A stretch of DNA of 64,000 nt, taken from contig NZ_JAJLMN010000001.1 in assembly GCF_021730615.1 (NCBI RefSeq), positions 3,421,501 through 3,485,500 on the forward strand, written 5' to 3'. The notes beneath the pieces were generated by a model. The model had not been told where the DNA came from. It saw only the letters and a list, made by a program, of their open reading frames with translations, and did no database searches. This DNA is from Lichenibacterium dinghuense. Its GTDB lineage: Bacteria; Pseudomonadota; Alphaproteobacteria; Rhizobiales; Beijerinckiaceae. This document shows, one piece after another, positions 1 through 64,000 of this stretch; the first letter of the stretch is position 1; every line of letters begins with the position of its first letter. Both the position numbers and the translations under genes were made by a program.

Positions 1-896
1 GCCGAGGCGATGCCGATCCCCGCCTCGTCGAGCTTGCCGATGATATGGCGCGTCATGGCGTCCTTGGCGCCGCGGATCTGATGCGTGCCGACGATGAACC
101 GGACCGTCAGCTCCATCCAGTTGTCGGTGATGCGCCAGTAGACGCGCGGATGAAGTTCAATCGGCTCGACCCCGAAGGTGCGCTGGAGGTGCTCCTTCGC
201 GCCAGTCGCCATGGTGTCGGGGTCGGTCGCGTGGAGGCGTGCCGCCTCGATCAGCGTGCGTTCGACGTAGGCACGGTCCGCCTGGTAGGTGATGGGGATC
301 ATCATCTCCTCCCAGATGAAGGGGAAGTCCCGGCTGTAGTTGTAGACCGGCTCGGAGAAGATCTGGCTGTTCGACACCGTAACGATGCGGCCTGTGAACT
401 GGCGGCTTTTCACCCACATGGCGGGGTCCGAGCCCTGCACGGACGGGGGCTGGCCCATCTCCATGATGGTGGTCTGGATGAAGCCGAGCCGCATCACGTC
501 GCCGCGCACGCCGCCCATCGAGATCCGGTCGCCGACCGTGAAGGTGTTGCCGCGCAGGATCACGAGGTAGCCGGCCAGCGAGGTTATGACCTGCTGCAGC
601 GCGAAGGCGACGCCGGCCGACACGAGGCCGAAAGCCGTGGCGAGGCGCGTCGGGTCGTTGAACCAGATCGACAGCAGGCCCAGCACCAGCACCACGGCGG
701 CGAGCAGGCTGATGCCCTGGCGCGACCAGAAGCGGAGCTGGGTCGTGGCGTCGAAGGACCTCCCGGCGACTCGGCCGACCAGCGCCCTGAGCCCGATCCG
801 CACCGCCACCACGACCGCGATGAACACGAGCGACAGCACGAGCTTGCGCCCGTTCTCCGCGTTCACCCCGACCCAGTCGATCCCGAACAGATGCAT
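1..896 (-). CDS. MscS-family mechanosensitive channel, C-terminus cut by window edge
   Basis: Inner-membrane channel that opens under membrane tension to release solutes during hypo-osmotic shock. Read on the minus strand from an ATG at 894-896, the protein begins MHLFGIDWVGV and has hydrophobic segments at about residues 20-35 and 65-85. The pore-helix and following beta-domain signature of MscS follows (FGLVSAGVAFALQQ, then GNTFTVGDRI). A GGAGA about 7 nt upstream of this ATG supports it; an in-frame ATG at 923 would add nine Arg-rich residues. The frame is open to base 1, so the C-terminus lies outside the window. It is transcribed in the same direction as the DUF4239 gene upstream of it. 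Family assignment is firm; the subfamily is not. Confidence 0.88.
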   Translation of the reverse strand, partial: MHLFGIDWVGVNAENGRKLVLSLVFIAVVVAVRIGLRALVGRVAGRSFDATTQLRFWSRQGISLLAAVVLVLGLLSIWFNDPTRLATAFGLVSAGVAFALQQVITSLAGYLVILRGNTFTVGDRISMGGVRGDVMRLGFIQTTIMEMGQPPSVQGSDPAMWVKSRQFTGRIVTVSNSQIFSEPVYNYSRDFPFIWEEMMIPITYQADRAYVERTLIEAARLHATDPDTMATGAKEHLQRTFGVEPIELHPRVYWRITDNWMELTVRFIVGTHQIRGAKDAMTRHIIGKLDEAGIGIAS

Positions 897-1116
897 CCAG
901 CGTCTCCGATGGAGACGCCGCATCGAGGGCAGCAGCACCCGGGGGGTAGAGGTCCACTCGTCCGGCTCGCTCCGAGCCGTTCAACCGTCGGCACGGTGGA
1001 AAGTTCGTGAGGGCGCCGTCCGTCCGGCCGTGCGCGGCGGGTGGGGCTCAATAGAGGGTGCCTACATAAAGCCTCGCGGCTCTTGGCGAATGCCACCGGG
1101 ACCGCCAGGGCCGAGG

Positions 1117-1896
1117 TCACGGGGGGCTCAGGGCATGCCGCGCGTCGAGCAGCGGCGTCACCGGAATCTCCACCGTGCCGCGATCGGGCCGCTGCAGGTC
1201 CAGGGTCACGGTGATCACGCAGGCGAGCAGCAGGGCCATGATGGTGGCAGACACGCGTCGGCTCACCTCCGCGGCGCCGGCGCCATGGCCCGCGAAACCC
1301 ATGGCGACGAGGGCGGTGCCGATCAGGATGGAATAGACCGTCATGGGGACGTGGTTGCGCAGGGCCGTGACGCGCCGCTCGGTGGCATCGTCGAGCGACT
1401 GCAGCACGGACGTCATGCTGTGGACGGCGAGCAACGCGGGCGCGTCCCGCGCCGCCTCGGCGAGATGTCCCCACAGCCGGGTCGACACGTCGGCCATGTC
1501 GGCTACGTCGGCTTCGAATCTGACCGGGTCGTAGGGGACGCCGAGCCCGACGGCGAGGTCGGCCTCGCGTCGCAGGTCGTGCAGCATCGGAAGCCCGGCG
1601 TCGCCCGGGAGCAGGGATGCGACACGCGCGGCGTCGCGCAGCGCGTTCGCCTGTTCCAGCACGACGGTGCGGCGCATGTCGTATCGCGTCAGCGCCATCG
1701 AATAGGTGAAAGCGATCAGCAGGGCCAGGAGCGCGAAGGCGGCGGTGGCGAGCGTGGCAGCCTCCTTGTCGCGGTGTCGACCCCGCCCGAAGCGAGCGCC
1801 GAGCCGATGGCCGACCTCGCTGGCCAGGATGAGCGCGCCGAACAGCAGGGCGAGCAGCGACGCGAGGCTGAGCGCCTGGATGGCTTGGAAAACCAC
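1117..1896 (-). CDS. DUF4239 family membrane protein (copy 1)
   Basis: A 259-residue integral membrane protein of unknown biochemical role. Hydrophobic segments lie at about residues 8-26, 48-68, 186-205 and 215-232, giving two helical hairpins around a long soluble loop (about 70-180). The loop contains the charged stretch RYDMRRTVVLEQANALRDA. This layout and these motifs fit the DUF4239 family of bacterial membrane proteins. A second gene of exactly the same length and very similar sequence lies at 61927-62706, also on the minus strand. No partner gene is obvious beyond the MscS-type channel downstream. The function is not known and I do not propose one. Confidence 0.8.
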   Translation of the reverse strand: MVFQAIQALSLASLLALLFGALILASEVGHRLGARFGRGRHRDKEAATLATAAFALLALLIAFTYSMALTRYDMRRTVVLEQANALRDAARVASLLPGDAGLPMLHDLRREADLAVGLGVPYDPVRFEADVADMADVSTRLWGHLAEAARDAPALLAVHSMTSVLQSLDDATERRVTALRNHVPMTVYSILIGTALVAMGFAGHGAGAAEVSRRVSATIMALLLACVITVTLDLQRPDRGTVEIPVTPLLDARHALSPP

Positions 1897-2046
1897 GGAG
1901 AGGCCTCGGATGTCGCGGGACGGCTAAGCCGAGGCTTTGGCACAGCGCTCAAGATATGGCGAGCGGCGGCTTCGCCTGCGTCTCGGGGCCGACAGGGGCA
2001 GCGCACCTCTATAGCGGCCCCGAGATCGCCCTCCCGAACGCGTCGG

Positions 2047-2285
2047 TCAGGCTTTCACGACGTCACGCGCGCCGCGTTCCAGGCGCAGCACCGCGTCGAC
2101 GTGGCAGAGGGCCTGCGGCCGGTGGGTGACCAGCAGCGTCGTGCGGCCCACCATCAGGCGGTCGAGGGCGAGGAGCACGGCGCGCTCCGAGGCGGCGTCG
2201 AGCCCCTCGGTGGGCTCGTCCAGGACGAGGATCGGGGCGTCCTTCAGAAGCGCCCGCGCGATGGCGATCCGAAGGTCCGCGCCAC
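2047..2285 (-). pseudogene. C-terminal fragment of a CydC/CydD-like ABC transporter ATPase
   Basis: About 75 codons of an ABC ATPase end: IARALLKDAPILVLDEPTEG carries the part after the signature motif plus Walker B, and LLVTHRP is the H-loop. The style matches the C-terminus of heterodimeric CydC/CydD exporters. Upstream of about 2285 the frame remains open, but its translation is antisense to a glucoamylase fragment (next entry). The membrane domain, Walker A and LSGGE signature are therefore missing. This is a truncated remnant rather than a gene. Confidence 0.75.
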
Positions 2286-2610
2286 GGTGGAGCGCGTCGA
2301 CAAAGTGCTCAGGCTCAACGGCCTCGTGCATCGCTTCATCCCGGAGAAGACGCCGGGCCGGCCCGACCAGCCGATGGGCGACTGCGAGGGCGCGTTCCTG
2401 ATGTGCACCATGTGGCTCGCCGAGGCGTGGCAGATATTGGGCGAGCCCGAGAAGGCGAAGCGGGCGCTGGAGTGCGCCGAGGCCTGCCGCGGCACGAACC
2501 GGCTGTTCTCCGAAGCCGGCGACGCACGCCACTCGCCGGGCCTGCTTGGCAACATGCCCCTCCTCTTCACCGAGGCGGCCTACGCGCGGGCCGCCATGGC
2601 CGTCGGGTGA
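2270..2610 (+). pseudogene. C-terminal fragment of a GH15 glucoamylase-like protein
   Basis: Plus-strand frame ending at TGA 2608-2610 encodes a recognisable glycoside hydrolase family 15 tail: GDPKVRATVERVDKVLRLNG, then GDCEGAFLMCTMWLAEA and a final LLGNMPLLFTEAAYARA. In the family these segments form the last helices of the alpha/alpha toroid that hydrolyses alpha-glucosides. The N-terminal several hundred residues are absent. In their place is the oppositely oriented ABC ATPase fragment, the two overlapping by about a dozen bases near 2270-2285. No start or ribosome-binding site fits, so I call it a deletion remnant. Confidence 0.72.
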
Positions 2611-2973
2611 AGGTCCTGCCGTTCTCGCCTTCCCCGTGGCGATAAGCGGGACGCCCAAGGAGGGACAGTTTCAAGCGTCGTCGTCTGTGGAGATGCCTCT
2701 ACGAGGGTCTGGATGTCTGGGTGACAGGTCCAACAGGATGTGCCGGTAAGGCATCATGCAACTGATGAGCGAGACGAGGCATAAGAACCATCCGTAGCCT
2801 GATCGTCTGCTTCAGAGCACGGCGACATGCACGCGGAACGGCAAAGTTGGGTCGAGTTCGGTCGGTATCGGGAATACGGCCTGCACGAGCCAGCCCGCAC
2901 GCGCATCGTTCACGGCCCAGGACGTGCATGATAAGTTGGCCGTTCCGAGCAGCAGGAAGGGGCTGGAGATCTC
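2611..2973. other. Intergenic region, promoter region of the amidase-cbbQ-cbbO group
   Basis: No convincing gene. The stretch is less GC-rich than its surroundings and ends in GGCTGGAGATCTC directly before the amidase ATG, which gives a reasonable ribosome-binding site. I see no clear sigma-54 or sigma-70 pair and no strong hairpin. It presumably carries the promoter for the plus-strand group that follows. Confidence 0.4.
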
Positions 2974-4533
2974 ATGGCCGAGCCGATGATCGATGACCGG
3001 GTAGTTTCCATCGATGTCGTCGAGATGACGGTCGACCAGGTGCAGGCGGCGTTCGCGGCTGGCGTCGCGGACGCGGTGTCCCTGACACAGGCGTTCCTGG
3101 AACGTATCGCGACCTGGGACCCGCACTACACAGCCATCGTCTTCTTAAACCCCGAAGCGCTCGACGCCGCGCGCGCCAGCGACCGGCGGCGGGCCGCGGG
3201 GCAGACCCTGGGCCCACTCGATGGTGTTCCCGTGGTGGTGAAAGACCCGATGGACATGGTCGGTTTCCCGACCACGGCCGGCTGGCGCCTCCTGCATGCC
3301 GCGAGTGGCGGGGTGGACCTCATGCCCGCCACGGACAGCCCGGTCGTCGCCCGCATGAAGGCGGCCGGTGCCGTGATCCTGGGCAAGACGAACGTGCCGG
3401 TGCTCAGCCACACCGGCAGCCACGCCAACGACAGCTGGGCCGGACCGACGTACAACGCGGCCGGGCGCGAGTTCCTGCCCGGAGGCAGCAGCGCCGGCAC
3501 CGCCACCGCAGTCGCCGCCAGCATGGCCGTGCTGGGCCTCGCCGAGGAGACCGGCGGCTCGATCCAGAACCCGGCCTCGGCGCAGGGCTTGGTCGGCATC
3601 AAGCCGACGTTCGCGTTGGTGCCCAACGCGGGCGTCATGCCGCTCTCCTCCAACCGCGATGTCGTGGGACCGATCTCGCGTTGCGTGAGGGATGCGGCTC
3701 TCTGCCTCGACGTGCTCGCGGGCTACACCGCCGAAGATCCCAAGACCGTGGCGGGCATCGGCCACCGTCCCGCCGGAGGCTACGCGTCGAAGCTTCATGC
3801 CGATGCCCTGCAGGGCAAGCGCCTCGGCCTCTACGGCCCAGGCTGGCGCGATCAGCCCCTGTCGCCGGAGGCCGACGAACTCTACCGGCGCGCCCGGGAC
3901 GAGATGGAGCGGCTCGGCGCCGTGCTGGTCGACGATCCCTTCGCCGGCTCGGGCTTCGCCTCCCTGCGCGAGCCGACCCCACCCCTCGCGAACTTCGACG
4001 CACGCGGCCTCGAATCCGTGCCCCACGACCTTCAAAATTACTTGGAACGCCTCGGGCCCGACGCAGCCTTGCGGAGCTTCGCCGACTTCGCCCTCGCCAC
4101 CGCGTCCGAGGACGCCTTCGCCCCGTCCGGCGTCCTCGGCTTCATGCCGAACCTGCCGCAGTTCGGCCCATGCTTGGCCGACCCATCCCGCCCGCCGGAC
4201 CTGTCGGAGTTCACGGCGCTGAAGGAGCGCTACCTCGCGATCTTCGGCGAGGTCTGGACAGGCCAGAGATTGGACGGCTTGGTGTTCCCTCAGATGCGTG
4301 AGCAGCTGCCGCCCTTGCACGGCAGCGGCACCATCCAGGAGACCACGGTCGGGGAGATCAACATCGCGGGCCTGCCGGGAGTGACGGTGCCGGCCGGCTT
4401 CTACGCCTCCGGCGCGCCGTTCAACCTGATCTTCGTCGGCCCGATGTGGAGCGAGGCCGACCTTCTGGCGCTCGCCTTCGCCTACGAGGCTGGCACGCGC
4501 CACCGCCGGCCCCCGACCCTCCGGGTCGGATGA
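2974..4533 (+). CDS. Amidase signature (AS) family hydrolase
   Basis: A 519-residue amidase-signature enzyme that should hydrolyse an amide to acid and ammonia by a Ser-cisSer-Lys triad. The Lys is in VVVKDPMD (about residue 90), the cis-Ser in the glycine-rich PGGSSAGT (about 173), and the nucleophilic Ser in ETGGSIQNPAS (about 195). Length is normal for the family. The family includes aryl- and alkyl-amidases, amidohydrolases of hormones and GatA, and the sequence alone does not give the substrate. It lies 32 nt before a CbbQ-type ATPase gene in the same direction, so the three genes probably form one transcript, and it is near amiE and urease, consistent with a role in amide nitrogen use. 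Confidence 0.88.
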   Translation: MAEPMIDDRVVSIDVVEMTVDQVQAAFAAGVADAVSLTQAFLERIATWDPHYTAIVFLNPEALDAARASDRRRAAGQTLGPLDGVPVVVKDPMDMVGFPTTAGWRLLHAASGGVDLMPATDSPVVARMKAAGAVILGKTNVPVLSHTGSHANDSWAGPTYNAAGREFLPGGSSAGTATAVAASMAVLGLAEETGGSIQNPASAQGLVGIKPTFALVPNAGVMPLSSNRDVVGPISRCVRDAALCLDVLAGYTAEDPKTVAGIGHRPAGGYASKLHADALQGKRLGLYGPGWRDQPLSPEADELYRRARDEMERLGAVLVDDPFAGSGFASLREPTPPLANFDARGLESVPHDLQNYLERLGPDAALRSFADFALATASEDAFAPSGVLGFMPNLPQFGPCLADPSRPPDLSEFTALKERYLAIFGEVWTGQRLDGLVFPQMREQLPPLHGSGTIQETTVGEINIAGLPGVTVPAGFYASGAPFNLIFVGPMWSEADLLALAFAYEAGTRHRRPPTLRVG

Positions 4534-4565
4534 GGCAGGCTAGGGATCGGAGACACATCGACGCG

Positions 4566-5360
4566 ATGGACGCCTACCGGATCACCTCGGAACCCTACTA
4601 TCGCGCTACCGGCGGGGAGGTCGAACTCTTCGAGGCCGCCTATCGCGACCGCCTCCCCGTGATGCTCAAGGGGCCGACGGGCTGCGGCAAGACCCGCTTC
4701 GTCGAGCACATGGCCTGGAAGATCGGCGTGCCGTTGGTGACGGTGGCGGCCCACGAGGACATGACCGCCGCCGACTTGGCCGGACGCTTCCTGCTCGCCC
4801 CCGAGGGGACCGTGTGGCACGACGGGCCGCTGACGCTGGCTGTCCGCCGGGGTGCCATCTGTTACCTCGACGAGATCGTCGAGGCGCGCCAAGACACCAC
4901 CGTGGTGATCCACCCCCTGACGGATGCGCGGCGTGTGCTGCCCCTCGACAAGCGCAACGAGATCGTCGCGGCCCATCCCGACTTCCAGCTCACCATCTCG
5001 TACAACCCGGGTTACCAGAGCGCGGTCAAGGACCTCAAGGAATCGACGAAGCAGCGCTTCGTGGCGATCGAGTTCTCATACCCCTCTCCGTCGGTCGAGG
5101 CCGAGATCGTCGCTCGCGAGTCCGGCGCCGCGCCGGAACTCGCTGCACTGCTCGTGTCGGTCGGAGAACGCTCTCGCAACCTGCGCGGCCACGGCCTCGA
5201 CGAGGGCGCCTCGACCCGCATGCTGATCCACGCGGCCCGGCTCGCCGGGGCCGGCATCCCGCTGCCGGCCGCATTGCGGTCGGGCGTCGTCCTGCCCATC
5301 ACGGACGATCCCGACGTGCGGGAGGCCCTGACGGCCGCGGTGGCGGCCTGCCTGCCGTGA
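4566..5360 (+). CDS. MoxR-type AAA+ ATPase of the CbbQ/NirQ/NorQ family
   Basis: A 264-residue AAA+ ATPase. Walker A is GPTGCGKTRF (about residue 36), Walker B is ICYLDEIVEARQDTT, and the segment TISYNPGYQSAVKDLKEST is diagnostic of CbbQ/NorQ. Members of this family form hexameric rings that, with a CbbO/NorD VWA protein, activate or remodel metalloenzymes or Rubisco. I chose ATG 4566; the frame extends upstream, but that part is antisense or shadow of the amidase end. Its stop overlaps the GTG of the next gene in GTGA, which implies translational coupling. No cbb or nor genes lie nearby, so the client is likely one of the hydrolases in this window; that is inference. Confidence 0.93.
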   Translation: MDAYRITSEPYYRATGGEVELFEAAYRDRLPVMLKGPTGCGKTRFVEHMAWKIGVPLVTVAAHEDMTAADLAGRFLLAPEGTVWHDGPLTLAVRRGAICYLDEIVEARQDTTVVIHPLTDARRVLPLDKRNEIVAAHPDFQLTISYNPGYQSAVKDLKESTKQRFVAIEFSYPSPSVEAEIVARESGAAPELAALLVSVGERSRNLRGHGLDEGASTRMLIHAARLAGAGIPLPAALRSGVVLPITDDPDVREALTAAVAACLP

Positions 5361-7687
5361 ACGTTCCAGCCACCGCCGCCCGCCGGTCGCGCGGCAGCGT
5401 CATCGAAGCCTCGGCGGCGCGGCTCGACGCTATGGCGCGGGCGCGTCCCGTCCTGCTCGCCCCCTGGCGGGCCGCGGCGGGCCGCCACGCGTGTGCGCCG
5501 CCGGCGGAGCGCGACGCCTTCGCGGAGGCCGTGCTGCGCCTCGCCAACGTCAACGCCGGCGCCGCCGCGCTAATGGCGGCGCTGCGCCTCGCCGCGACGA
5601 CGGCCCCCGGGGCGCTCCCCCGTGCGACGGGCGCGGCGCTCGCCGCGGCAGACCTGTGCCGCAAAGCCGGGGCGGCGGCGACCCAAGCCGCCTTCAACGC
5701 GCGCCTCGACCTCGCGCCGCGTCTGGCGAACTGGACGGCCGCCGACGAGGCCGCATGGTGGCGCGGCCTCGTCCGTCTCTCGCGCGAGGCGCCGGACTGC
5801 GTCCCCGCCCTGGCTGCCGCGAGCGGCGCCGTGCTCGACGGCTGCGGGGCGGCGAATTTTGAGGGTTTCGTGGCCGCCGGACTCCGCTCGGGCACCGACC
5901 GCGGTGCACGCCTCTCCTTCTTCGCCCTCCGCTCGCCCGAGGCGCGCCGCGTGCTCGACCGGCTCGGGGGCGCCGTCACCCTGTCGCGCCTGGGCCCGCA
6001 GCTGAAGGCCTACGCGACGGCGCTCTGGGGGAGGCCGTTCCCCATCAAGGAGCTGCCGCCCGCCGCCGACATGCCCGCGAGCGCGCGGCGCGCGGCCGTG
6101 TCCTCCGGCATCGTGCTCGTGCCGGACGTCTTCCGCGGCGTGCCCCGCGCGGCGGCCTCGGACCTGTACCGGGCCACCGTCGCCCACGCGACGGCGCATC
6201 TGGCGCTCGGGGCCGTGCCCTTCGACCCCGGGCACCTGAAGCCCGTGCAGGTGGCGCTCGTCGGGCTCGTCGAGGACGCGCGGGTCGAGGCCCTGGCGAT
6301 GCGGCGGCTGCCCGGCCTGCGAGCGCTGTGGGCGCCGTTCCACACCGTCGAGCCCTCGCACCTGAAGACCGCGCCGGCGATCCTGGCCCGGGTGGCCCGC
6401 GCCCTGTTCGACCCCGAGCATGCCGACGACGACGGCGTCGTGGCCAAGGCACGCGCGCTCTTCGGCGCGGAGCCCGACCTCGCCGACCCCGGCCTGTCAC
6501 GGCGCATCGGCGGCTTGATCGGCAACGACATCGGCCAGATGCGCGTCCAGTTCGACGCCAAATCTCACGTCGTGGAGCCGCGCTACCGCGACGACAACCT
6601 CGGCCTCTGGGCTCTGCCGCCCCCGCCCCCCGACGCGGCGCTCCAGGGTGTCGACGTCGCCGTCCAGGCGGTCCGCATGGAGCACCGGCCCGACGGGGAC
6701 GACGACGCGCCGCCGGACCCGGACGATCCCGAGCGGCGTGAAGGGGCGGCGGGCCGCGCCAGGCCGATCGCCCCGGACGCCCGGGGGATCGCGGTGGCGC
6801 GCACGCCCGAATGGGACCGGGCCGCCGGGCTGGAGCGGCCCGACTGGTGCACGATCCGCGAGGCGCCGCCCGCCCTCGGCGACCCCGCCGCGATCGACGA
6901 CGCGCTCGCGCGGGACGTCGGCCTCGCGCGTCGCGTCGAGCGGCTGGTGCGCGAGGCCCGGGTGGGCCGGCCGACGCGCCTGCGACGTCAGCCGGACGGG
7001 CTCGACCTCGACATTGACGCCGCGATCGAGGCCGTGACGGCGCTCCGCGCGGGCGAGCTGCCCGAGGATCGCATCCACACCCGCAAGGTGCTCCGCGCGC
7101 GCGACCTGGCCGCGTTGGTGCTCGTCGACGTCTCCGAATCGACGCGCGACCGCGTGCCGGGTCTCGACGCGTCGGTGCTCGACGTCGAGACCCGCGCCGT
7201 TGCGGTCCTGGCCGACGCTATGGACCGGCTCGGCGACCGCCTCGCGCTGCGGGCCTTCGCGTCGGACGGGCGCGACGCCGTGCGGTTGACCCGGATCAAG
7301 GACTTCGACGGCGCCTTCGACGGTGCGGCCAAGGCGCGCCTTGCCGGCCTCGCGCCCGGCCACTCGACGCGGCTCGGGGCGGCGTTGCGCCATGCAGGGG
7401 CCGAGCTCGCGGCGATCGCCGCGACGCGGCGCCTCGTCCTGGTGCTGACCGACGGCGCGCCTTCCGACGTCGACGTGCCGGACCCGGCCGACCTCGTCGA
7501 GGACGCGCGCCGGGCCGTGCTGTCGCTGCGCGGCCGGGGCGTCGACGTCTTCGGTATCACCCTCGACCCATCGGGCCAGGGTGCGGGCGCGTCGGTGTTC
7601 GGCCGGGCCAACCACATGCCCGTGCGCCGCATCGAAGACCTGCCCGCCCGTCTCTCGGACCTCTACTTCAGGATCGCGCGCCGCTGA
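5357..7687 (+). CDS. CbbO/NorD-type protein with C-terminal VWA domain
   Basis: A 776-residue partner of the preceding MoxR ATPase, starting at GTG 5357 that overlaps its stop codon. The N-terminal two-thirds are Ala/Arg-rich and helical. The last about 200 residues form a von Willebrand A domain, with the metal-ion-dependent adhesion motif DVSESTRD (about residue 590), the strand LVLVLTDGAPSDVD, and VFGITLDPSG. In CbbO and NorD this domain recruits the client to the ATPase ring. A less conserved acidic and proline-rich linker (PPPPPDAALQG to DDDAPPDPDDP) precedes the VWA part. The gene converges on ureD with only 12 nt between the stop codons. Confidence 0.88.
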   Translation: MNVPATAARRSRGSVIEASAARLDAMARARPVLLAPWRAAAGRHACAPPAERDAFAEAVLRLANVNAGAAALMAALRLAATTAPGALPRATGAALAAADLCRKAGAAATQAAFNARLDLAPRLANWTAADEAAWWRGLVRLSREAPDCVPALAAASGAVLDGCGAANFEGFVAAGLRSGTDRGARLSFFALRSPEARRVLDRLGGAVTLSRLGPQLKAYATALWGRPFPIKELPPAADMPASARRAAVSSGIVLVPDVFRGVPRAAASDLYRATVAHATAHLALGAVPFDPGHLKPVQVALVGLVEDARVEALAMRRLPGLRALWAPFHTVEPSHLKTAPAILARVARALFDPEHADDDGVVAKARALFGAEPDLADPGLSRRIGGLIGNDIGQMRVQFDAKSHVVEPRYRDDNLGLWALPPPPPDAALQGVDVAVQAVRMEHRPDGDDDAPPDPDDPERREGAAGRARPIAPDARGIAVARTPEWDRAAGLERPDWCTIREAPPALGDPAAIDDALARDVGLARRVERLVREARVGRPTRLRRQPDGLDLDIDAAIEAVTALRAGELPEDRIHTRKVLRARDLAALVLVDVSESTRDRVPGLDASVLDVETRAVAVLADAMDRLGDRLALRAFASDGRDAVRLTRIKDFDGAFDGAAKARLAGLAPGHSTRLGAALRHAGAELAAIAATRRLVLVLTDGAPSDVDVPDPADLVEDARRAVLSLRGRGVDVFGITLDPSGQGAGASVFGRANHMPVRRIEDLPARLSDLYFRIARR

Positions 7688-7713
7688 GCCGTCGCCGGGT
7701 CAGCGGCGACGGC
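7688..7713. terminator. GC-rich hairpin between convergent cbbO-like and ureD genes
   Basis: An 8-bp perfect inverted repeat, GCCGTCGC (7688-7695) and GCGACGGC (7706-7713), with a 10-nt loop, lies across the 3' ends of the two convergent genes. No T-tract follows on either strand, so it may attenuate or stabilise rather than terminate intrinsically. Confidence 0.35.
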
Positions 7714-8551
7714 CGGACGGTTCGGCACCGAAGGTCGCCGCGAAGGCAGCAGCGTGAGCGTCGTCGAGGGCGCGCGCCAGGACCCCTCCCTGCTTGGCCA
7801 GGATCCGGATCCCCAGCCCGGCGCCGTTGGGCAGCGGCGAGGCGCCCGCCAGCGCGCCGAGGGCGTCGAGCCGTGCCTCGACCGCTGCGGGATCGAGCCG
7901 ACCCGCCGCGGCCCCGAGGACGAGGACGGAGCCGAAGGCCGCGTGCGGGCCCAGGACGGACCCGGGTCCGAAAAGGGCCGTCCCGTCCAATTCGCACGCG
8001 TCGTCGACCAGCAGGGACCCATCCTCCGACAGGACCCTGCACCGGGTGGACAGGCGCCGGGGCGGCGAGCCCCGGCCGGCGGGATCGTGTGTGGCGAAGC
8101 CGTCGGCCACGACGACGGTCGCGGTCGGCGCCAGGACGATCTCCGTGGCGACCGAAAGCTGCGCTTCCGGGAATAGGACGTAGGGATCCGTCGTGACCGA
8201 GAGCATGGCGCCGTCCCGGGCCTCGATCCGATTGGCGACGACCGACCCGTCGCCGCGGGCGGAGTGCACCACGGTCGCCGCCTGGCTGGTCACGTGCGCG
8301 GCCGCGCCGGCGTTCGCCGTGACGACAAGGTCGAGCCGGTCGCCGCCGAACAGGCCGCCGGAGGCGGACTGGAGCACGAGGGTGGCCAGGTCGGGCCTCC
8401 CCGCCCCGAGATGGTGGGGCCGCGTGGCGTGGAATGGGTAGGGAACCCTCTGGCGCGCCAGGAACGTCCGGCCTCCGCCGACCGCGAAGCCGAGCTCGGC
8501 CCGGCTCGTGCGGCCCGGATGCACGGACCGGGTGTCGGGTCGCCGCAGCAC
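7700..8551 (-). CDS. ureD: Urease accessory protein UreD (UreH)
   Basis: A 283-residue maturation factor that forms the scaffold on urease to which UreF and UreG bind for nickel delivery. Recognisable UreD segments are LQSASGGLFGGDRL, HVTSQAATVVH and LPDAQ-like LFPEAQLSVATEI. I take GTG 8551, which starts 2 nt after the ureG stop. The frame extends further upstream but only antisense-like within ureG. It is the last gene of the minus-strand ure group, after ureG. UreD is more variable than the other urease proteins, but the context and motifs leave little doubt. Confidence 0.92.
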   Translation of the reverse strand: MLRRPDTRSVHPGRTSRAELGFAVGGGRTFLARQRVPYPFHATRPHHLGAGRPDLATLVLQSASGGLFGGDRLDLVVTANAGAAAHVTSQAATVVHSARGDGSVVANRIEARDGAMLSVTTDPYVLFPEAQLSVATEIVLAPTATVVVADGFATHDPAGRGSPPRRLSTRCRVLSEDGSLLVDDACELDGTALFGPGSVLGPHAAFGSVLVLGAAAGRLDPAAVEARLDALGALAGASPLPNGAGLGIRILAKQGGVLARALDDAHAAAFAATFGAEPSGRRR

Positions 8552-8552
8552 G

Positions 8553-9161
8553 TCAGGCCGTGAACAGGACGGCGCGCTGGATCGCGTCCGCCACGGCCTC
8601 GACGGCCTCACCGCGGCGCAGGCTGGTGGCGATGATGGGGCGACCGCCGCGCACCTGCTCGGCCTCCGACAGCATGCGCGGCAGGTCTACCCCGACGTGG
8701 GGCGCGAGGTCGGTCTTGTTGACGACGAGGAGGTCGCTTCGCAGGATCCCGGGGCCGCGCTTGCGAGGGATGTCGTCTCCGCCGGCGACGTCGATGACGA
8801 AAATCCACCAGTCCACGAGGTCGAGCGAGAAGGTCGAGGCGAGGTTGTCGCCGCCCGACTCGAAGATGATCAACTCCACCCCCGGGAAGCGGGCCTCGAG
8901 CTCGTCCCCGGCCGCGATGTTGAGGGTCGGATCCTCCCGGATCACCGTGTGCGGGCAGGCACCGGCCTCCACGGCGGCGACGCGCTCGGGGTCGATGAGG
9001 CCCGAGCGGCGCAGGCGTTCCGCGTCCTCGTGAGTCACGAGGTCGTTCGTCACGACGGCGAGGTCGACGCCCCGCCCCGCCAAGACGGGGATAAGGCGCT
9101 CGATCAGGGCGGTCTTGCCGGAGCCGACGGGGCCACCGATCCCGATGCGGGCCGCGCTCAT
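8553..9161 (-). CDS. ureG: Urease accessory GTPase UreG
   Basis: A 202-residue SIMIBI-class GTPase that powers nickel insertion into urease. The P-loop [15 protein letters not shown] is at residues 8-22, followed by [15 protein letters not shown] and the nickel-binding CPH in the segment [22 protein letters not shown] and [12 protein letters not shown] (guanine specificity, NKTD) complete the signature. ATG 9161 gives the normal length. It lies between ureC (5 nt upstream) and ureD, consistent with one polycistronic message. Confidence 0.96.
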
Positions 9162-9166
9162 CCGCC

Positions 9167-10879
9167 TCACCTCAACATGTAGCGTTGCGCGAGCGGGAGC
9201 CGCTCCGCCGGGTCGCACGTGGCGAGGGTGCCGTCGACGAAGACCTCGAACGTCTGCGGGTCGACCCGTATGTCGGGACAGGCGTCGTTCCACAGCATGT
9301 CCGACTTGCGCAGCGAACGGGTGCCGCTCGCCGGCAGCAGGCCCTTGGTGAGCCCGAGCTTGCGGTCGAGCCCTCCCGCGATCGCAGCCGGGTGGACGAA
9401 GCAGGCCGAAAGGGCGGGCGCGGCGCGACCGAAGGCCCCCCACTGAGGCCGCATCAGCACCGGCTCGCAGGTCATCAGCGAGGCCGCGGAATCGCCCATG
9501 GCGCCCCAGGCGATGAAGCCGCCCTTGATGACGAGCTCCGGCTTGATGCCGAAGAAGGCCGGGCGCCACACGACGACGTCGGCCATCTTGCGGTCCTCGA
9601 GCGAACCGACGTGGTCGGCGATGCCGAAGGTGCGGGCGGCGTTGATCGTGTATTTGGCGACGTAGCGGCGGATGCGGGCATTGTCGCCGCGGCCGGGCCG
9701 CTCCTCGGGGAGGGGGCCGCGCTGGTCCTTCATCTTTGAGGCCAACTGCCACGTCCGGCAGATGACCTCGTGGATCCGACCCATGCCCTGGCTGTCCGAT
9801 CCCAGCATCGAGATCGCGCCGATGTCGTGCAGCACGTCCTCGGCGGCGATCGTCTGCGGCCGGATGCGGCTCTCTGCGAAGGCCACGTCCTCCGGGATCG
9901 CCGGGTTGAGGTGATGGCACACCATCGTCATGTCGAGGTGCTCGTCGAACGTGTTCACCGTGTAGGGGTTGGTGGGGTTCGTCGACGACGGCAGGCAGTG
10001 CGCGAGCCCGGCGACCCGGATGATGTCGGGCGCGTGGCCGCCGCCGGCCCCCTCCGTGTGGTACATGTGGATGGTGCGGCCGCCGATGGCGGCCAGCGTG
10101 TCCTCCAGGAAGCCGCTCTCGTTCAGCGTGTCGGTGTGGATCTGCACCTGGAAGTCGAGCTCGTCCGCCACCTTGAGGCAGCAGTCGATGGCGGCCGGCA
10201 TGGAGCCCCAGTCCTCGTGCAGCTTCAGCCCGAGGCACCCGGTCTCCATCTGCTCGTGCAGCGAGGCGGGCCGGTGGGAGTTGCCGCGGCCCAGGAAGCC
10301 GAAGTTCACCGGAAAGCCCTCGGCCGCCTGGAGCATCTTGCCAGTGTTGAACGGGCCGCCGGAGTCGATGCCGACCGTAATCGGCCCGAGCGAACCACCC
10401 AGCATCGTGGTGATGCCGCTCGATATGGCGTGGTCGCAGAGCCCGGCGGAGTCGAAATGGACGTGCACGTCGATGGCGCCGGCCGTCGCGATCAGCCCCT
10501 CGCAGTCCCGCACGGTGGTGCCCTGCGACACGATGAGGCGTGGGTCGACGCCGTCCATCACGGCGGGGTTGCCGGCCTTGCCGAAGCCGACGATGCGGCC
10601 GTCCTTGATCCCGAGGTCGCCCTTCACGACGCCCAGCACCGCGTCGATCGCCACGACGTTGCAGAGCAAGAGGTCGAGCGCGCCCCCCTGACTCGTCACC
10701 CCGGGCGCCATGCCGGCCCCGTCGCGCAGCGTCTTGCCGCCGCCGTGCAGGCACTCGTCGCCGTAGGCGGTGAAGTCCCTCTCGACGATGGCGACGAGCG
10801 AGGTGTCGCCAAGGCGGAAGCCGTCCCCGACCGTGGGACCGTAGAGCTCGGCGTAGTGGCGCCGCGTCATCCGCGCCAT
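9167..10879 (-). CDS. ureC: Urease alpha subunit UreC
   Basis: The 570-residue catalytic subunit of urease, hydrolysing urea to ammonia and carbamate at a dinuclear nickel centre in the cytoplasm. Active-site elements are all visible: the HxH pair in [12 protein letters not shown], the carbamylated Lys in [10 protein letters not shown], His ligands in [10 protein letters not shown] and [14 protein letters not shown], the mobile-flap Cys-His in MVCHHLNP, and the Asp ligand in GSDSQGMGR. The usual DTHVHFI is here DVHVHFD, still with both histidines. ATG 10879 gives the family's standard length. It overlaps nothing and follows ureAB by 2 nt, so it is tightly coupled. Confidence 0.97.
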
Positions 10880-10881
10880 CG

Positions 10882-11577
10882 TCACGCCCCCTTGAAGCCG
10901 GCAGCGCGGGCGCGGGCCAGCGCCGCATCGCGGGCCGCATCGCCGTCGGTCACGCCTTCGGTCAAGCCGTGGAAGCCCGTCACCTCGCGCCGCCCGCCGT
11001 AGACGACCAGCGTCACGGCCTTCGACTGGCCGGGCTCGAAGCGGACCGCCGTGCCGGCCGGGATGTCGAGGCGCATGCCGAAGGCAGCGGCGCGGTCGAA
11101 CGACATGGCCTTGTTGGCTTCGAAGAAGTGGTAGTGCGAGCCGATCTGCACGGGGCGGTCGCCCGTGTTGACGGCGTCGATCGTGACGGTCCGGCGCCCG
11201 GCATTCAGCTCGATATCGCCCTCGCCCACCACGAGCGCGCCGGGCTCCAGCGCGTCTGCCTCGCCGCCCTCGACCGGGCGCATGGGCTCGTGGACGGTGA
11301 CGAGTTTCGTGCCGTCCGGGAACACCCCCTCGATCTGCAGGATCGGGGTCATCGCGGGGACGCCCGGCATGACATCCGCCGCGGTCAGGATGGTGGAGTC
11401 CCAGCCGATGAGGTCCGCCACGCTCCGCCCGTCTCGGGCACCCTCCAGGATCTCGTCCGTGATGAGGGCCACGGCCTCGGGGTGGTTCAGCCGCAGGCCG
11501 CGCGCGCGACGCTTGCGGGCGAGTTCCGCGGCCGTGAAGATCGTCAGTCTCTCCATCTCGGTCGGGGTGAGGAGCAT
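10882..11577 (-). CDS. ureA: Fused urease gamma-beta subunit (UreA-UreB)
   Basis: A 231-residue fusion. Residues 1 to about 100 are the gamma subunit ([61 protein letters not shown]). From about 130 comes the beta subunit ([50 protein letters not shown]). Most bacteria encode these separately; fused forms occur in Helicobacter and in some alphaproteobacteria. The gene symbol is ureA by convention for the fused gene and it covers ureB function. The long frame upstream of ATG 11577 runs into ureF and is not coding. Both parts look intact. Confidence 0.95.
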
Positions 11578-11588
11578 CGCAAGGTCCG

Positions 11589-12272
11589 TCAGTTCGAGAA
11601 GAGGCGCAGCCCGGAGCGCGCGTGGCGCGTCGCCGCGACGTCGAGCCACGGCGTCGCGCTCGACAGCCGGAGTGGCGGGGGATCGTCGGCCTCGCGTGCG
11701 AGGTCGGCGGCGAGGTCGAGGCTGTCGCCCAGCGCGCCCTGGGCATCGATGGCGCCCAGCCAGCCGAGCCTGACGGCCGCGTTGGCGAGGCCTGCCGCGA
11801 CCGTGTAGGCGGAGGCGGCCACGGCCGCCCGCGCGTCGAGCCCGCACCGGCGCCACACCCACCCCTGCACCACCGGCAGGTGCCCCAGCGCACGGCCGGC
11901 CGCGACCGCCGCCTTGAGCTCGGCGGCCTCGGGCGTGGCCAGCCGTCCGTGGGCGATCAGCAGCGCCCTGCCGTTGCGACGGGACCCGACGCGGAAGGCC
12001 TCCGTAGGCGTGGCGGCCTCCACGGCGCGGTCGACGATGGCGATGCGGTCGAGGTCCTCCGCCGCGAAGGCGTGGAGCAGGGCCACCCGGTCGACCGTCG
12101 CCCAGCGATGGCGCAGGGCCGCGTCCATCACCGCGGAAAGGCCAGCGCGGTCGAGCGGGCCGGCGAGGGCCGCGACCCCTTCGAGGCCGTTCGAGAAGGC
12201 GAAGCCGCCGCTCGGGAAGGCGGAGTCGCCTTGCCAGAGCGCCGCCAGGATCGCTCGCAAGGCCTCAGCCAC
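11589..12272 (-). CDS. ureF: Urease accessory protein UreF
   Basis: A 227-residue UreF, which with UreD forms the complex that docks UreG on apo-urease. The N-terminal signature [20 protein letters not shown] and later [20 protein letters not shown] are typical. I start it at GTG 12272, which overlaps the end of ureE by 8 nt. An upstream ATG in the same frame would run deep into ureE as shadow sequence. Position between ureE and ureAB is unusual compared with the more common ureDABCEFG order, but all components are present. Confidence 0.92.
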
Positions 12273-12723
12273 CCCCTTCGAGCACCGAGGCGCTGACGCG
12301 TCGCTCGGTGACCAGCGATCCGAGACGCTCCAGGTAGTCGTCCGCCGGGGCCTCGAGCGCGACGAGCATCGCCTCGCCGCCGAAGCGCACCCGCCAGTGC
12401 AGGTTGCCCGCGTGATGCCCGAGTTCGAGGGCGTCGGCGATGGAGCGGGGCTGGAGGCGCAGCCAGTGCTGCGTATCCACGCGGACCACCAACGCCCCAT
12501 CGTCGTCGAGCCTCAGCACGGCACCGTCGTAGAGCGCCGCGTCGCGCGAGAGGGCGACGGCGACGTCCTTTCCCCCCGCCGAGGTGGCGCGGAAGCGGCG
12601 TCGGGCGAGTTCGCCGGGCGGCAGCGTCAGGACGTCGACGCGGCCGTGGTGCTCGAGGTGGTGCAGCCGGTCGGCCAGCGCGGGATCCAGGCGGCTGCCG
12701 AGGACGCTTTCGATGAGGATCAT
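12265..12723 (-). CDS. ureE: Urease accessory protein UreE (nickel metallochaperone)
   Basis: A 152-residue UreE beginning MILIESVLGSRLD at ATG 12723. The peptide-binding N-terminal domain is followed by the metal-binding domain: ELGHHAGNLHWRVRFGGEAM contains the conserved paired His, and SIADALELGHH precedes it. The C-terminus lacks the His-rich tail seen in Klebsiella UreE, so nickel storage capacity should be low. It is the first ure gene, 60 nt after amiE in the same direction, and it overlaps ureF. Confidence 0.92.
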   Translation of the reverse strand: MILIESVLGSRLDPALADRLHHLEHHGRVDVLTLPPGELARRRFRATSAGGKDVAVALSRDAALYDGAVLRLDDDGALVVRVDTQHWLRLQPRSIADALELGHHAGNLHWRVRFGGEAMLVALEAPADDYLERLGSLVTERRVSASVLEGGG

Positions 12724-12783
12724 GTCGTCTCCGTCCGAGGGAGAGGTCCGGGGCACCCGAAGGCGCCCCGGCTCCGCGCGGTT

Positions 12784-13824
12784 TCAGCGATGGGCGACCG
12801 TCTTCCGGTTGGGGATGCCCTCCATCGGCGCTTCGTCGGTGCCCACCGTGTCGCGTGTCAGGGCCTCGACGGCCTCGCGCGTGGCCTCCGGGTCGGCGAT
12901 CCACTTCGCGTAGAAGTCGTAGGGGCAGGCCGCGACGCCCTTGTCGCCGTCGCCCGAGTTGATCGTGCCCGTGTAGCCGCGATGCACGAGCTTGAAGAGG
13001 TGGTTCTCGGACTGGCCGTGCTTGCGGAAGTCGCGGAGCAGAAACTTCGACAGGGCCGCGTACTGGATGCCCATCTCCTCGGTGCCGGTCTCGCCGAGGG
13101 TGCGGCCGTCGAAGCCGATCAGCGAGGAATGGCCGAAGTAGGTGTATACGCCGTCGAAGCCCGAAGCGTTGGCCACGGCCACGTAGCAGTTGTTGGCCCA
13201 GGCCATGCTCTTGGACATCATGATCTGCTGCTCCTTGGCGGGATACATGTAGCCCTGACAGCGGATGATTAATTCGGCGCCCTTCATGGCGCAGTCGCGC
13301 CAGATCTCGGGATAGTTGCCGTCGTCGCAGATGATCAACGAGATCTTCATGCCCTTCGGGCCTTCCGACACGTAGGTGCAGTCGCCCGGATACCAGCCCT
13401 CGATCGGCACCCAAGGCATGATCTTGCGGTATTTCTGGACGATCTCGCCCTCGTCGTTCATCAAGATGAGGGTGTTGTAGGGCGCCTTGTGCGGATGCTC
13501 CTCGTGCCGCTCGCCGGTGAGCGAGAACACGCCCCAGACCTTGGCCTTGCGGCAGGCCTCGGCGAAGATCTCGGTCTCGTCGCCGGGGATGGTCGAGGCC
13601 GTCTCGTACATCTCCTTCGAGTCGTACATGATGCCGTGGGTCGAGTATTCCGGGAAGATCACCAAGTCCATGCCGGGCAGGCCGGACTTCATGCCGATCA
13701 GCATGTCGGCGATCTTCTTGGCGTTGGCGATGACCTCGGCCTTCGTGTGGAGGCGGGGCATCTTGTAGGACACGACGGCGACGCCGACCGTGTCGTTGCT
13801 GGAGGAGATGTCACCGTGGAGCAT
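12784..13824 (-). CDS. amiE: Aliphatic amidase AmiE (EC 3.5.1.4)
   Basis: A 346-residue nitrilase-superfamily amidase, cleaving short aliphatic amides such as acetamide and propionamide to acid and ammonia. The N-terminus [20 protein letters not shown] and the length are almost those of Pseudomonas AmiE. The Glu-Lys-Cys triad sits in [10 protein letters not shown] (Glu59), YRKIMPW (Lys134) and [11 protein letters not shown] (Cys166, by alignment from memory). The related formamidase AmiF differs at the N-terminus, so AmiE is preferred. It sits between urtE and ureE, all one direction, and the AmiC/AmiR regulators that control amiE in Pseudomonas are present upstream of the transporter genes. 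Confidence 0.94.
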
Positions 13825-13896
13825 GGGGTTCGTCCCTGGGCTGGCTTGTTGGACTTGATCCGGTGGGGTGGGCGCTGGCGCCGCGAGACCGGTGGC

Positions 13897-14592
13897 TCAG
13901 ACGGCGAGGTGGCGGTGGATCAGGTCGTCGCCGAGCTCGGCCCGGCGGCCGGAGGCCGCGACGCGACCCTTCTCCATGATGACAAAGGCGTCAGCCGCCT
14001 TGCGGGCGAACGGGATGTTCTGCTCGACCAGGACGATGGTGAGGCCCTCGTCGCGGTTGAGGCGCAGGATGATGTCCTCGATCTCGCGCACGATGTTGGG
14101 CTGGATGCCCTCGGTCGGCTCGTCGAGCAGCAGGACCTTGGGTTGCGCGGCGAGCGCGCGGGCGATGGCGAGCTGCTGCTGCTGGCCGCCCGACAGCAGG
14201 CCGCCGGGACGGCCGAGGTTGGCCATGAGGTAGGGGAAAAGGGCCGGCACGAGGTCGGGGATCGCCTGCCGGCCGTCCGGCCGCGCGAAGGCGCCCATGA
14301 GGATGTTCTCCCGCACCGTGAAGTCCGGGATGATCTGCCGGCCCTGCGGGACGTAGGCTATGCCGGCCCGCGCCCGCTTGTGCGTCGGCGCGGCGCCGAT
14401 CTCGACGTCGCCGAGCGCGATCCGGCCCGTGGACCGGTCGGTGAGGCCCATGAGGGTCTTCAGCAGGGTGGTCTTGCCCGTGCCGTTGCGGCCCAGCACC
14501 GACAGGATCTCGCCGCGGGCGATGCCGAGCGACACCCCGTGCAGGATGTGGCTGCGGTCGTAGAAGCTGTCGACGCCCTGGACGTTCAACAT
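13897..14592 (-). CDS. urtE: Urea/short-chain amide ABC transporter ATP-binding protein UrtE
   Basis: A 231-residue LivF-type ATPase of the branched-chain/urea transporter family. Walker A is GRNGTGKTTLLKTLMG, the signature LLSGGQQQQLAIARAL, and Walker B VLLLDEPTEGIQPNIV. The EGIQP wording is characteristic of UrtE rather than LivF. ATG 14592 overlaps the stop of urtD (shared bases), so they are coupled. With UrtD it energises uptake through UrtBC. Either urea or short amides could be carried. Confidence 0.93.
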   Translation of the reverse strand: MLNVQGVDSFYDRSHILHGVSLGIARGEILSVLGRNGTGKTTLLKTLMGLTDRSTGRIALGDVEIGAAPTHKRARAGIAYVPQGRQIIPDFTVRENILMGAFARPDGRQAIPDLVPALFPYLMANLGRPGGLLSGGQQQQLAIARALAAQPKVLLLDEPTEGIQPNIVREIEDIILRLNRDEGLTIVLVEQNIPFARKAADAFVIMEKGRVAASGRRAELGDDLIHRHLAV

Positions 14593-15338
14593 CAGTGGAT
14601 CCCCCCGGAGCCGAGGTAGGCTTCCTTGACCTTCGGGTCGTTCTCGATGTCGGAGATGCCGCCCTCGGCGATGATCTGGCCGAGGTGCAGCACGGTGATG
14701 CGCTCGGCGATCTCGCGCACGAAGGCCATGTCGTGCTCGACCACGATGAGCGTGTGCCGTCCCTTGAGGTCGTTGATGATGCGGGCGGTCTTCTGGGTCT
14801 CGCCGGCCGTCATGCCGGCCGTGGGCTCGTCGAGCAGGAGCACCTTCGGGTTTTGGGTGATGAGGAGCCCGAGCTCCAACCACTGCGTCTGCCCGTGCGA
14901 CAGGTTCGCGGCGGTCTCGTGCTCGACGTCGCGCAGGGCGACGAGGTCGAGGACCTCCTCAAGGCGGTCGCGGCTGGCCTTCGGGAACCCGAAGTGCAGG
15001 TTCGAGAACACGCCGCGGCCGGGGCAGCTGGCGACCTCGAGGTTGCGGCGCACCGAGAGCTCCTTGAACACGCTGGGGATCTGGAACTTGCGGCCCAGCC
15101 CGGCGCGGGCGATCACGTGCTCGTCGCGGTTGGTGATGTCCCGGTCGAACAGGAATACCCGCCCTTCCGTGCTCTGCGTGCGGCCCGAGATCAGGTCCAT
15201 GAGCGTCGTCTTGCCGGCGCCGTTGGCGCCGAGCAGGACCCTCAGCTCGCCGTCCTCCACCGTGGTGGAGACGCCTGACACGGCTTTGAACCCGGAAAAG
15301 TCGACCCCGAGCCCGTCGATGGTGAGTGCCACGGCCAT
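14592..15338 (-). CDS. urtD: Urea/short-chain amide ABC transporter ATP-binding protein UrtD
   Basis: A 248-residue LivG-type ATPase. Walker A is GANGAGKTTLMDLISG, the signature LSHGQTQWLELGLLI and Walker B VLLLDEPTAGMT. LSHGQ with QWLE in place of the generic LSGGQQR is a UrtD hallmark. The downstream VVVEHDM-like segment (IVVEHDMAFVREIAERITVL) carries the H-loop. ATG 15338 overlaps the urtC stop codon. It is part of the urtABCDE transcript. Confidence 0.93.
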   Translation of the reverse strand: MAVALTIDGLGVDFSGFKAVSGVSTTVEDGELRVLLGANGAGKTTLMDLISGRTQSTEGRVFLFDRDITNRDEHVIARAGLGRKFQIPSVFKELSVRRNLEVASCPGRGVFSNLHFGFPKASRDRLEEVLDLVALRDVEHETAANLSHGQTQWLELGLLITQNPKVLLLDEPTAGMTAGETQKTARIINDLKGRHTLIVVEHDMAFVREIAERITVLHLGQIIAEGGISDIENDPKVKEAYLGSGGIH

Positions 15339-16492
15339 CACAGGCCTCCCTTGGAGCTGGCGTGGACGGCGTCGGGCTCCGATGCAGCGACCGAACGGCC
15401 GCGGCGACGCCCGAGGAGGGCGCCCAGCGCGTCGTCTGCGAGGCCTGCGAGACCCCTCGGCAGGAACAGCACGACGAGGATGAAGATGAGGCCGATGATG
15501 GCGCGCCAGGACTCGACGAGGCTCTGCGTCTCGCTCATCCCGGCCTCGGCCATGTTGATGAGGATCGCGCCGATGCAGGCGCCGAGCAGCGAGTTGCGTC
15601 CGCCGACCGCGGCCCACACCACCATGGTGATGGAGAAGGACAGGTCGAGGAAGGTCGGGGAAGCGAACTCGGCGACGTTGACGTAGAGCAGCCCGGCGAG
15701 GCCCGCAATGGCGGCCGACACGGCGAAAAAGAACACCTGGTAGTTCGGCACGTCGAAGCCGAGGTAGCGGGCGCGGTTGGCGTCATCGCGCACCGCCTGG
15801 AGGACCAAGCCGGCGCGGGTCTCAACCAGCAACCGCGTGCCGACGAGCACCAGGGCCAGGGCGGTCGCCACGACGTAGTAGGTGGGCTTGCCGTAGCTGT
15901 CGAAGCTGAAGTCCCCGAGGGTGAAGCTGCCGAGGTCGGTCAGGCCGTTGAAGCCGTTCGTGAGCGGTTGCCCGTCGATCACGAGGAGACGCGCCAGCAG
16001 CACGAGGGCCAGGGTGATGATGGAGATGAAGACGCCGGCGATGCGCTTTTTGAAGATGACGGCGCCGAGCGCGGCCGCCGCGACCGTCGGCACCGCTACG
16101 GCCATGACGAGGCCGACCCACTGGCTCTGGAATGGGATCCACAGGAACGAGGTCTTGGTGATGCAACACAGGTCGGGCTTGGCGCCCGGCTCTGCGTTCC
16201 AGAACATGAAGTCGGGGATCGGGGTGTCGGAGCCCTGCTGCATCGAGGTGTTCGACGCGAGCTTCAGCGACATCGCCATCAGGTAGGCACCGAGGCCGAA
16301 GAACAGGCCCTGGCCGAGGTTGAGGATGCCGGCGTAGCCCCAGGACAGGCAGATTGCGACGCCGAGCATGCCGAAGACGAGGTACTTCGCGATGCGGTTG
16401 AGCCAGAACTCGCCGAGGAACGCCGGCAGCACCAGGATAAGGGCGATGAAGAGGACGTAGGACGCGATCTCGAATTGACGCTTGGCCGTCAT
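15338..16492 (-). CDS. urtC: Urea/short-chain amide ABC transporter permease UrtC
   Basis: A 384-residue LivM-type inner-membrane permease with about ten hydrophobic segments. LSWGYAGILNLGQGLFFGLG is the conserved permease motif. An extended periplasmic loop (about residues 85-120, DTPIPDFMFWNAEPG) is longer than in LivM, as in UrtC. AVRDDANRARYLGFDV is the cytoplasmic EAA-like coupling loop. Start at ATG 16492; the stop of urtB is 2 nt away. The C-terminal tail is Arg-rich. Confidence 0.92.
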   Translation of the reverse strand: MTAKRQFEIASYVLFIALILVLPAFLGEFWLNRIAKYLVFGMLGVAICLSWGYAGILNLGQGLFFGLGAYLMAMSLKLASNTSMQQGSDTPIPDFMFWNAEPGAKPDLCCITKTSFLWIPFQSQWVGLVMAVAVPTVAAAALGAVIFKKRIAGVFISIITLALVLLARLLVIDGQPLTNGFNGLTDLGSFTLGDFSFDSYGKPTYYVVATALALVLVGTRLLVETRAGLVLQAVRDDANRARYLGFDVPNYQVFFFAVSAAIAGLAGLLYVNVAEFASPTFLDLSFSITMVVWAAVGGRNSLLGACIGAILINMAEAGMSETQSLVESWRAIIGLIFILVVLFLPRGLAGLADDALGALLGRRRGRSVAASEPDAVHASSKGGL

Positions 16493-16494
16493 GG

Positions 16495-17388
16495 TCAGCG
16501 ACCCTTGTAGGAGAACAAGCCGCGGGGCTTGAGGACGATGATGGCGATGACGACGGCGAAGATGACGGCCCGGGCGAGAGTGTCGTTGGTGGCCGCGGCG
16601 ACGACGCCGTTGATCTGGCCGAGCAAGCCGGAGGCCGCTACGGCGCCGAAGAGCGAACCGACGCCGCCGACGACGACGACCAGGAAGCCGTCGACCACGA
16701 GGGGGGTGCCCATGTCGGGAAAGACGGTTTTGAAGCCCGACATCATCACGCCGGCCACGCCCGCGAGCCCCGAGCCGTAGGCGAAGGTCATGGCATTGAC
16801 GCGCTCGACGTCGATGCCGCAGGCTGCAGCCATCTTGGGGTTGCGCATGATGGCCCGCACCTGCGTGCCGATCGGCAGGCGGTACATGATGAACCAAGTC
16901 ACCGCCGCGAGGATCAGGGTCACGCCGATGATGAAGGTGCGGTAGAGGTTCACGTCGGTGCCGAGCAGACGTGCCGAGCCCGTCATCCAGGTCGGCACGT
17001 CGACCTTCTGCAGGCCGGATCCCAATCCCTCGACGTGGCGGCCGAAGAACGAGGCGCCGAACTCGAGTCGTACCGCCTGCTGGAGCAGGATGGCCACGCC
17101 CCAGGTGGCGAGCAGCGTGTCGAGCAGCCGGCCGTAGAGGTGGCGCACGATGAGCTTCTCGATGGCGAGCCCGATCGCCGCCGTGACCACGAAGGCGAGG
17201 GGGATCGATGCCAGGAAGCCGAGGTGGAGCCAGATGCCGGCCATCACCGTGGTGTATGCCCCCACCATGACGAGGTCGCCATGGGCCATGTTGATGACGC
17301 CCATGGCGCCGTAGGTGATGGCGAGGCCGAGCGCGATGAGCAGCAGGATCGAGCCGAGGCTCAGCCCGATGAGGATGACGTCGACCAT
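16495..17388 (-). CDS. urtB: Urea/short-chain amide ABC transporter permease UrtB
   Basis: A 297-residue LivH-type permease. ITYGAMGVINMAHGDLVMVG is the family signature near residues 24-43. VRAIMRNPKMAAACGIDVER is the ATPase-coupling loop. Start ATG 17388 begins MVDVILIGLSLGS; the upstream open frame is shadow of urtA. With UrtC it forms the transmembrane heterodimer. The 65-nt gap to urtA holds no evident terminator. Confidence 0.92.
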   Translation of the reverse strand: MVDVILIGLSLGSILLLIALGLAITYGAMGVINMAHGDLVMVGAYTTVMAGIWLHLGFLASIPLAFVVTAAIGLAIEKLIVRHLYGRLLDTLLATWGVAILLQQAVRLEFGASFFGRHVEGLGSGLQKVDVPTWMTGSARLLGTDVNLYRTFIIGVTLILAAVTWFIMYRLPIGTQVRAIMRNPKMAAACGIDVERVNAMTFAYGSGLAGVAGVMMSGFKTVFPDMGTPLVVDGFLVVVVGGVGSLFGAVAASGLLGQINGVVAAATNDTLARAVIFAVVIAIIVLKPRGLFSYKGR

Positions 17389-17453
17389 GCTGACCCGCCT
17401 TGAGGTTTTCGAGTGTGCGCCGGCTCTCGGACGAGGGCCGGCGTGATCCGGCG

Positions 17454-18707
17454 TCAGCCCTTGAGCTTCTTCACGTCGAGGCCCTTCGGCGTGCAGAACG
17501 GATTCTGCTCGGTCTCGCCGTAAGCCACGTAGGGCAGCGGGTAGATCGGGCCGGGGTAGGCGTCGACGATCTTGCCCTGGCCGTCGGCCCCCCACTGGGC
17601 GATGCGGGGTGTGAGCCAGGTGTGGAGGTTCTCGGCCGAGACCTTCACTTCGCCGCCCGGCGACAGGAACGACTGATCGCGCACTGCCTCGCGCACCGCG
17701 TTGGGACTCGTGTCTTTGGCCTTCTCGACGGCCTGCTTCCACAGGAACACCTGGAAATAGGCAGAGCACATGGCGTGGTGGGTGACCGCCTTGGGGTCTT
17801 TCACGAAGGCGCGGTAGCGCTCGATGAAGCTCTTGTTCTCCGGCGTGTCGATGGCCATGAAGTAGGGGAAGGACGTGTAGGAGCCGACCGCATATTCCGG
17901 TCCCATGGCGGCGATCTCGATCTCCGACGTCACCGTGGCGCAGATGGGCAGCTTGTCCATCGTCAGGCCCTGGTTCTTGTATTCGCGGTAGAAGGCCACG
18001 ACCGAGTCGCCCACCACGTTGGACAGCACCACGTCGCAGCCCGAGTTCTTGATCTTGTTGACCATCGAGCCCCACTCGGAGTGCCCGAGCTCGAGGTACT
18101 CGTCGCCCACGTAGGTCGCGCCGTGCTTCTCAAGCAGGATCTTGACGACCTTGGCCATCTCGCGCGGGTAGATGTAGTCCGAACCAACGATGAAGAACTT
18201 CTTCTTGCCGAGCTTCTCGATGATCCACGGCACGAAATTCGAGAGCTGCTGGTTCGGCACCGCACCCGTATAGACCACGTTGCGGGAGCACTCGTAGCCC
18301 TCGTAGTAGGTCGGATAGAAGTACATCGAGTTGCGCTTCTCGAACACTGGCAGCACGGCCTTGCGGCTGGCCGAGGTGTAGGAGCCGAAGACGGTCGGCA
18401 GCTTGTTCTCGATGACGAGCTTCGAGGCCTTCTCGTTGTAGGTCTTGGGGTCCGAAGCCCCGTCCTCCTCGATGGCGCGGACCTGCTTGCCCATGACGCC
18501 GCCGGAGGCGTTGATTTCGGAGATCGCCATCATGGTGGCGTCGTGCAGGGACTTCTCGACGATGGACAGGCCGCCCGTGAGCGAGAAGAGCACGCCGACG
18601 TCGATGGTGTCGGCAGCGAAGGCCGCGCGGGGCAGAAACGTCGGGCCGGCGAGCGCGGCGGCGCTTCCGACGCCGGCTTGCAGGAAGGAGCGGCGGTTCA
18701 TCTGCAT
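17454..18707 (-). CDS. urtA: Urea/short-chain amide ABC transporter substrate-binding protein UrtA (Tat signal)
   Basis: A 417-residue periplasmic binding protein. The N-terminus MQMNRRSFLQ carries a twin-arginine motif, followed by a hydrophobic stretch and an AFA-A type cleavage site near residue 31, so export is probably by Tat. The mature part (VGVLFSLTGGLSIVEKSLHD; IFGSYTSASRK-like VFGSYTSASRKAVLP; YEGYECSRNVVYTGAVPNQQ) is typical of UrtA/FmdD. This family also includes AmiC, whose gene lies upstream. Ligand could be urea or a short amide. It is first of the structural genes, after a long leader with a terminator. Confidence 0.93.
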   Translation of the reverse strand: MQMNRRSFLQAGVGSAAALAGPTFLPRAAFAADTIDVGVLFSLTGGLSIVEKSLHDATMMAISEINASGGVMGKQVRAIEEDGASDPKTYNEKASKLVIENKLPTVFGSYTSASRKAVLPVFEKRNSMYFYPTYYEGYECSRNVVYTGAVPNQQLSNFVPWIIEKLGKKKFFIVGSDYIYPREMAKVVKILLEKHGATYVGDEYLELGHSEWGSMVNKIKNSGCDVVLSNVVGDSVVAFYREYKNQGLTMDKLPICATVTSEIEIAAMGPEYAVGSYTSFPYFMAIDTPENKSFIERYRAFVKDPKAVTHHAMCSAYFQVFLWKQAVEKAKDTSPNAVREAVRDQSFLSPGGEVKVSAENLHTWLTPRIAQWGADGQGKIVDAYPGPIYPLPYVAYGETEQNPFCTPKGLDVKKLKG

Positions 18708-18878
18708 CGATTATCGTCTCTCGTTTCGAGCCTCGGGGGCGAGGCAGTTGCGGGCAGTTCGGGAGCGGCCGGCCGCACCTCCGCGCGGACTGGCGCGCAA
18801 AGGCGGGCGCGTCCGCAAGACGGCTCGGGGGTCGACGACTCGGGAAACGCGGCTTCGGTGAAGTACAAAACGCAAAAA

Positions 18879-18910
18879 GCCCGAATAGCCCCGTGAAGGG
18901 CTGTTCGGGC
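18879..18910 (-). terminator. Rho-independent terminator in the urtA leader
   Basis: On the minus strand a 13-bp stem (GCCCGAACAGCCC pairing with GGGCTATTCGGGC, one G-U) with loop TTCACG is followed at once by TTTTT. It lies upstream of, not after, the operon genes, so it only makes sense as a conditional leader terminator, or as the amiCR terminator that AmiR overrides. Confidence 0.85.
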
Positions 18911-18925
18911 TACATCGCCACATCA

Positions 18926-18945
18926 AACCGACAGCACTGGCGGCT
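18926..18945 (-). promoter_or_regulatory. Hairpin P2, identical hexaloop AGTGCT
   Basis: On the minus strand: arms AGCCGCC and GTCGGTT around AGTGCT, with one C-U mismatch and one G-U pair. It lies 16 nt after P1 and 15 nt before the terminator. A tandem pair of hexaloop hairpins with the same loop is the arrangement bound by AmiR-type ANTAR dimers. Confidence 0.6.
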
Positions 18946-18961
18946 CGACCAGGTCGGACGT

Positions 18962-18979
18962 CACTGCAGCACTGCAGCG
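18962..18979 (-). promoter_or_regulatory. Hairpin P1, hexaloop AGTGCT (candidate ANTAR target)
   Basis: On the minus strand: arms CGCTGC and GCAGTG (one G-U pair) around the hexaloop AGTGCT. A at loop position 1 and G at position 4 are the two invariant loop bases described for ANTAR-protein RNA targets. Confidence 0.65.
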
Positions 18980-18999
18980 CACCTCGACCGTTTTTAAGG

Positions 19000-19608
19000 T
19001 TAGGTGGCTCTCGGACGTGCTGTCAAGAGCTCATTGGCGTTGATGATGGCGTTGGCCATCTCCTCCATCGAGATCCGCTTCGTCATGGCCTGCTGGCGGA
19101 TTGTTTTATAGGCATCTTCCTCGTTAAGTGCCTGGCTTTGCATCAGGATTGCCTTGGCGCGCTGGATTTTTTGCACGCCGGCGATTTTGTTCTCCAACTT
19201 TCGGAGCTTCCTGTGCATTTCCTGGCGCTCCAGCCACAAGGTGCGGGCGAGGATGACGTTCGTGAGGAGGCCGAAGGGACGGATCGGCTTCTCGACCACG
19301 GCGAGCGCCCCACATTCCAAAACCACCTGGAGTGTGGCCGAATTCTCGTAGTCGACGATCGCAATGAGGGCGGCACTCGCCTGCCCCTCCGACTTCACGA
19401 ACCGTCGGATGAGATCGCGCTGCTCGTAGTCGACCACGAGCATGACCAATTGGGCGTTGGGAGATGGTCCATCAGGCATCGGCCAGTTCGCGTCGACGGT
19501 GCATCCGATCCGGCGCAGGTGCTCGACGAGGCTGCGCCCGTCATCGTCGGGCGGATGGACGACCTGGATGCGGAGATCGCGCAGGTCGCGCAGGACGTTG
19601 GTCGACAT
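19000..19608 (-). CDS. amiR: AmiR-like ANTAR antitermination regulator
   Basis: A 202-residue protein with an N-terminal receiver-like fold (about 10-125) and a coiled coil. A C-terminal ANTAR RNA-binding domain covers about 135-195 (IQRAKAILMQSQALNEEDAY, KTIRQQAMTKRISMEEMANA). ANTAR proteins bind paired hexaloop hairpins and prevent terminator formation. In Pseudomonas AmiR is held inactive by AmiC until an amide binds. The gene starts 3 nt after the amiC stop, matching the amiCR pairing. The receiver part lacks a clear phospho-acceptor Asp context, as in AmiR, so control by AmiC rather than phosphorylation is likely. Confidence 0.92.
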   Translation of the reverse strand: MSTNVLRDLRDLRIQVVHPPDDDGRSLVEHLRRIGCTVDANWPMPDGPSPNAQLVMLVVDYEQRDLIRRFVKSEGQASAALIAIVDYENSATLQVVLECGALAVVEKPIRPFGLLTNVILARTLWLERQEMHRKLRKLENKIAGVQKIQRAKAILMQSQALNEEDAYKTIRQQAMTKRISMEEMANAIINANELLTARPRAT

Positions 19609-19611
19609 GGC

Positions 19612-20778
19612 TCAAGGCTTTCCGACGCCGACGGAGGGCCTGAGCAGCGCGTCCGCCGACCAATCGTCGAGGCTCTGCGTGATAAAGTAGGGGTCGGGCT
19701 TCACCCGCAGGCCCGGGTTCCACACCGTTTGGAAGCGCCGGGCATCGTCGATCCGCGCGACGCGCGGCCACAGGAAGGTGTGGTTGTTCTCCGGGTCGAC
19801 GCGGATACGGCCCTGCGGGGCATCGAATTCGGCTCCCCGGAGTTCCCCGACGAGGCGCTCTGGGTTGTCGGTCCCGGCGCGGCGCATGGCCTGAGCGGCG
19901 AGGTGGACCTGGAAGTAGGCCGCTTCGGCACCCGCCGACACGGGCGCATCCGCCCCGAACATCGCTTTATAGGCCTTCACGAACCGGGCGGCGGCCGGCG
20001 TCGGCAAGATCTCGAAGAACGGGGCGGCCGTGATATGCCCGGCAGCGGCCTCCGCAGGCATGTCGGCGACTTCCGCCTCGCTCGTCGTCAGGCTGGCGAT
20101 GGGTATGTCGGCGGACTCCAGGCCGGCAGCGTGATAGGCCTGATAGAACAGACCTGTCGACCGACCGACCACCGTGGAGAACACGACGTCTGGCTTCAGC
20201 TTGCGGACTTTGGAGACAACCCCGTCGAAGTGGCCTGGCTCGGCGTCGAGCGGCACGTAGATCTCGTCGAGCACCTTGCCGCGCGATTGTACGACCAGAT
20301 CAGTCATGATTCTATTTAATTCGTAGGGATAGACGTAATTGGAGCCCACCATGAGGAATCGGCTGCCGTGCATTTCGAGTAGGTATTTCGCCAGCTGTAG
20401 CGAGCTCTGGTTCGGCGCAAGCCCTGTGTAGATACAGTTTGGAGAGTATTCGAAGCCTTCGTACGGCGTCGGGTAAAAGAGCAGTGCGTGATGAGATTCG
20501 ACGAGTGGAAGCACGACCTTGCGCGAGCTAGACATGTAGCATCCGAAGATCAACCTGACTCGATCGATGGTGAGAAGCCGTTCCGCGAATTGACGGTAGA
20601 TCCTGAGATTCGAAGCAGGGTCGTACGCGACCGCCTCAAGCGGCCGGTCAAGGACACCGCCTGCTGCGTTCACCTCCGACAACGCTAACAGGGTGCCGTT
20701 GAGCTGCGTCTGCTCGATCGCGCCGGTCGCCCCGGTGCGAGAAAAGAGCACCCCAATCCGCCAAGGTTCCTTCGCCAT
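19612..20778 (-). CDS. amiC: AmiC-like amide sensor (cytoplasmic periplasmic-binding-protein fold)
   Basis: A 388-residue type I binding protein without a signal peptide when started at ATG 20778 (MAKEPWRIGVLFSRTGATG). An in-frame ATG at 20862 adds 28 residues that still do not form an export signal. Close matches to Pseudomonas AmiC include IFGCYMSSSRKVVLP, LFYPTPYEGFEYSPN, YTGLAPNQSS, VVFSTVVGRSTGLFY and IASLTTSEAEVADM. AmiC binds acetamide-like ligands and then frees AmiR to act on leader RNA. It is first of the array of minus-strand genes. Confidence 0.92.
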   Translation of the reverse strand: MAKEPWRIGVLFSRTGATGAIEQTQLNGTLLALSEVNAAGGVLDRPLEAVAYDPASNLRIYRQFAERLLTIDRVRLIFGCYMSSSRKVVLPLVESHHALLFYPTPYEGFEYSPNCIYTGLAPNQSSLQLAKYLLEMHGSRFLMVGSNYVYPYELNRIMTDLVVQSRGKVLDEIYVPLDAEPGHFDGVVSKVRKLKPDVVFSTVVGRSTGLFYQAYHAAGLESADIPIASLTTSEAEVADMPAEAAAGHITAAPFFEILPTPAAARFVKAYKAMFGADAPVSAGAEAAYFQVHLAAQAMRRAGTDNPERLVGELRGAEFDAPQGRIRVDPENNHTFLWPRVARIDDARRFQTVWNPGLRVKPDPYFITQSLDDWSADALLRPSVGVGKP

Positions 20779-21042
20779 CGATACCCGATCGTCCCCGGAC
20801 CTGCACGCCGCGGGCCTGTCTCCAATGCTTGTGACCTTCGCCTCGCTCGCCGGCAAGGCCATGGCGGTTTAGCTGTCGCTGCTCGGTCACAGGAAGGAGC
20901 GACGGGCGGCGGCCCGCTGTGCTGGCTACGTCTGCTTCCGCGGATTGCTGTTAGGCTTGGCTACGCCCGGTTCGGGTCGACACCGGCCGATGATGGCCCC
21001 ATCTCTCGAATGTACGAAGCCTCCCATCCACGTGGGTTGCTG

Positions 21043-21067
21043 AGCACACATCAATTCGTTGTGTGCT
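21043..21067. repeat. Inverted repeat upstream of relaxase (candidate oriT arm)
   Basis: Perfect 8-bp arms AGCACACA (21043-21050) and TGTGTGCT (21060-21067) with a 9-nt loop, about 160 nt before the MobA/MobL start. Relaxases of this class usually nick beside such a repeat close to their own gene. No confirmed nic consensus is visible. Confidence 0.4.
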
Positions 21068-21142
21068 GGTGTCTCTCCGCCGTTTTCCCTTGAGCACTGC
21101 GGCGCGGCAACTCGCGCAGCAACAAGCAAGGCCGCCTAAGGC

Positions 21143-21170
21143 GACTGGGCGACGGTGACTGGGCGACGGT
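21143..21170. repeat. 14-bp tandem duplication
   Basis: GACTGGGCGACGGT occurs twice head to tail just before the relaxase gene. It could belong to an oriT or simply be a local slip duplication. Confidence 0.6.
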
Positions 21171-21226
21171 GATGGACGAGCCGGGTAGACTCGGCCCCGG
21201 AGCGATTCGGCTCAGGGCGCGCGGGT

Positions 21227-23911
21227 ATGGTCATGGCGAAGAGCATCGATGCCATCGACACGGTCGTCGCCCTCTTCCCCGCGAGTTCGCGCACGCTCAT
21301 CGAGCGCCTGCTCGAGCGCGCCCGGGAGAAAGAGGCTCGGCAGGCGGGTCGGAGCGCGGCGGCGGCGGTGCGCGACCTCGGACGGCTCGTGCAGGCCGGC
21401 AGCGGAGGACGCCAGGGCTCGCGGCTCGCAGCCGAACTGTCGAAGGCGCTCGAGCTGAGGGGGAACATCAGCGGCAAGACCTCGATCCGGCAGAAGGCGC
21501 CGGATACCGGCGGCCGGTCGTTCCACTTCGCCCACAGCGTCATCAAGAAAGACGACGCACCGCGGAGGGCGTCGTCGTCGAGACCCGGCGCTACCCCGGC
21601 CGGGGCGTCGCCGCTAGGGGTGGGCTCGGTGAGCAACCGCAGCAAGACCGGGCGCTCAGCCGCGCACATGCGCTACATCGAGCGCGAGACGGCCGTGGAA
21701 TGCGGCCGCGGCCAGGACATCGACGGGCCGGCAGTCGCCGCGTCGGCAGGTGACCGCTCGCCGGAGGGGCACGGCAGGGAGGCGGGCGGCGTCGGGCGCG
21801 ACGCTGTGCAGGCCACGAGCGCGTCGGCGGGGCAGGCCTACGTCGAAAACCCGGCCAAACTCGTCAACGGCGAAGTGATCGCCTTCTCGTTCGGCACGAT
21901 CGGCGAGCGTTTCGAGGACCGCCTCCGGTTCTGGGAGGCGCTGGAGCAAGCCGAAGCACACCCGGACGCGAGGGTTCAGCACCGCCTCATCGTCGAGCTG
22001 CCCCACGAGGCCTCGCCGAAAGCGCGCTTCGACATGGTGCAGCTGTTCTGCCGGCGGTTCGAGGACGACGGCGTGCCGTTCTGGGCGGCGCTGCACGCGC
22101 CCGGCCCGGGCAATGACAGCCGCAACTTCCACGCCCACATAGTCTATAGCGAGCGGCCTGCGAAACGGATGGTGGACCCGGACGACCCCGCCGGGCCGCT
22201 CCGGTGGGACTTCGAGGTGACGCGGACGCACCGAAAGAAGAACCGCGTCATGGCCACCTCGCGTCCCTACCGGCAGGGCAAGCTCAGGACCTACAGCGGG
22301 ATCGGCTTCATTCCGATGCTCCGCGCCGAGTTCGCGGGCGTCGTCAACGAGGTTCTTACCCGCGACGCGGTCGCGGATGCGAAGGGTGCGCGGGTCGTCT
22401 ACGACGCCCGGTCCTACAAGAACATGGGCCTCGCCGTCGTGCCGATGCGGTCGGTCAACCGCATCGTCGCGGACAAGGTCAAGGGCGGCAAAGCGAGCGT
22501 GCTCGACGGGCAGTACACGAAGCGGATGATCGCGGCCGAGCTCCGGGAGGCCGCGGCCAGGCGCGAAAGGGACGTGCTCGAGGTCGTGGCGCTCGACGAC
22601 GCACTGAAGGTTGCGACGTCCCTGCGGGGCGGCGGCAAGACAGCGCCGTCGCTGCCCCGCGATCTCCAGGTGTCCCCGCTGTCGACCGTGCCGCGAGCCT
22701 TTCTGAAGCCCGCGGCGGAGCGCCTGCTTCGGGCCCGGCGCGAGGCGGTGCAGGTGAATGTCATGGAGCGGGCCGCCATGGCCTCGCTCGGGCGCATCGT
22801 CGAAGCGACGGCTCCGAAGGCCGTCGAGGCTGCCGCGAGGTCGAAGTACCCGGTCGTGCGCGCCCAGGCCCCGGACGCCGCTGTCACGCGACTGCTGCAC
22901 GAGGCGGCGCTCGAGGAGCAGAAGAAGACGCGTCGTGAGGCGGCGGTGGCCAGGAAGTCGCTGCGCGTCCGGGTCGCCGCTGCGGTGACCGAGTGGCGTG
23001 AGCTGACGCAGTCGCCGAGCACGACCCGGTCGCCGATCATGCGGCAGGCCGTGGCCGAGTCGGTGCGCCCGTCGCCGGAGCCGCAGCCCACACCATCGCG
23101 CGAGAAGATCGATGGCGCGGACGGGGCGGCGCGGGCGGCTTCGCCGACCCGTGTGCCGACGGCGCGACCAGCCCATCAAGCCGGGCTTGGGCGGAACTCC
23201 ACGACCCGCGCCGACGTGCATCGGCCCATGCCGGGACTGCAGGGCATGCCGACCCTCGGTGACCTCCTCGCCGTGTCGGAGACGGTGTCGCGGTGGATCA
23301 AGGCCGTCGTCGACGGCATCGAGGATGCCGACGGTCGCATGAAGGCGATCGATGCGTTCTACGACAGCCTGAAAGCACACAAGAAGGCCGAGAAAGCGGC
23401 GGAGCGGGCGGCGGCGGCCGAAATGGCCGAGGCGGCGGGGGCTGCGAAGGCTGTGGTCCAGACAAAGGCGGCGGAGGGTTCGTCGCGGGACGGTGAGGCG
23501 GTGGCGAGGACGTCCTCAGACAGGGCGCCGGCGGGCGATAGCGCGACCGGCGCGGCCCCGCCCACCTTGGGCTCCGACGGCCCGCCGATCGCGCCCGCCT
23601 CGCGCGCTCCGGCACTTGAGCCCGCCGCTCGGGCGACGCAGGCGAGTCCGACCACAGCCGTGCCGGCCGTGGCCACCGGCAGTGTGCCGCCCGCCGCATC
23701 ATCCGCCGCGCCACCTGCAACCATCACGAGCCGGGCACCTCCGCCCGACGGGGGCATGCACATGCCTACGGAGGATCCGCATGTGGACGCCGAGGCTGCG
23801 TCCGCGGCGGATGACGAGCGCCGACGCAAGAAGTGGGAGGAGGAGCTCGAGAAGCGTTGCAAGAAGCGAAAGGCCGTGCTGGGTCGCCGGAACAAGGGCC
23901 GGGAACGGTAG
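21227..23911 (+). CDS. MobA/MobL-family relaxase
   Basis: An 894-residue protein. The N-terminal half contains the MobA/MobL nuclease core: MRYIERE (about residue 148), the strand QHRLIVELPHEASPKARFD and the metal-binding NFHAHIVYSERP (about 304-315). Such relaxases nick plasmid or element DNA at oriT and stay bound through transfer. The C-terminal third is low-complexity, Ala/Pro-rich, ending with the basic helix RRKKWEEELEKRCKKRKAVL. ATG 21227 or 21233 both fit. No VirB/VirD4 genes are in the window, so the element is probably mobilisable rather than self-transmissible. Confidence 0.82.
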   Translation: MVMAKSIDAIDTVVALFPASSRTLIERLLERAREKEARQAGRSAAAAVRDLGRLVQAGSGGRQGSRLAAELSKALELRGNISGKTSIRQKAPDTGGRSFHFAHSVIKKDDAPRRASSSRPGATPAGASPLGVGSVSNRSKTGRSAAHMRYIERETAVECGRGQDIDGPAVAASAGDRSPEGHGREAGGVGRDAVQATSASAGQAYVENPAKLVNGEVIAFSFGTIGERFEDRLRFWEALEQAEAHPDARVQHRLIVELPHEASPKARFDMVQLFCRRFEDDGVPFWAALHAPGPGNDSRNFHAHIVYSERPAKRMVDPDDPAGPLRWDFEVTRTHRKKNRVMATSRPYRQGKLRTYSGIGFIPMLRAEFAGVVNEVLTRDAVADAKGARVVYDARSYKNMGLAVVPMRSVNRIVADKVKGGKASVLDGQYTKRMIAAELREAAARRERDVLEVVALDDALKVATSLRGGGKTAPSLPRDLQVSPLSTVPRAFLKPAAERLLRARREAVQVNVMERAAMASLGRIVEATAPKAVEAAARSKYPVVRAQAPDAAVTRLLHEAALEEQKKTRREAAVARKSLRVRVAAAVTEWRELTQSPSTTRSPIMRQAVAESVRPSPEPQPTPSREKIDGADGAARAASPTRVPTARPAHQAGLGRNSTTRADVHRPMPGLQGMPTLGDLLAVSETVSRWIKAVVDGIEDADGRMKAIDAFYDSLKAHKKAEKAAERAAAAEMAEAAGAAKAVVQTKAAEGSSRDGEAVARTSSDRAPAGDSATGAAPPTLGSDGPPIAPASRAPALEPAARATQASPTTAVPAVATGSVPPAASSAAPPATITSRAPPPDGGMHMPTEDPHVDAEAASAADDERRRKKWEEELEKRCKKRKAVLGRRNKGRER

Positions 23912-24110
23912 GCCGCCGAGAGGCCCGGCGCACGGCGCGGCCTCGTGCCCGTGCGAGATCGATGCATCCTCGCACCAGCGCCGACGCGGGGCTTTGGGGA
24001 TCCCGCGTTGGGGCGCCACGGCCGACGTGGCGGAACGGCGGTTTGGGGGAAAGGCCGCGCGCTGGGGGGCAAGGGTCGACACCGGCCCGAGGCCCCACGG
24101 GAGCGGACAG

Positions 24111-25196
24111 ATGCGAGAGGAAATGGATGGCGCGGCCGGCGCGGGCGGTCGCGGAGACGACGAGACGATCGGGATGGCGGACGAGGTACCGGGGGTGCAC
24201 ATCATGAGCCGCATCGACCTCGAGGCGGCGGTCGGTGGCATGTCGCCCGACGACGACTGGGACGGCGCGGGCGCGACCTCGCGCGAGGACGCTGCCCGCA
24301 AACGCGAACTCGCGCGCTATCGCGACGACCCGGACCTGTGCTGGCGCCGCCACGTCATCGCGGACGACGCCATGCTGGCGCGCGTCGGCCGCCTCGTTCG
24401 CGAGGCGCCGAACATGGCCCGCGCCGTGGAGATCGTGCGGCGCGCAGCCGTCGTGTCGCGCTACGCCCGCCAGCCGCTCCGTGTGCCGCCCATCGTCCTC
24501 GTCGGCCCGCCTGGCTGCGGCAAGACGCGGTTCGCGTCGTTGCTGGCCGGGGCGCTCGGCGTAAGCTCGAGCACGATCGTCGGCAGCACCATCACCGACG
24601 TCGGCAAGATCATCGGCTACCATCCTGGGTGGAAAGGAGCCAGCCCTGGGCTCGTGGCCAAGTCTCTCATGCAAGGCGCGACGGCGTCGCCAGTCATCGT
24701 CGTCGATGAAGCCGAGAAGATCCAGGCCGTCGACGGTCTGCCCTATCCGCTCGACGCCCTGCTGTCCGCGCTGGAGTCCGGCACGGCCTGCTACTACCGC
24801 GACGGGTACCTCGACGTGCCGATGCGGGCCGAGGGCATCGTCTGGCTGTTCTGCGGCAATGACCTCCACGGCCTCTCCGCCCCGCTGCTCGACCGCTGCG
24901 TGGTGATCGAGGTTGCGGCGCTGTCCGGGAGGGAGCGGCACCGGGCGCTCGACGACCTCGCTGCCGACATCCTGCTCGACCACGGCGTCGCCCCGACCGC
25001 GCTCGACATCGACGCGCTGGCAGTGCTGGACGGCGTCGGGCTGCGCCGCGCCCGCGCGCTCATCGCGTCCGCCCTCGCCGGCGCGCTCGACGCCGGCCGC
25101 GACGCCCTCACGGCCGACGACCTCCGTGCCGCCGCGGCCCTGCTCGGCGGCGCGCCACGCATCGTCCGACAGCGGGCCGGCTTCGTCCAATTCTGA
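24111..25196 (+). CDS. AAA+ ATPase, Lon/ClpX-like P-loop module
   Basis: A 361-residue ATPase: Walker A GPPGCGKTRFASLLAG (about residue 128), Walker B SPVIVVDEAEKIQAV, sensor-1 like WLFCGNDLHGL, and arginine-finger region LLDRCVVIEV. No Lon protease domain follows, so it acts as a motor or remodeler without built-in proteolysis. I chose ATG 24111; the frame upstream of it is a shadow of the relaxase end. It follows the relaxase by 199 nt in the same direction, so a role in element transfer or maintenance is plausible but not shown. Confidence 0.75.
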   Translation: MREEMDGAAGAGGRGDDETIGMADEVPGVHIMSRIDLEAAVGGMSPDDDWDGAGATSREDAARKRELARYRDDPDLCWRRHVIADDAMLARVGRLVREAPNMARAVEIVRRAAVVSRYARQPLRVPPIVLVGPPGCGKTRFASLLAGALGVSSSTIVGSTITDVGKIIGYHPGWKGASPGLVAKSLMQGATASPVIVVDEAEKIQAVDGLPYPLDALLSALESGTACYYRDGYLDVPMRAEGIVWLFCGNDLHGLSAPLLDRCVVIEVAALSGRERHRALDDLAADILLDHGVAPTALDIDALAVLDGVGLRRARALIASALAGALDAGRDALTADDLRAAAALLGGAPRIVRQRAGFVQF

Positions 25197-25437
25197 CGCG
25201 ATCGAGGGTGAGCCCCGCGGCTCCAGGCGGCGCGGGAGCGGCGTCGGTCGGACACGCCGGCCGCACGGTCGGCTTCGTGCGCTTTCCGATCAGAGATGCG
25301 GCGCTGCGGATGGTGCTCGGGCGCCTCCGCGCCGGGAGCGCAGCCGACGCTCGGCGACGGACGGAGCGGCCTCGACGGTGGCGGTGAGGAGCAGTCGGCG
25401 TGGGGGGACAATGGGCGTGCCCCGATGGGAGAAGACG

Positions 25438-25815
25438 ATGGCGAACGACATACCGCTCGCGCGGCAGGCGCGCTACGCGGCGGCGGCGGCCGACGAGGGT
25501 CGGGTCGCGGATCTGCAGCGTGTGGCCGATGACGCGGCAGCGGATGCGAGGCTGCTCCTCGCCGCCGGCGAGATCCAGCTCGCCTCCGGCGCGCTCACTG
25601 TGATGCTGCGGGCGATGCTCCTGCGCGCGGCGACGCCGGCCGGCTCGGAAGGCTCCAGTGCGGAGGTGGACATCGGCATCAAGCGCCGGAGCGCCGAGGC
25701 GCTGGAGCGCGTCGGGGTGCCGCTCGCGGCCGCCATGGTGCGCTCTGCGGCGGCCGGAGATGCTGCGGTGATGGCGAGCCGGGCGGGGCGCTCGCCGCGG
25801 GAGGGCGCCGCGTGA
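25438..25815 (+). CDS. Hypothetical protein, first of three overlapping small genes
   Basis: A 125-residue Ala-rich helical protein starting MANDIPLARQARYAAAA (an ATG nine codons upstream at 25411 is possible). There is no recognisable domain, signal or membrane segment. Its stop overlaps the GTG start of the next gene (GTGA), and that gene overlaps the third in the same way, so the three are surely co-translated. I do not recognise any of them. Confidence 0.6.
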   Translation: MANDIPLARQARYAAAAADEGRVADLQRVADDAAADARLLLAAGEIQLASGALTVMLRAMLLRAATPAGSEGSSAEVDIGIKRRSAEALERVGVPLAAAMVRSAAAGDAAVMASRAGRSPREGAA

Positions 25816-26195
25816 CCGCGGACGCCCCGAGCCGCGGCCGCTGCCCGGCATTCCTGGACGAGCCCGTGTCGCCGCCGGCCGCGGCGGCGGCGCGGTCGCT
25901 GGCCGAGCAGATCGAGGGAATCCGTCGCGACCTCTCGGCTCACCGCTGGCTGGCCGACCGGGGTGACGCGCTCGCCCACGGCGCCGCGCTGGCGGCGGCG
26001 CACGGCGTCCTGGTGCTCGCGACGGCGCCGCTGGCCTCGCGGGCGGATCGCGATCACCGCCGCACGACGCTCGACGGGGCCGTACCCGCGCTGGCCCGAG
26101 CAGGCCTTGGCCACGTCGGAGCCCTGGTCGAGGCGGCGCTCGCCCTCGAGCTCCATTCCGCGACGCTCGAGCGCGCGAGTGGAGCGCTGCAGTGA
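25812..26195 (+). CDS. Hypothetical protein, second of three overlapping small genes
   Basis: A 127-residue protein from GTG 25812. The middle, RSLAEQIEGIRRDLSAHRWL, looks like an amphipathic helix; the rest is Ala/Leu-rich helix. No known domain. Overlaps both neighbours by 4 nt. Confidence 0.58.
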   Translation: MTADAPSRGRCPAFLDEPVSPPAAAAARSLAEQIEGIRRDLSAHRWLADRGDALAHGAALAAAHGVLVLATAPLASRADRDHRRTTLDGAVPALARAGLGHVGALVEAALALELHSATLERASGALQ

Positions 26196-26569
26196 ACCGC
26201 GTCGTCGGCTCCGACGCTGCAGGCCCGACCGCGCGCGACCGCGACCGCTATGCCGCTGCCCTGGCCGGGGCGGCCGACCCGGAGCTCCTGTTCGGTCCGG
26301 TGCTGGCGTCGTTCCGCCGCCTGACCGTCGCCGTGTCCGCCGGCGACCGCGCGGTCGCGGCGCGGGCCGCGGTGGTACTCGAACGCGCCTGCCTCGCGCT
26401 CTGCGTCGTCCCGGCCGCCTCGGCCGCGGCGGCGGACGATCGGAGGCGGGTGGCGAATATCGTCGCCGCCTGGGCTTGGCCGAGGCGGCCCGCACTCGCC
26501 GCCGTGCTCGCGGCCGGCGGCGCCCAGGAGGCACGACGCTGGGGCGGTGAGGTCGCCGGGGAGGCGTGA
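26192..26569 (+). CDS. Hypothetical protein, third of three overlapping small genes
   Basis: A 125-residue helical protein from GTG 26192, containing LFGPVLASFRRLTVAVSAGD and WAWPRRPALAAVLAAG. No recognisable domain. The 4-nt overlap with the preceding gene and the absence of stops suggest it is real. The following gene starts 166 nt later. Confidence 0.55.
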   Translation: MNRVVGSDAAGPTARDRDRYAAALAGAADPELLFGPVLASFRRLTVAVSAGDRAVAARAAVVLERACLALCVVPAASAAAADDRRRVANIVAAWAWPRRPALAAVLAAGGAQEARRWGGEVAGEA

Positions 26570-26735
26570 GCCCGGCTCCAGCGTACTGACCTTCGGAGGC
26601 GACGGGCTCGCGGCGTAGGTCCGAGTTCTATGGCGAGCCGGGGGGAGCGGCGGAGGCGAAGGGCGGTGTCCAAATCGCGCTGGGTGGGGGCGGGCGGGGT
26701 CGACCCCCAAGGAGAGAAGAAGGGAGGAGATCGGA

Positions 26736-27563
26736 ATGGAACCGATCAGAAACGATGGTGTGCGCGGAGCCGAGCTGGGCGCCGAGGCCGTCGCCGCCGT
26801 GGCGGTGCTGGCGCGCCTCGACGCGGCTGGACGCCGCGCCGCGCTGGAAGCGCTCGGGGTGACCGAGGCGCGGCGCATCTGGACACCGCGCGAGGTGGGC
26901 GAGTTGCCGAGCCTAACCGCGCTGACGGCCGGGCGCGACCACGAGGCCGTGTATGGGTCGGACGCCTGGGCGGCTTCATATCAGCGGGCGCGGACCGTGG
27001 TGGCCTACGTGCTGCAGGCGCCTGGGCTGGGCGCACTGTCCGCGCGCCTCAACGGCACGAGCCTCGCCAAGGTCGGCACCGCCGCGCTCGAGAGCCTCGC
27101 GCAGCGCGTCGCCGACCTCGGGCGCTGTGAGTACGGCGCCTGGATGCGCGGCCCGCGCTGCTACGGACGCGAGGCCGGCTTCAGCTGCTTCAGCCCGGCG
27201 CCGAGGCTGCAGCTCGCGCCCCAACACGTGGCGAGCCCGGTGCGCCTGTGCCTGCACGGGGTCGAGGTGGACCTGCCGCCCGGGATGACAGCCGGGCAGT
27301 TCGAGGCGGCGCTGAACCGCGCGCTGCTGCCACTGCGGCTGCAGACGGTGGCCGGCACCGAGGCTGGCCGCGTGCTCTGCGCCCGCGCCAGCGTCGAGAC
27401 CGCGTTCCTGCACCGCTACTACCGGCACGGCACGAGATACAAGGCCGCGACCGAGATCACGCTGATGAGGCCCCAGGCCGACCTCGGCGCGCTGGCGCGG
27501 GTCTGCGCCGACATCGTGGTCGACGCGGCGCTGGGGCTGCGCAATGTACGGCCGGTCCAGTGA
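26736..27563 (+). CDS. Hypothetical protein preceding the xseA-like gene
   Basis: A 275-residue protein from ATG 26736, after a GGAGGAGA-type ribosome-binding site. There is a central pair of Cys motifs (RGPRCYGREAGFSCFSP). C-terminal text such as FLHRYYRHGTRYKAATEITL resembles no family I know. It overlaps the GTG of the exonuclease VII-like gene by 4 nt, so it belongs to the same operon. A nucleic-acid role is possible from context only. Confidence 0.6.
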   Translation: MEPIRNDGVRGAELGAEAVAAVAVLARLDAAGRRAALEALGVTEARRIWTPREVGELPSLTALTAGRDHEAVYGSDAWAASYQRARTVVAYVLQAPGLGALSARLNGTSLAKVGTAALESLAQRVADLGRCEYGAWMRGPRCYGREAGFSCFSPAPRLQLAPQHVASPVRLCLHGVEVDLPPGMTAGQFEAALNRALLPLRLQTVAGTEAGRVLCARASVETAFLHRYYRHGTRYKAATEITLMRPQADLGALARVCADIVVDAALGLRNVRPVQ

Positions 27564-29380
27564 CGGCCGTCGCGATGACGGGCAGGTCCGCGGCGCGAGA
27601 GATCGCGCCGCGGCCATCGCCCGCGCCGATCGACGGTGGCCCGCCCGCGCCCGGGCTGGCGGGCGCGGTGCCGCTCGGGGACTTGCTGCGCCGGGCCAGC
27701 GCGGCCATCCGGACTGGACTCCCGGATGCGGTCTGGGTCGTGGCGGCCGTGGCGGCCTGCAAGCCGGCGCGCGGCGGCTGCTCGCTCGAGCTGGTCGAGC
27801 CCGAGGTGTCGCGGGCGGAGGCGGGCGTGCTGCGGGCCTACCTGCCCGACGCCGTGCTGGCCGCGCTGCGCGAGCGGGCCGGGCACGCGGTCGACGGCGT
27901 CGACCTCGTCGGCATGACGGTGACGTCGCGCCTCGCCGTCGAGCTGTCGCCGCGGTGGGGCCTGTCGGGGCGGGTGCAGGCGCTTGCCCCGGGGCTGGAA
28001 GCCAGCCTCGCCCGCCGCGCGCTCGAGGCGACAATGGCGCGCCTACGCCGCGACGGCTCCTACGACCGCCAGCGCGGGCTCGCCCGGCCGCGCGATGTCA
28101 CGCGCGTCGCCGTAGTGCACCCGGCCGGTGCCGCCGGCTGGGCCGACGTCGCGGGCGAGCTCGCCCGATGGCAGGCGGCCGGACTGCTCGCGGTCCGCTC
28201 CGTGCCGACCGCCTTCGAGGGGCCCGGAGCCGCGGCGGGCATCGCGGTCGCGCTCGGGCGCGCCGCCGAGGATGTGGCGGGCGGCCGCCCCGACCTCGTG
28301 CTGGTTGTGCGCGGCGGCGGAGCGGCCTCGAGCCTCGCCCCGTTTGACGACGAGGCCGTGGCGCGGGCGGTCGCGGCCCTGCCGGTGCCGGTCCTGTGCG
28401 GCCTCGGCCACGCGGTCGATCTCACGCTCGCCGACCGCGTGTGCTGGCGCAGCGCCGATACGCCGTCCAAGACGCTGACGGTTCTGCGCGAGCTGATGGC
28501 CGCGCCCAGCCGGCGTGCGCGGGCGGACTACGGGGCGGTGCTGCTCGCGGTGGCGGCCGGCCTCGACCGCGCCGGGCCCGCTCTCGCGGCGGCGGAACGG
28601 CGGGTCGCGACCGAGGCGACGCGACGCGCTGTGGCGACCTCGGAGGCGCTCGACCGCACCTGGGGCGCGGTGCGCACGGCGGCCGAGGGCGCGCGCGGGC
28701 GCCTGACGCGGCAGGGCGACGCGCTCGACCGGCTCGCCTCCGACGCGGCCGGGGCCGCTCCCGTCCGCCTCGACCGGAGCGCGACCGAGCTCGCCGCGCT
28801 GATGGAGGCGGTGCGGGCCCGCGCGCGCCGAGCCTCGGCGGGTGCGGACGGCGGCGCTGGCCTGCTCGCCGTCGCCGTGGCCCGCGGGCAGGCCTTGGTC
28901 GCGACTGCGGAGGTCGGGCTCGCCGCACGCGGACGCGAACTGCCGGACGCCGCTGCGGCGGTGGTCGCGCGCGCTTCGACGTCGCTCAACGCGGGCGCTG
29001 AGCGGGTGCGCTTCGACGCGCGGGCCCGCCTCGGCCGCGCAGACGACGGGGCGCGCGCCCTCGCGGGCGTCGCTGCAGCCGTCAGCGCCGCGCATCGGCG
29101 GCAGGACGCCGCCCTCGAACGCTCGATGCGAACGGTCGAGGCGTCTGCGGCCCGCCAGATCGACGCGGCGGCCTCGGCGCTCGACCGGCACACAGACGTA
29201 CTCGACGCTGCCGAGCCGTCGCACATGCTGCAGCGCGGCTATGCGCTCGTGACGGACGCCTCCGGGCGCCCCGTCACCTCGGCCGCGGCGGCCCGCGCCG
29301 CCGCGAGCGTCACCCTCACCTTCGCCGACGGCGCCATCGCCGTGCGGCTCCATCAGCCCACAACGGGAGATCAGCCATGA
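27560..29380 (+). CDS. Exonuclease VII large-subunit (XseA)-like protein, divergent
   Basis: A 606-residue protein from GTG 27560. The catalytic-region motif of XseA is visible: LVLVVRGGGAASSLAPFDDE then VPVLCGLGHAVDLTLADRV. The C-terminus has the XseA-type DPxxxLxRGYAxV-like segment (AAEPSHMLQRGYALVTDASG). The N-terminal OB-like part is weakly conserved, and the central coiled-coil segment is long and Ala/Arg-rich. ExoVII degrades single-stranded DNA and needs XseB, whose gene follows with a 4-nt overlap. It is longer and more divergent than housekeeping XseA (about 400-530 residues), consistent with an element-borne version. Confidence 0.8.
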   Translation: MTAVAMTGRSAAREIAPRPSPAPIDGGPPAPGLAGAVPLGDLLRRASAAIRTGLPDAVWVVAAVAACKPARGGCSLELVEPEVSRAEAGVLRAYLPDAVLAALRERAGHAVDGVDLVGMTVTSRLAVELSPRWGLSGRVQALAPGLEASLARRALEATMARLRRDGSYDRQRGLARPRDVTRVAVVHPAGAAGWADVAGELARWQAAGLLAVRSVPTAFEGPGAAAGIAVALGRAAEDVAGGRPDLVLVVRGGGAASSLAPFDDEAVARAVAALPVPVLCGLGHAVDLTLADRVCWRSADTPSKTLTVLRELMAAPSRRARADYGAVLLAVAAGLDRAGPALAAAERRVATEATRRAVATSEALDRTWGAVRTAAEGARGRLTRQGDALDRLASDAAGAAPVRLDRSATELAALMEAVRARARRASAGADGGAGLLAVAVARGQALVATAEVGLAARGRELPDAAAAVVARASTSLNAGAERVRFDARARLGRADDGARALAGVAAAVSAAHRRQDAALERSMRTVEASAARQIDAAASALDRHTDVLDAAEPSHMLQRGYALVTDASGRPVTSAAAARAAASVTLTFADGAIAVRLHQPTTGDQP

Positions 29381-29525
29381 AGACCACCATCGCCGCCAGC
29401 ACCGTCAAGGCTCCGGCCACGACCGAGACCTACGCGTCTGCCTACGCGCGCCTGACCGCCATTGCGGAAAAGTTGAAGGGCGCCGGCGCGGCCGCTGACC
29501 TCGATGGACTAGGGCGTGTTGACAT

Positions 29526-29955
29526 TCAGCGCAGGGCGAGAGCGATGCTTGCCGCGTAGATCATAGCGCTGAAGCTCGTGTCAGTCTTGTCGTAACGCGT
29601 GCCGATGCGGCGAAAGGCTTTCAGCGAACAGAAGAAGTTTTCGACGAGGTGCCGCCATTTGTAGGCGGCAAAATCGCAGGGGATGTGCCGCTTGCGATTG
29701 GCTTTGGGCGGGATCACCGCGGCAATGCCTCTGCCTTCAAGATTTTCCCGAAGCCAATCGACGTCGAAGGCCTTATCGGCCAGAAGCATCTTGAAGGGCA
29801 CGTCGGCGATCAGATCCTTGACGCCTTTGACGTCGTGGCGGTGCCCCGGCAGCAGCACAAAGCGCACCAAATTGCCGAGCGCGTCCACCAGGGCGAGGAT
29901 CTTGGTGGTCAAACCGCCGCGAGAACGGCCGATGGCCTGATCCTGAGTCCCCCTT
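29526..29955 (-). CDS. IS427-group transposase, orfB (frameshift product)
   Basis: Starts by frameshift at the AAAAGGG run; the -1 frame reads QAIGRSRGGLTTKILALVDA, the standard IS427 junction. The second Asp (LLADKAFDVDW) and the Glu region (KWRHLVENFFCSLKAFRRIG) follow. About 140 residues; the last codons fall close to the left inverted repeat. Appears intact. Confidence 0.85.
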
Positions 29956-30277
29956 TTGCGCCAGTGCCGTGCTGGTGGACCCTGATGATCGTGCCATCCA
30001 CCATGGCGTATTCAAAATCAGGGTCGCCCGACAGAGCGGCGAAAACGCGGTCGAAGACCGCCTTCTTGGCCCACCGGCGGAAACGTTGGAAATTGGAGTT
30101 CCAGTTGCCGAACCGGTCCGGCAAGTCTCGCCATGGTCCGCCCGTCCGTGCGACGTGCAGGATAGCTTCCATGAACAGACGATTGTTGCTGGCCGACCGC
30201 CCCGGATCACCGACCTTGCCGGGAAGCAGAAGGGCAATGCGCTCCCATTGCTCGTCCTTCAACACGTCGCGATCCAT
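29909..30277 (-). CDS. IS427-group transposase, orfA
   Basis: 122 residues from ATG 30277 (MDRDVLKDEQWERIALLLPG), with GGPWRDLPDRFGNWNSNFQR and the first catalytic Asp in YAMVDGTIIRVHQ. It is preceded by a GGGAGG Shine-Dalgarno. It ends in frame after AAAAGGGGG (29949-29957), where a -1 shift joins it to orfB. Confidence 0.88.
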   Translation of the reverse strand: MDRDVLKDEQWERIALLLPGKVGDPGRSASNNRLFMEAILHVARTGGPWRDLPDRFGNWNSNFQRFRRWAKKAVFDRVFAALSGDPDFEYAMVDGTIIRVHQHGTGAKGGLRIRPSAVLAAV

Positions 30278-30475
30278 GCTGGAACCTCCCTTTTCCAGCC
30301 TTGAATCCCACTTTCGCCCGCTGGGAAACCTAATGTCGCTAAATGTCAACGCGCCCTAGTCCAGGACCTGCGCGAGGCCAAGGCGGCGCACGCCTTCTGC
30401 AAGGCCCGGCTCGACGCCATCCGGCGCGAGGTGGATGCCGAGGCGGAGGCCGCCGGCGAGACCGCGGGGGGCTGA

Positions 30476-31290
30476 CGCGCCGGCCTGCGGGGTGGGGAGC
30501 GCAAGGCCGGCCGGGCCGGTCATCCGGGTCGAGGTGGGCGGAGGCGGCCCCAGCCGCGGTCGCCCGATGGGCTCTCCGGCGTCGCGCCCCTCATGGGTCG
30601 GTGCCGGCGAGCCCCACGGGCACGACCACTATGTCCGCCTGCTGCCGCCCGATGGGTGCTTTGTGGCGGCCGTCGAGTAGGCAGGCCGGCGACAGGCGCG
30701 ACCGCGAGGGCGAAGCGGACAGCCTAGAACTGATCGAGTTGGAGGACCTGGCGGCGCGCGGTTACATCCACATCGGCCGGGGCGCCGTCTCCCAAGTGGC
30801 GTGGCTCTCAATCAGAAGCAGAGACTGAGCAGCGCTCAGCGTCACGGAGGCGGCGCGGGTGTCGCCGCACACCCCCAAGGAGGGTGCGGTGCAGGGCAGT
30901 TAGAAGTGCCGCCGCCCTGACTTGGCCACCGTCCGCGGCGGCAGCATACATGCTGAAACGCCTGCCGGATCCGCCGCTGGCATGAGCTTCATACGGACAA
31001 TCCGAGCCGGTGCCGAGGCCCTCGAGAATGGGCGGTTCTGACCCACAGCCGTCACTCAGAGTGTCCGCTCCAGAGCCGAGACCGGAGGGGGCTTCATCCC
31101 GCCAGGGACGCCGTTTGTCTGTCCGACGGCCCTGGCGCTAAATCGCGGGTGGAAAAGAAATCGCCGGCGCTAAACGTCGCCCTGCTCCGCTGAGAGTGCT
31201 GCAGCTGGTAACAGAGATCGACTCCGCCGGCACGCCATTGTAGCTAGAGGCGCGCAGAGGCGATTTACTCCTGATCCAGGTTGAGACTGA
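30476..31290. other. 815 bp with no supported gene
   Basis: Only short, unsupported frames. One of them (30568-30680, ending LLPPDGCFVAAVE) could be a scrap of an old gene. The 3' half is of lower GC and contains no clear repeat or RNA gene. Confidence 0.4.
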
Positions 31291-32799
31291 TCAGCCGAGC
31301 AAGCTGCCCGGCTGTACTGCGACGATGTGCTCGCCCGTAATAGTCTCAAGATAGAGCTGGGGAAGAGACCTCTCGAAGACGCTCAGGGCGGTTTTGACGA
31401 TGGTCAGATATTGATCGAGGTCGCCTCCTTCAACCCGCCTCCATGTACTTGGCATGTAGCGCACCATGATCGACAGCGCGTACAGAAGGCAGAGCGCCGT
31501 TACCCTGTACTCATTGAGATCGGCTAGCGCCGGCAGGATCAGAGCCCCGCTGTTCTCGAAAGAGCTCTGATGAATGGGAAGCACTTCATGCCAGTATGTG
31601 GCATCGGGATGATCGACGCGAGCCCGGAAAATCTGCCCTTCCGGCTGGTCGGGAAGGCGACTGAGTTCGGCAAGCGGCCAGCCCGCGCCTTCGATGCGCT
31701 CCTGCCGGACCTTACCTGAGCGGTCGATGAGCTTGATGTAGCTGCTGCCAGACTGCTGCTGAGGCTTGAAGCTGGGCAGACGGCTAGCCTCCATGTCGTA
31801 CGACGGCATGATCCAGGACGGCTCGCTCTCGAAAACTTCGGAAAATAGGTCAGCCAACTCAGGAAGCGTCGCGAACAGATCTCGGACAGTGCAGAACACG
31901 CCACGAGGCAGTTTCTCTACAGCGTCGTCGGCTTTGGGCTTTGATTTTGGGTAGTGGCTGATGTCGTGGCCGAGGAAGGCAGCCCACCTGGGCAGGAAGC
32001 CGGTAGCCAGAACTCCAACGCCCATTTCACTGAAACCGCGGACCTGTGTGCTGAAAGTGTAAAGGCCGTGCCCTTGTTTCGTGTAACCCTCGATCTCATC
32101 GAGATCGACGGGCCCGCTTGGCGAGGCTAGGATCTCAGCGAAGGATAGTGCCAGGGTCCCGTAGTAGAGGCTGATGATCTTGCGATTGAGGCTCTCATTT
32201 TGAGCTGATTTAAAGTAGTCAGACGCACTGCGCAGTGTGAAGGCGAGACCCTCACCTTTCGATCCGGCTGCACCAGGTATTAGCTGGACATTCTGTTCGC
32301 TTGCGCGGCGTAAGATCAATTTCTCCGCCAGATGCGTGCTTGCAAATTGATCCAGGCGCGCCCACACGCTGATCAGCGGGTTTTCTGCTTTGATGCGCCG
32401 GACGGTCGAAGGTCGGGACTTGGCTGCCCGCCGAGTATTCGCAGGGAAGAGCTCCTTGTTCCAGCCTATAAGCGTTGAATAAAATTCATCGATAGGTGTG
32501 ACTGGCTTGGTAAGCCCGTACGCAAAACTTTCTGGCTTATACAGTTCACCATTTGTGAAGGTGCGGTCGACTTCGGAGTCAAGCGCCTTGTACACCCTGT
32601 TGTCTGTAGCAGATGAATAAAGAAGTGCCACCTTCTTCGTCTTGCCGAGCTTGGTGGCAGTTACGACCATGTACTCGCCGGCCTCGACCACGCCGGTGAT
32701 CTCAGCCGTCCAGCCATGCGTCCTGAACGGTTTGACAATCTGCTGATCGACCGAGCCTCGCAGAATTGCCATCCGCTGTTCGACCCCCGTTCCACCCAT
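31291..32799 (-). CDS. YaaC-like protein with endonuclease-like N-terminal domain
   Basis: A 502-residue protein of lower GC than its neighbours. From about residue 160 it resembles YaaC-family proteins: ASDYFKSAQNESLNRKIISL, YYGTLALSFAEILAS, HGLYTFS and YMPSTWRRVEGGD, mostly helical. The N-terminal about 110 residues (WTAEITGVVEAGEYMVVTAT; KKVALLYSSATDNRVYKAL) have the alternating strands of a restriction-endonuclease-like fold, but I see no complete PD-(D/E)xK set. Start at ATG 32799 or 32772. It stands alone between IS elements. A role in defence is possible but only inferred from context. Confidence 0.62.
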   Translation of the reverse strand: MGGTGVEQRMAILRGSVDQQIVKPFRTHGWTAEITGVVEAGEYMVVTATKLGKTKKVALLYSSATDNRVYKALDSEVDRTFTNGELYKPESFAYGLTKPVTPIDEFYSTLIGWNKELFPANTRRAAKSRPSTVRRIKAENPLISVWARLDQFASTHLAEKLILRRASEQNVQLIPGAAGSKGEGLAFTLRSASDYFKSAQNESLNRKIISLYYGTLALSFAEILASPSGPVDLDEIEGYTKQGHGLYTFSTQVRGFSEMGVGVLATGFLPRWAAFLGHDISHYPKSKPKADDAVEKLPRGVFCTVRDLFATLPELADLFSEVFESEPSWIMPSYDMEASRLPSFKPQQQSGSSYIKLIDRSGKVRQERIEGAGWPLAELSRLPDQPEGQIFRARVDHPDATYWHEVLPIHQSSFENSGALILPALADLNEYRVTALCLLYALSIMVRYMPSTWRRVEGGDLDQYLTIVKTALSVFERSLPQLYLETITGEHIVAVQPGSLLG

Positions 32800-33262
32800 C
32801 CGACTTCTCGCCCTTGTGTTCTCACGAGATATGTATCGCAGCTGCAGCTATGGATCGTAAACCATCATTCGTGGGTCAGCAAAATAGTGTCGTGCCCGGG
32901 CCCGCAGCTTGGTATGAAAAAATGAGATCTACAGCAGCGTCGCTTCGACCAACCAGCCGAGCTCGCCTGGCAGCGGACCTTCCCTCAGTCAGCGTTGGAT
33001 CGACTCGGTCCACTCGAGATCTCGATCTGAATGTCCGCAAGGTGGCGATCTCTGAACGTCGGGACCTGGCGCCAACCGAACGCGCACGAACGAGATCAAG
33101 CTGGATACCGAACCGCGCCGGGTTTGTCGGAGGCTGATTGGCTTGGAAGCTACGCCGCCATCGGGATAGCCTCAAGCGCGGCGTAGAAGGCTGCTTCGGC
33201 TTCGGCCGGCATCGCCGCGCCGTGTCGGCCGCAGGCGGCATCGAGCGGGGCAAACCCGAGCG

Positions 33263-34664
33263 GGAGCTATACGGGATTCTGGGTGACGGCGACCTGAGAA
33301 AGGCGGTGTATCGAGGCGGGTGTCCAAGCCTGCCAGAACCTCTCCGGACAGATCGATACACCATGGAAGACAATAGCAACGTTGTCAGGCTTCGTCAGCC
33401 CGACGCGGTCGATGATCCCCTGACGGAGGTGCTGCGGGCCGGCGCCCGCCAACTCCTGGCGCAGGCGGTGGAGTTGGAGGTGGAGGCTTTCCTGGCCGAG
33501 CGGGCGGGCCTGAAGCTTTCGGACGGGCGAGCACGTCTGGTCCGTCACGGTCACGCGCCCGAGCGGGAGGTGCAGACCGGGATCGGGGCCGTCGCGGTGG
33601 CCCGGCCCAAAGTGCGGGACCGCGGGGCCGCCGATGGCGGCGAGCGCATCCGGGTCACCTCGGCGATCCTGCCGCGCTGGGCGCGGCGGACGCGCAGTCT
33701 CGATGCCCTGCTGCCCACGTTGTACCTGCGCGGGATCTCGACGGGAGACTTCCAGCAGGCGCTGTCGGCGCTGCTGGGCAAGGACGCGCCGAACCTGTCA
33801 CCTTCGGTGATCGGGCGTCTCACGGGCGAGTGGCAGGCCGAACACGAGCGCTGGCAGGCGCGAGACTTGTCAACGCGACGATACGTGTATCTGTGGGCCG
33901 ACGGGATCTACCTCCAGGCCCGGATGGAGGATCAGGCCGAGTGCATGCTGGTCCTGATCGGCGCCACGCCGGAAGGCAAGAAAGAGCTGATCGGCTTTCA
34001 GGCCGGCGTGCGCGAAAGCGCCCAGAGCTGGCGTGAGTTGCTGGTCGGCATGAAAGCCCGCGGCCTGTCGATCGCCCCGAAGATCGCGGTCGGCGATGGC
34101 GCACTCGGCTTCTGGAAAGCGCTCGACGAGGTTTTCCCCGGCAGGTGCCACCAGAGATGCTGGCTGCACAAAGTCATGAACGTCCTCGACAAGGTCCCGA
34201 AGTCCGTCCAGGGCGACATGAAGGTCGATCTGCGCGAGATCTCCGCGGCCCCCACCAGGGCCGCAGCCGAGAAGGCCATCGCGGCCTTCGTCGAGAAGTA
34301 CGGCGCCAAGTATCCCAAAGCAGCCGAATGTCTCATGAAGGACCGCGACGCATTGCTCGCCTTCTTCGACCTGCCGGCCGAGCACTGGGATCATCTGCGG
34401 ACCACGAACCCGATCGAGTCCGTCTTCGCCACGGTCCGGCACCGGACGGTTCGCACAAAGGGCGCCCTGTTTCCCACCACCGCCAAGCTGATGGTGTTCA
34501 AGCTCGTCATGGCAGCCGCCAGGACCTAGCGAAGGCTGAAGGGCGAAAACCTGTTGCCCAAGGTCGTCGCCGGTGTCACGTTCAAGGATGGGATCGAGGT
34601 CATCGAAGTTCCCAAAGACCGCGCCGCCTGATCGGCCCCGTCGCCCAGATTTCGACATAGCTCC
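33263..34664 (+). mobile_element. IS256-family element, transposase broken
   Basis: 1,402 bp. The ends form an imperfect inverted repeat that begins GGAGCTAT on each side and continues with ATTCTGGG (left) and AATCTGGG (right, other strand). A 7-bp duplication CCGAGCG flanks it (33256-33262 and 34665-34671). Contains one transposase frame with an internal TAG. Confidence 0.85.
33363..34631 (+). pseudogene. IS256-family (mutator type) transposase with premature TAG
   Basis: A 422-codon frame from ATG 33363. DDE residues occur in YLWADGIYLQARMED, IAVGDGALGFWKAL and NPIESVFATVRHRT; CHQRCWLHKVMNVLDKV is the family signature. TAG at 34527-34529 interrupts after residue 388, yet the frame continues RRLKGENLLPKVVAGVTF to the TGA at 34629-34631. 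Relatives have Trp (TGG) here. The truncated product lacks the last 33 residues and is probably weak or inactive. Confidence 0.86.
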
Positions 34665-34819
34665 CCGAGCGACCGGGTCTGCACAAGGTGCCAGTGTGCC
34701 ATCCGGGCGTCGATGCGTCGAATGACGAGCGTCGCCGGGCCCGGGCGACGCAGACGGCGCTGGACAGCTTGAAGGGTCGGTGCGCGAGATCTCTGCGAAC
34801 CGGCGCCGTTTCGGCTTGG

Positions 34820-35476
34820 CTACCAGAAGAACTTCGGCCTCTGGATCACCTCGATATGGGGCGGCATCGCCCAGGCCAGAACCTCGGCCTCGCTCTCTGG
34901 ACCCGCACAGGCGATGGCCTGGACGGCATCGAACGGCAGGCTGTCTCGCACCAGCGCACCCGCATCGTAACGCCGGAGGCGATCGGGGTCGCTCGCATCC
35001 CTTCTGATGTGGTGACGGGTGATGAAATCCCAGGCCGCCTCGCGGAGGACGGCGGGGTCGTCCGACACGCCGTCGGTCGATCGCAGGAGGCTGCGCGCGT
35101 GGAACAGCGCCCGGCGCCCACGCTTCAAGAGTTGCTCCATGGACAGGCAGACGATGGCAAGCTGATGGCGCTCGAAGTGGGTCGCGCCCGCACCACCGGG
35201 TCGCGACGACGCGAAGGCGGCGAGCGTGCGCGGGGTCACCGACAGGGCCACATGCTGGCCGACCGTGCCGTGGAAGGGAGGTGCAAGCGACATTCCAGCC
35301 CTGTCGACGTCGTGAGCACGCACGCCGACGGTCTGCGCCGCGGGGTCGGCCAAGATGGTGGTGAGCGCGGGCAGGCTGCCAGTGCTGAGCGCCAGCCTCA
35401 GGGTGGCCAGCGGCTGCACGGAGAAGAAGACGGGATCATCCGCCGACAGCTCAGCGACGGTGTGCGGCATGCTCAT
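34820..35476 (-). CDS. Hypothetical protein
   Basis: A 218-residue protein if started at ATG 35476 (MSMPHTVAELSADDPVFFSV); the frame remains open for 35 further codons upstream. Features: LATLRLALSTGSLPALTTIL and FERHQLAIVCLSMEQLLKRG, no membrane segment, no known domain. Possibly the remnant of a larger gene. It is divergent from the small genes to its right. Confidence 0.5.
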   Translation of the reverse strand: MSMPHTVAELSADDPVFFSVQPLATLRLALSTGSLPALTTILADPAAQTVGVRAHDVDRAGMSLAPPFHGTVGQHVALSVTPRTLAAFASSRPGGAGATHFERHQLAIVCLSMEQLLKRGRRALFHARSLLRSTDGVSDDPAVLREAAWDFITRHHIRRDASDPDRLRRYDAGALVRDSLPFDAVQAIACAGPESEAEVLAWAMPPHIEVIQRPKFFW

Positions 35477-35589
35477 GCTGATACTCCGAAATAGCGTCCG
35501 CCCCATCATCTGGTTCGTTAGCAATCGAGAGCGTAGATCACTCTCGTCTAGGTAGGATCGCTTGCGTCCGTATATCCGCATTTCTCATT

Positions 35590-35977
35590 CCAAATGGAAG
35601 AGAAAGGGTGAGTAACTATGCAGATTGGACCGACGTTAATCGAACTTGATCATTGTCAGTGTGCGACAGCGCTCTGACCACTGATCCTGAAAGCTACGGT
35701 TCGCCATCGCATTCACGAGGTCGCACCCCCCCCCTGTGCGCGGTGACATTGGCCGGCACTCGCGGCGCCATGTCCGTGATCGGGTATTCGGCGAATCCCT
35801 TTCACTCTGCCGCAGCAGCTCACCCCGCTGGACCACAGCCAGCCTCTCATCGGCCCGAGCAGGATTTTCAGGACTTATTTGCGGCCTGTTGATCTCCGCG
35901 GCCTGACCGGCGCCTCGTGGCACCGGGTCGATCGACGTCGATCAACTCACCAGCCACCGCAATGAGGGCGCGAGACC
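35590..35977. other. 388 bp intergenic with no supported gene
   Basis: No credible frame. The stretch holds a C-run (GCACCCCCCCCCTG near 35725) and ordinary low-complexity DNA. Probably contains the promoter of the plus-strand genes that follow. Confidence 0.4.
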
Positions 35978-36418
35978 ATGGATGACGAAAATCAAGATAC
36001 CGGCGGGCATGCGCCCGGCATGCACCCGGACGGCTTCGCCGCGCGGCGGAAGCCGCTGCCCACCGCCGCGCCCGGCGAGTCCCTGAAGGCCTACGTGGCG
36101 CGGGTCGCGGTCGTCCTCGCCGCATGGCTGGATGCCACGCGGCGGTGGCGCCGCCGCGCGGAATGGGAAGTCATCCGTCGCGCCGTAGAAGCGGCCTATG
36201 GCGACCCAGTGGCCTTAAAGACGCTGGAAACTTATTTGGCGGCCGCCCGCAAGGCTGGCGTCGCGCCGTCTGTCCCGGTGACACCGGAGCCGCCCGCAGT
36301 ACCAGCGCCGCCGACGACGTCCGACAAGTCTTCCAGCGGTGGCCGCAGCGCTGCCCAGCGCTCGCGAGCGTCCACGCGGGCACCCGATTACCAAAGGTTT
36401 ATCGCCCCGCGCTCCTGA
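35978..36418 (+). CDS. Hypothetical protein upstream of ParA/TraL-like ATPase
   Basis: A 146-residue protein from ATG 35978. It has a helical centre (AAWLDATRRWRRRAEWEVIR; LKTLETYLAAARKAG) and a Pro/Ser-rich C-terminal tail. Small basic proteins with such a core often lie before traL-type genes in plasmids and integrative elements, sometimes annotated TraK-like. I cannot confirm that from sequence. It ends 24 nt before the next gene. Confidence 0.55.
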   Translation: MDDENQDTGGHAPGMHPDGFAARRKPLPTAAPGESLKAYVARVAVVLAAWLDATRRWRRRAEWEVIRRAVEAAYGDPVALKTLETYLAAARKAGVAPSVPVTPEPPAVPAPPTTSDKSSSGGRSAAQRSRASTRAPDYQRFIAPRS

Positions 36419-36442
36419 CCACGATCGCAAAGGACCACACCA

Positions 36443-37555
36443 ATGACTGACACTGTTTTCCGAATGGCCGAGACCAGTGCCGATCTCAGCCCGCACCGGC
36501 AGACACCCTTGGGCCAACCGGCGGCGAGCCTATCGTCCGCGGCGGGCGCGCTGATCGGCCCCTTCCTGACCGGCGTCGGGCCGATCAAGAAGGCGACCGC
36601 GGCCAACCGCCTGCTTCGGCGGGCCGTCAGGCACCTGATGGCGCGCCGGCCCGCAGCCATCTCCGAAAGCGTGAAGGCGGACGGCGCCCAGCCCGCGGCG
36701 GAGACGCCCGCCGCCTTGCAACTATCCCCCAAGCAGGAGCGGGCCTGGGTCGAGATCAAGCGGCTGCGCAAGTTCTTCGTCATCGTGCTGGATCAGAAGG
36801 GCGGTATCGGCAAGTCCGTCATGGTCCAGATCGCCTACGAGACGATCTCCATTGGTGAGAAAGGCGCGAAGAACAAAGTACTCGTGCTCGATGCCGATTT
36901 CATCAACAAAAACCTGTCACGCGTGGGACTGTCGGGCGCGGATGATGCCGTGCGCGCTGACAAGAAGGACCTTGAGGGCGTCCTATTCGAGGCTGCCGAG
37001 CAGATGGAGCTCGGCCTGGTGCATGGCGTCGTCGTCGACAGCGCGGCGGGGAGCGAGCATCACTTCCACCAGCACCTCGCCCCGCTCGCGGAACATTTGA
37101 AGAGCTTCGGGGCGCGCCTGATCGTGATCCGGCCCATCACCACCAACCCGCTCAACCAGGACAACTGCATCGACTTCGGGCGCAGCAAGGCCATGACGGG
37201 CGACATGGGCGTCGTCATGGTCAGGAACTTCGGCCAGGGGCGCGAGCCGGACGACTACACGATCTGGATGGAGTCCGACGAGCGCCGGGAGATGCTCGCG
37301 GCCGGCATGGTCGAGTGCGATCTCGAAAGCGCCGGCGCGCTGTGCTCGGACCTCGCGGCGGCCTGCGGGGTCAGCATCGCCGACATCGCGCGCAAAACCA
37401 TCGCCGGCCTGGGATTGACCGGACGCAAGCACGAGATTGCGACGAAATACTTCACGCGTCGTTTTCAACTCTTTGTCGCGCGCTGGATGGCGCGTCAAAC
37501 CATAACGTTCGAGTCCGCCTTTGCCGAAGCCATCCGCCGGACGTTCCTGCCGTGA
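36443..37555 (+). CDS. ParA/TraL-like P-loop ATPase
   Basis: A 370-residue protein. The deviant Walker A, VIVLDQKGGIGKSVMVQIAY, starts at about residue 113 after a Pro/Ala-rich N-terminal extension. VLVLDADFINKNL is the Walker A' or switch region and GVVVDSAAGSEHHF the Walker B region. These are features of ParA/MinD-type ATPases, and of the TraL proteins found beside relaxase genes on mobile elements. The N-terminal extension of about 110 residues is unusual. It is coupled to the next gene through a GTGA overlap. Confidence 0.72.
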   Translation: MTDTVFRMAETSADLSPHRQTPLGQPAASLSSAAGALIGPFLTGVGPIKKATAANRLLRRAVRHLMARRPAAISESVKADGAQPAAETPAALQLSPKQERAWVEIKRLRKFFVIVLDQKGGIGKSVMVQIAYETISIGEKGAKNKVLVLDADFINKNLSRVGLSGADDAVRADKKDLEGVLFEAAEQMELGLVHGVVVDSAAGSEHHFHQHLAPLAEHLKSFGARLIVIRPITTNPLNQDNCIDFGRSKAMTGDMGVVMVRNFGQGREPDDYTIWMESDERREMLAAGMVECDLESAGALCSDLAAACGVSIADIARKTIAGLGLTGRKHEIATKYFTRRFQLFVARWMARQTITFESAFAEAIRRTFLP

Positions 37556-38391
37556 GCGACGCCGAGAAGCGCTGGCTACCCGTCGTGCGCACCGCGATGC
37601 GCGACGTGGACCCGGCCGACTACATTTACAGCCCCAACCAAGCGCCCCCCGGGCGGCGGCCGCCGAGGGACGGGCTAGGGCGAGCAGTCCTTCTCGTCAG
37701 CACCTGCGTGCTCCTCACGCTCCTACTGTCTTTCGCAGCGGCGAGCTGGGCCGGATACCGCCGGGTCAGCCTCGAGGATGAACGGGCGCTGCGGGTCGTG
37801 CACGCGATCGACCCGGAGCACGAGGTGTCCACGGACGAGGAACTGTCGCGCCGGTGGGGGCTGCTGGCCGAGGCGTTCCGTATCGTGCGGACGGCCGTGG
37901 CGAGCCCTCCGAACGGCCAGGAGTACCCATACCTCGCGACACTGGCCGGGACGCCGAGCCCAGCCGTCAGCCCCGGGTCTGGTCCTGCGATCGTTTTGCT
38001 CGCCAACGCGCTCGACCTGTACCCGCCCGCGGTTCGAGGGCGCATGATCCAGCGCCTGCTTGCGGTCGCGGCGTCCATGGATCAGTGGGGCGTGACGGAG
38101 GCGCTCATCCAGTTGGCCAGGCTCACGACCCCGGTCCGGGACAGACTGTTCGCAGACCAGGCTGTCAGTTTCAGGCATCTCGTCGATCTCGCGGGAGCGG
38201 CCGCCGACGGCAGAGCGGTCGTCCGCAAGCTTGAAGCGGAGTTGCGCGAGGTCGAGGAGCGACGCGCCATCGTCCAGCGCAGGCTCGAGGATGCCGTCAA
38301 AGACACCGCCGAGGCCGAGCAGGCGTGCGCGCGGCCGATCCGCAACGCGCAGGCCTGCTTGGCACACATGTCGCCAAGCTCGCCGCGCTGA
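37552..38391 (+). CDS. Hypothetical protein with one transmembrane segment
   Basis: A 279-residue protein from GTG 37552 that overlaps the ATPase stop. One membrane helix near residues 44-68 (VLLVSTCVLLTLLLSFAAAS) and a C-terminal coiled coil (LEAELREVEERRAIVQRRLE). Cytoplasmic N-terminus probable. Possibly a membrane partner for the ATPase, by position only. Confidence 0.58.
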   Translation: MSDAEKRWLPVVRTAMRDVDPADYIYSPNQAPPGRRPPRDGLGRAVLLVSTCVLLTLLLSFAAASWAGYRRVSLEDERALRVVHAIDPEHEVSTDEELSRRWGLLAEAFRIVRTAVASPPNGQEYPYLATLAGTPSPAVSPGSGPAIVLLANALDLYPPAVRGRMIQRLLAVAASMDQWGVTEALIQLARLTTPVRDRLFADQAVSFRHLVDLAGAAADGRAVVRKLEAELREVEERRAIVQRRLEDAVKDTAEAEQACARPIRNAQACLAHMSPSSPR

Positions 38392-38486
38392 TCTCGGGCT
38401 GGCTCGATGGCGCCATCGACCGATCACGGACGCCGGGGGCCTTCGGCGACGCAGCGCCGCGAGACGGGTCGTAGCCCGTTCAGCGT

Positions 38487-39059
38487 TCACAAGACCACGA
38501 CTTCCATGCCGTCATAAACATTGCGAGCTGAATCGTGAAAGGTATCGAGGTCCCGAATTATATCGAGCAGCTTCGCATCGGTGAGGCCCACACGCTGCCA
38601 TTGCTCGAAGAGGCCGTCCCAGAAAAAGGTCAATGCGTCGCTCTGACCCAAGATGTCCATCGCGCGGCGGTGAACGACTGCCTCCACCATACAAGGATTT
38701 GTTTGCGCTTTCCTTTGTCGCTCGATGAGAAAGGCGAAGGCATAAGCCTGAAAGAGCGGATCCCAGTTGGTGTATTCGTGATAAACGTCGTTCATGTTGA
38801 CGCCGGTACGATGTGTCACCATCAGTTGGTCATCAAAGGCCAGCTTGCTTCCGTCGAAAGCTATCCGGCGACGCTCGTCAGGTCCCTCCACAGCGGCGTG
38901 CACATCTCGCCACTGTACGTCCAGTCGTGAAGCGTTTTCCCAGTTCACGAGCGTCCGACTGGATGTCTGCCTCAGCCTGAGTCGCAGAGCGGCTTTCATG
39001 ACGGCGGCACAGAGATCGAGAGTTGTATTCCTCTCGACGACCAGCGCATCAGGCGACAT
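38487..39059 (-). CDS. Hypothetical protein, in frame with the gene upstream
   Basis: A 190-residue protein if started at ATG 39059 (MSPDALVVERNTTLDLCAAV). The reading frame is open back to the TAG that ends the preceding gene at 39141-39143, with text such as AGVAIARAAGVENRAAYKRL before the ATG. It may therefore be the second half of one longer gene. No domain recognised; Trp-rich and of somewhat lower GC. Confidence 0.5.
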   Translation of the reverse strand: MSPDALVVERNTTLDLCAAVMKAALRLRLRQTSSRTLVNWENASRLDVQWRDVHAAVEGPDERRRIAFDGSKLAFDDQLMVTHRTGVNMNDVYHEYTNWDPLFQAYAFAFLIERQRKAQTNPCMVEAVVHRRAMDILGQSDALTFFWDGLFEQWQRVGLTDAKLLDIIRDLDTFHDSARNVYDGMEVVVL

Positions 39060-39140
39060 CTGCTGCCAGTCTGCCTTCCCCAGCCGCTTGTACGCGGCTC
39101 GGTTCTCGACACCTGCCGCCCGTGCGATCGCGACCCCGGC

Positions 39141-39905
39141 CTAGTTGGCCACCTCGCTCGTGTTGTGGGCGACGGGGAGCCGGCCGCTGCGGTTGAGCTC
39201 GCGCAGGAAGGCTTCGATCCAGACGGGCCTCGTGAGGCCGCGTCTGATGTGCCCAAACAGCGCCGATCCAGGGTGGGTCCTGTAGATATAGAACTCCACC
39301 TCGATCAAGGCCACGAGGTGGTAGGTCGCGCTGCACGAGAGGACGTTCTGATCGTCGGAGAAGCTGGGCTGTCCGCGGCCGGGCGTCTCGGCCTCGCGGT
39401 CGTCGGACAGCTCGACGATGGCTCTGTCGAAGTTGCGCTTCTGCCGGGCGCCGACCGGATGATGCTCCGTCGCCTCGAGCACCTTCCAAAGCTTTCGATG
39501 TTCGGCGCTCGTGCCGAGCTTCCGGGCATCGTCCAGCATCATGATCTTGGCGGGCACGTCGGGGTGCCCCGAGGCGAAGCTCTGCCTGGCGCGTTTCAGG
39601 CCATCGATCAGCACTGCGGTGCCGTCGGGCCGCGCGTAACCTAGGCAGGGTGCTGCCAGGGTCAGGTCCGCGAACGCGCCGACCTGATCGCTCTGGCTGA
39701 GCGGCACGACGTCGATCGCCATCGTGGCGACCATCTCCGGCGTGAGCCGGCGATTTAGGGCCTGCACCATCCCCAGGTTCACGAAACGTGCGAGCCAGCC
39801 GACGTTGAAGATGCCGTCAGCACGAACCCACCGAAACTCGCGGCAGTTGGTGGGGCAGCGCCCGTCCGCGAGGTCGAGGATGGCCTGTTCGTCGGCTGTG
39901 GTCAT
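39141..39905 (-). CDS. Hypothetical protein, ends at a TAG inside a longer frame
   Basis: 254 residues from ATG 39905 (MTTADEQAILDLADGRCPTN). Contains MVATMAIDVVPLSQSDQVGA and RLPVAHNTSEVAN just before the TAG. No domain recognised. Because the same frame continues for 218 more codons (previous entry), this could be the N-terminal part of a single ~472-residue protein interrupted by one amber codon. Confidence 0.5.
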   Translation of the reverse strand: MTTADEQAILDLADGRCPTNCREFRWVRADGIFNVGWLARFVNLGMVQALNRRLTPEMVATMAIDVVPLSQSDQVGAFADLTLAAPCLGYARPDGTAVLIDGLKRARQSFASGHPDVPAKIMMLDDARKLGTSAEHRKLWKVLEATEHHPVGARQKRNFDRAIVELSDDREAETPGRGQPSFSDDQNVLSCSATYHLVALIEVEFYIYRTHPGSALFGHIRRGLTRPVWIEAFLRELNRSGRLPVAHNTSEVAN

Positions 39906-40330
39906 GTGTGCCCCCGAACCATCTCTGTATGTCCAGCACTCTACCGCTTTTCGACGAACAGGACTGGGCGATGAGGCTCTCGATCTCGGCCTTGCCGCAC
40001 TGAATCCTCCGTCGAGCGGCTCTCGGAAGCCGTGCCATGACGTCGTACCGATCGGACCCAGCATAGGGCTTGGGCCGCAAGCCCATCTCGGCGGCTCTAA
40101 CCCTCGCCTGAAGCCCCCGCTTCTGTCCCAACCGCGAAGTTGAAGGAGGTCAGCGGCGCACCCGTCCCCCCGCCGTCAAGCATGGGGGCACTGCTCCCCG
40201 CGCCTGTCCACAGTGTCGTCGCGGATCGAATCAAGGACGCCAGCCGGGGTGGTACGGCTCGGCTGGCGCGAGGGCACGAGGCGCGGTCCGCGAGATAAGT
40301 CCTGAAAACAGAGAGTGGAAAAGGTGACAG

Positions 40331-40759
40331 TTGGATGCCTCCTCGCGGAGGCAGGCGTTGGCGCGTTCCGGGCATCGGCCCCGTCCGAAGCAGATCGACG
40401 GTAAGATCGCGCCCGCGCGAGCCGGCGACGTGCCGGCGCGACCGGACGACCGCACCGCCGTGTCCTCAGCGGGTATGGAGGGCGCCGACGCGACACCCCG
40501 ATGCGATCCAGCGCACCGGCCTTGCACGGCCGGAGAAGCATCGCGGCCGCGGCGTGCGGGCCGGTCCACGTCGAGCAAGGCTTCGCGCGCGGCGGCGAGG
40601 AACGGGATGCCCGACAGCTTGCCGGCGGTCGAGATCGTCATGGCGGACGTGCCCGGGATCTCCCGCGCTGAGGTCGACGCCATTGAGGTGCTGTTGGGCG
40701 AGGACCTGCGCGCTTTCCTCGCCGGCCTGCCCGGGCTAGGCGGGGACGATCCGATCTGA
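40331..40759 (+). CDS. Small conserved-looking protein before the serine recombinase
   Basis: Up to 142 residues; the convincing part is the last 50 (from ATG 40607, MPDSLPAVEIVMADVPG, then LGEDLRAFLAGLPGLG), which looks like a compact helical protein. The Arg/Pro-rich upstream section may not be translated. It ends 33 nt before the recombinase ATG, so the two are likely co-transcribed. Confidence 0.45.
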   Translation: MDASSRRQALARSGHRPRPKQIDGKIAPARAGDVPARPDDRTAVSSAGMEGADATPRCDPAHRPCTAGEASRPRRAGRSTSSKASRAAARNGMPDSLPAVEIVMADVPGISRAEVDAIEVLLGEDLRAFLAGLPGLGGDDPI

Positions 40760-40792
40760 GCCGGGCTCAGGTGCAGGGGGCGAGGGACGGCG

Positions 40793-42679
40793 ATGGCGAG
40801 CGATGCAGGCTTGAAAGCCTTCCGGAACAGGGGGCAGGCCCGTCCCGCATCGGGCGCCGCCGTCTACCTCCGCGTGTCCACGACGCGACAGCTCCAAGGC
40901 GACGTCTCGATCCCATCCCAGCGCAGGGCTGCCCTCGCGCACTGCGACACGATCGGCAGGGCCGTCGTCGCCGAGTTCGTGGACGCCATCAGCGGCACCG
41001 ACGATGCCAGGCCCGACTTCCAGCGCATGCTGGAGCTCACCCGCCAGCCCGGCTGCCCGTTCGACACCATCGTGGTTCACAGCCTGAGCCGGTTCTACCG
41101 CAGCGGTCCGGAAGCGGAGTTGCTCATCCGCGACTTGGCCAAGAAGGGCGTCCGCGTCCAGTCCGTGTCGCAGCCGATCGGCGACGACCACACCCAGGTG
41201 ATGCTGCGTCAGATCATCGGCGTGCTCGATGAGCACACCAGTCGCGAGAACGGCAAGAACGTACGGCGGGCCATGCGCGAGAACGCCGAGCAGGGCTTCT
41301 GGAACGGCACGCCGACGCCGCTGGGTTACGAGTCGGTCGAGGCCGAGCGCCGCGGGACGAAGGTGAAGAAGCGGCTCGCCGTCGAGCCGGTCGAGGCCGA
41401 AGTACTGCACACCATCTTCGACCTGTACGACCGCGGCCTACCGGGCCGAGGGGCGCTCGGGGTCAAGGAAGTCGCCAACCTCCTGAACGAGCGCGGCTAC
41501 AGGACGCGGAGAGGGGCGCGATTCGGCGTCGGCCCGGTCCACAGCATCCTGACCTCGAGCTACTACGCCACGGGGCTCTACCCCTACACGGTCGGAACCG
41601 GGCAGGCAGACGCTCCGGATGCTGCGAAGGTCACGGTGCACATCCCGATCCCCAAGCTGATCGACGAGGCGCAGTTCGAGCGCGTGCAGGCCAAGCTGGC
41701 CAGCCGCAACCCGAACGTCACGCCGCCGCGCGTCGTGAACGGTCCCGCCCTCCTGGCGGGCCTGACGAGTTGCGCCGCTTGCGCCGCCGGCCTGATGCGG
41801 ACCGGGACGACGCGCCGGGGCAAGCGCTATTCATACTACAGCTGCGCGGGCCATAATTTAAAAGGCAAGACCGAGTGCCGCGGCTGCCACATGCCCGCGG
41901 ACAAGCTCGACGACGCCGTCCTGGCCGCGCTGAAGGAGCGCCTCTTCGCGCCGGGCCGCCTCGGCGAGATCCTGAGGGTGCTGCTTGAGCGCCAGAAGCG
42001 GAACGACGCCGAGGTGGCGGGGCGGGTCGCGGACCTGAAGGCAGCGGTGGCCGACGCGGCGGGGAGGCTCAAGCGCCTGTACCGGCTCGTCGAGGACGGG
42101 GCAGTCGAGGTGGACGACGTGCTCGAGGACCGGTTGCGGGTGCTGCGCGCCGAGAAGGCCAAGGCCGAGGCGGCGCTCGGGCGCGCGGGCACCCACTCGG
42201 AAGCCGCGTGCGTGATCGACGAAGCCGTCCTCGAGCGCTTCGGCCAGCTCATGCGCGACAAGCTCGACCAGGGCGACGTGAATGCCCGGCGCGCCTACAT
42301 CGCGTCCGTCGTCAGCACCATCGAGGTCGGGTACGACCGCATCCGCATTGTCGGACAGCGCGACACGCTCCAGCGGCTCGTCCGGCAGCATGAAGGCGGT
42401 GTTCCCGGTTTTGTACGCGGATGGCGCGCCCACGGGGAATCGAACCCCGGTTTTCGCCGTGAGAGAGGGACAAGTCGCCCTTTTCTGGTCAACGGTGGAC
42501 GGACATGGACGCGCCGCCGCCTGAACAAAATGACGTTTCCGTCCTTGATCGTCCACGATCGTTTGCCTACGGCTTTTCAGTACGTTTTCCGTACGGAGGT
42601 CGAGCGCGATGGCGAGGGCGGTCCGGAACCCGAAGATGGATACCCGGACGGCACGGGCCGGCCTGGTCGCGAGGCGTGA
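40793..42679 (+). CDS. Large serine recombinase (resolvase/invertase superfamily)
   Basis: A 628-residue site-specific recombinase. The catalytic domain begins VYLRVSTTRQLQGDVSIPSQ (nucleophilic Ser in YLRVST) and contains VVHSLSRFYRS. Then comes a DNA-binding recombinase domain (LGYESVEAERRGTKVKKRLA; GVKEVANLLNERGYRTRRGA) and a zinc ribbon (CAACAAGLMRTGT ... YSYYSCAGHNLKGKTECRGC). A coiled coil lies at about 405-480. The C-terminus from about residue 541 (RGWRAHGESNPGFRRERG) is the antisense of a tRNA 3' end, so the native C-terminus was probably replaced on integration. Confidence 0.92.
   Translation: MASDAGLKAFRNRGQARPASGAAVYLRVSTTRQLQGDVSIPSQRRAALAHCDTIGRAVVAEFVDAISGTDDARPDFQRMLELTRQPGCPFDTIVVHSLSRFYRSGPEAELLIRDLAKKGVRVQSVSQPIGDDHTQVMLRQIIGVLDEHTSRENGKNVRRAMRENAEQGFWNGTPTPLGYESVEAERRGTKVKKRLAVEPVEAEVLHTIFDLYDRGLPGRGALGVKEVANLLNERGYRTRRGARFGVGPVHSILTSSYYATGLYPYTVGTGQADAPDAAKVTVHIPIPKLIDEAQFERVQAKLASRNPNVTPPRVVNGPALLAGLTSCAACAAGLMRTGTTRRGKRYSYYSCAGHNLKGKTECRGCHMPADKLDDAVLAALKERLFAPGRLGEILRVLLERQKRNDAEVAGRVADLKAAVADAAGRLKRLYRLVEDGAVEVDDVLEDRLRVLRAEKAKAEAALGRAGTHSEAACVIDEAVLERFGQLMRDKLDQGDVNARRAYIASVVSTIEVGYDRIRIVGQRDTLQRLVRQHEGGVPGFVRGWRAHGESNPGFRRERGTSRPFLVNGGRTWTRRRLNKMTFPSLIVHDRLPTAFQYVFRTEVERDGEGGPEPEDGYPDGTGRPGREA
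42422..42450 (-). other. 3' tRNA-like fragment (T-arm, acceptor arm, CCA), likely att core
   Basis: On the minus strand: T-arm CGGGG-TTCGATT-CCCCG, then TGGGCGC, discriminator G, and CCA at 42424-42422. There is no matching D-arm, anticodon arm or 5' acceptor strand, so it is not a tRNA gene. Fragments like this are left where integrases insert into tRNA 3' ends. The acceptor resembles tRNA-Arg type ends, but that is a guess. Confidence 0.65.
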
Positions 42680-43114
42680 GCCCTATTGGACGGTGATCGC
42701 GAAGGGATGCGCCATCGGTTACCGGCGCGGGGCTAAAGGCGGAACGTGGCTCGCACGGTTCCGCGATGAGACCGGCAAACAGCATCACGAGGCGCTTGGG
42801 GCCGCCGATGATGCCCGCGACCCCGACGGCCGCACCGTGTTTTCCTTCAACCAAGCACAGGAGCGGGCCCGCGCCTTCTTCGCCAAGCGAGCGAAGGAGC
42901 TGTCTGGCGAGATCGAGACCCACGCCGGGCCGTACACGGTTGCCCTGGCGCTCAACGACTATCTCGCGGCCCGAACCGCCCGGGGTTCCAAGGGCTTCAA
43001 GGCGGACAAGCACGCGGCCGACGCTCGCATTGTGCCGCTGCTCGGTATGATCGAGGTCGCGAAGCTCACCACGCGGCAGATCCGAGGGTGGGATTGACCC
43101 GGTTTCGTGGACGG

Positions 43115-44002
43115 TCAGTGGACTTGTTCGGGTAGGCTCGTCATAGGGCTGGCTTGGTCGTGATGGAAGCTCCTTTCGTAGTCGGTGGGAGATCGATAGC
43201 CGAGGCCCGAGTGCAGGCGCAGCGGATTGTAGAAGCCCTCGATGTAGGCGAAACAGGCCATGCGAGCCTCGGTCTGCGAAGAGAAGGACCGCCGGCTCAG
43301 CAGTTCGCATTCCAGGGTCGAGAAGAAGCTCTCGGCCATGGCGTTGTCGTAGGCATCCCCGACCGATCCCATCGAGGGCCTGACGCCGGCTTCCTTGCAT
43401 CGATTGCCGAAGGCGAGCGACGTGTACTGACATCCTTGGTCGGAATGATGGATGACGTCTTTCGGCTTGCGTTGACCGATGGCCATATCGAGCGCGTTCA
43501 GGATCAGTTCGGTCCGCAGATGGTTCTTCATGGACCAACCGACGATCTTGCGGCTGTAGACATCGAGAACAACAGCCAGGTACAAAAAGCCGCTCATCGT
43601 CGGTACGTAGGTGATGTCGGCCACCCACAACCGATCAGGAGCCTGTGCCTTGAAGTTGCGGTCGACGAGGTCGGGCGCTGGTCGGGCCTCCTCGTCGCGC
43701 CGTGTCGTGGTCGGGCCGCCCTTGCGGTGACTGGCCCCGACAAGGCCGGCCGCGCGCATCAGCCGGGCGATGCGCTTGCGGCCGTGCCGCTCGCCCTGGG
43801 CCCGCAGGGCGGCATGGACCCGCGGCGCCCCGTAGGTGTCGCGCGAGGCCCCGTGCACATCCTGCACCCGCGCGAGCAGCGCCCCGTCTGCCACTTGACG
43901 GGCTGACGGGGCTCGCTCGCGCCACGCATAGAACCCAGCCTTCGACACGCCGAGGACGCGTGCCATCACGGCCACGGGGAAGGCAGCCTGGTTCGCGCTC
44001 AT
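43115..44002 (-). CDS. IS3-family transposase orfB (DDE integrase core)
   Basis: 295 residues. The DDE residues are in WVADITYVPTMSGFLYLA, VIHHSDQGCQYTS and DNAMAESFFSTLECELL. It starts at ATG 44002 overlapping orfA (ATGA) and looks intact, so the element may still move if the ends are functional. Confidence 0.92.
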   Translation of the reverse strand: MSANQAAFPVAVMARVLGVSKAGFYAWRERAPSARQVADGALLARVQDVHGASRDTYGAPRVHAALRAQGERHGRKRIARLMRAAGLVGASHRKGGPTTTRRDEEARPAPDLVDRNFKAQAPDRLWVADITYVPTMSGFLYLAVVLDVYSRKIVGWSMKNHLRTELILNALDMAIGQRKPKDVIHHSDQGCQYTSLAFGNRCKEAGVRPSMGSVGDAYDNAMAESFFSTLECELLSRRSFSSQTEARMACFAYIEGFYNPLRLHSGLGYRSPTDYERSFHHDQASPMTSLPEQVH

Positions 44003-44334
44003 GAAGGCGTAGAGCCCGGGGGCACCACGCCGGTCTCCCGCGCGAACCAGGCCGCGGCTCGAGAGAGGATGTCGCGCTCCAGGCGCAGCTGCTTGTTCTC
44101 GCGGCGCAGGCGGGCCAGTTCATCCCGCTCCACCGATGTCAGTGTGGCGTCGACCGCTGCCGGCTTCGGCTCTCGCCGGCCGTCTCGGCGGTCCGCTTCG
44201 GCTACCCAGTTCCGGATCGCCTGGGCGGACGGTTCAAACTCTCGGGCCAGATCCTGCGCGTCGCGGCCGGAGCGGACCAGATCGACCAGCTGCTGTCGGA
44301 ACTCTGGCGCATAGGGTGGACGTGTCTTGGGCAT
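43999..44334 (-). CDS. IS3-family transposase orfA
   Basis: 111 residues from ATG 44334, starting MPKTRPPYAPEFRQQLVDLV. It has a helix-turn-helix of the IS3 OrfA kind (SAQAIRNWVAEADRR) and a leucine-zipper tail (DELARLRRENKQLRLERDIL). Ends overlapping orfB. Confidence 0.9.
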   Translation of the reverse strand: MPKTRPPYAPEFRQQLVDLVRSGRDAQDLAREFEPSAQAIRNWVAEADRRDGRREPKPAAVDATLTSVERDELARLRRENKQLRLERDILSRAAAWFARETGVVPPGSTPS

Positions 44335-45329
44335 GGGAGAACACCTCGTGCGAAAGCATCATCGGTGTCCATCGAACCGGGGCAAGCTCAGACTGGCACG
44401 TTGGCCTCGCCGCCGCCGCGAAGCTGGTCAGGTCGAAGAAGGGCGCAGCGGAGCGCGCTACTAAGGCGCATGACGAAGACGACCCCGATGCCGTTCGTGC
44501 ACGACGTGCCACGGCAAACCGTGTCCTGACGGTCCTGAAAGCCGCACTGAACCATGCCTACCACGAGAAGCATGCGGCCTCGGATGAGGCCTGGCGCAAG
44601 GTCAAGCCGTTCCGCGAGGTCGACTCCGCCGTGGTGCGGTTCCTCAAGGCGGACGAGTGCGTGCGACTGGTCAACGCCAGCGAGCCCGCTTTCCGATCGC
44701 TGGTGCGTGGCGCCCTGGTCACAGGCGCCCGGTATGGCGAGCTTGCCCGGATGCGGGCCGAGGACTTCCACCCCGAAGGCGGAACCATCGCGGTGCGGAC
44801 GTCGAAGGCCGGCAAACCTCGTCATGTCGCTCTCACCGATGAGGGGCAGACCGTGTTCAAAGCTCTCACCGCCGGGCAAAACGGCCGCACGCTGGTGTTC
44901 CGGCGCGACGACGGCGAGCCCTGGAAGGCATCACAGCAACAGAAGCCGCTCGACGTGGCTTCGAAGCGGGCCTGCATCGACCCACCCGCGACTTTCCACG
45001 TTCTTCGTCACACCTATGCGTCGGCGCTAGCGATGAGGGGCGTCCCCATGGGCGTCATCGCGGCACAGCTCGGCCACGCCGACACCCGCATCACCGAAAA
45101 GCATTACGCCCATCTCGCACCATCCTATGTGGCGGAGACGGTGCGGGCCGCCTTACCAGCAATGGGCATCGTCGAGCCGACTAACGTGACCCTGATCGCA
45201 CCGACAAAAAACGTTGGTGGACAATAGAGGACGACGATGGAATGATTACCATCGGATTGACCATTCCTGGATTCCTTATTGAAAGATGGATAGACGAAGT
45301 GGATAATATGCAGGTCTTGTATCGAACCT

Positions 45330-45542
45330 GTGCAGAAGATGCTGCAGCCGTCACCCGTCTTGAAATCCAAGCGCCTTGTCGCGCTCTGCCCGCCTGATTT
45401 ACACGAGGCCTTCCTGTGCCTCGCTGATCGCACCGGTGAGTCCGCAGGCGTGATCCTGCGCAGTCTCGTGGCCGAAGCCGTCGAGCGCGCCAAGCGTGGC
45501 GAGCCGCTGATGCTGAAACTACAGCCCGAAGCGACGCGCTGA
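45330..45542 (+). CDS. Small ribbon-helix-helix-like protein
   Basis: 70 residues (MQKMLQPSPVLKSKRLVALC). KRLVALCPPDLHEAFLCLAD followed by GVILRSLVAEAVERAKRG has the strand plus two-helix layout of MetJ/Arc-type regulators. It is directly before, and overlapping by 1 nt, the giant virion protein gene. Could be a phage regulator. Confidence 0.55.
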   Translation: MQKMLQPSPVLKSKRLVALCPPDLHEAFLCLADRTGESAGVILRSLVAEAVERAKRGEPLMLKLQPEATR

Positions 45543-47049
45543 TGGCCCTCGACGAGCAGCGCAACCCCTTCGACGACATCGGCGGCGACGTCGCGTCCGT
45601 CTCCGCCGATCATCCCCTTGTCGCGCCAGTTCCGCCGCAGCCGGCTCCTGCCACGCCGGCGCCCGCGACCGAGCCTGTAGCGCCTGTGCTCGCTGCTCCG
45701 GCGATGGGTTCGGTGGACGAGGCCAACCCCTTCGACGCGGTCGGCCCCGGCGAACTCAAGCCCTATCGGGCGCCGACCACGGCCGGAGCTGCCGGGCTTC
45801 ACGAAGCCGAGCGCGGCGTCTTCCCGACCATCGCTGCCGCCGGTGCTTTCGGGCCCGGCGCCGCTGGTGGTGCGGCGCTCGGCGCCTTCGGCGGGCCGTT
45901 CGCTCCCATCACAGTCCCCGCCGGCGCGCTGATCGGCGGCCTGCTGACCTCGACGGGCGCCGGCTACGTCACATCCAAGGCGCAGGACTACGCGATCTCC
46001 AAGCTGCCGGAGTCATGGCAGGAAGCAGCCGGACAGGACGAGGGGACCCGCCGGCGCGAGGCTGCAGAACACCCCGATGCGGTGATGCTGGGCGGCTTCG
46101 CCCCCATGGTGCTGATGGCGTCGCCCGGTGGCTTCGCCCGCACGGCGCAGCTCGCCCAGAACTCGACCGCGATCCAGCGCCTGATGGCGAACCCGGTCAC
46201 GGCCCGTATGTTCGGCGGAACGCTGATGGGCGGGATGGAACTCGGCCAGGAGAAGGCCGAGGGCACCCCGATCGACTGGCGTCGCGTGGCGACTGCCACC
46301 GCCTTCGGGACGGTGTTCAACAAGCCCACGCGAATCGGCGAGGCCATCGAGACCTGGGGCGGGCGGCTCGGCCGCGGTGTCACGCCAGAGGCGGCGCCGG
46401 CCGTCGACGCCATCGCGGCGGAGCAGGATGGTGGGGGGCCGCAGGGTGCTCCCCCAAGCGCGGGCACGCTGTCGCCCGAGCCCGGCATGGTCCGCTTTTT
46501 TCACGGCTGGCGGGGCGGCCCCGATCCAGCGAGCGGCGGGGCGCGATGGGTCGCGCCCAATGCTGAGTACGCCCGCAATTTTCGTGCTTTTGACGGGCCA
46601 AAGACGGTCCACTTCTTCGACGCCACCCCGGAGGAGGTGACGCCACATGGCGGCTGGGACGAGGTCAACGGCTTCGCGCAGAACTTCGAGGCACCCGAGC
46701 ACCTCGCCGGCCGGCTCCAGCCCTACACCTTCCCGCCGACCCTGGCCGAGGCCGCCGACCTCAAGGTGATGGGCCCCGGGATCACGGAAGACGTGTTCCG
46801 CGGCGACCACGTCCAGGACGGGGCGAGCGAGATGGCGGCGCAGGAGACTGCCCGCGCCGAAGCGGAGGTGATGCGCCCGTCCGTGCCCGGCCCCGCTCTC
46901 CACGAGGTCGCGCGCCGGCTCGATCCCGAGATCTTCGGTCGGTACGACGGGCTCGTGGTACGCCTACGGCGAGGGCCGCGGAAACGGGGCTTGCGGGTTT
47001 CGTCGCGGCGTGATCGCGGGTCGGGAAGGCCCGGGGCTGAGCGTCCGGG

Positions 47050-48726
47050 TCAGGCTGCGACGTCGAGGCTCGCCGGGGCGGCCGAGGTCGGCTTCCAGTT
47101 CCACGGCAGCAACTCGGCGAGGCGCTGGGCCGGGTGAGACGCGATGCGGCCGAGCACGTCGGCCAGCCAGGCCTGCGGGTCGACGTCGTTCAGCTTCGCC
47201 GTCACGATCAGGCTGTTGAAGAAGGCCGCCCTCTGTCCGCCGCGGTCCGAGCCGGCGAACAGCCACGCCTTGCGGCCCAGAGCCAAGCCGCGCAGGGCCC
47301 TCTCGGCTGCGTTGTTGCTGAGGCACACGCGCCCGTCGTCGAGGAAGCGGGCGAAGGACGGCCAACGCTCGAGCATGTAGTCCATGGCCCGGGCCACCTC
47401 GGCACCGCGCGGCAGGCGGGCGCGCTCGGCGCGCATCCAGCCTTCCAAGGCCGCCACGATCGGGGCGGAGCGCTCGTGCCGCGCCGCCAGGCGCTCGGCC
47501 GTTGGCCGGCCGTTCACCTCCCGCTCGATGGCGAACAGCTCGTCCATGCGCCGCACGGCTTCGAGCGCCAGCGGCGCGATCACCGCCACCTTCTTGCGGG
47601 CCCTCTGGCGCGCCGCGGCCTCGATGTCGGCCAGCTCAAAGAACTTCCTCCGCGCGTGGGCCCAGCACGCGGCCTCGATGATCGGCGCGGGCTTGCGCCC
47701 GCCCTCGTAGAGCCTGCCATAGCCCCCGTAGGCGTCGGCCTGCAGCACCCCGGTCCAGCCGGCGAGGTGCGCCTGCGGGTGCTCGCCCCGCCGGTCGGGC
47801 GAATAGCGGAACAGGGCCGCCGGGGGATCGGCGCCGCCGAAGGGCTGGTCGTCGCGCACATAGACCCATACGCGGCCCGTGCTGGTCTTACCCTTGGCCA
47901 GCACCGGAACGGTGGTGTCGTCCCCGTGCAGCCGCCCCGCCGCCATCACGTGCTTCTCGATGAGCCGGAACAGCGGCTCCAGCACACCCGCGCAGGTGCC
48001 CACCTGGTCGGCCAGGGTCGACAGGCTGAGCGGCACGCCTTCCCGGGCGTAGCGCTCGGCTTGGCGGTTCAGCGGCTGGTGCTGGCCGTATTTCTCGAAC
48101 AGCACCATGGCGAGCAGGCTCGGCCCCGCCCATGCGCGTGGCACGGCGTGGAAGGGCGCCGGCGTCTGGCTGACGCCCTCGCAGGCGCGGCAAGCGAAGC
48201 GCTCGCGCACGGTCTGGATCACGGTCCAGCTGCGCGGCACCACCTCCAGCGTCTCGGTGACGTCCTCGCCGAGTCTGGACAGGCGCGTGCCGCCGCAGCA
48301 CGGGCAGGCGCCCGGGCCCGGCACCACGACGCGCACGCGCGGCAGGTGGGCCGGGAAGGGCTGGCGCGACGGCTTCCGACGCTCCGTCGGCGCCGGTATC
48401 GCGGCCTTGGCAGCGGCCTTCTCGGCCGCGAGGGCGTCGGTGGCCGCCGAGGCCTCGAGTTCCTCGAGTTGCAGCTCGTACTGGTCGATGAGGCGCTGCG
48501 TGCGCTCGGAGCGCTGGCCGTAGAGGGTCCGGTTGAGCCTGGCGATCTCCAGCCGCAGGTGGGCGATCAACGCGGCGTCGCCCGACAGCTGCGCCCTCAC
48601 CGCGGCCGCCTCGGCCTCGGCGCGATCGGCTGCGGCCCGGGCTTCGTCCGCGCGGGCTTCGGCGGCCGCGAGGGCTGCGCGCAGCGCTTCGACGTCGATC
48701 TTCTCGGACTTGGGCCGCTTCGCCAT
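47050..48726 (-). CDS. tnpC: IS66 transposase TnpC
   Basis: 558 residues. A coiled coil (LRAALAAAEARADEARAAAD), the IS66 zinc-binding CPCCGGTRL and CRACEG, GRLHGDDTTVPVLAKGK, QADAYGGYGRLYEGG, and the terminal acidic part LSNNAAERALRGLALGRKAW. The normal family length. Should catalyse transposition together with TnpA and TnpB. Confidence 0.95.
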   Translation of the reverse strand: MAKRPKSEKIDVEALRAALAAAEARADEARAAADRAEAEAAAVRAQLSGDAALIAHLRLEIARLNRTLYGQRSERTQRLIDQYELQLEELEASAATDALAAEKAAAKAAIPAPTERRKPSRQPFPAHLPRVRVVVPGPGACPCCGGTRLSRLGEDVTETLEVVPRSWTVIQTVRERFACRACEGVSQTPAPFHAVPRAWAGPSLLAMVLFEKYGQHQPLNRQAERYAREGVPLSLSTLADQVGTCAGVLEPLFRLIEKHVMAAGRLHGDDTTVPVLAKGKTSTGRVWVYVRDDQPFGGADPPAALFRYSPDRRGEHPQAHLAGWTGVLQADAYGGYGRLYEGGRKPAPIIEAACWAHARRKFFELADIEAAARQRARKKVAVIAPLALEAVRRMDELFAIEREVNGRPTAERLAARHERSAPIVAALEGWMRAERARLPRGAEVARAMDYMLERWPSFARFLDDGRVCLSNNAAERALRGLALGRKAWLFAGSDRGGQRAAFFNSLIVTAKLNDVDPQAWLADVLGRIASHPAQRLAELLPWNWKPTSAAPASLDVAA

Positions 48727-48800
48727 GAACAGAGCCGATCATAGTTCTTCGAACAACGCCAGAGTGGCGAGCATCGATAGTGTTGATAACAGTCCCGTCT

Positions 48801-49148
48801 TCATCCTGCTCGGCTCGGTCGCCAAGTCTGCTGTGGATGGCGCCAGTCTATGCCTTCGAGCAGATAGCCGAGTTGCGCCGGCGTGATGGCCACGCTCTCG
48901 CCCGCCGTCGCGGGCCACACGAACCGGCCCCGTTCCAGGCGCTTGGCGTAGAGCGACAGGCCCAGCCCGTCGTGCCACAGGCACTTGATCAGGTCGCCGC
49001 GCCGGCCCCGGAACACATACAGGTCGCCCGCGAAGGGATCGCGCCCGAGGCCTTCCTGCACCAGCAGCGACAGGCCGTTCATGCCGCGGCGCATGTCGGT
49101 GTGGCCGGCCGCGATCCACACCCGGGCGGCGGACGGGGCCGGGATCAT
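48801..49148 (-). CDS. tnpB: IS66 accessory protein TnpB
   Basis: 115 residues from ATG 49148 (MIPAPSAARVWIAAGHTDMR). RRGMNGLSLLVQ, LYVFRGRRGDLIKCLWHDGL and GLSLYAKRLERGRFVWP are IS66 TnpB signatures. Overlaps tnpA by 4 nt. Unrelated to the RNA-guided TnpB of IS605. Confidence 0.95.
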   Translation of the reverse strand: MIPAPSAARVWIAAGHTDMRRGMNGLSLLVQEGLGRDPFAGDLYVFRGRRGDLIKCLWHDGLGLSLYAKRLERGRFVWPATAGESVAITPAQLGYLLEGIDWRHPQQTWRPSRAG

Positions 49149-49534
49149 CGCCGGTCCAGCACGTCGAGCACGCGGGCCAGCGCCTCGGCGTCCACGGCGC
49201 CGTCCACCACCACGCGCCGCCCCCGCCCCACCTCGATCACCATGCGGCCCTGCGCGGCCTGCCGCCGAGCCCTTCGAGCCATTGGCTTGGCCTCGGAAAG
49301 GGTTTCGGGCACCACCACGGCGGGCACGAAGGCCGGCGCCGGATCGGGAGCAGCACGCTCGACCTTCAGCGCGCGACGCCACGCCATCAACAGCGACCGG
49401 GAGATGCCGTACCGGCGAGCCGTCGGCGACACCAGCCGCGGTGCCTCCAGGCTCTCCATCACGATGCGGAGCTTCTCGTCCTCGGACCAGCGACGGCGGC
49501 GGCCGAGTTCGACAACGTTGAGCTGCTGGGCCAA
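49145..49534 (-). CDS. tnpA: IS66 accessory protein TnpA
   Basis: 129 residues starting MAQQLNVVELGRRRRWSEDE, with the helix-turn-helix SPTARRYGISRSLLMAWRRA. First gene of the IS66 unit; overlaps tnpB (ATGA). Confidence 0.92.
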   Translation of the reverse strand: MAQQLNVVELGRRRRWSEDEKLRIVMESLEAPRLVSPTARRYGISRSLLMAWRRALKVERAAPDPAPAFVPAVVVPETLSEAKPMARRARRQAAQGRMVIEVGRGRRVVVDGAVDAEALARVLDVLDRR

Positions 49535-52500
49535 GGCTCTGACCTTATGGACGTCAATAAGGGCAGATCTCAGCCGCGAGACGCCCCTTCCACAAGGCGG
49601 CCTTCACCGCAGGGATACGGCTCGTGCAGCAGCGCGACGCCTTCCGGGCCACCATCGCCGAAGCGCTGAATCCGTCCGACGGCACCATGGCCGAGGCCGT
49701 GGCGAAGCGGGACGCCATCCAGGCGCAGCTCGACAAAATCCCGGCCAGCGGCGCCGGCAGCGACAAGGCCGAGCTTCGCCGGCTCCGTGCCCAGGTCCGC
49801 GATGCACAGCGCGGCGTCGACGCCATCCAGGCCCGCCGGGACGCCTTTGCGGCCGGAACCGCCGTGGACACGCCCGAGGTCGCGCAGGCGCGGCAGCACC
49901 TCATGGCCGTGGACTACGAGCTGCGCGACCTCGGCCCCCAGGTGGCGAGCGCGTATCGCATGGCGGCCGACCATGCCGCCGTGGAGACCGTTCCGGCGGT
50001 GGCGCATCCTGCCGACCCTGCATCGTCGACCATCGAGCCTCCAGCGCCGGCGCCCGTCGAAACTCAGGTCGCGACTGCCCCGGCCCAGCCGGCGGCTCTG
50101 CCCGTGCGGCCCGGAGCCGCCGCAGAGGCCGGCACGCCGATGTCGAGCCAGGTGCCCGCCCCGTCGCCGGTCAGTCCCACGGGGGGCCCCGCGGCCGAAC
50201 CGTTGCCGCTCACGCCCGCCTCGATCGAGCGGCAGCGCCAGTTCATCGCCGCGGACGTGATGCGGCAGCTCATCGCGGCGGGCCGGCCGGAGCAGGAAGC
50301 ACGGGCCAATGGTCTCCTGAGCGCGGCCTACTACGCGACCCGCTCCGCACGCTTCAAGGGTGCGCTGGGCACGCCGGAGGAGCTGTATCGCCGGATCTCG
50401 CCCACGATGGTCGGCCCCGATGGACGACGCATCCCGGGCCCGGCGCCACTCGCCCGCGGCGTCCTCGACGCACAGGAGAGCGCCGCCACACGCTCGGGTG
50501 CGACCCGGGCGGCCGACCCGGCGCCGCTGATCCCTACGCCGGAGCGACCGACCATCGGTCGGGACACCGCGACGGCGGCGCCCAGCGACAAGCCCGCTGG
50601 CATCCCGGCCGGCGGCATCGAGGCGCTCGACCCGCGCGAGATCGGCGTGGATGCCGCACGGTTTCAGTTCAAGGCCGGCGGCGACGCCCGCGGCCTCACG
50701 GATCGCCTGCAAGGCGTCACGACGTGGGACCCGCGCCTCGCCGGGACGGCGCTCGTGTTCCGCGACGCCGACGGCAAGCATTGGGTGGCCGATGGTCACC
50801 AGCGCGTCGGGCTCGCCCAGCGCCTCGCCGGGGAGGGGCAGGACGGCATCCGCGTGAACAGCTACGTGCTGGACGCCCGGGACGGGATCACGGACGCGCA
50901 GGCTCGCAGCATCGCCGCGGCGAAAAACATCGCCGAGGGCACCGGGACCGCGATCGACGCCGCCAAGGTCATCCGCGAGGCCCGTGACGGCGGGATCGAA
51001 CTGCCGCCGCTGCCGCCGCGCTCCGCCCTGGTCCGCGACGGCCAGGCGCTGGCCCGCCTCGGACCGGACGCCTTCGGCATGGCGGTGAACGAAGTGGTCC
51101 CGACCGGGCAGGCCGCCATGGTGGGCCGCCTCGTCTCCGACCCGCTGCAGCAGGTCGAGGCCATGCGCGTGCTGGCGAAGGTGCAGCCCGACAACGCCCG
51201 TCAGGCCGAGATGGTGGTCCGCGAGATCATGGCGACCGGCACCGAGGAGATGACGCGCCAGGGCGGCCTCTTCGGTGACGAGCACTTCGCCTCGTCGATC
51301 GTGCTGGAGCGTGCGAAGGTCGCCGACGAGGCGATGACGCAGCTCCGGCGGGACAAGGCGACTTTCCGCACGCTGGTGGCCGAGGCGGAACGCATCGAAG
51401 GCGCCGGCGCCAATGCGCTCGATCGGAGCGCGAACGAGGGGAGACTGTCCACGGATGAGCAAGCGGCCGACCTTTTCACCAGCCTCGCCACCCACGCCGG
51501 CCCTGTCTCAGACGCCCTCAGCGACGTCGCCCGACGCTTCAAGGCCGGCGACCTCAGCCGCGCCGCCGCCGGCCGGGAGTTCCTCCAAGCTCTCCGCCGA
51601 GCAGTGGAAGGCGGCTTGGACCATGGGGCAGACGCTCGCGGCCCTGTCGCTGGCACAGCAGGCGAGCACCTCGGCGCCGGAGCCGACACCCGCGAGCTGA
51701 CGCAGCCTGCCGCCGACGAGGTCGACCCCGGCCAGGGAACGTTCTTCCAGCCCCACGGCACAGCGGCCGAGGTCGCGCAGGGGCTCCTCGACATCGCCCA
51801 GCACGCCGGGGCGCACGACGCCGATCCGCACGGCCTCGCCGACATTCGCAGCGCGATCGACGCGGCCGAGCGCGGGCAGAGCACCACGACGCTGTTTCAG
51901 CGCGAGCAGCCCCGGCTCTCGATCGTGCTGCCGCCGATGGGCGACGTCCCGGCGTCTCGGGGATGGTTCACGCGGCAGGATGCGTTCCGGGCCGCGAACC
52001 ACTACGACCGCCTGGCGGCCGAACTCGAAGCCAGCGGCGCCGACCCGCAGAAGGTCGCCGAGCGGAAGGCCACGGCCGCGGCGTTCCGCGAGGCCCTTCC
52101 GGAGTTCGACAGGCTCCCCGCGGCCGACAAGGCGGCGCCCCGCGATCCCAACACGCCCCGCGGCGCACCGTTCACCCGGGCCAAGGTGATCGAAGCCGGC
52201 CGGCACGCCGTCACCGTGGCGACAGACGAGCGTCACGCCTTCGCCGACGACGTCAAAACGTACCGGATCTATGCCAAACCGGAAGGCGGTCTCGACAGCG
52301 TGAGGACGCCTTCGCGCGACCTCGGCCGCGAACTCGGCAACGTGCAGCTCAAGCAGCGTGAGGACGGTCGCTGGGAAGTCGCCATGGTCGAGGTGAAGCC
52401 CTCGGCCCGCGGCAAGGGCGTGGCGAGGGACCTCTACGCCGCCGTTCAGCAGGATCTCGGCATCAAGATGCAGCCCTCGGGCGTGCTCCTGCCGGACGGC

Positions 52501-55500
52501 CATGCGATGTGGCAGCGGCGCGACGCCGACGCGGTGAGGTGGCATCAGGAGGTGAAGGCGGGGGACGGCAGTTCCTATTTCCTGTCGCCGCGCTGGCTCG
52601 CCGAGCATCGCGACGGGTGGGCGGCATCTGACCCGACCTTCGACGCCAACATGAAGGCCGCCGAGGCTGCGCTCCCGCCCGAGGCCAAGACGCCCGAGGC
52701 CATGGCGACCATGTTCCAGGGCTCGCGAGCCGATCGCGCCAACGCCTCCATCACGTTCCGGCCCGGCGCCCGGCCGCTGCTCAAGATGTTCGGCACCGCC
52801 GACGCCTCGACGTTCATCCACGAGAGCGGGCATCAGCTCCTGGAGGAGATGATGCAGGACGCCGCTCACCCGCAGGCGCCCGACGATCTTCGCGCCGACG
52901 CGCAGACCGTGCGCGACTGGCTCAAGAGCGATGGCGGGCCGCTCAAGACGAGGCAGCACGAGCGCTTCGCCCGCGGGTTCGAGCAGTACATGCGCGAGGG
53001 CGTGGCGCCGTCGCCGGAACTCGCCGGCGTGTTCGCGCGCTTCCGCGACTGGCTGACCACGATCTACCGCACTCTGAAGGGGCTCGGGCCCGAGATCAGC
53101 CCCGACGTTCGCGCCGTCTTCGACCGCCTGCTCTCGACCGACCCGCAGCGCACGGTGGTTGCGCCCGAGCGCGAGGGCGGCCCGTCGCTGGCCGACGTGC
53201 ACGAGGGCGATGCCCTCGCGGTCGAGCCCCATGAAGCGGCCGGCGCCGCTGATCGTGCCGAGGCCGAAGCCGCCCGCGCGCTCGCCGAAGCTCACCCGGA
53301 GCACCTCAGTGAAGTCGAAGCCGCACGGAACAGGGTCACCGCAGCACGGGAAGCCGAGCAGCATCAAGCCGCAGGCGGCGCCGGAACCCAGCCTGCCCGA
53401 CAAGCTGGCGAAGGCGCAGGCGGACGCGACGGATTGGGCGGCAGTGGCGGCGGACCCGACGCTGTCACCGGGCGCGGCGGCGCTAGCGACGCAGCAGCTT
53501 CGGAGCGCCAAGGCGGTCGCGACGATGCGGCAGAAGGCGATGGACTTCGAGGCGGCGAGCGAGGCGGATCAGCCGCCTCCGAGCGTGATGGCGCCGGGCG
53601 GAGCGCCGGCGGCAGCGCCGCCGACTTCGGCAAGCCCCTCGCTCCAGGGCCCGCCACCCGGTTCCGACCCGACGTCTCTCGGTTCGTAGACCGCGCCGGC
53701 AACATCCGGCTCGACACCCTGACCACGTCGGACGACGTGCGCCAGGCGATCCGCGATGCCGCGGCCGAAAATCAGGACTTCATCGGCGACCGCGGCGGGC
53801 GCGTCACCGATGGGCAGGTGATGGACCTCGCCGAGGCGGCGGGCCTGTCCGGCGCCATGGACATCGTGGCGAAGCGCGTCCAGGGCCAAGCCTTCAACGC
53901 CGTCGAGGTGATGACCCTCCGCAAGGCCTTGGTGCAATCCGCACAGGGGCTGTCCGACGCGGCCCGGGCCGCGAGGGACGGCGACCCGCAAGCCCTGCTG
54001 TCCTTCGCCGAGGCCAAAGCCCGTCACCAGCTCCTGCAGGGCACGGTGGCGCAGGCGACGGCCGAGGCGGGCCGGGCGTTGCGCGCCTTCCGGGACATCA
54101 CGATGAGCGGAGAGGCGAAGTCGGCCGACCTGTTCGCCCGCGAGGCCACCGGCCGCACGCTGCTGCAGCTCAAGCGCGAAGCCGACCTCATGGCGACGAT
54201 GGACACGCCCGAGAAGCTGTCCAAGTTCACCGCCGACACGAACCGGCCCAGCGCCGGCCGGCTGCTGATGGAGCTGTACGTCAACGGCCTGATCTCGGGG
54301 CCGGTGACCCACACCACCTACGCCATCGGCAACACGATCCTGACCGCCAACCGCATGCTGGTGGAGCTGCCGACCGCCGCGGCCGTGGGCGCGCTCCGGC
54401 GTGGGCTCGGCGGCGAAGGCGGCGTCAGGCTGGGCGAGGTCGGGGCACAACTCCGCGGTGCCGCTGGCGGCCTCGCCCCGGCGGCGCAGTCCATGCTCGA
54501 CGCCTACCGCACCGGCACCACGACGTTGCTCCCGGGCGAGGGTGGGCCGGCGTTCCTGCCCTTCGCGGGCCACGACTTCACGCCGGCGGCCGGTCTCGAC
54601 GAGCACGCCACGCTGTTCAGCGTCATGCAGGGCCTCAAAGACGGCGTGCTGGCGGCCGGCGGCATCGCCAGGGCATCGGCTTCCGACCTCGTCACCGGCG
54701 CCCGTGGTGGCCCGATGGTGAGTCTGCAACGCGATCCCGCGGCGGGCTACTGGCCCAACGTCGCGGTGCGCGGCGTCACGGTGCTCCCCGTCGGCGACGT
54801 GGTCCGCTTCCCGGGTCGCAACGTCGCCGCCATCCACTCCTTCTTCCGGGCGATGAACTACAGCATCGACAAGGCCGGCATCGCCTACCGGACGGCGGCG
54901 AACGAGGGGCTTGCGGGTGAGCAGCTCGCGGCGCGGGTCGCCGACATCCATGCCAACCCGACCGACGCCGTGATGGAGCAGGCGCGCAGCACCGCCACCA
55001 ACCTGACCCTGATGGGCCAGGGCGGCGAGTTCGTGAAGCGCCTCTCCGCCCTGCTGAACTGGACGCCCGAGCTTCCCGGCGTCGGCCCCGTGCAACCGTT
55101 GCGCTTCATCGACCCGTTCGTGAAGATCTCCGGCAACGTCATGGGTCAGGCGCTGATGGAGCGGACGCCGCTTGGCGCTTTCGCGCCCGAGATCAGCGCC
55201 AGCCTCGCCGGCAAGAACGGCCCGGCGGCGCAGGATCTCGCCGTGGGCCGCATGATCGCCGGGACCGCGCTCGCCACGACGTTCGGCCTGTTGGCGAAAC
55301 AGGGCCTCGTCACGGGCTCCGGCCCGCAGGGGAAGGACGAGCAGGAGACGCGTCATCTCCAGGCGATGTGGAAGCTCGCCGGCAACCAGGCTCACAGCGT
55401 CCGCGTCGGCGACCTCTGGTACGACGTCCACCGCCTCGGGCCGCTGGGCATGCTGATGGGTGTCGCCGCCGACCTGTCGGAGATCGGCAGCTATGCCAGC

Positions 55501-56189
55501 GACGGCGACCTCGGGAAGGCCGGCGGCGCCGTGATGCACGCCTTCACGCAGAACATCCTGGATGAGTCCTTCGTGAAGGGCCCCGCCGACCTGATCGAAG
55601 CCGTGCAGGATCCCGCCCGCTACGGCCCGAGCTACATCCGGAACCAGCTCGCCGGCTTCGTGCCCTACTCGACCGCGCTGGCGCAAATGGCCCGCGCCTC
55701 GGACCCATACAGCCGCGAGGCCCGGTCCATCGTCGACACGATCAAGGCCAAGATCCCGGGCCTGTCCGAGTCGCTGCTGCCGAAACGCGATGTCTGGGGC
55801 ATGCCGATCCCCGCCCGCGACGCGCTCGGCGGCCCCTACGCCACGGCGATCTACCAGCAGCGCGCCAACGCGGACCCGATCGCCCAGGCCCTGCTCGACA
55901 TCGGGGTCTATCCCGCGCCGGTGGAGCGGAAGATCCGCGGCGTCGACCTCTCCGACCAGCAGCACGACGACTTCGCGCGCATCGCCGGCGGCCTGCTCCA
56001 CGATCGCATGCGGGCGATGGTCAACCTGCCTGACTGGCCGAACCTGCCCGGGCACGTCCGGCACGACATCGTCGAAGCGCAGGTCAAGGCGACCCGTGAG
56101 ACCGCGGCCGGCATGGTCATGATGAAATACCCGAGCATCCCGGCCGCGGCAGTCGCGGCGCGGCGCGCCAAAGCCATGGGGACGAACTG

Positions 56190-57071
56190 ATGCCGCATCA
56201 TGCTGCCCTGACCAAGTCCGGCGCTGCCGTTCACCCCGTCGCCGCGGTCGACCTGCCCGGCCTCAAGCCGGCGCGCCTCGACGGCGTCGCGGAACCCATC
56301 TTCGACCGCATCGCGCCTGGCGACCTCCTCGTGGATGAAAGCTACCAGCGCGGCCTCTCCGGGCGCTCGCTGCGGCTGATCCGCTCCATCGTCGAGGGCT
56401 GGGACTGGCTCAAGTTCAAGCCGCCCGTGGTCGCCATCACGGATCGCGGGTTCGAGGTGATCGACGGCCAGCACACCGCCATCGCGGCGGCCAGCCATCC
56501 CGACATCGCGTCTATCCCCATCCTGGCCGTGGACGGCAGCGACTACGAGCGCCGGGCGCGGGCCTTCGTGTCTCACGCTGTGGACCGCCTGCAGGCGACC
56601 CCTGCCCAGGTCTGGCACGCCGCAGTGGCGGCCGGCGACGAGGACGCCACGACGATCCGCAACGTGCTCGACCGCGCCGGGATCAAGCTCCTGACCTATC
56701 CGCCCACCGATGGCGTCTACGGGGTCAACGACACGATGGCGCTCGGCGCGGTGCGACGCCTCGTCGACAAGCGCGGCGCCATGCGGGCCCGCGAGGTGCT
56801 GGAGATCGTCGCCGCTGCCGAGCTGTCGCCGGTGATCGCCGACCACATCCGCATCGCCGAGGCTCTGTTGCTCGACCCCGACTATGCGGGTGCGATCGGC
56901 GCCGAGCGGATCACGGTGGCGCTGCGGGATATCACGCCGAAGCAGCTCGCCGAGGCGAAAGAGGTCGCCTTCGCGAAGCGGCTCTCGGCATGGCGGGCTC
57001 TCACCGCCGTGCTGTATCGGGCGCATGTCACGCCGAAGCGGGGACGTCCGAAGGTGGCCGAAGCGGCATGA
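56190..57071 (+). CDS. DUF6551/ParB-nuclease-like phage protein
   Basis: 293 residues from ATG 56190, overlapping the giant gene's stop by 1 nt. IAPGDLLVDESYQRGLSGRS, then VAITDRGFEVIDGQHTAIAA is the ParB/Srx-type nucleotide-binding motif (IDGQHT). The later IRIAEALLLDPDYAGAIGAE part is helical. Seen beside phage structural genes, where the role is unknown. The end has a basic tail, TPKRGRPKVAEAA. Confidence 0.75.
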   Translation: MPHHAALTKSGAAVHPVAAVDLPGLKPARLDGVAEPIFDRIAPGDLLVDESYQRGLSGRSLRLIRSIVEGWDWLKFKPPVVAITDRGFEVIDGQHTAIAAASHPDIASIPILAVDGSDYERRARAFVSHAVDRLQATPAQVWHAAVAAGDEDATTIRNVLDRAGIKLLTYPPTDGVYGVNDTMALGAVRRLVDKRGAMRAREVLEIVAAAELSPVIADHIRIAEALLLDPDYAGAIGAERITVALRDITPKQLAEAKEVAFAKRLSAWRALTAVLYRAHVTPKRGRPKVAEAA

Positions 57072-57251
57072 CCACCACGAGGCCGATGAGGATGGTGAGC
57101 CCCACCACGGCTGATCTTCGGCGTCAGTTGACGTGGGTCTCGACGGTGATGTTTATGGCTTCTACCGACAGGTGGTCGAAGATCACGAATCATCACCGCA
57201 AGCCGAGGCTGAAAGCACGGGCATGAGGCGCACCAGATCAAGGCGAACCCC

Positions 57252-58457
57252 TTGCCGATGCAGATTGGGTTCGCGTCGTTGAAGCGACTGCCGCTGCAGC
57301 GGCGAAGATGGCTAGCGATCCACGCGCGCAATCATCTCCGCAGACGGCTCCTCTGGAATAGATGGCGTCGAGCGAAAAACTGCGGCATCAGGCACAGGGT
57401 CGTCGTAAGCGACGGCGTGACGGAGCGGCGCATGTGGGCGACAGAGCGCCTCCCTATGCCCGCGGTTCTTTGCTTGGAAGACAATCTCGAAGAGACTCTG
57501 GGATTTCTCGGCCGACTTCGCATTCAGATGCTCGGTGAGGCACAGCGTTTCATTGACGACCATCGCGCCACTTCGGTAAAGCGCTCCGCGCTCAGGCGTA
57601 CGGGCAATCGCGCCTACAGCGACTTCTCGAACATGCGGCGGATCAGCACCTCGGCTGCTCTTGTCCTGGCCGCCATCTTCGACCGGCGCAAGCACATGAC
57701 CGGAACTAAGCTCTCGACCGTCGATGAGCGGCGTTGGCGCCCAGCCATCAGCGACGTGCTTCTGGAATTAGGATTCAAGGAGCTGCTGGAGCTCAAAGCA
57801 CGCGACCTGCCACAAGTGAGCGATGGCCCGATCCGCACCTTAAGGTTCCTGTCCGGAGAAAATGCGGATGGCGTCTCGGTCGATCGGCTCCAGAACTCCC
57901 TAGTGGCCATGCTGCCCGATGACGAGGGAGAACGCCTCCGCGATACGAACGCCTATGGTGGCATCCTTGAAGCCATTCTCAATTCTCACAATCACGCATA
58001 CCCCGACGGGCACCGATGGTCTCACGCACCGCTTAAACGCTGGTGGATCACAGGAGCCTTCGACAGCCGTTCCGGCCAGGTAACCGTCGTAGCCTACGAT
58101 CAGGGCGTCTCGATCCCAGCCAGCCTGCCCGGCTGGGAACAATTCGGAAAGCTTGAGCGCTTGATGGCCAAGATCGCCGCGCGAGCGGGGGTGATTGAGG
58201 CGCTGGACAGCCCCACATACGATGGCATGGCAATACGTCTCGCCATGGCGGTGGCTCGGTCATCGACGGGCCTGCCGCAACATGGCAAGGGACTGAACAC
58301 GATGCTTGAGGTCGCTCGGGGCGCGCCCTGGGGCCGATTGCGGGTGCTGAGCAGGAACGGGGAATTCGTATGGACGACGGGGGCCAAACCACAAGCGCGC
58401 AGCTTGGCGCAACCCCTCGACGGCACGCTGGTGGAATGGAAGCTTCGCTTACGCTGA
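57252..58457 (+). CDS. GHKL ATPase (anti-sigma/histidine-kinase-like), partner of STAS-like protein
   Basis: Up to 401 residues from ATG 57252; a later start (57432 or 57456, MPAVLCLEDNLEETLGFLGR) is possible. The ATP-binding core is in the last third: the N-box GGILEAILNSHNHAYPDG (E-x3-N-x3-HAY), the G1-like VTVVAYDQGVSIPASLP and the G2-like GKGLNTMLEVARG. There is no H-box for autophosphorylation, so it is more like SpoIIAB/RsbW than a classical sensor kinase. An Arg-rich N-terminal stretch (RRRLLWNRWRRAKN) could bind nucleic acid or membrane. It overlaps the STAS-like gene by about 20 nt, which implies coupling. Confidence 0.75.
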   Translation: MPMQIGFASLKRLPLQRRRWLAIHARNHLRRRLLWNRWRRAKNCGIRHRVVVSDGVTERRMWATERLPMPAVLCLEDNLEETLGFLGRLRIQMLGEAQRFIDDHRATSVKRSALRRTGNRAYSDFSNMRRISTSAALVLAAIFDRRKHMTGTKLSTVDERRWRPAISDVLLELGFKELLELKARDLPQVSDGPIRTLRFLSGENADGVSVDRLQNSLVAMLPDDEGERLRDTNAYGGILEAILNSHNHAYPDGHRWSHAPLKRWWITGAFDSRSGQVTVVAYDQGVSIPASLPGWEQFGKLERLMAKIAARAGVIEALDSPTYDGMAIRLAMAVARSSTGLPQHGKGLNTMLEVARGAPWGRLRVLSRNGEFVWTTGAKPQARSLAQPLDGTLVEWKLRLR

Positions 58458-58813
58458 AGGTGGCCGACATGCCAAACAGGACCATCAGTGTCGCCCAGGA
58501 CTTTTCCCGTTATCCCGGCCCTCGCTACCGTCGCGACGGCAGCTTCAGCGGGGAGCAGTTCCGGGAGGAGATCCTCGCACCCGCCTTAAGGAATGCTGTC
58601 GCTGGCGGGGGCAGGCTTCACGTGCTGATTGACGGCGTGGCCGGCTACGGCTCGTCCTTCCTCGACGAGGCGTTTGCCGGGCTGCTTCGGAATGGCTTCA
58701 GCTTCCGCGACGTCCAGAACCATCTCAGCATCGAGGCGGAGACGCCTCGTTTTGCTGCGCACCGCGTGCGTGCGGATCGGTACATTGACGAAGAGCGCCG
58801 TCGTCGAGGTTGA
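58436..58813 (+). CDS. STAS-like protein, DUF4325
   Basis: 125 residues from ATG 58436 (an alternative start is 58469). The segment ISVAQDFSRYPGPRYRRDGS, then FSGEQFREEILAPAL and LIDGVAGYGSSFLDEAFAGL match the DUF4325 STAS-like family, with YGSSF at the place where STAS antagonists carry the phosphorylated Ser. Together with the overlapping GHKL gene this is a partner-switch-like pair. A short gap of 6 nt separates the next gene. Confidence 0.8.
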   Translation: MEASLTLKVADMPNRTISVAQDFSRYPGPRYRRDGSFSGEQFREEILAPALRNAVAGGGRLHVLIDGVAGYGSSFLDEAFAGLLRNGFSFRDVQNHLSIEAETPRFAAHRVRADRYIDEERRRRG

Positions 58814-58819
58814 GCGCCC

Positions 58820-59323
58820 TTGAGCCTGCTTTTCGGCCTAATCGGCGCCGCTTTCGGCTTCATACTTTCGACCGTGTTCAACGTTTGGAAGCTTCGTCGG
58901 GACGAGTTCGTGGCGAGGACGGACGAACTCTGCAAGGCGATTGTCGACGCCTCCGTACAGGCAGTCGAATACTGGAGTCAGGACGCCGTAGACATCCAAA
59001 AGCTCCGTGTCGCGGAAGCTAAGCTGTCGGCCGCTCAGGCTCTAGTTGATGGCGCTTATGATACCTGGAAACCGCGGGTATGGCGTGCTGACGGCCCCGC
59101 CGTAGACGGCGCGATGGCCGACTTACTCGACGCTCTGACCGGCGGCCAGTTTTCCGAGGCCGACCGTTTAGCCTCTCCGGAACAGGTCGCGAAGGCGAGC
59201 AGGTCGGCCGCAGCCTGCGTTGCTAGCGTCCGCGCTGCTCATCGGAACACCATCCCACTTGGAGGTTTGTTCGACCGCGTCGCAGCCAATCGCAATCGAG
59301 AACTCGACATGCCCATCCGCTGA
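58820..59323 (+). CDS. Membrane-anchored protein, third gene of the GHKL-STAS module
   Basis: 167 residues from TTG 58820, preceded by the previous stop by 6 nt. One N-terminal membrane helix (LLFGLIGAAFGFILSTVFNV), then a basic patch and helical cytoplasmic part (RDEFVARTDELCKAIVDASV; LRVAEAKLSAAQALVDGAYD). This single-anchor plus helical architecture is often seen in effectors, but I cannot name a family. Other starts inside the frame are possible. Confidence 0.62.
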   Translation: MSLLFGLIGAAFGFILSTVFNVWKLRRDEFVARTDELCKAIVDASVQAVEYWSQDAVDIQKLRVAEAKLSAAQALVDGAYDTWKPRVWRADGPAVDGAMADLLDALTGGQFSEADRLASPEQVAKASRSAAACVASVRAAHRNTIPLGGLFDRVAANRNRELDMPIR

Positions 59324-59515
59324 TGGAACGGATTTAGAGATTGCTCCTGAGACGAACTGGCGTCGGAGATGGAACCGGCGAACTGACCCCTGTCTTCCTG
59401 CGCCCCTCACCCGTAGTGACGAAGACGCAGGGCAGGGAGCTGGCCGGCGTTGAGCCGCATGGGTTTCAGCGTAACCGCCGCACTGGTGGCGCGGACCCGA
59501 GGCCCAAAGGCGGTC

Positions 59516-59537
59516 GCGGCCTCACGGTCGAGGCCGC
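59516..59537. terminator. Hairpin between convergent genes
   Basis: Perfect 8-bp arms GCGGCCTC and GAGGCCGC with hexaloop ACGGTC. Lies between the end of the membrane protein gene and the end of the SWIB gene. No T-run. Confidence 0.35.
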
Positions 59538-59588
59538 GCCGCGCCCGTGAAGACGAACGTTGGTAGCCATACGACCGGCACACTTCGT

Positions 59589-59891
59589 TCAAACCGCCGT
59601 TAGGTGCGGCGAGAGCAGACCCTGCATCTCGAACATGGTGCAGCGGTCCCGGCCGAACACGGCGCGCAGCTTGTCGTCCGCCAGGATGGCCTGCTTGTTG
59701 GCTGGGTCCTGCAGGCCGTGCTCCCTGATGTAGGCCCACACCTTGGCAACCACCTCTGTCCGCGGCATCGGACCAGGGCCGACCACCGCGGCAAGTTCGG
59801 TCGAGGGTGTGTAGGGCTTCGTCAGGCCGGGCCCGGCCTTGCGGGTCTTCACGATCGCGTCAGGGACGGCGGGCTTGGGAGCTTTCGGCAT
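59589..59891 (-). CDS. SWIB/MDM2 domain protein
   Basis: 100 residues from ATG 59891, starting MPKAPKPAVPDAIVKTRKAG. LAAVVGPGPMPRTEVVAKVW, YIREHGLQDPANKQAILADD and RDRCTMFEMQGLLSPHL give a complete SWIB fold after a basic N-terminal tail. In bacteria these small proteins are probably DNA-associated; function is not established. Confidence 0.88.
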   Translation of the reverse strand: MPKAPKPAVPDAIVKTRKAGPGLTKPYTPSTELAAVVGPGPMPRTEVVAKVWAYIREHGLQDPANKQAILADDKLRAVFGRDRCTMFEMQGLLSPHLTAV

Positions 59892-60002
59892 GGCGGGTCC
59901 TCGGTGGAGGTGCGGCGTTTAGACCGCACCACGCCGATCGGCAATGGCGGAGGCTGAACGCCCCCTTCCGACTCACGCGGACGCGGGCCTAATCTGCAAC
60001 CC

Positions 60003-60764
60003 ATGCGCTACCGACTCGCCCTCGCTCTCCTCTCTGCCTTTGTGAGCGCTGCCTCGCCCAGCACCGCCATGGCGCAGGGCATCCGCAACTTCTGCGCGGC
60101 AGCCCGACAGCATGTGGAAGGCGACTTCAAGTTATCCGACGCCGTCCGGCAGGTGTTCGGCCAGCCCTACTATGGGGTGCCATCGCAGCAGGATGCCGCC
60201 TGCATCTACCCGCTCCAGGTGCTCCGATACGGCAGCGCCGACGTGCTGCTGACGATGGGCAACGAGCCTGGACAAGCCTGCCACGGCTGCTCGGCATCGC
60301 TCTCGGCCTACTTCCTGGCGCGGACGGGCGGCGGGCTCAAGCTCGTCAACAAGGCCATCGACTTCGGCCAGGCAGGGACCTCGGGCTACCCCGGCGATAT
60401 TTCGCCCGTTCGGATCGGGAAGGACGACGGTATCGCGATCGAGAGCGGCGGCACGTTTCAGGGCCACACGCTCATGCTTCTCGACTTCTACGCGTTCCAT
60501 GCCGGGCGTGTGGTGCACGTTGAGGCCTCACCTCGCGTCGCGCTATCGGCGTCGGACGCCGGCGCGGTCGGAGATAGCGGGCCCAACACGGACGTCTCCG
60601 GCTCGTGGGTGATTCCGCCTGGAGCCAGCAACACGCTGCGGGTCGAGTACAAGGTGACCGTCGGCCGGCGCAGGTCCGCGACCTCGGCGACGTGGCGCCT
60701 GATCGGAGAGCGATGGGTGCTGTCCAGTGGTGGGCCGCCGAAGGCGTTGGAGGCGGGGCAGTAG
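60003..60764 (+). CDS. Secreted hypothetical protein
   Basis: 253 residues with a Sec signal (MRYRLALALLSAFVSAASPS, likely cut after AMA, about residue 24). The mature part has Cys in NFCAAARQHVEG and CIYPLQ, and a CHGCSASLSAYF motif that might form disulphides or bind metal or heme. No named domain. Periplasmic location inferred. Confidence 0.65.
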   Translation: MRYRLALALLSAFVSAASPSTAMAQGIRNFCAAARQHVEGDFKLSDAVRQVFGQPYYGVPSQQDAACIYPLQVLRYGSADVLLTMGNEPGQACHGCSASLSAYFLARTGGGLKLVNKAIDFGQAGTSGYPGDISPVRIGKDDGIAIESGGTFQGHTLMLLDFYAFHAGRVVHVEASPRVALSASDAGAVGDSGPNTDVSGSWVIPPGASNTLRVEYKVTVGRRRSATSATWRLIGERWVLSSGGPPKALEAGQ

Positions 60765-60903
60765 ACGATCGTCATGCACCTGTCCGCCGTGCAACGCTGA
60801 TGCCCGCCTCCCGGCGCCTCTCACCGGTAATGGCGTAGACGCGGCGTGGCGTCCTGTTGCCCGCGCCGCAGGGATAGGGCGGTGCGCCGCTGGACGTCGA
60901 GCC

Positions 60904-61167
60904 TCATGCGGTCGGCCCATGCTGGCCGAGAGATTCGACCTCGTGCGCCTCGCCGGCGATCATTTCGTCCCCCGTAGCATGCCGCACCACGAGCGCCAGC
61001 ACCTCGTCGAGGCGGTGCCGCACATCTGGCAAGCCTAGGATCTCCGCCTCCTGAATGGCTCGCTCCACCCGGCGGGTGAGGGTGTGGACGTCTGAGGCGG
61101 TCTCAGCCGCCGTCACGGTGAGGAACGATCGATGGGGGCGGTGGACGGACCGGCGACGGCAGCCCAC
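60904..61167 (-). CDS. Small hypothetical protein
   Basis: 87 residues from GTG 61167, 1 nt after the previous gene's stop. A helical stretch TLTRRVERAIQEAEILGLPD then VRHRLDEVLALVVRH looks genuine. No domain. Confidence 0.5.
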   Translation of the reverse strand: MGCRRRSVHRPHRSFLTVTAAETASDVHTLTRRVERAIQEAEILGLPDVRHRLDEVLALVVRHATGDEMIAGEAHEVESLGQHGPTA

Positions 61168-61168
61168 C

Positions 61169-61378
61169 TCAGTGCGCCATCACGAGCGCGACGGCGAGGG
61201 CGGCCAGCGCGCCACCCGTGACCATGTAGGCGATCAGCAGCATCGCAATCCGTCGGTCGTCCCGCTCGTGCCCGCGTCGCTCCTTCTCGGCAGCCTCGCG
61301 GCGGTCGGCTTGCTGGGCGCGCCAGGTCTCGTACCAATCGTGGAAGGGGCCGCGGAGCGGAGCGTCGTAGGAGGTCAT
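61169..61378 (-). CDS. Small membrane protein
   Basis: 69 residues (MTSYDAPLRGPFHDWYETWR) with a charged helical first half and one membrane helix near 46-66 (AMLLIAYMVTGGALAALAVA). Probably inserted N-in. Its neighbour downstream starts within 2 nt, so co-transcribed. Function unknown. Confidence 0.6.
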   Translation of the reverse strand: MTSYDAPLRGPFHDWYETWRAQQADRREAAEKERRGHERDDRRIAMLLIAYMVTGGALAALAVALVMAH

Positions 61379-61578
61379 GGCTCACCGATAGCACCGCCGC
61401 GCGCCCGCGGCTGCAGATCATGGACGCCGCGCGTCATCAGGCCGCCGTGGGATGCGGCGTTGCTGGTCAAGAGAGCCGGCGTTTGATCGAGCAGCGCGGC
61501 GTGCGCGGCGACTACGATCCGGACATGGGTGACATTCCGGGTGGATCGGGAGCATGCCGACCCATGCCGATATGCGGA

Positions 61579-61800
61579 TCAGTGGCGCTGGTGGCGCTTG
61601 TGGCCGTGGAGGAGGCTGGCACCTGAGCCCTGCGTCCTGGCCCGGCTCGGCTTGTTCGCGTTGATCCCTGAGGCCGGGTTATTCGACGAGAGCGAGTTCG
61701 GCTGGTTTCCGTTCGGGCCGTTGGTCAGGCTCTGAGCGGAGCCGGCCGAGACGGAGGCGGCGAGTGCGGTCGCGATGACCATTGTTCGAAGGGCACACAT
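61579..61800 (-). CDS. Small secreted protein, Asn/Ser-rich
   Basis: 73 residues from ATG 61800, with a GGGAGGAAGAA ribosome-binding site. A Sec-like signal (MCALRTMVIATALAASVSAG, cut near GSAQ), then a low-complexity mature part (NGPNGNQPNSLSSNNPASG) ending in a basic tail. Upstream Met codons in the same frame give no better signal. Confidence 0.58.
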   Translation of the reverse strand: MCALRTMVIATALAASVSAGSAQSLTNGPNGNQPNSLSSNNPASGINANKPSRARTQGSGASLLHGHKRHQRH

Positions 61801-61926
61801 TTCTTCCTCCCTTGTGCGTCCGCCAACGTGGAGGACGGTACGGGGTTGCAAATCGTGCCCCCGACGACCGCAGGCCTGCGTCGTGCATGTAGCCGGTGAA
61901 GTGGCGGAGGATGGCGAGTGCGACGG

Positions 61927-62706
61927 TCATCTCGGCGCCAACGCGCGCTGCGCGTCGAGCAGCGGCGTCACGGGGATCTCGACCGTGCCGCGGTCTGGCC
62001 GCTGCAGGTCCAGCGTGACGGTGATGACACAGGCGAGCAGTGCGGCCATGATGGCGGCTGACACGCGCCGGCTTGTCTCCGCAGACCCGGCACCGTGACC
62101 GGCGAAGGCCATCGCAACCAGCGCCGTGCCGACCAGGATCCAGTAGACCGTCATGGGCACGTGGTTGCGCAGGGCGGTGACGCGCCGCTCGGTGGCATCG
62201 TCGAGAGCCTGCAGGGCCGTGGTCATGCGATACACGGGCAGTGAGGTCGGCGCCTCCGCCGCCGTGGCGGTGAGATGCCCCCACAGCCGGGTCGACACAT
62301 CGGTCATGTCGGCCACGTCGGCGTCGAACTTCTTCGGGTCGTAGGGGACCCCGAGGCCGATGGCGAGATCGGCGACGCGGCGGAGGTCGTTCACCATCGG
62401 CGGGCCGGCGTCGTTCGGCAGCAGGGGCGCGACCCGAGCGGCGTCGCGTAAGGCGTTCGCCTGCTCCAGCACAACGGTGCGGCGCATGTCGTAGCGCATC
62501 AACGCCATGGAGTAGGTAAAGGCGATCAGCAGGGCCAGAAGCGCGAAGGCTGCGGTGGCAAGCGTGGCGGCGTCCTTGTCGCGGTGATAGGGACGCCCGA
62601 AGCGCCTTCCGAGTTGGTGACCGATCTCGCTGGCCAGGACGAGGGCGATGAAGAGCAGGCCGAGCAGCGACGCAAGGCTGAGCGACTGGACGTAGTCGAA
62701 GATCAA
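61927..62706 (-). CDS. DUF4239 family membrane protein (copy 2)
   Basis: 259 residues, the same length and layout as the 1117-1896 gene. Long identical runs include LATAAFALLALLIAFTYSMA and VTLDLQRPDRGTVEIPVTPL. Differences cluster in the first 40 residues and around 70-165. Membrane segments at about 8-26, 48-68, 186-205 and 215-232. No known function. Confidence 0.8.
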   Translation of the reverse strand: MIFDYVQSLSLASLLGLLFIALVLASEIGHQLGRRFGRPYHRDKDAATLATAAFALLALLIAFTYSMALMRYDMRRTVVLEQANALRDAARVAPLLPNDAGPPMVNDLRRVADLAIGLGVPYDPKKFDADVADMTDVSTRLWGHLTATAAEAPTSLPVYRMTTALQALDDATERRVTALRNHVPMTVYWILVGTALVAMAFAGHGAGSAETSRRVSAAIMAALLACVITVTLDLQRPDRGTVEIPVTPLLDAQRALAPR

Positions 62707-62875
62707 ACCGACCTCGTGAATTTGGGCAGACAGGGGCAGGAGCCCTGTGGAATAGGCGATGTGGGTGTAGCGAGGGTCGTCGAATAAGCGGCCGCCTGCT
62801 GAGTCGGAACGCCGTGAGGGTTACGGCTCAGCCATCCGCAGTCTCACGCCTGCCCCTGCCACGGAAGATGACCGG

Positions 62876-63139
62876 TCATTCCCCGTCGACCATCGGCAGG
62901 TCGGACGCGAGCAGCTTCAGCTTGGTGCCGAGGTCGCCCAGGTCTTCCCGCGACAGGGTGAGCGTCGGCACAACCTCTACGGCTCCGGCGGGAACAGCGA
63001 GGGCGTCGAACCGCAGTTGGATCTGATCGTCGCCGAGGTCGACAGGTCGGAAGCCGCGCAGTTCCACGGCAGGGTGTTCGCTCTCCGCCACGACGATCTC
63101 CGCTCCATTACGCGAGCCGTATACACCGACGGGAGGCAC
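62876..63139 (-). CDS. Hypothetical protein
   Basis: 87 residues from GTG 63139. Contains VELRGFRPVDLGDDQIQLRF and LTLSREDLGDLGTKLKLLAS. No known domain or membrane segment. The next gene upstream ends 26 nt before it. Confidence 0.5.
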   Translation of the reverse strand: MPPVGVYGSRNGAEIVVAESEHPAVELRGFRPVDLGDDQIQLRFDALAVPAGAVEVVPTLTLSREDLGDLGTKLKLLASDLPMVDGE

Positions 63140-63165
63140 GCTGACACCGATCCTCGGCGAGGGAG

Positions 63166-63456
63166 TCAGTCCCCGTTGCAGTCCGGCGTGTTGGCGTCGC
63201 CGGGCTGAAACGCGGTCGGGTCGATGCCGGGATGGTCGCCGGGCACGCGCTTTACGAACTCATCGATGCGCTCGCTCGGGCGCGTGACGAGGCCGTCCGG
63301 CCCCATGAGGGTCGCGACCTCCTCGGGCCGGTCGGTGAGTTCGCCCGCATGTCGAGCCTCGATGTAGCCGACCGCGTAGCGGACAGCGTCCGCCTCACCC
63401 TGCGCCGAGAAGCCGTGCGGATCGTGGGTGCCCACAGCCAAAACGTAATCCGACAT
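63166..63456 (-). CDS. Hypothetical protein
   Basis: 96 residues from ATG 63456 (MSDYVLAVGTHDPHGFSAQG); eight codons further upstream another Met exists. EADAVRYAVGYIEARHAGEL follows. No domain identified. Confidence 0.52.
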   Translation of the reverse strand: MSDYVLAVGTHDPHGFSAQGEADAVRYAVGYIEARHAGELTDRPEEVATLMGPDGLVTRPSERIDEFVKRVPGDHPGIDPTAFQPGDANTPDCNGD

Positions 63457-63545
63457 CGCCTGCTCCTGCCTGATCGGCACGACGTAGAGCGGCGACGGCC
63501 AACCGACAGATCGCGTTCGCCTCGATCAGGATCACCTCGCAGACA

Positions 63546-63800
63546 TCATGTCCCGCCCATCTCCGACGCCGGCCGCTCCTCGGCCTCGAACGCAAAGCGC
63601 ACGCCGGCCCGCTCCAGGGTCGAGCGGAGCGACCACCCGTCGGAGAAGGGCAGGGCAGCCATGGCGTCGTCGTCCCCCTGCGCTTTCAGCACGAGGTCGA
63701 ACGCCACGCCGGACTGCCTCGCGAGGCGCAGCGAGGACTACCGGAGCAGGGCGCGGGCCTGCCGGACCTGGGCGGCCGTGAGTGTCGGCGGGGCGGTCAC
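63546..63800 (-). pseudogene. XRE-like HTH gene broken by TAG
   Basis: From GTG 63800 the frame reads LTAAQVRQARALLR, then TAG (63738-63740), then SSLRLARQSGVAFDLVLKAQ and a tail LRSTLERAGVRFAFEAEE. The pattern is that of small XRE helix-turn-helix regulators, whose LLxWS motif needs Trp exactly at the TAG. So TGG to TAG is likely. The GTG overlaps the preceding gene's stop (GTGA). Confidence 0.68.
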
Positions 63801-64000
63801 ACCGTCGTCGACCTCGCGTCGCTGGTCCTGATCGTAACTCCGTCTCCCGGTTCGGCGAGCGCTTCGAGGATGTGTTGCCGATGCGCGATGCTCTGCTCCT
63901 GCAGGCTCCTCAGTTGCTCAAGTAGGCGGAGCGCCTCCGCCGTGTCGTGCCCATCCTGGTCCAGACGGGCGACGAGCGCTTCCTGCTTGCCAATCCGCTC
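63797..64000 (-). CDS. Hypothetical protein, N-terminus cut by window edge
   Basis: 68 in-frame codons open to base 64000. The text ERIGKQEALVARLDQDGHDT, LRLLEQLRSLQEQSIAHRQH is an amphipathic helical repeat common in small alphaproteobacterial proteins. Ends overlapping the HTH pseudogene. Confidence 0.55.
   Translation of the reverse strand, partial: ERIGKQEALVARLDQDGHDTAEALRLLEQLRSLQEQSIAHRQHILEALAEPGDGVTIRTSDARSTTV

Follow-up and report, generated by a model that had tools for sequence, protein, structure and literature searches.

An AmiC-AmiR pair stands before a transporter, amidase and urease operon

In the 64,000-nt stretch of Lichenibacterium dinghuense DNA that we analysed (the window), a short leader separates a pair of regulatory genes from a long operon for a urea/amide transporter, an aliphatic amidase and urease. 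The question raised by this locus is whether the leader is a switch through which AmiR controls the operon, and which of its hairpins make up that switch. All genes of the locus lie on the minus strand. We identified amiC (19612-20862), encoding an amide-binding sensor and negative regulator of the PF13433 family, whose best solved match is the AmiC of the amidase operon (1pea/1qo0, E 1.8e-99, 336.7 bits), followed by 8tg1 at 259 bits and by urea-binding proteins at 183-186 bits. The adjoining amiR (19000-19608) encodes an ANTAR antitermination protein with an AmiR_N domain (PF21332, 114.8 bits) and an ANTAR domain (PF03861, 47.8 bits), and its best solved match is 1qo0_D (E 4.6e-23). An AmiR_N plus ANTAR protein next to an AmiC-type binding protein was thus found directly upstream of the leader, as the preliminary description of this DNA had it, and judging from the best solved matches the pair appears to be of the same kind as the crystallised AmiC-AmiR pair.

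The first gene past the leader (17454-18707) encodes a UrtA-like substrate-binding protein, which scores 418.6 bits against TIGR03407, under the cut-off of 492.75. It matches 8tg1, titled 'Extracellular ligand-binding receptor', at 337.8 bits, compared with 271-277 bits for the urea-binding proteins 7s6e, 7s6f and 8hic. Because 8tg1 outscores the solved urea-binding proteins, urea is perhaps not the sole ligand; and with a score below the urea-specific cut-off and an amidase in the cluster, the transporter may take short-chain amides as well as urea. The open reading frames as listed for the rest of the transporter are urtB (16495-18075; permease, named by its position between urtA and urtC, with PF02653 at residues 234-512 in the C-terminal half), urtC (15338-16897; permease, TIGR03408, 366.5 bits), urtD (14592-15617; ATPase, TIGR03411, 319.7 bits) and urtE (13897-14883; ATPase, TIGR03410, 305.7 bits), the last three above their cut-offs. 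The true start of urtC is probably later than that of its listed frame. They are followed by amiE for the aliphatic amidase (12784-13824; NF009802, 707.5 bits, cut-off 427) and by the urease genes ureE, ureF, an ureAB fusion, ureC, ureG and ureD (7700-12756), assigned from PF02814, PF01730, PF00547 plus PF00699, PF00449, the UreG model TIGR00101 and PF01774. The order in the window is therefore amiC-amiR-leader-urtABCDE-amiE-ureEFABCGD.

A gene for a MobA/MobL relaxase (21227-23911, plus strand) lies about 365 nt upstream of amiC and is oriented away from it, and a gene for a large serine recombinase is found at 40793-42679 (plus strand). Together these suggest a mobile element next to the operon. 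Elsewhere in this genome, a single ANTAR match at E ≤ 0.001 was found (locus L001, C1:1381753-1381908), in the same open frame as a PilJ domain match.

Anatomy of the leader

The preliminary description had placed two AGTGCT hairpins and a terminator here on the minus strand, with a C-U mismatch in the second hairpin, and the sequences and the fold bear this out. The roles given to the hairpins did not hold: the hairpin called P2 is the canonical P1, and the canonical P2 had been missed. The upstream hairpin, formerly P1 and here called P0 (18962-18979; CGCTGC[AGTGCT]GCAGTG at 18979-18962), starts 20 nt past the amiR stop. The canonical P1 spans 18922-18949 with 10 pairs and the one C-U mismatch; its loop AGTGCT is at 18933-18938 and its core is the former P2 (18926-18945; CCGCC[AGTGCT]GTCGG at 18943-18928). 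Covariation and alignment underlie this assignment. The canonical P2, or antiterminator, is GGC[GATGTA]GCC at 18908-18919, assigned from its conservation in aligned leaders and from its folding as an alternative to the terminator. The intrinsic terminator (18874-18911) has 14 pairs and one C-A mismatch, mostly conserved basal pairs, and a U-run at 18878-18874 of which the first U is paired. The 141 nt from 18860 to 19000 fold at -63.3 kcal/mol, compared with -46.89 +/- 4.05 for shuffles, of which 0 of 200 were as good (z -4.05).

The P1 loop AGTGCT is a hexaloop with A at position 1 and G at position 4 (A1/G4), and the P2 loop GATGTA has G at position 4. Position 1 of the P2 loop is G rather than A, and a strict A1/G4 rule for both loops fails there. 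The window leader shares this looseness with a large set of AmiR leaders; that it works like them is firm, and its strict membership of the class is less so. The linker between P1 and P2 measures 8 nt with the 5-position P1 core and 2 nt when the outer P1 stem is counted, and P2 begins 13 nt after the end of the P1 loop.

The identity of the P0 and P1 loops is partly a by-product of the repeated palindrome CTGCAG-TG-CTGCAG. Among 5000 dinucleotide shuffles of the 56-nt stretch around P0, 7.1% contained an A1/G4 hexaloop on at least 4 bp and 0.06% one with the loop AGTGCT itself. P0 may be a chance repeat of the palindrome or an extra AmiR site. Rfam gave no match in the window at the gathering threshold; at a permissive threshold over 401 bases it gave 7 weak matches, the best with E 0.074 and far under the family cut-off, none of them to an ANTAR-named family. 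Counted over its two strands, the window has 9 copies of the motif GACANNGNNGTC, where 3.09 would be expected and 1 of 100 shuffles reaches 9; none of the copies lies within 13992-21257, hence none in the leader.

Conservation among AmiR relatives

Relatives of AmiR were taken from 297 genomes of the order and a contig scan (27 loci), from further samples of 385, 398 and 149 genomes of the class, phylum and family, respectively, and from plasmids (247 records matched, 17 places retrieved by match). We defined as close relatives the 31 loci whose AmiR is at least 48% identical. In all 31, a GGC-loop-GCC running into a T-run is found behind amiR, with a loop of 6 nt in 30 and of 8 nt in one (L071). 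The gene past the leader is that for UrtA in 23 close relatives, AmiE in 6 and UreE in 2. P1 was searched by a rule that ignores the loop letters, with the loop end 12-16 nt before P2; wherever it was detected this distance was 12-15 nt, and no P1 hairpin passed the rule in 3 of 32 loci (L068, L083 and L072).

We aligned 23 leaders, near-duplicates being left out (L062, L063, L067, L068, L071, L074, L075, L076 and L078). The preliminary description had named conserved paired AxxGxx loops and compensatory stem changes as checks on its proposal. The first was borne out for G4, which is invariant, as aligned, in the loops of both P1 and P2 (23/23), as are the GGC and GCC of P2. It was not borne out for A1, which is present in 17 of 23 leaders at P1 and in 8 at P2, where the other leaders have T (9) or G (6). 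In the Rhizobium/Agrobacterium and Variovorax rows there is no A1/G4 hexaloop at P1, so the G4 of P1 in these rows is a matter of alignment only. The loop AGTGCT also occurs at the P1 position of Ancylobacter leaders.

On plasmids, urt genes behind amiR and the leader were found in Aminobacter, Ancylobacter, Rhizobium, Neorhizobium, Agrobacterium and Variovorax, the Rhizobium and Neorhizobium stretches stopping within urtD and the plasmid gene tables omitting some genes. In Shinella the leader stands before ureE. In the record of a Rhizobium beringeri plasmid (L070), urtA may be disrupted: it is missing from the gene list after the leader, and the UrtA match in the best frame begins no earlier than residue 167. 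More distant AmiR leaders (33-40% identity; L003, L010, L019, L039-L059 and others) often keep P2, for example as GGC[TATGCA]GCC. Two loci (L117 and L118, in genomes G1159 and G027) show the leader twice: about 1.9 kb ahead of the first copy, the same model finds another, followed immediately by an amiC 61-63% identical to that of the window. With a leader directly before amiC, amiCR is probably itself controlled there.

Covariation and covariance models

Compensatory change, the second of these checks, gave a divided result, with three of five measures standing out. Over the P1 and P2 cells of the 23 leaders, 71.3% were paired compared with 63.6 +/- 1.9 in shuffles, 33 cells had changes on both sides compared with 19.8 +/- 3.1, and the covariation score was 0.232 compared with 0.130 +/- 0.023; each value was reached by 0 of 500 shuffles, which ignore the relatedness of the leaders, and by none of six slid registers. 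The two other measures did not stand out: 7 pairs had changes on both sides (reached by 368 of 500 shuffles, with slid registers reaching 8 and 9), and 20 further pair types were seen (reached by 79 of 500 shuffles, with one slid register giving 21). P2 is beyond the reach of covariation because its 3 pairs are all invariant. Only 61.6% of the P1 cells were paired; the pair beside the closing pair (the C-U mismatch of the window) does not form in 10 of 23 rows and is also mismatched in L011, L012 and L004. On this alignment P1 is supported, not proven, by covariation.

A covariance model built from 22 relatives without the window (R2) recovered the whole element from P1 through P2 to the terminator at 18874-18951 on the minus strand with 62.5 bits (E 3.7e-15, a rough value from a short calibration). 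Its second match, at 13.3 bits, was the same place on the opposite strand, and the next other place scored 9.5 bits. Among 27 more distant AmiR loci, R2 matched 14 at E ≤ 0.01 and 3 more at E ≤ 1, leaving 10 unmatched. A second model, R1, trained on the window, was run on the window's own genome, where 150 of 14041 candidates were scored and 12 places had E ≤ 10. The leader scored 71.9 bits, and one of the places was the leader on the other strand. The second place (27.4 bits, E 0.002) is without a U-run and lies inside long open frames on both strands, and for these reasons was taken for a chance match.

P2 and the terminator compete for the same bases

The preliminary description had left open whether P2 and the terminator fold exclusively of each other. 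With P2 reassigned, the GCC at 18908-18910 is both its 3' arm and part of the 5' arm of the terminator, and since the 3' arm of P2 doubles as the 5' base of the terminator, the two are expected to be mutually exclusive. Across 12 growing prefixes of the RNA in 3-nt steps, P2 belonged to the best structure up to the tenth and dropped out of the last 2 as the terminator base formed. The full terminator has -24.2 kcal/mol; when P2 keeps the GCC the remainder has -13.8 kcal/mol and is separated from the U-run. Left to fold freely, the RNA favours the terminator state over the P2-held state by 8.9 kcal/mol, which is as expected without AmiR. Mutual exclusion of P2 and terminator is thus supported by the anatomy and by computed folding, whereas P0, the P1 core and the terminator all fold within one structure.

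Transcription start

A simple sigma-70 scan of 18600-21400 found no promoter. A looser scan gave a weak TTGACA-18-TAACCT at 19026-18997 (minus strand), overlapping the end of amiR. At this place, which coincides with coding sequence and the stop codon, a similar promoter-like pair is also seen in some relatives. The leader is read either from upstream of amiC or from this weak pair. In the interval from 30 nt ahead of the amiR stop to P1, 26 of 29 distant and 11 of 31 close leaders contain a TTGAC box, and some leaders may thus be transcribed from a promoter of their own. Promoter-like pairs by the loose rule are about equally frequent (11 of 29 distant, 10 of 31 close leaders), and it is only the lone TTGAC box that differs. 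On these counts, a promoter of their own does not clearly set the distant leaders apart from the close ones.

A proposed mechanism and its alternatives

Based on the conserved element, the adjoining proteins and the operon behind it, the leader is very probably an AmiR-dependent transcription antitermination leader of the ANTAR dual-hexaloop kind, which upholds the core of what the preliminary description had proposed for the control of urtABCDE-amiE-ure. By analogy with the studied AmiR, NasR and EutV systems, from which the ligand, the release by AmiC, the binding by AmiR and the read-through are all drawn, AmiC would hold AmiR when no amide is present, the nascent RNA would fold the terminator (18911-18874) and transcription would end after amiCR. 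In the presence of amide, AmiR would be released and would bind P1 through the loop AGTGCT and P2 through the loop GATGTA. Since P2 uses the GCC needed at the terminator base, a held P2 would shorten the terminator and part it from the U-run, and RNA polymerase would read on into urtABCDE-amiE-ureEFABCGD.

As first described, AmiR would instead bind the two AGTGCT hairpins (18962-18979 and 18926-18945) and block the terminator without overlapping it. Both hairpins exist and have identical A1/G4 loops, AGTGCT recurs at the P1 of Ancylobacter, and one study reports binding of an ANTAR dimer to a lone hexaloop (PMC8934654). Against this, a counterpart of the upstream hairpin with A1/G4 is found in 0 of 22 relatives, so it is not confirmed as the partner in a pair; both hairpins fold together with the terminator, and there is then no competition; and the two loops are 29 nt apart while the conserved P2 is located elsewhere. 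We regard this version as very unlikely.

We give a similarly small chance to an ordinary terminator of amiCR, with idle hairpins and an unseen downstream promoter for the urt operon. Terminators after genes are common and the simple scan was blank over the 18600-21400 interval, but a conserved loop G, GGC/GCC arms and spacing before such different first genes as those for UrtA (23), AmiE (6) and UreE (2 of 31) would be unexpected. That AmiR works through the leader RNA chiefly on mRNA stability or on translation of the operon, and not on termination, is scarcely credible. ANTAR RNA matches without a terminator are thought, in passages of PMC3369931, to act otherwise, and a hexaloop past the terminator is conserved in the relatives; in the window, the hexaloop by the terminator shares its arm and the hairpin past the terminator is absent.

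A third hairpin past the terminator in relatives

We searched for this hairpin, P3, 8-36 nt past the U-run. An A1/G4 hexaloop on at least 4 bp is present there in 21 of 23 leaders (L004, L005, L011, L012, L015, L017, L021, L023, L024, L033-L036, L061, L069, L070, L072, L073, L077, L079 and L083) and absent in the window and L020, against a background of 3.0% in dinucleotide shuffles and of 2 in 69 stretches that lie further downstream. The stricter form AC[AxxGxx]GT (in RNA AC[AxxGxx]GU) is found in 20 of 23 leaders, the window being among the 3 without it, compared with 0.04% of shuffles. P3 is mostly GAC[AxxGxx]GTC, and its loop begins 13-30 nt past the U-run. Among loci added later, P3 is present in L084, L100-L102 and L114 and not in L108 and L113, and L110 has a 4-bp A1/G4 hairpin without AC/GU that was not counted. 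Neither form was found in 29 distant leaders, many of them near-copies, and the leaders directly before amiC in L117 and L118 are without P3. On the AmiR tree, P3 is present in 27 of 32 scored rows (6 more rows were unscored) and its distribution requires 6 changes, at least 3 of them by well-supported branches.

There is no regular second GGC-N6-GCC after P3 that would make it part of a second pair, and elsewhere in four related operon stretches the AC[AxxGxx]GT hairpins with stems of 5 bp or more are sparse and irregular. The closing pairs AC/GU match those of P1 in the eutP leader of EutV, where, according to passages of PMC3369931, their sequence mattered. Among the titles and abstract openings listed in literature searches, none names such a post-terminator hairpin. 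We put at even odds that the leaders of this clade are three-hexaloop devices, with P1, a terminator-overlapping P2 and a lone AC[AxxGxx]GU that exists only in read-through RNA; AmiR would either pass along P1, P2 and P3 in turn or be retained on each read-through mRNA, in the manner of a sink or a protector. The window would then be a form without P3 and with the extra upstream AGTGCT hairpin.

Known systems and what the locus adds

Published passages on ANTAR leaders describe a P2 that overlaps the terminator base, A1/G4 loops and a short linker (PMC3369931, PMC3369936, PMC8934654). The EutV eut and NasR nasF leaders resemble that of the window in having P1 and P2, G4 in both loops, P2 over the 5' arm of the terminator and a short linker. 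The 8-nt linker counted with the 5-position P1 core is inside the 5-12 nt given for the Enterococcus faecalis eut leaders in passages of PMC3369931. Unlike these systems, the window leader carries G as the first base of the P2 loop, and release of AmiR would depend on AmiC rather than on phosphorylation or nitrate. The AmiC-AmiR system of Pseudomonas aeruginosa, with its leader compared through published passages, has the same proteins by sequence, hexaloops before a terminator and an amidase target. According to passages of PMC3369936, that leader stands ahead of amiE, with the regulator genes further along in one shared operon, whereas the window has the regulators at the front and its leader in the gap from amiR to urtA.

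Control of a transporter, amidase and urease array had been presented as unusual for such a switch, and this did not stand, since the same or similar operons lie behind the leader on related plasmids and, in passages of Ramesh et al. 2012, urea transporters are among the ANTAR RNA matches (PMC3369931). Plasmid pB of Ancylobacter polymorphus (NZ_CP083241, L069) has the same gene order through amiE and urease and the same leader type, with a post-terminator hexaloop AGGGCC that the window is without, and with no upstream AGTGCT hairpin. In passages of a 2026 paper (PMC13209695), amiE, amiC and amiR share a plasmid operon with an ABC transporter. The fmdCABDEF operon of Methylophilus methylotrophus, described in passages of PMC10781810 as serving short-chain amide/urea uptake with a putative positive regulator, is like the window operon in combining one transporter for amides and urea with an amide hydrolase; the text of that source names neither AmiC nor AmiR. 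The operon arrangement behind the AmiR leader is thus not unique or unusual and the kind of leader is already known; what the analysis adds is the corrected anatomy of P1 and P2 and the P3 of the relatives.

This anatomy provides an exact, testable layout for AmiR control of an entire urea/amide operon, within a family in which one leader type is coupled to different first genes, UrtA, AmiE or UreE. The related leaders are a good data set for how AmiR reads RNA, above all for the loose position 1 of the P2 loop. Finally, the P3 of the relatives is a concrete candidate case for binding of ANTAR proteins to a single hexaloop. A naturally conserved site with one hexaloop was foreseen in passages of PMC8934654, and if the three-hexaloop reading is true, P3 would be a site of this foreseen kind.
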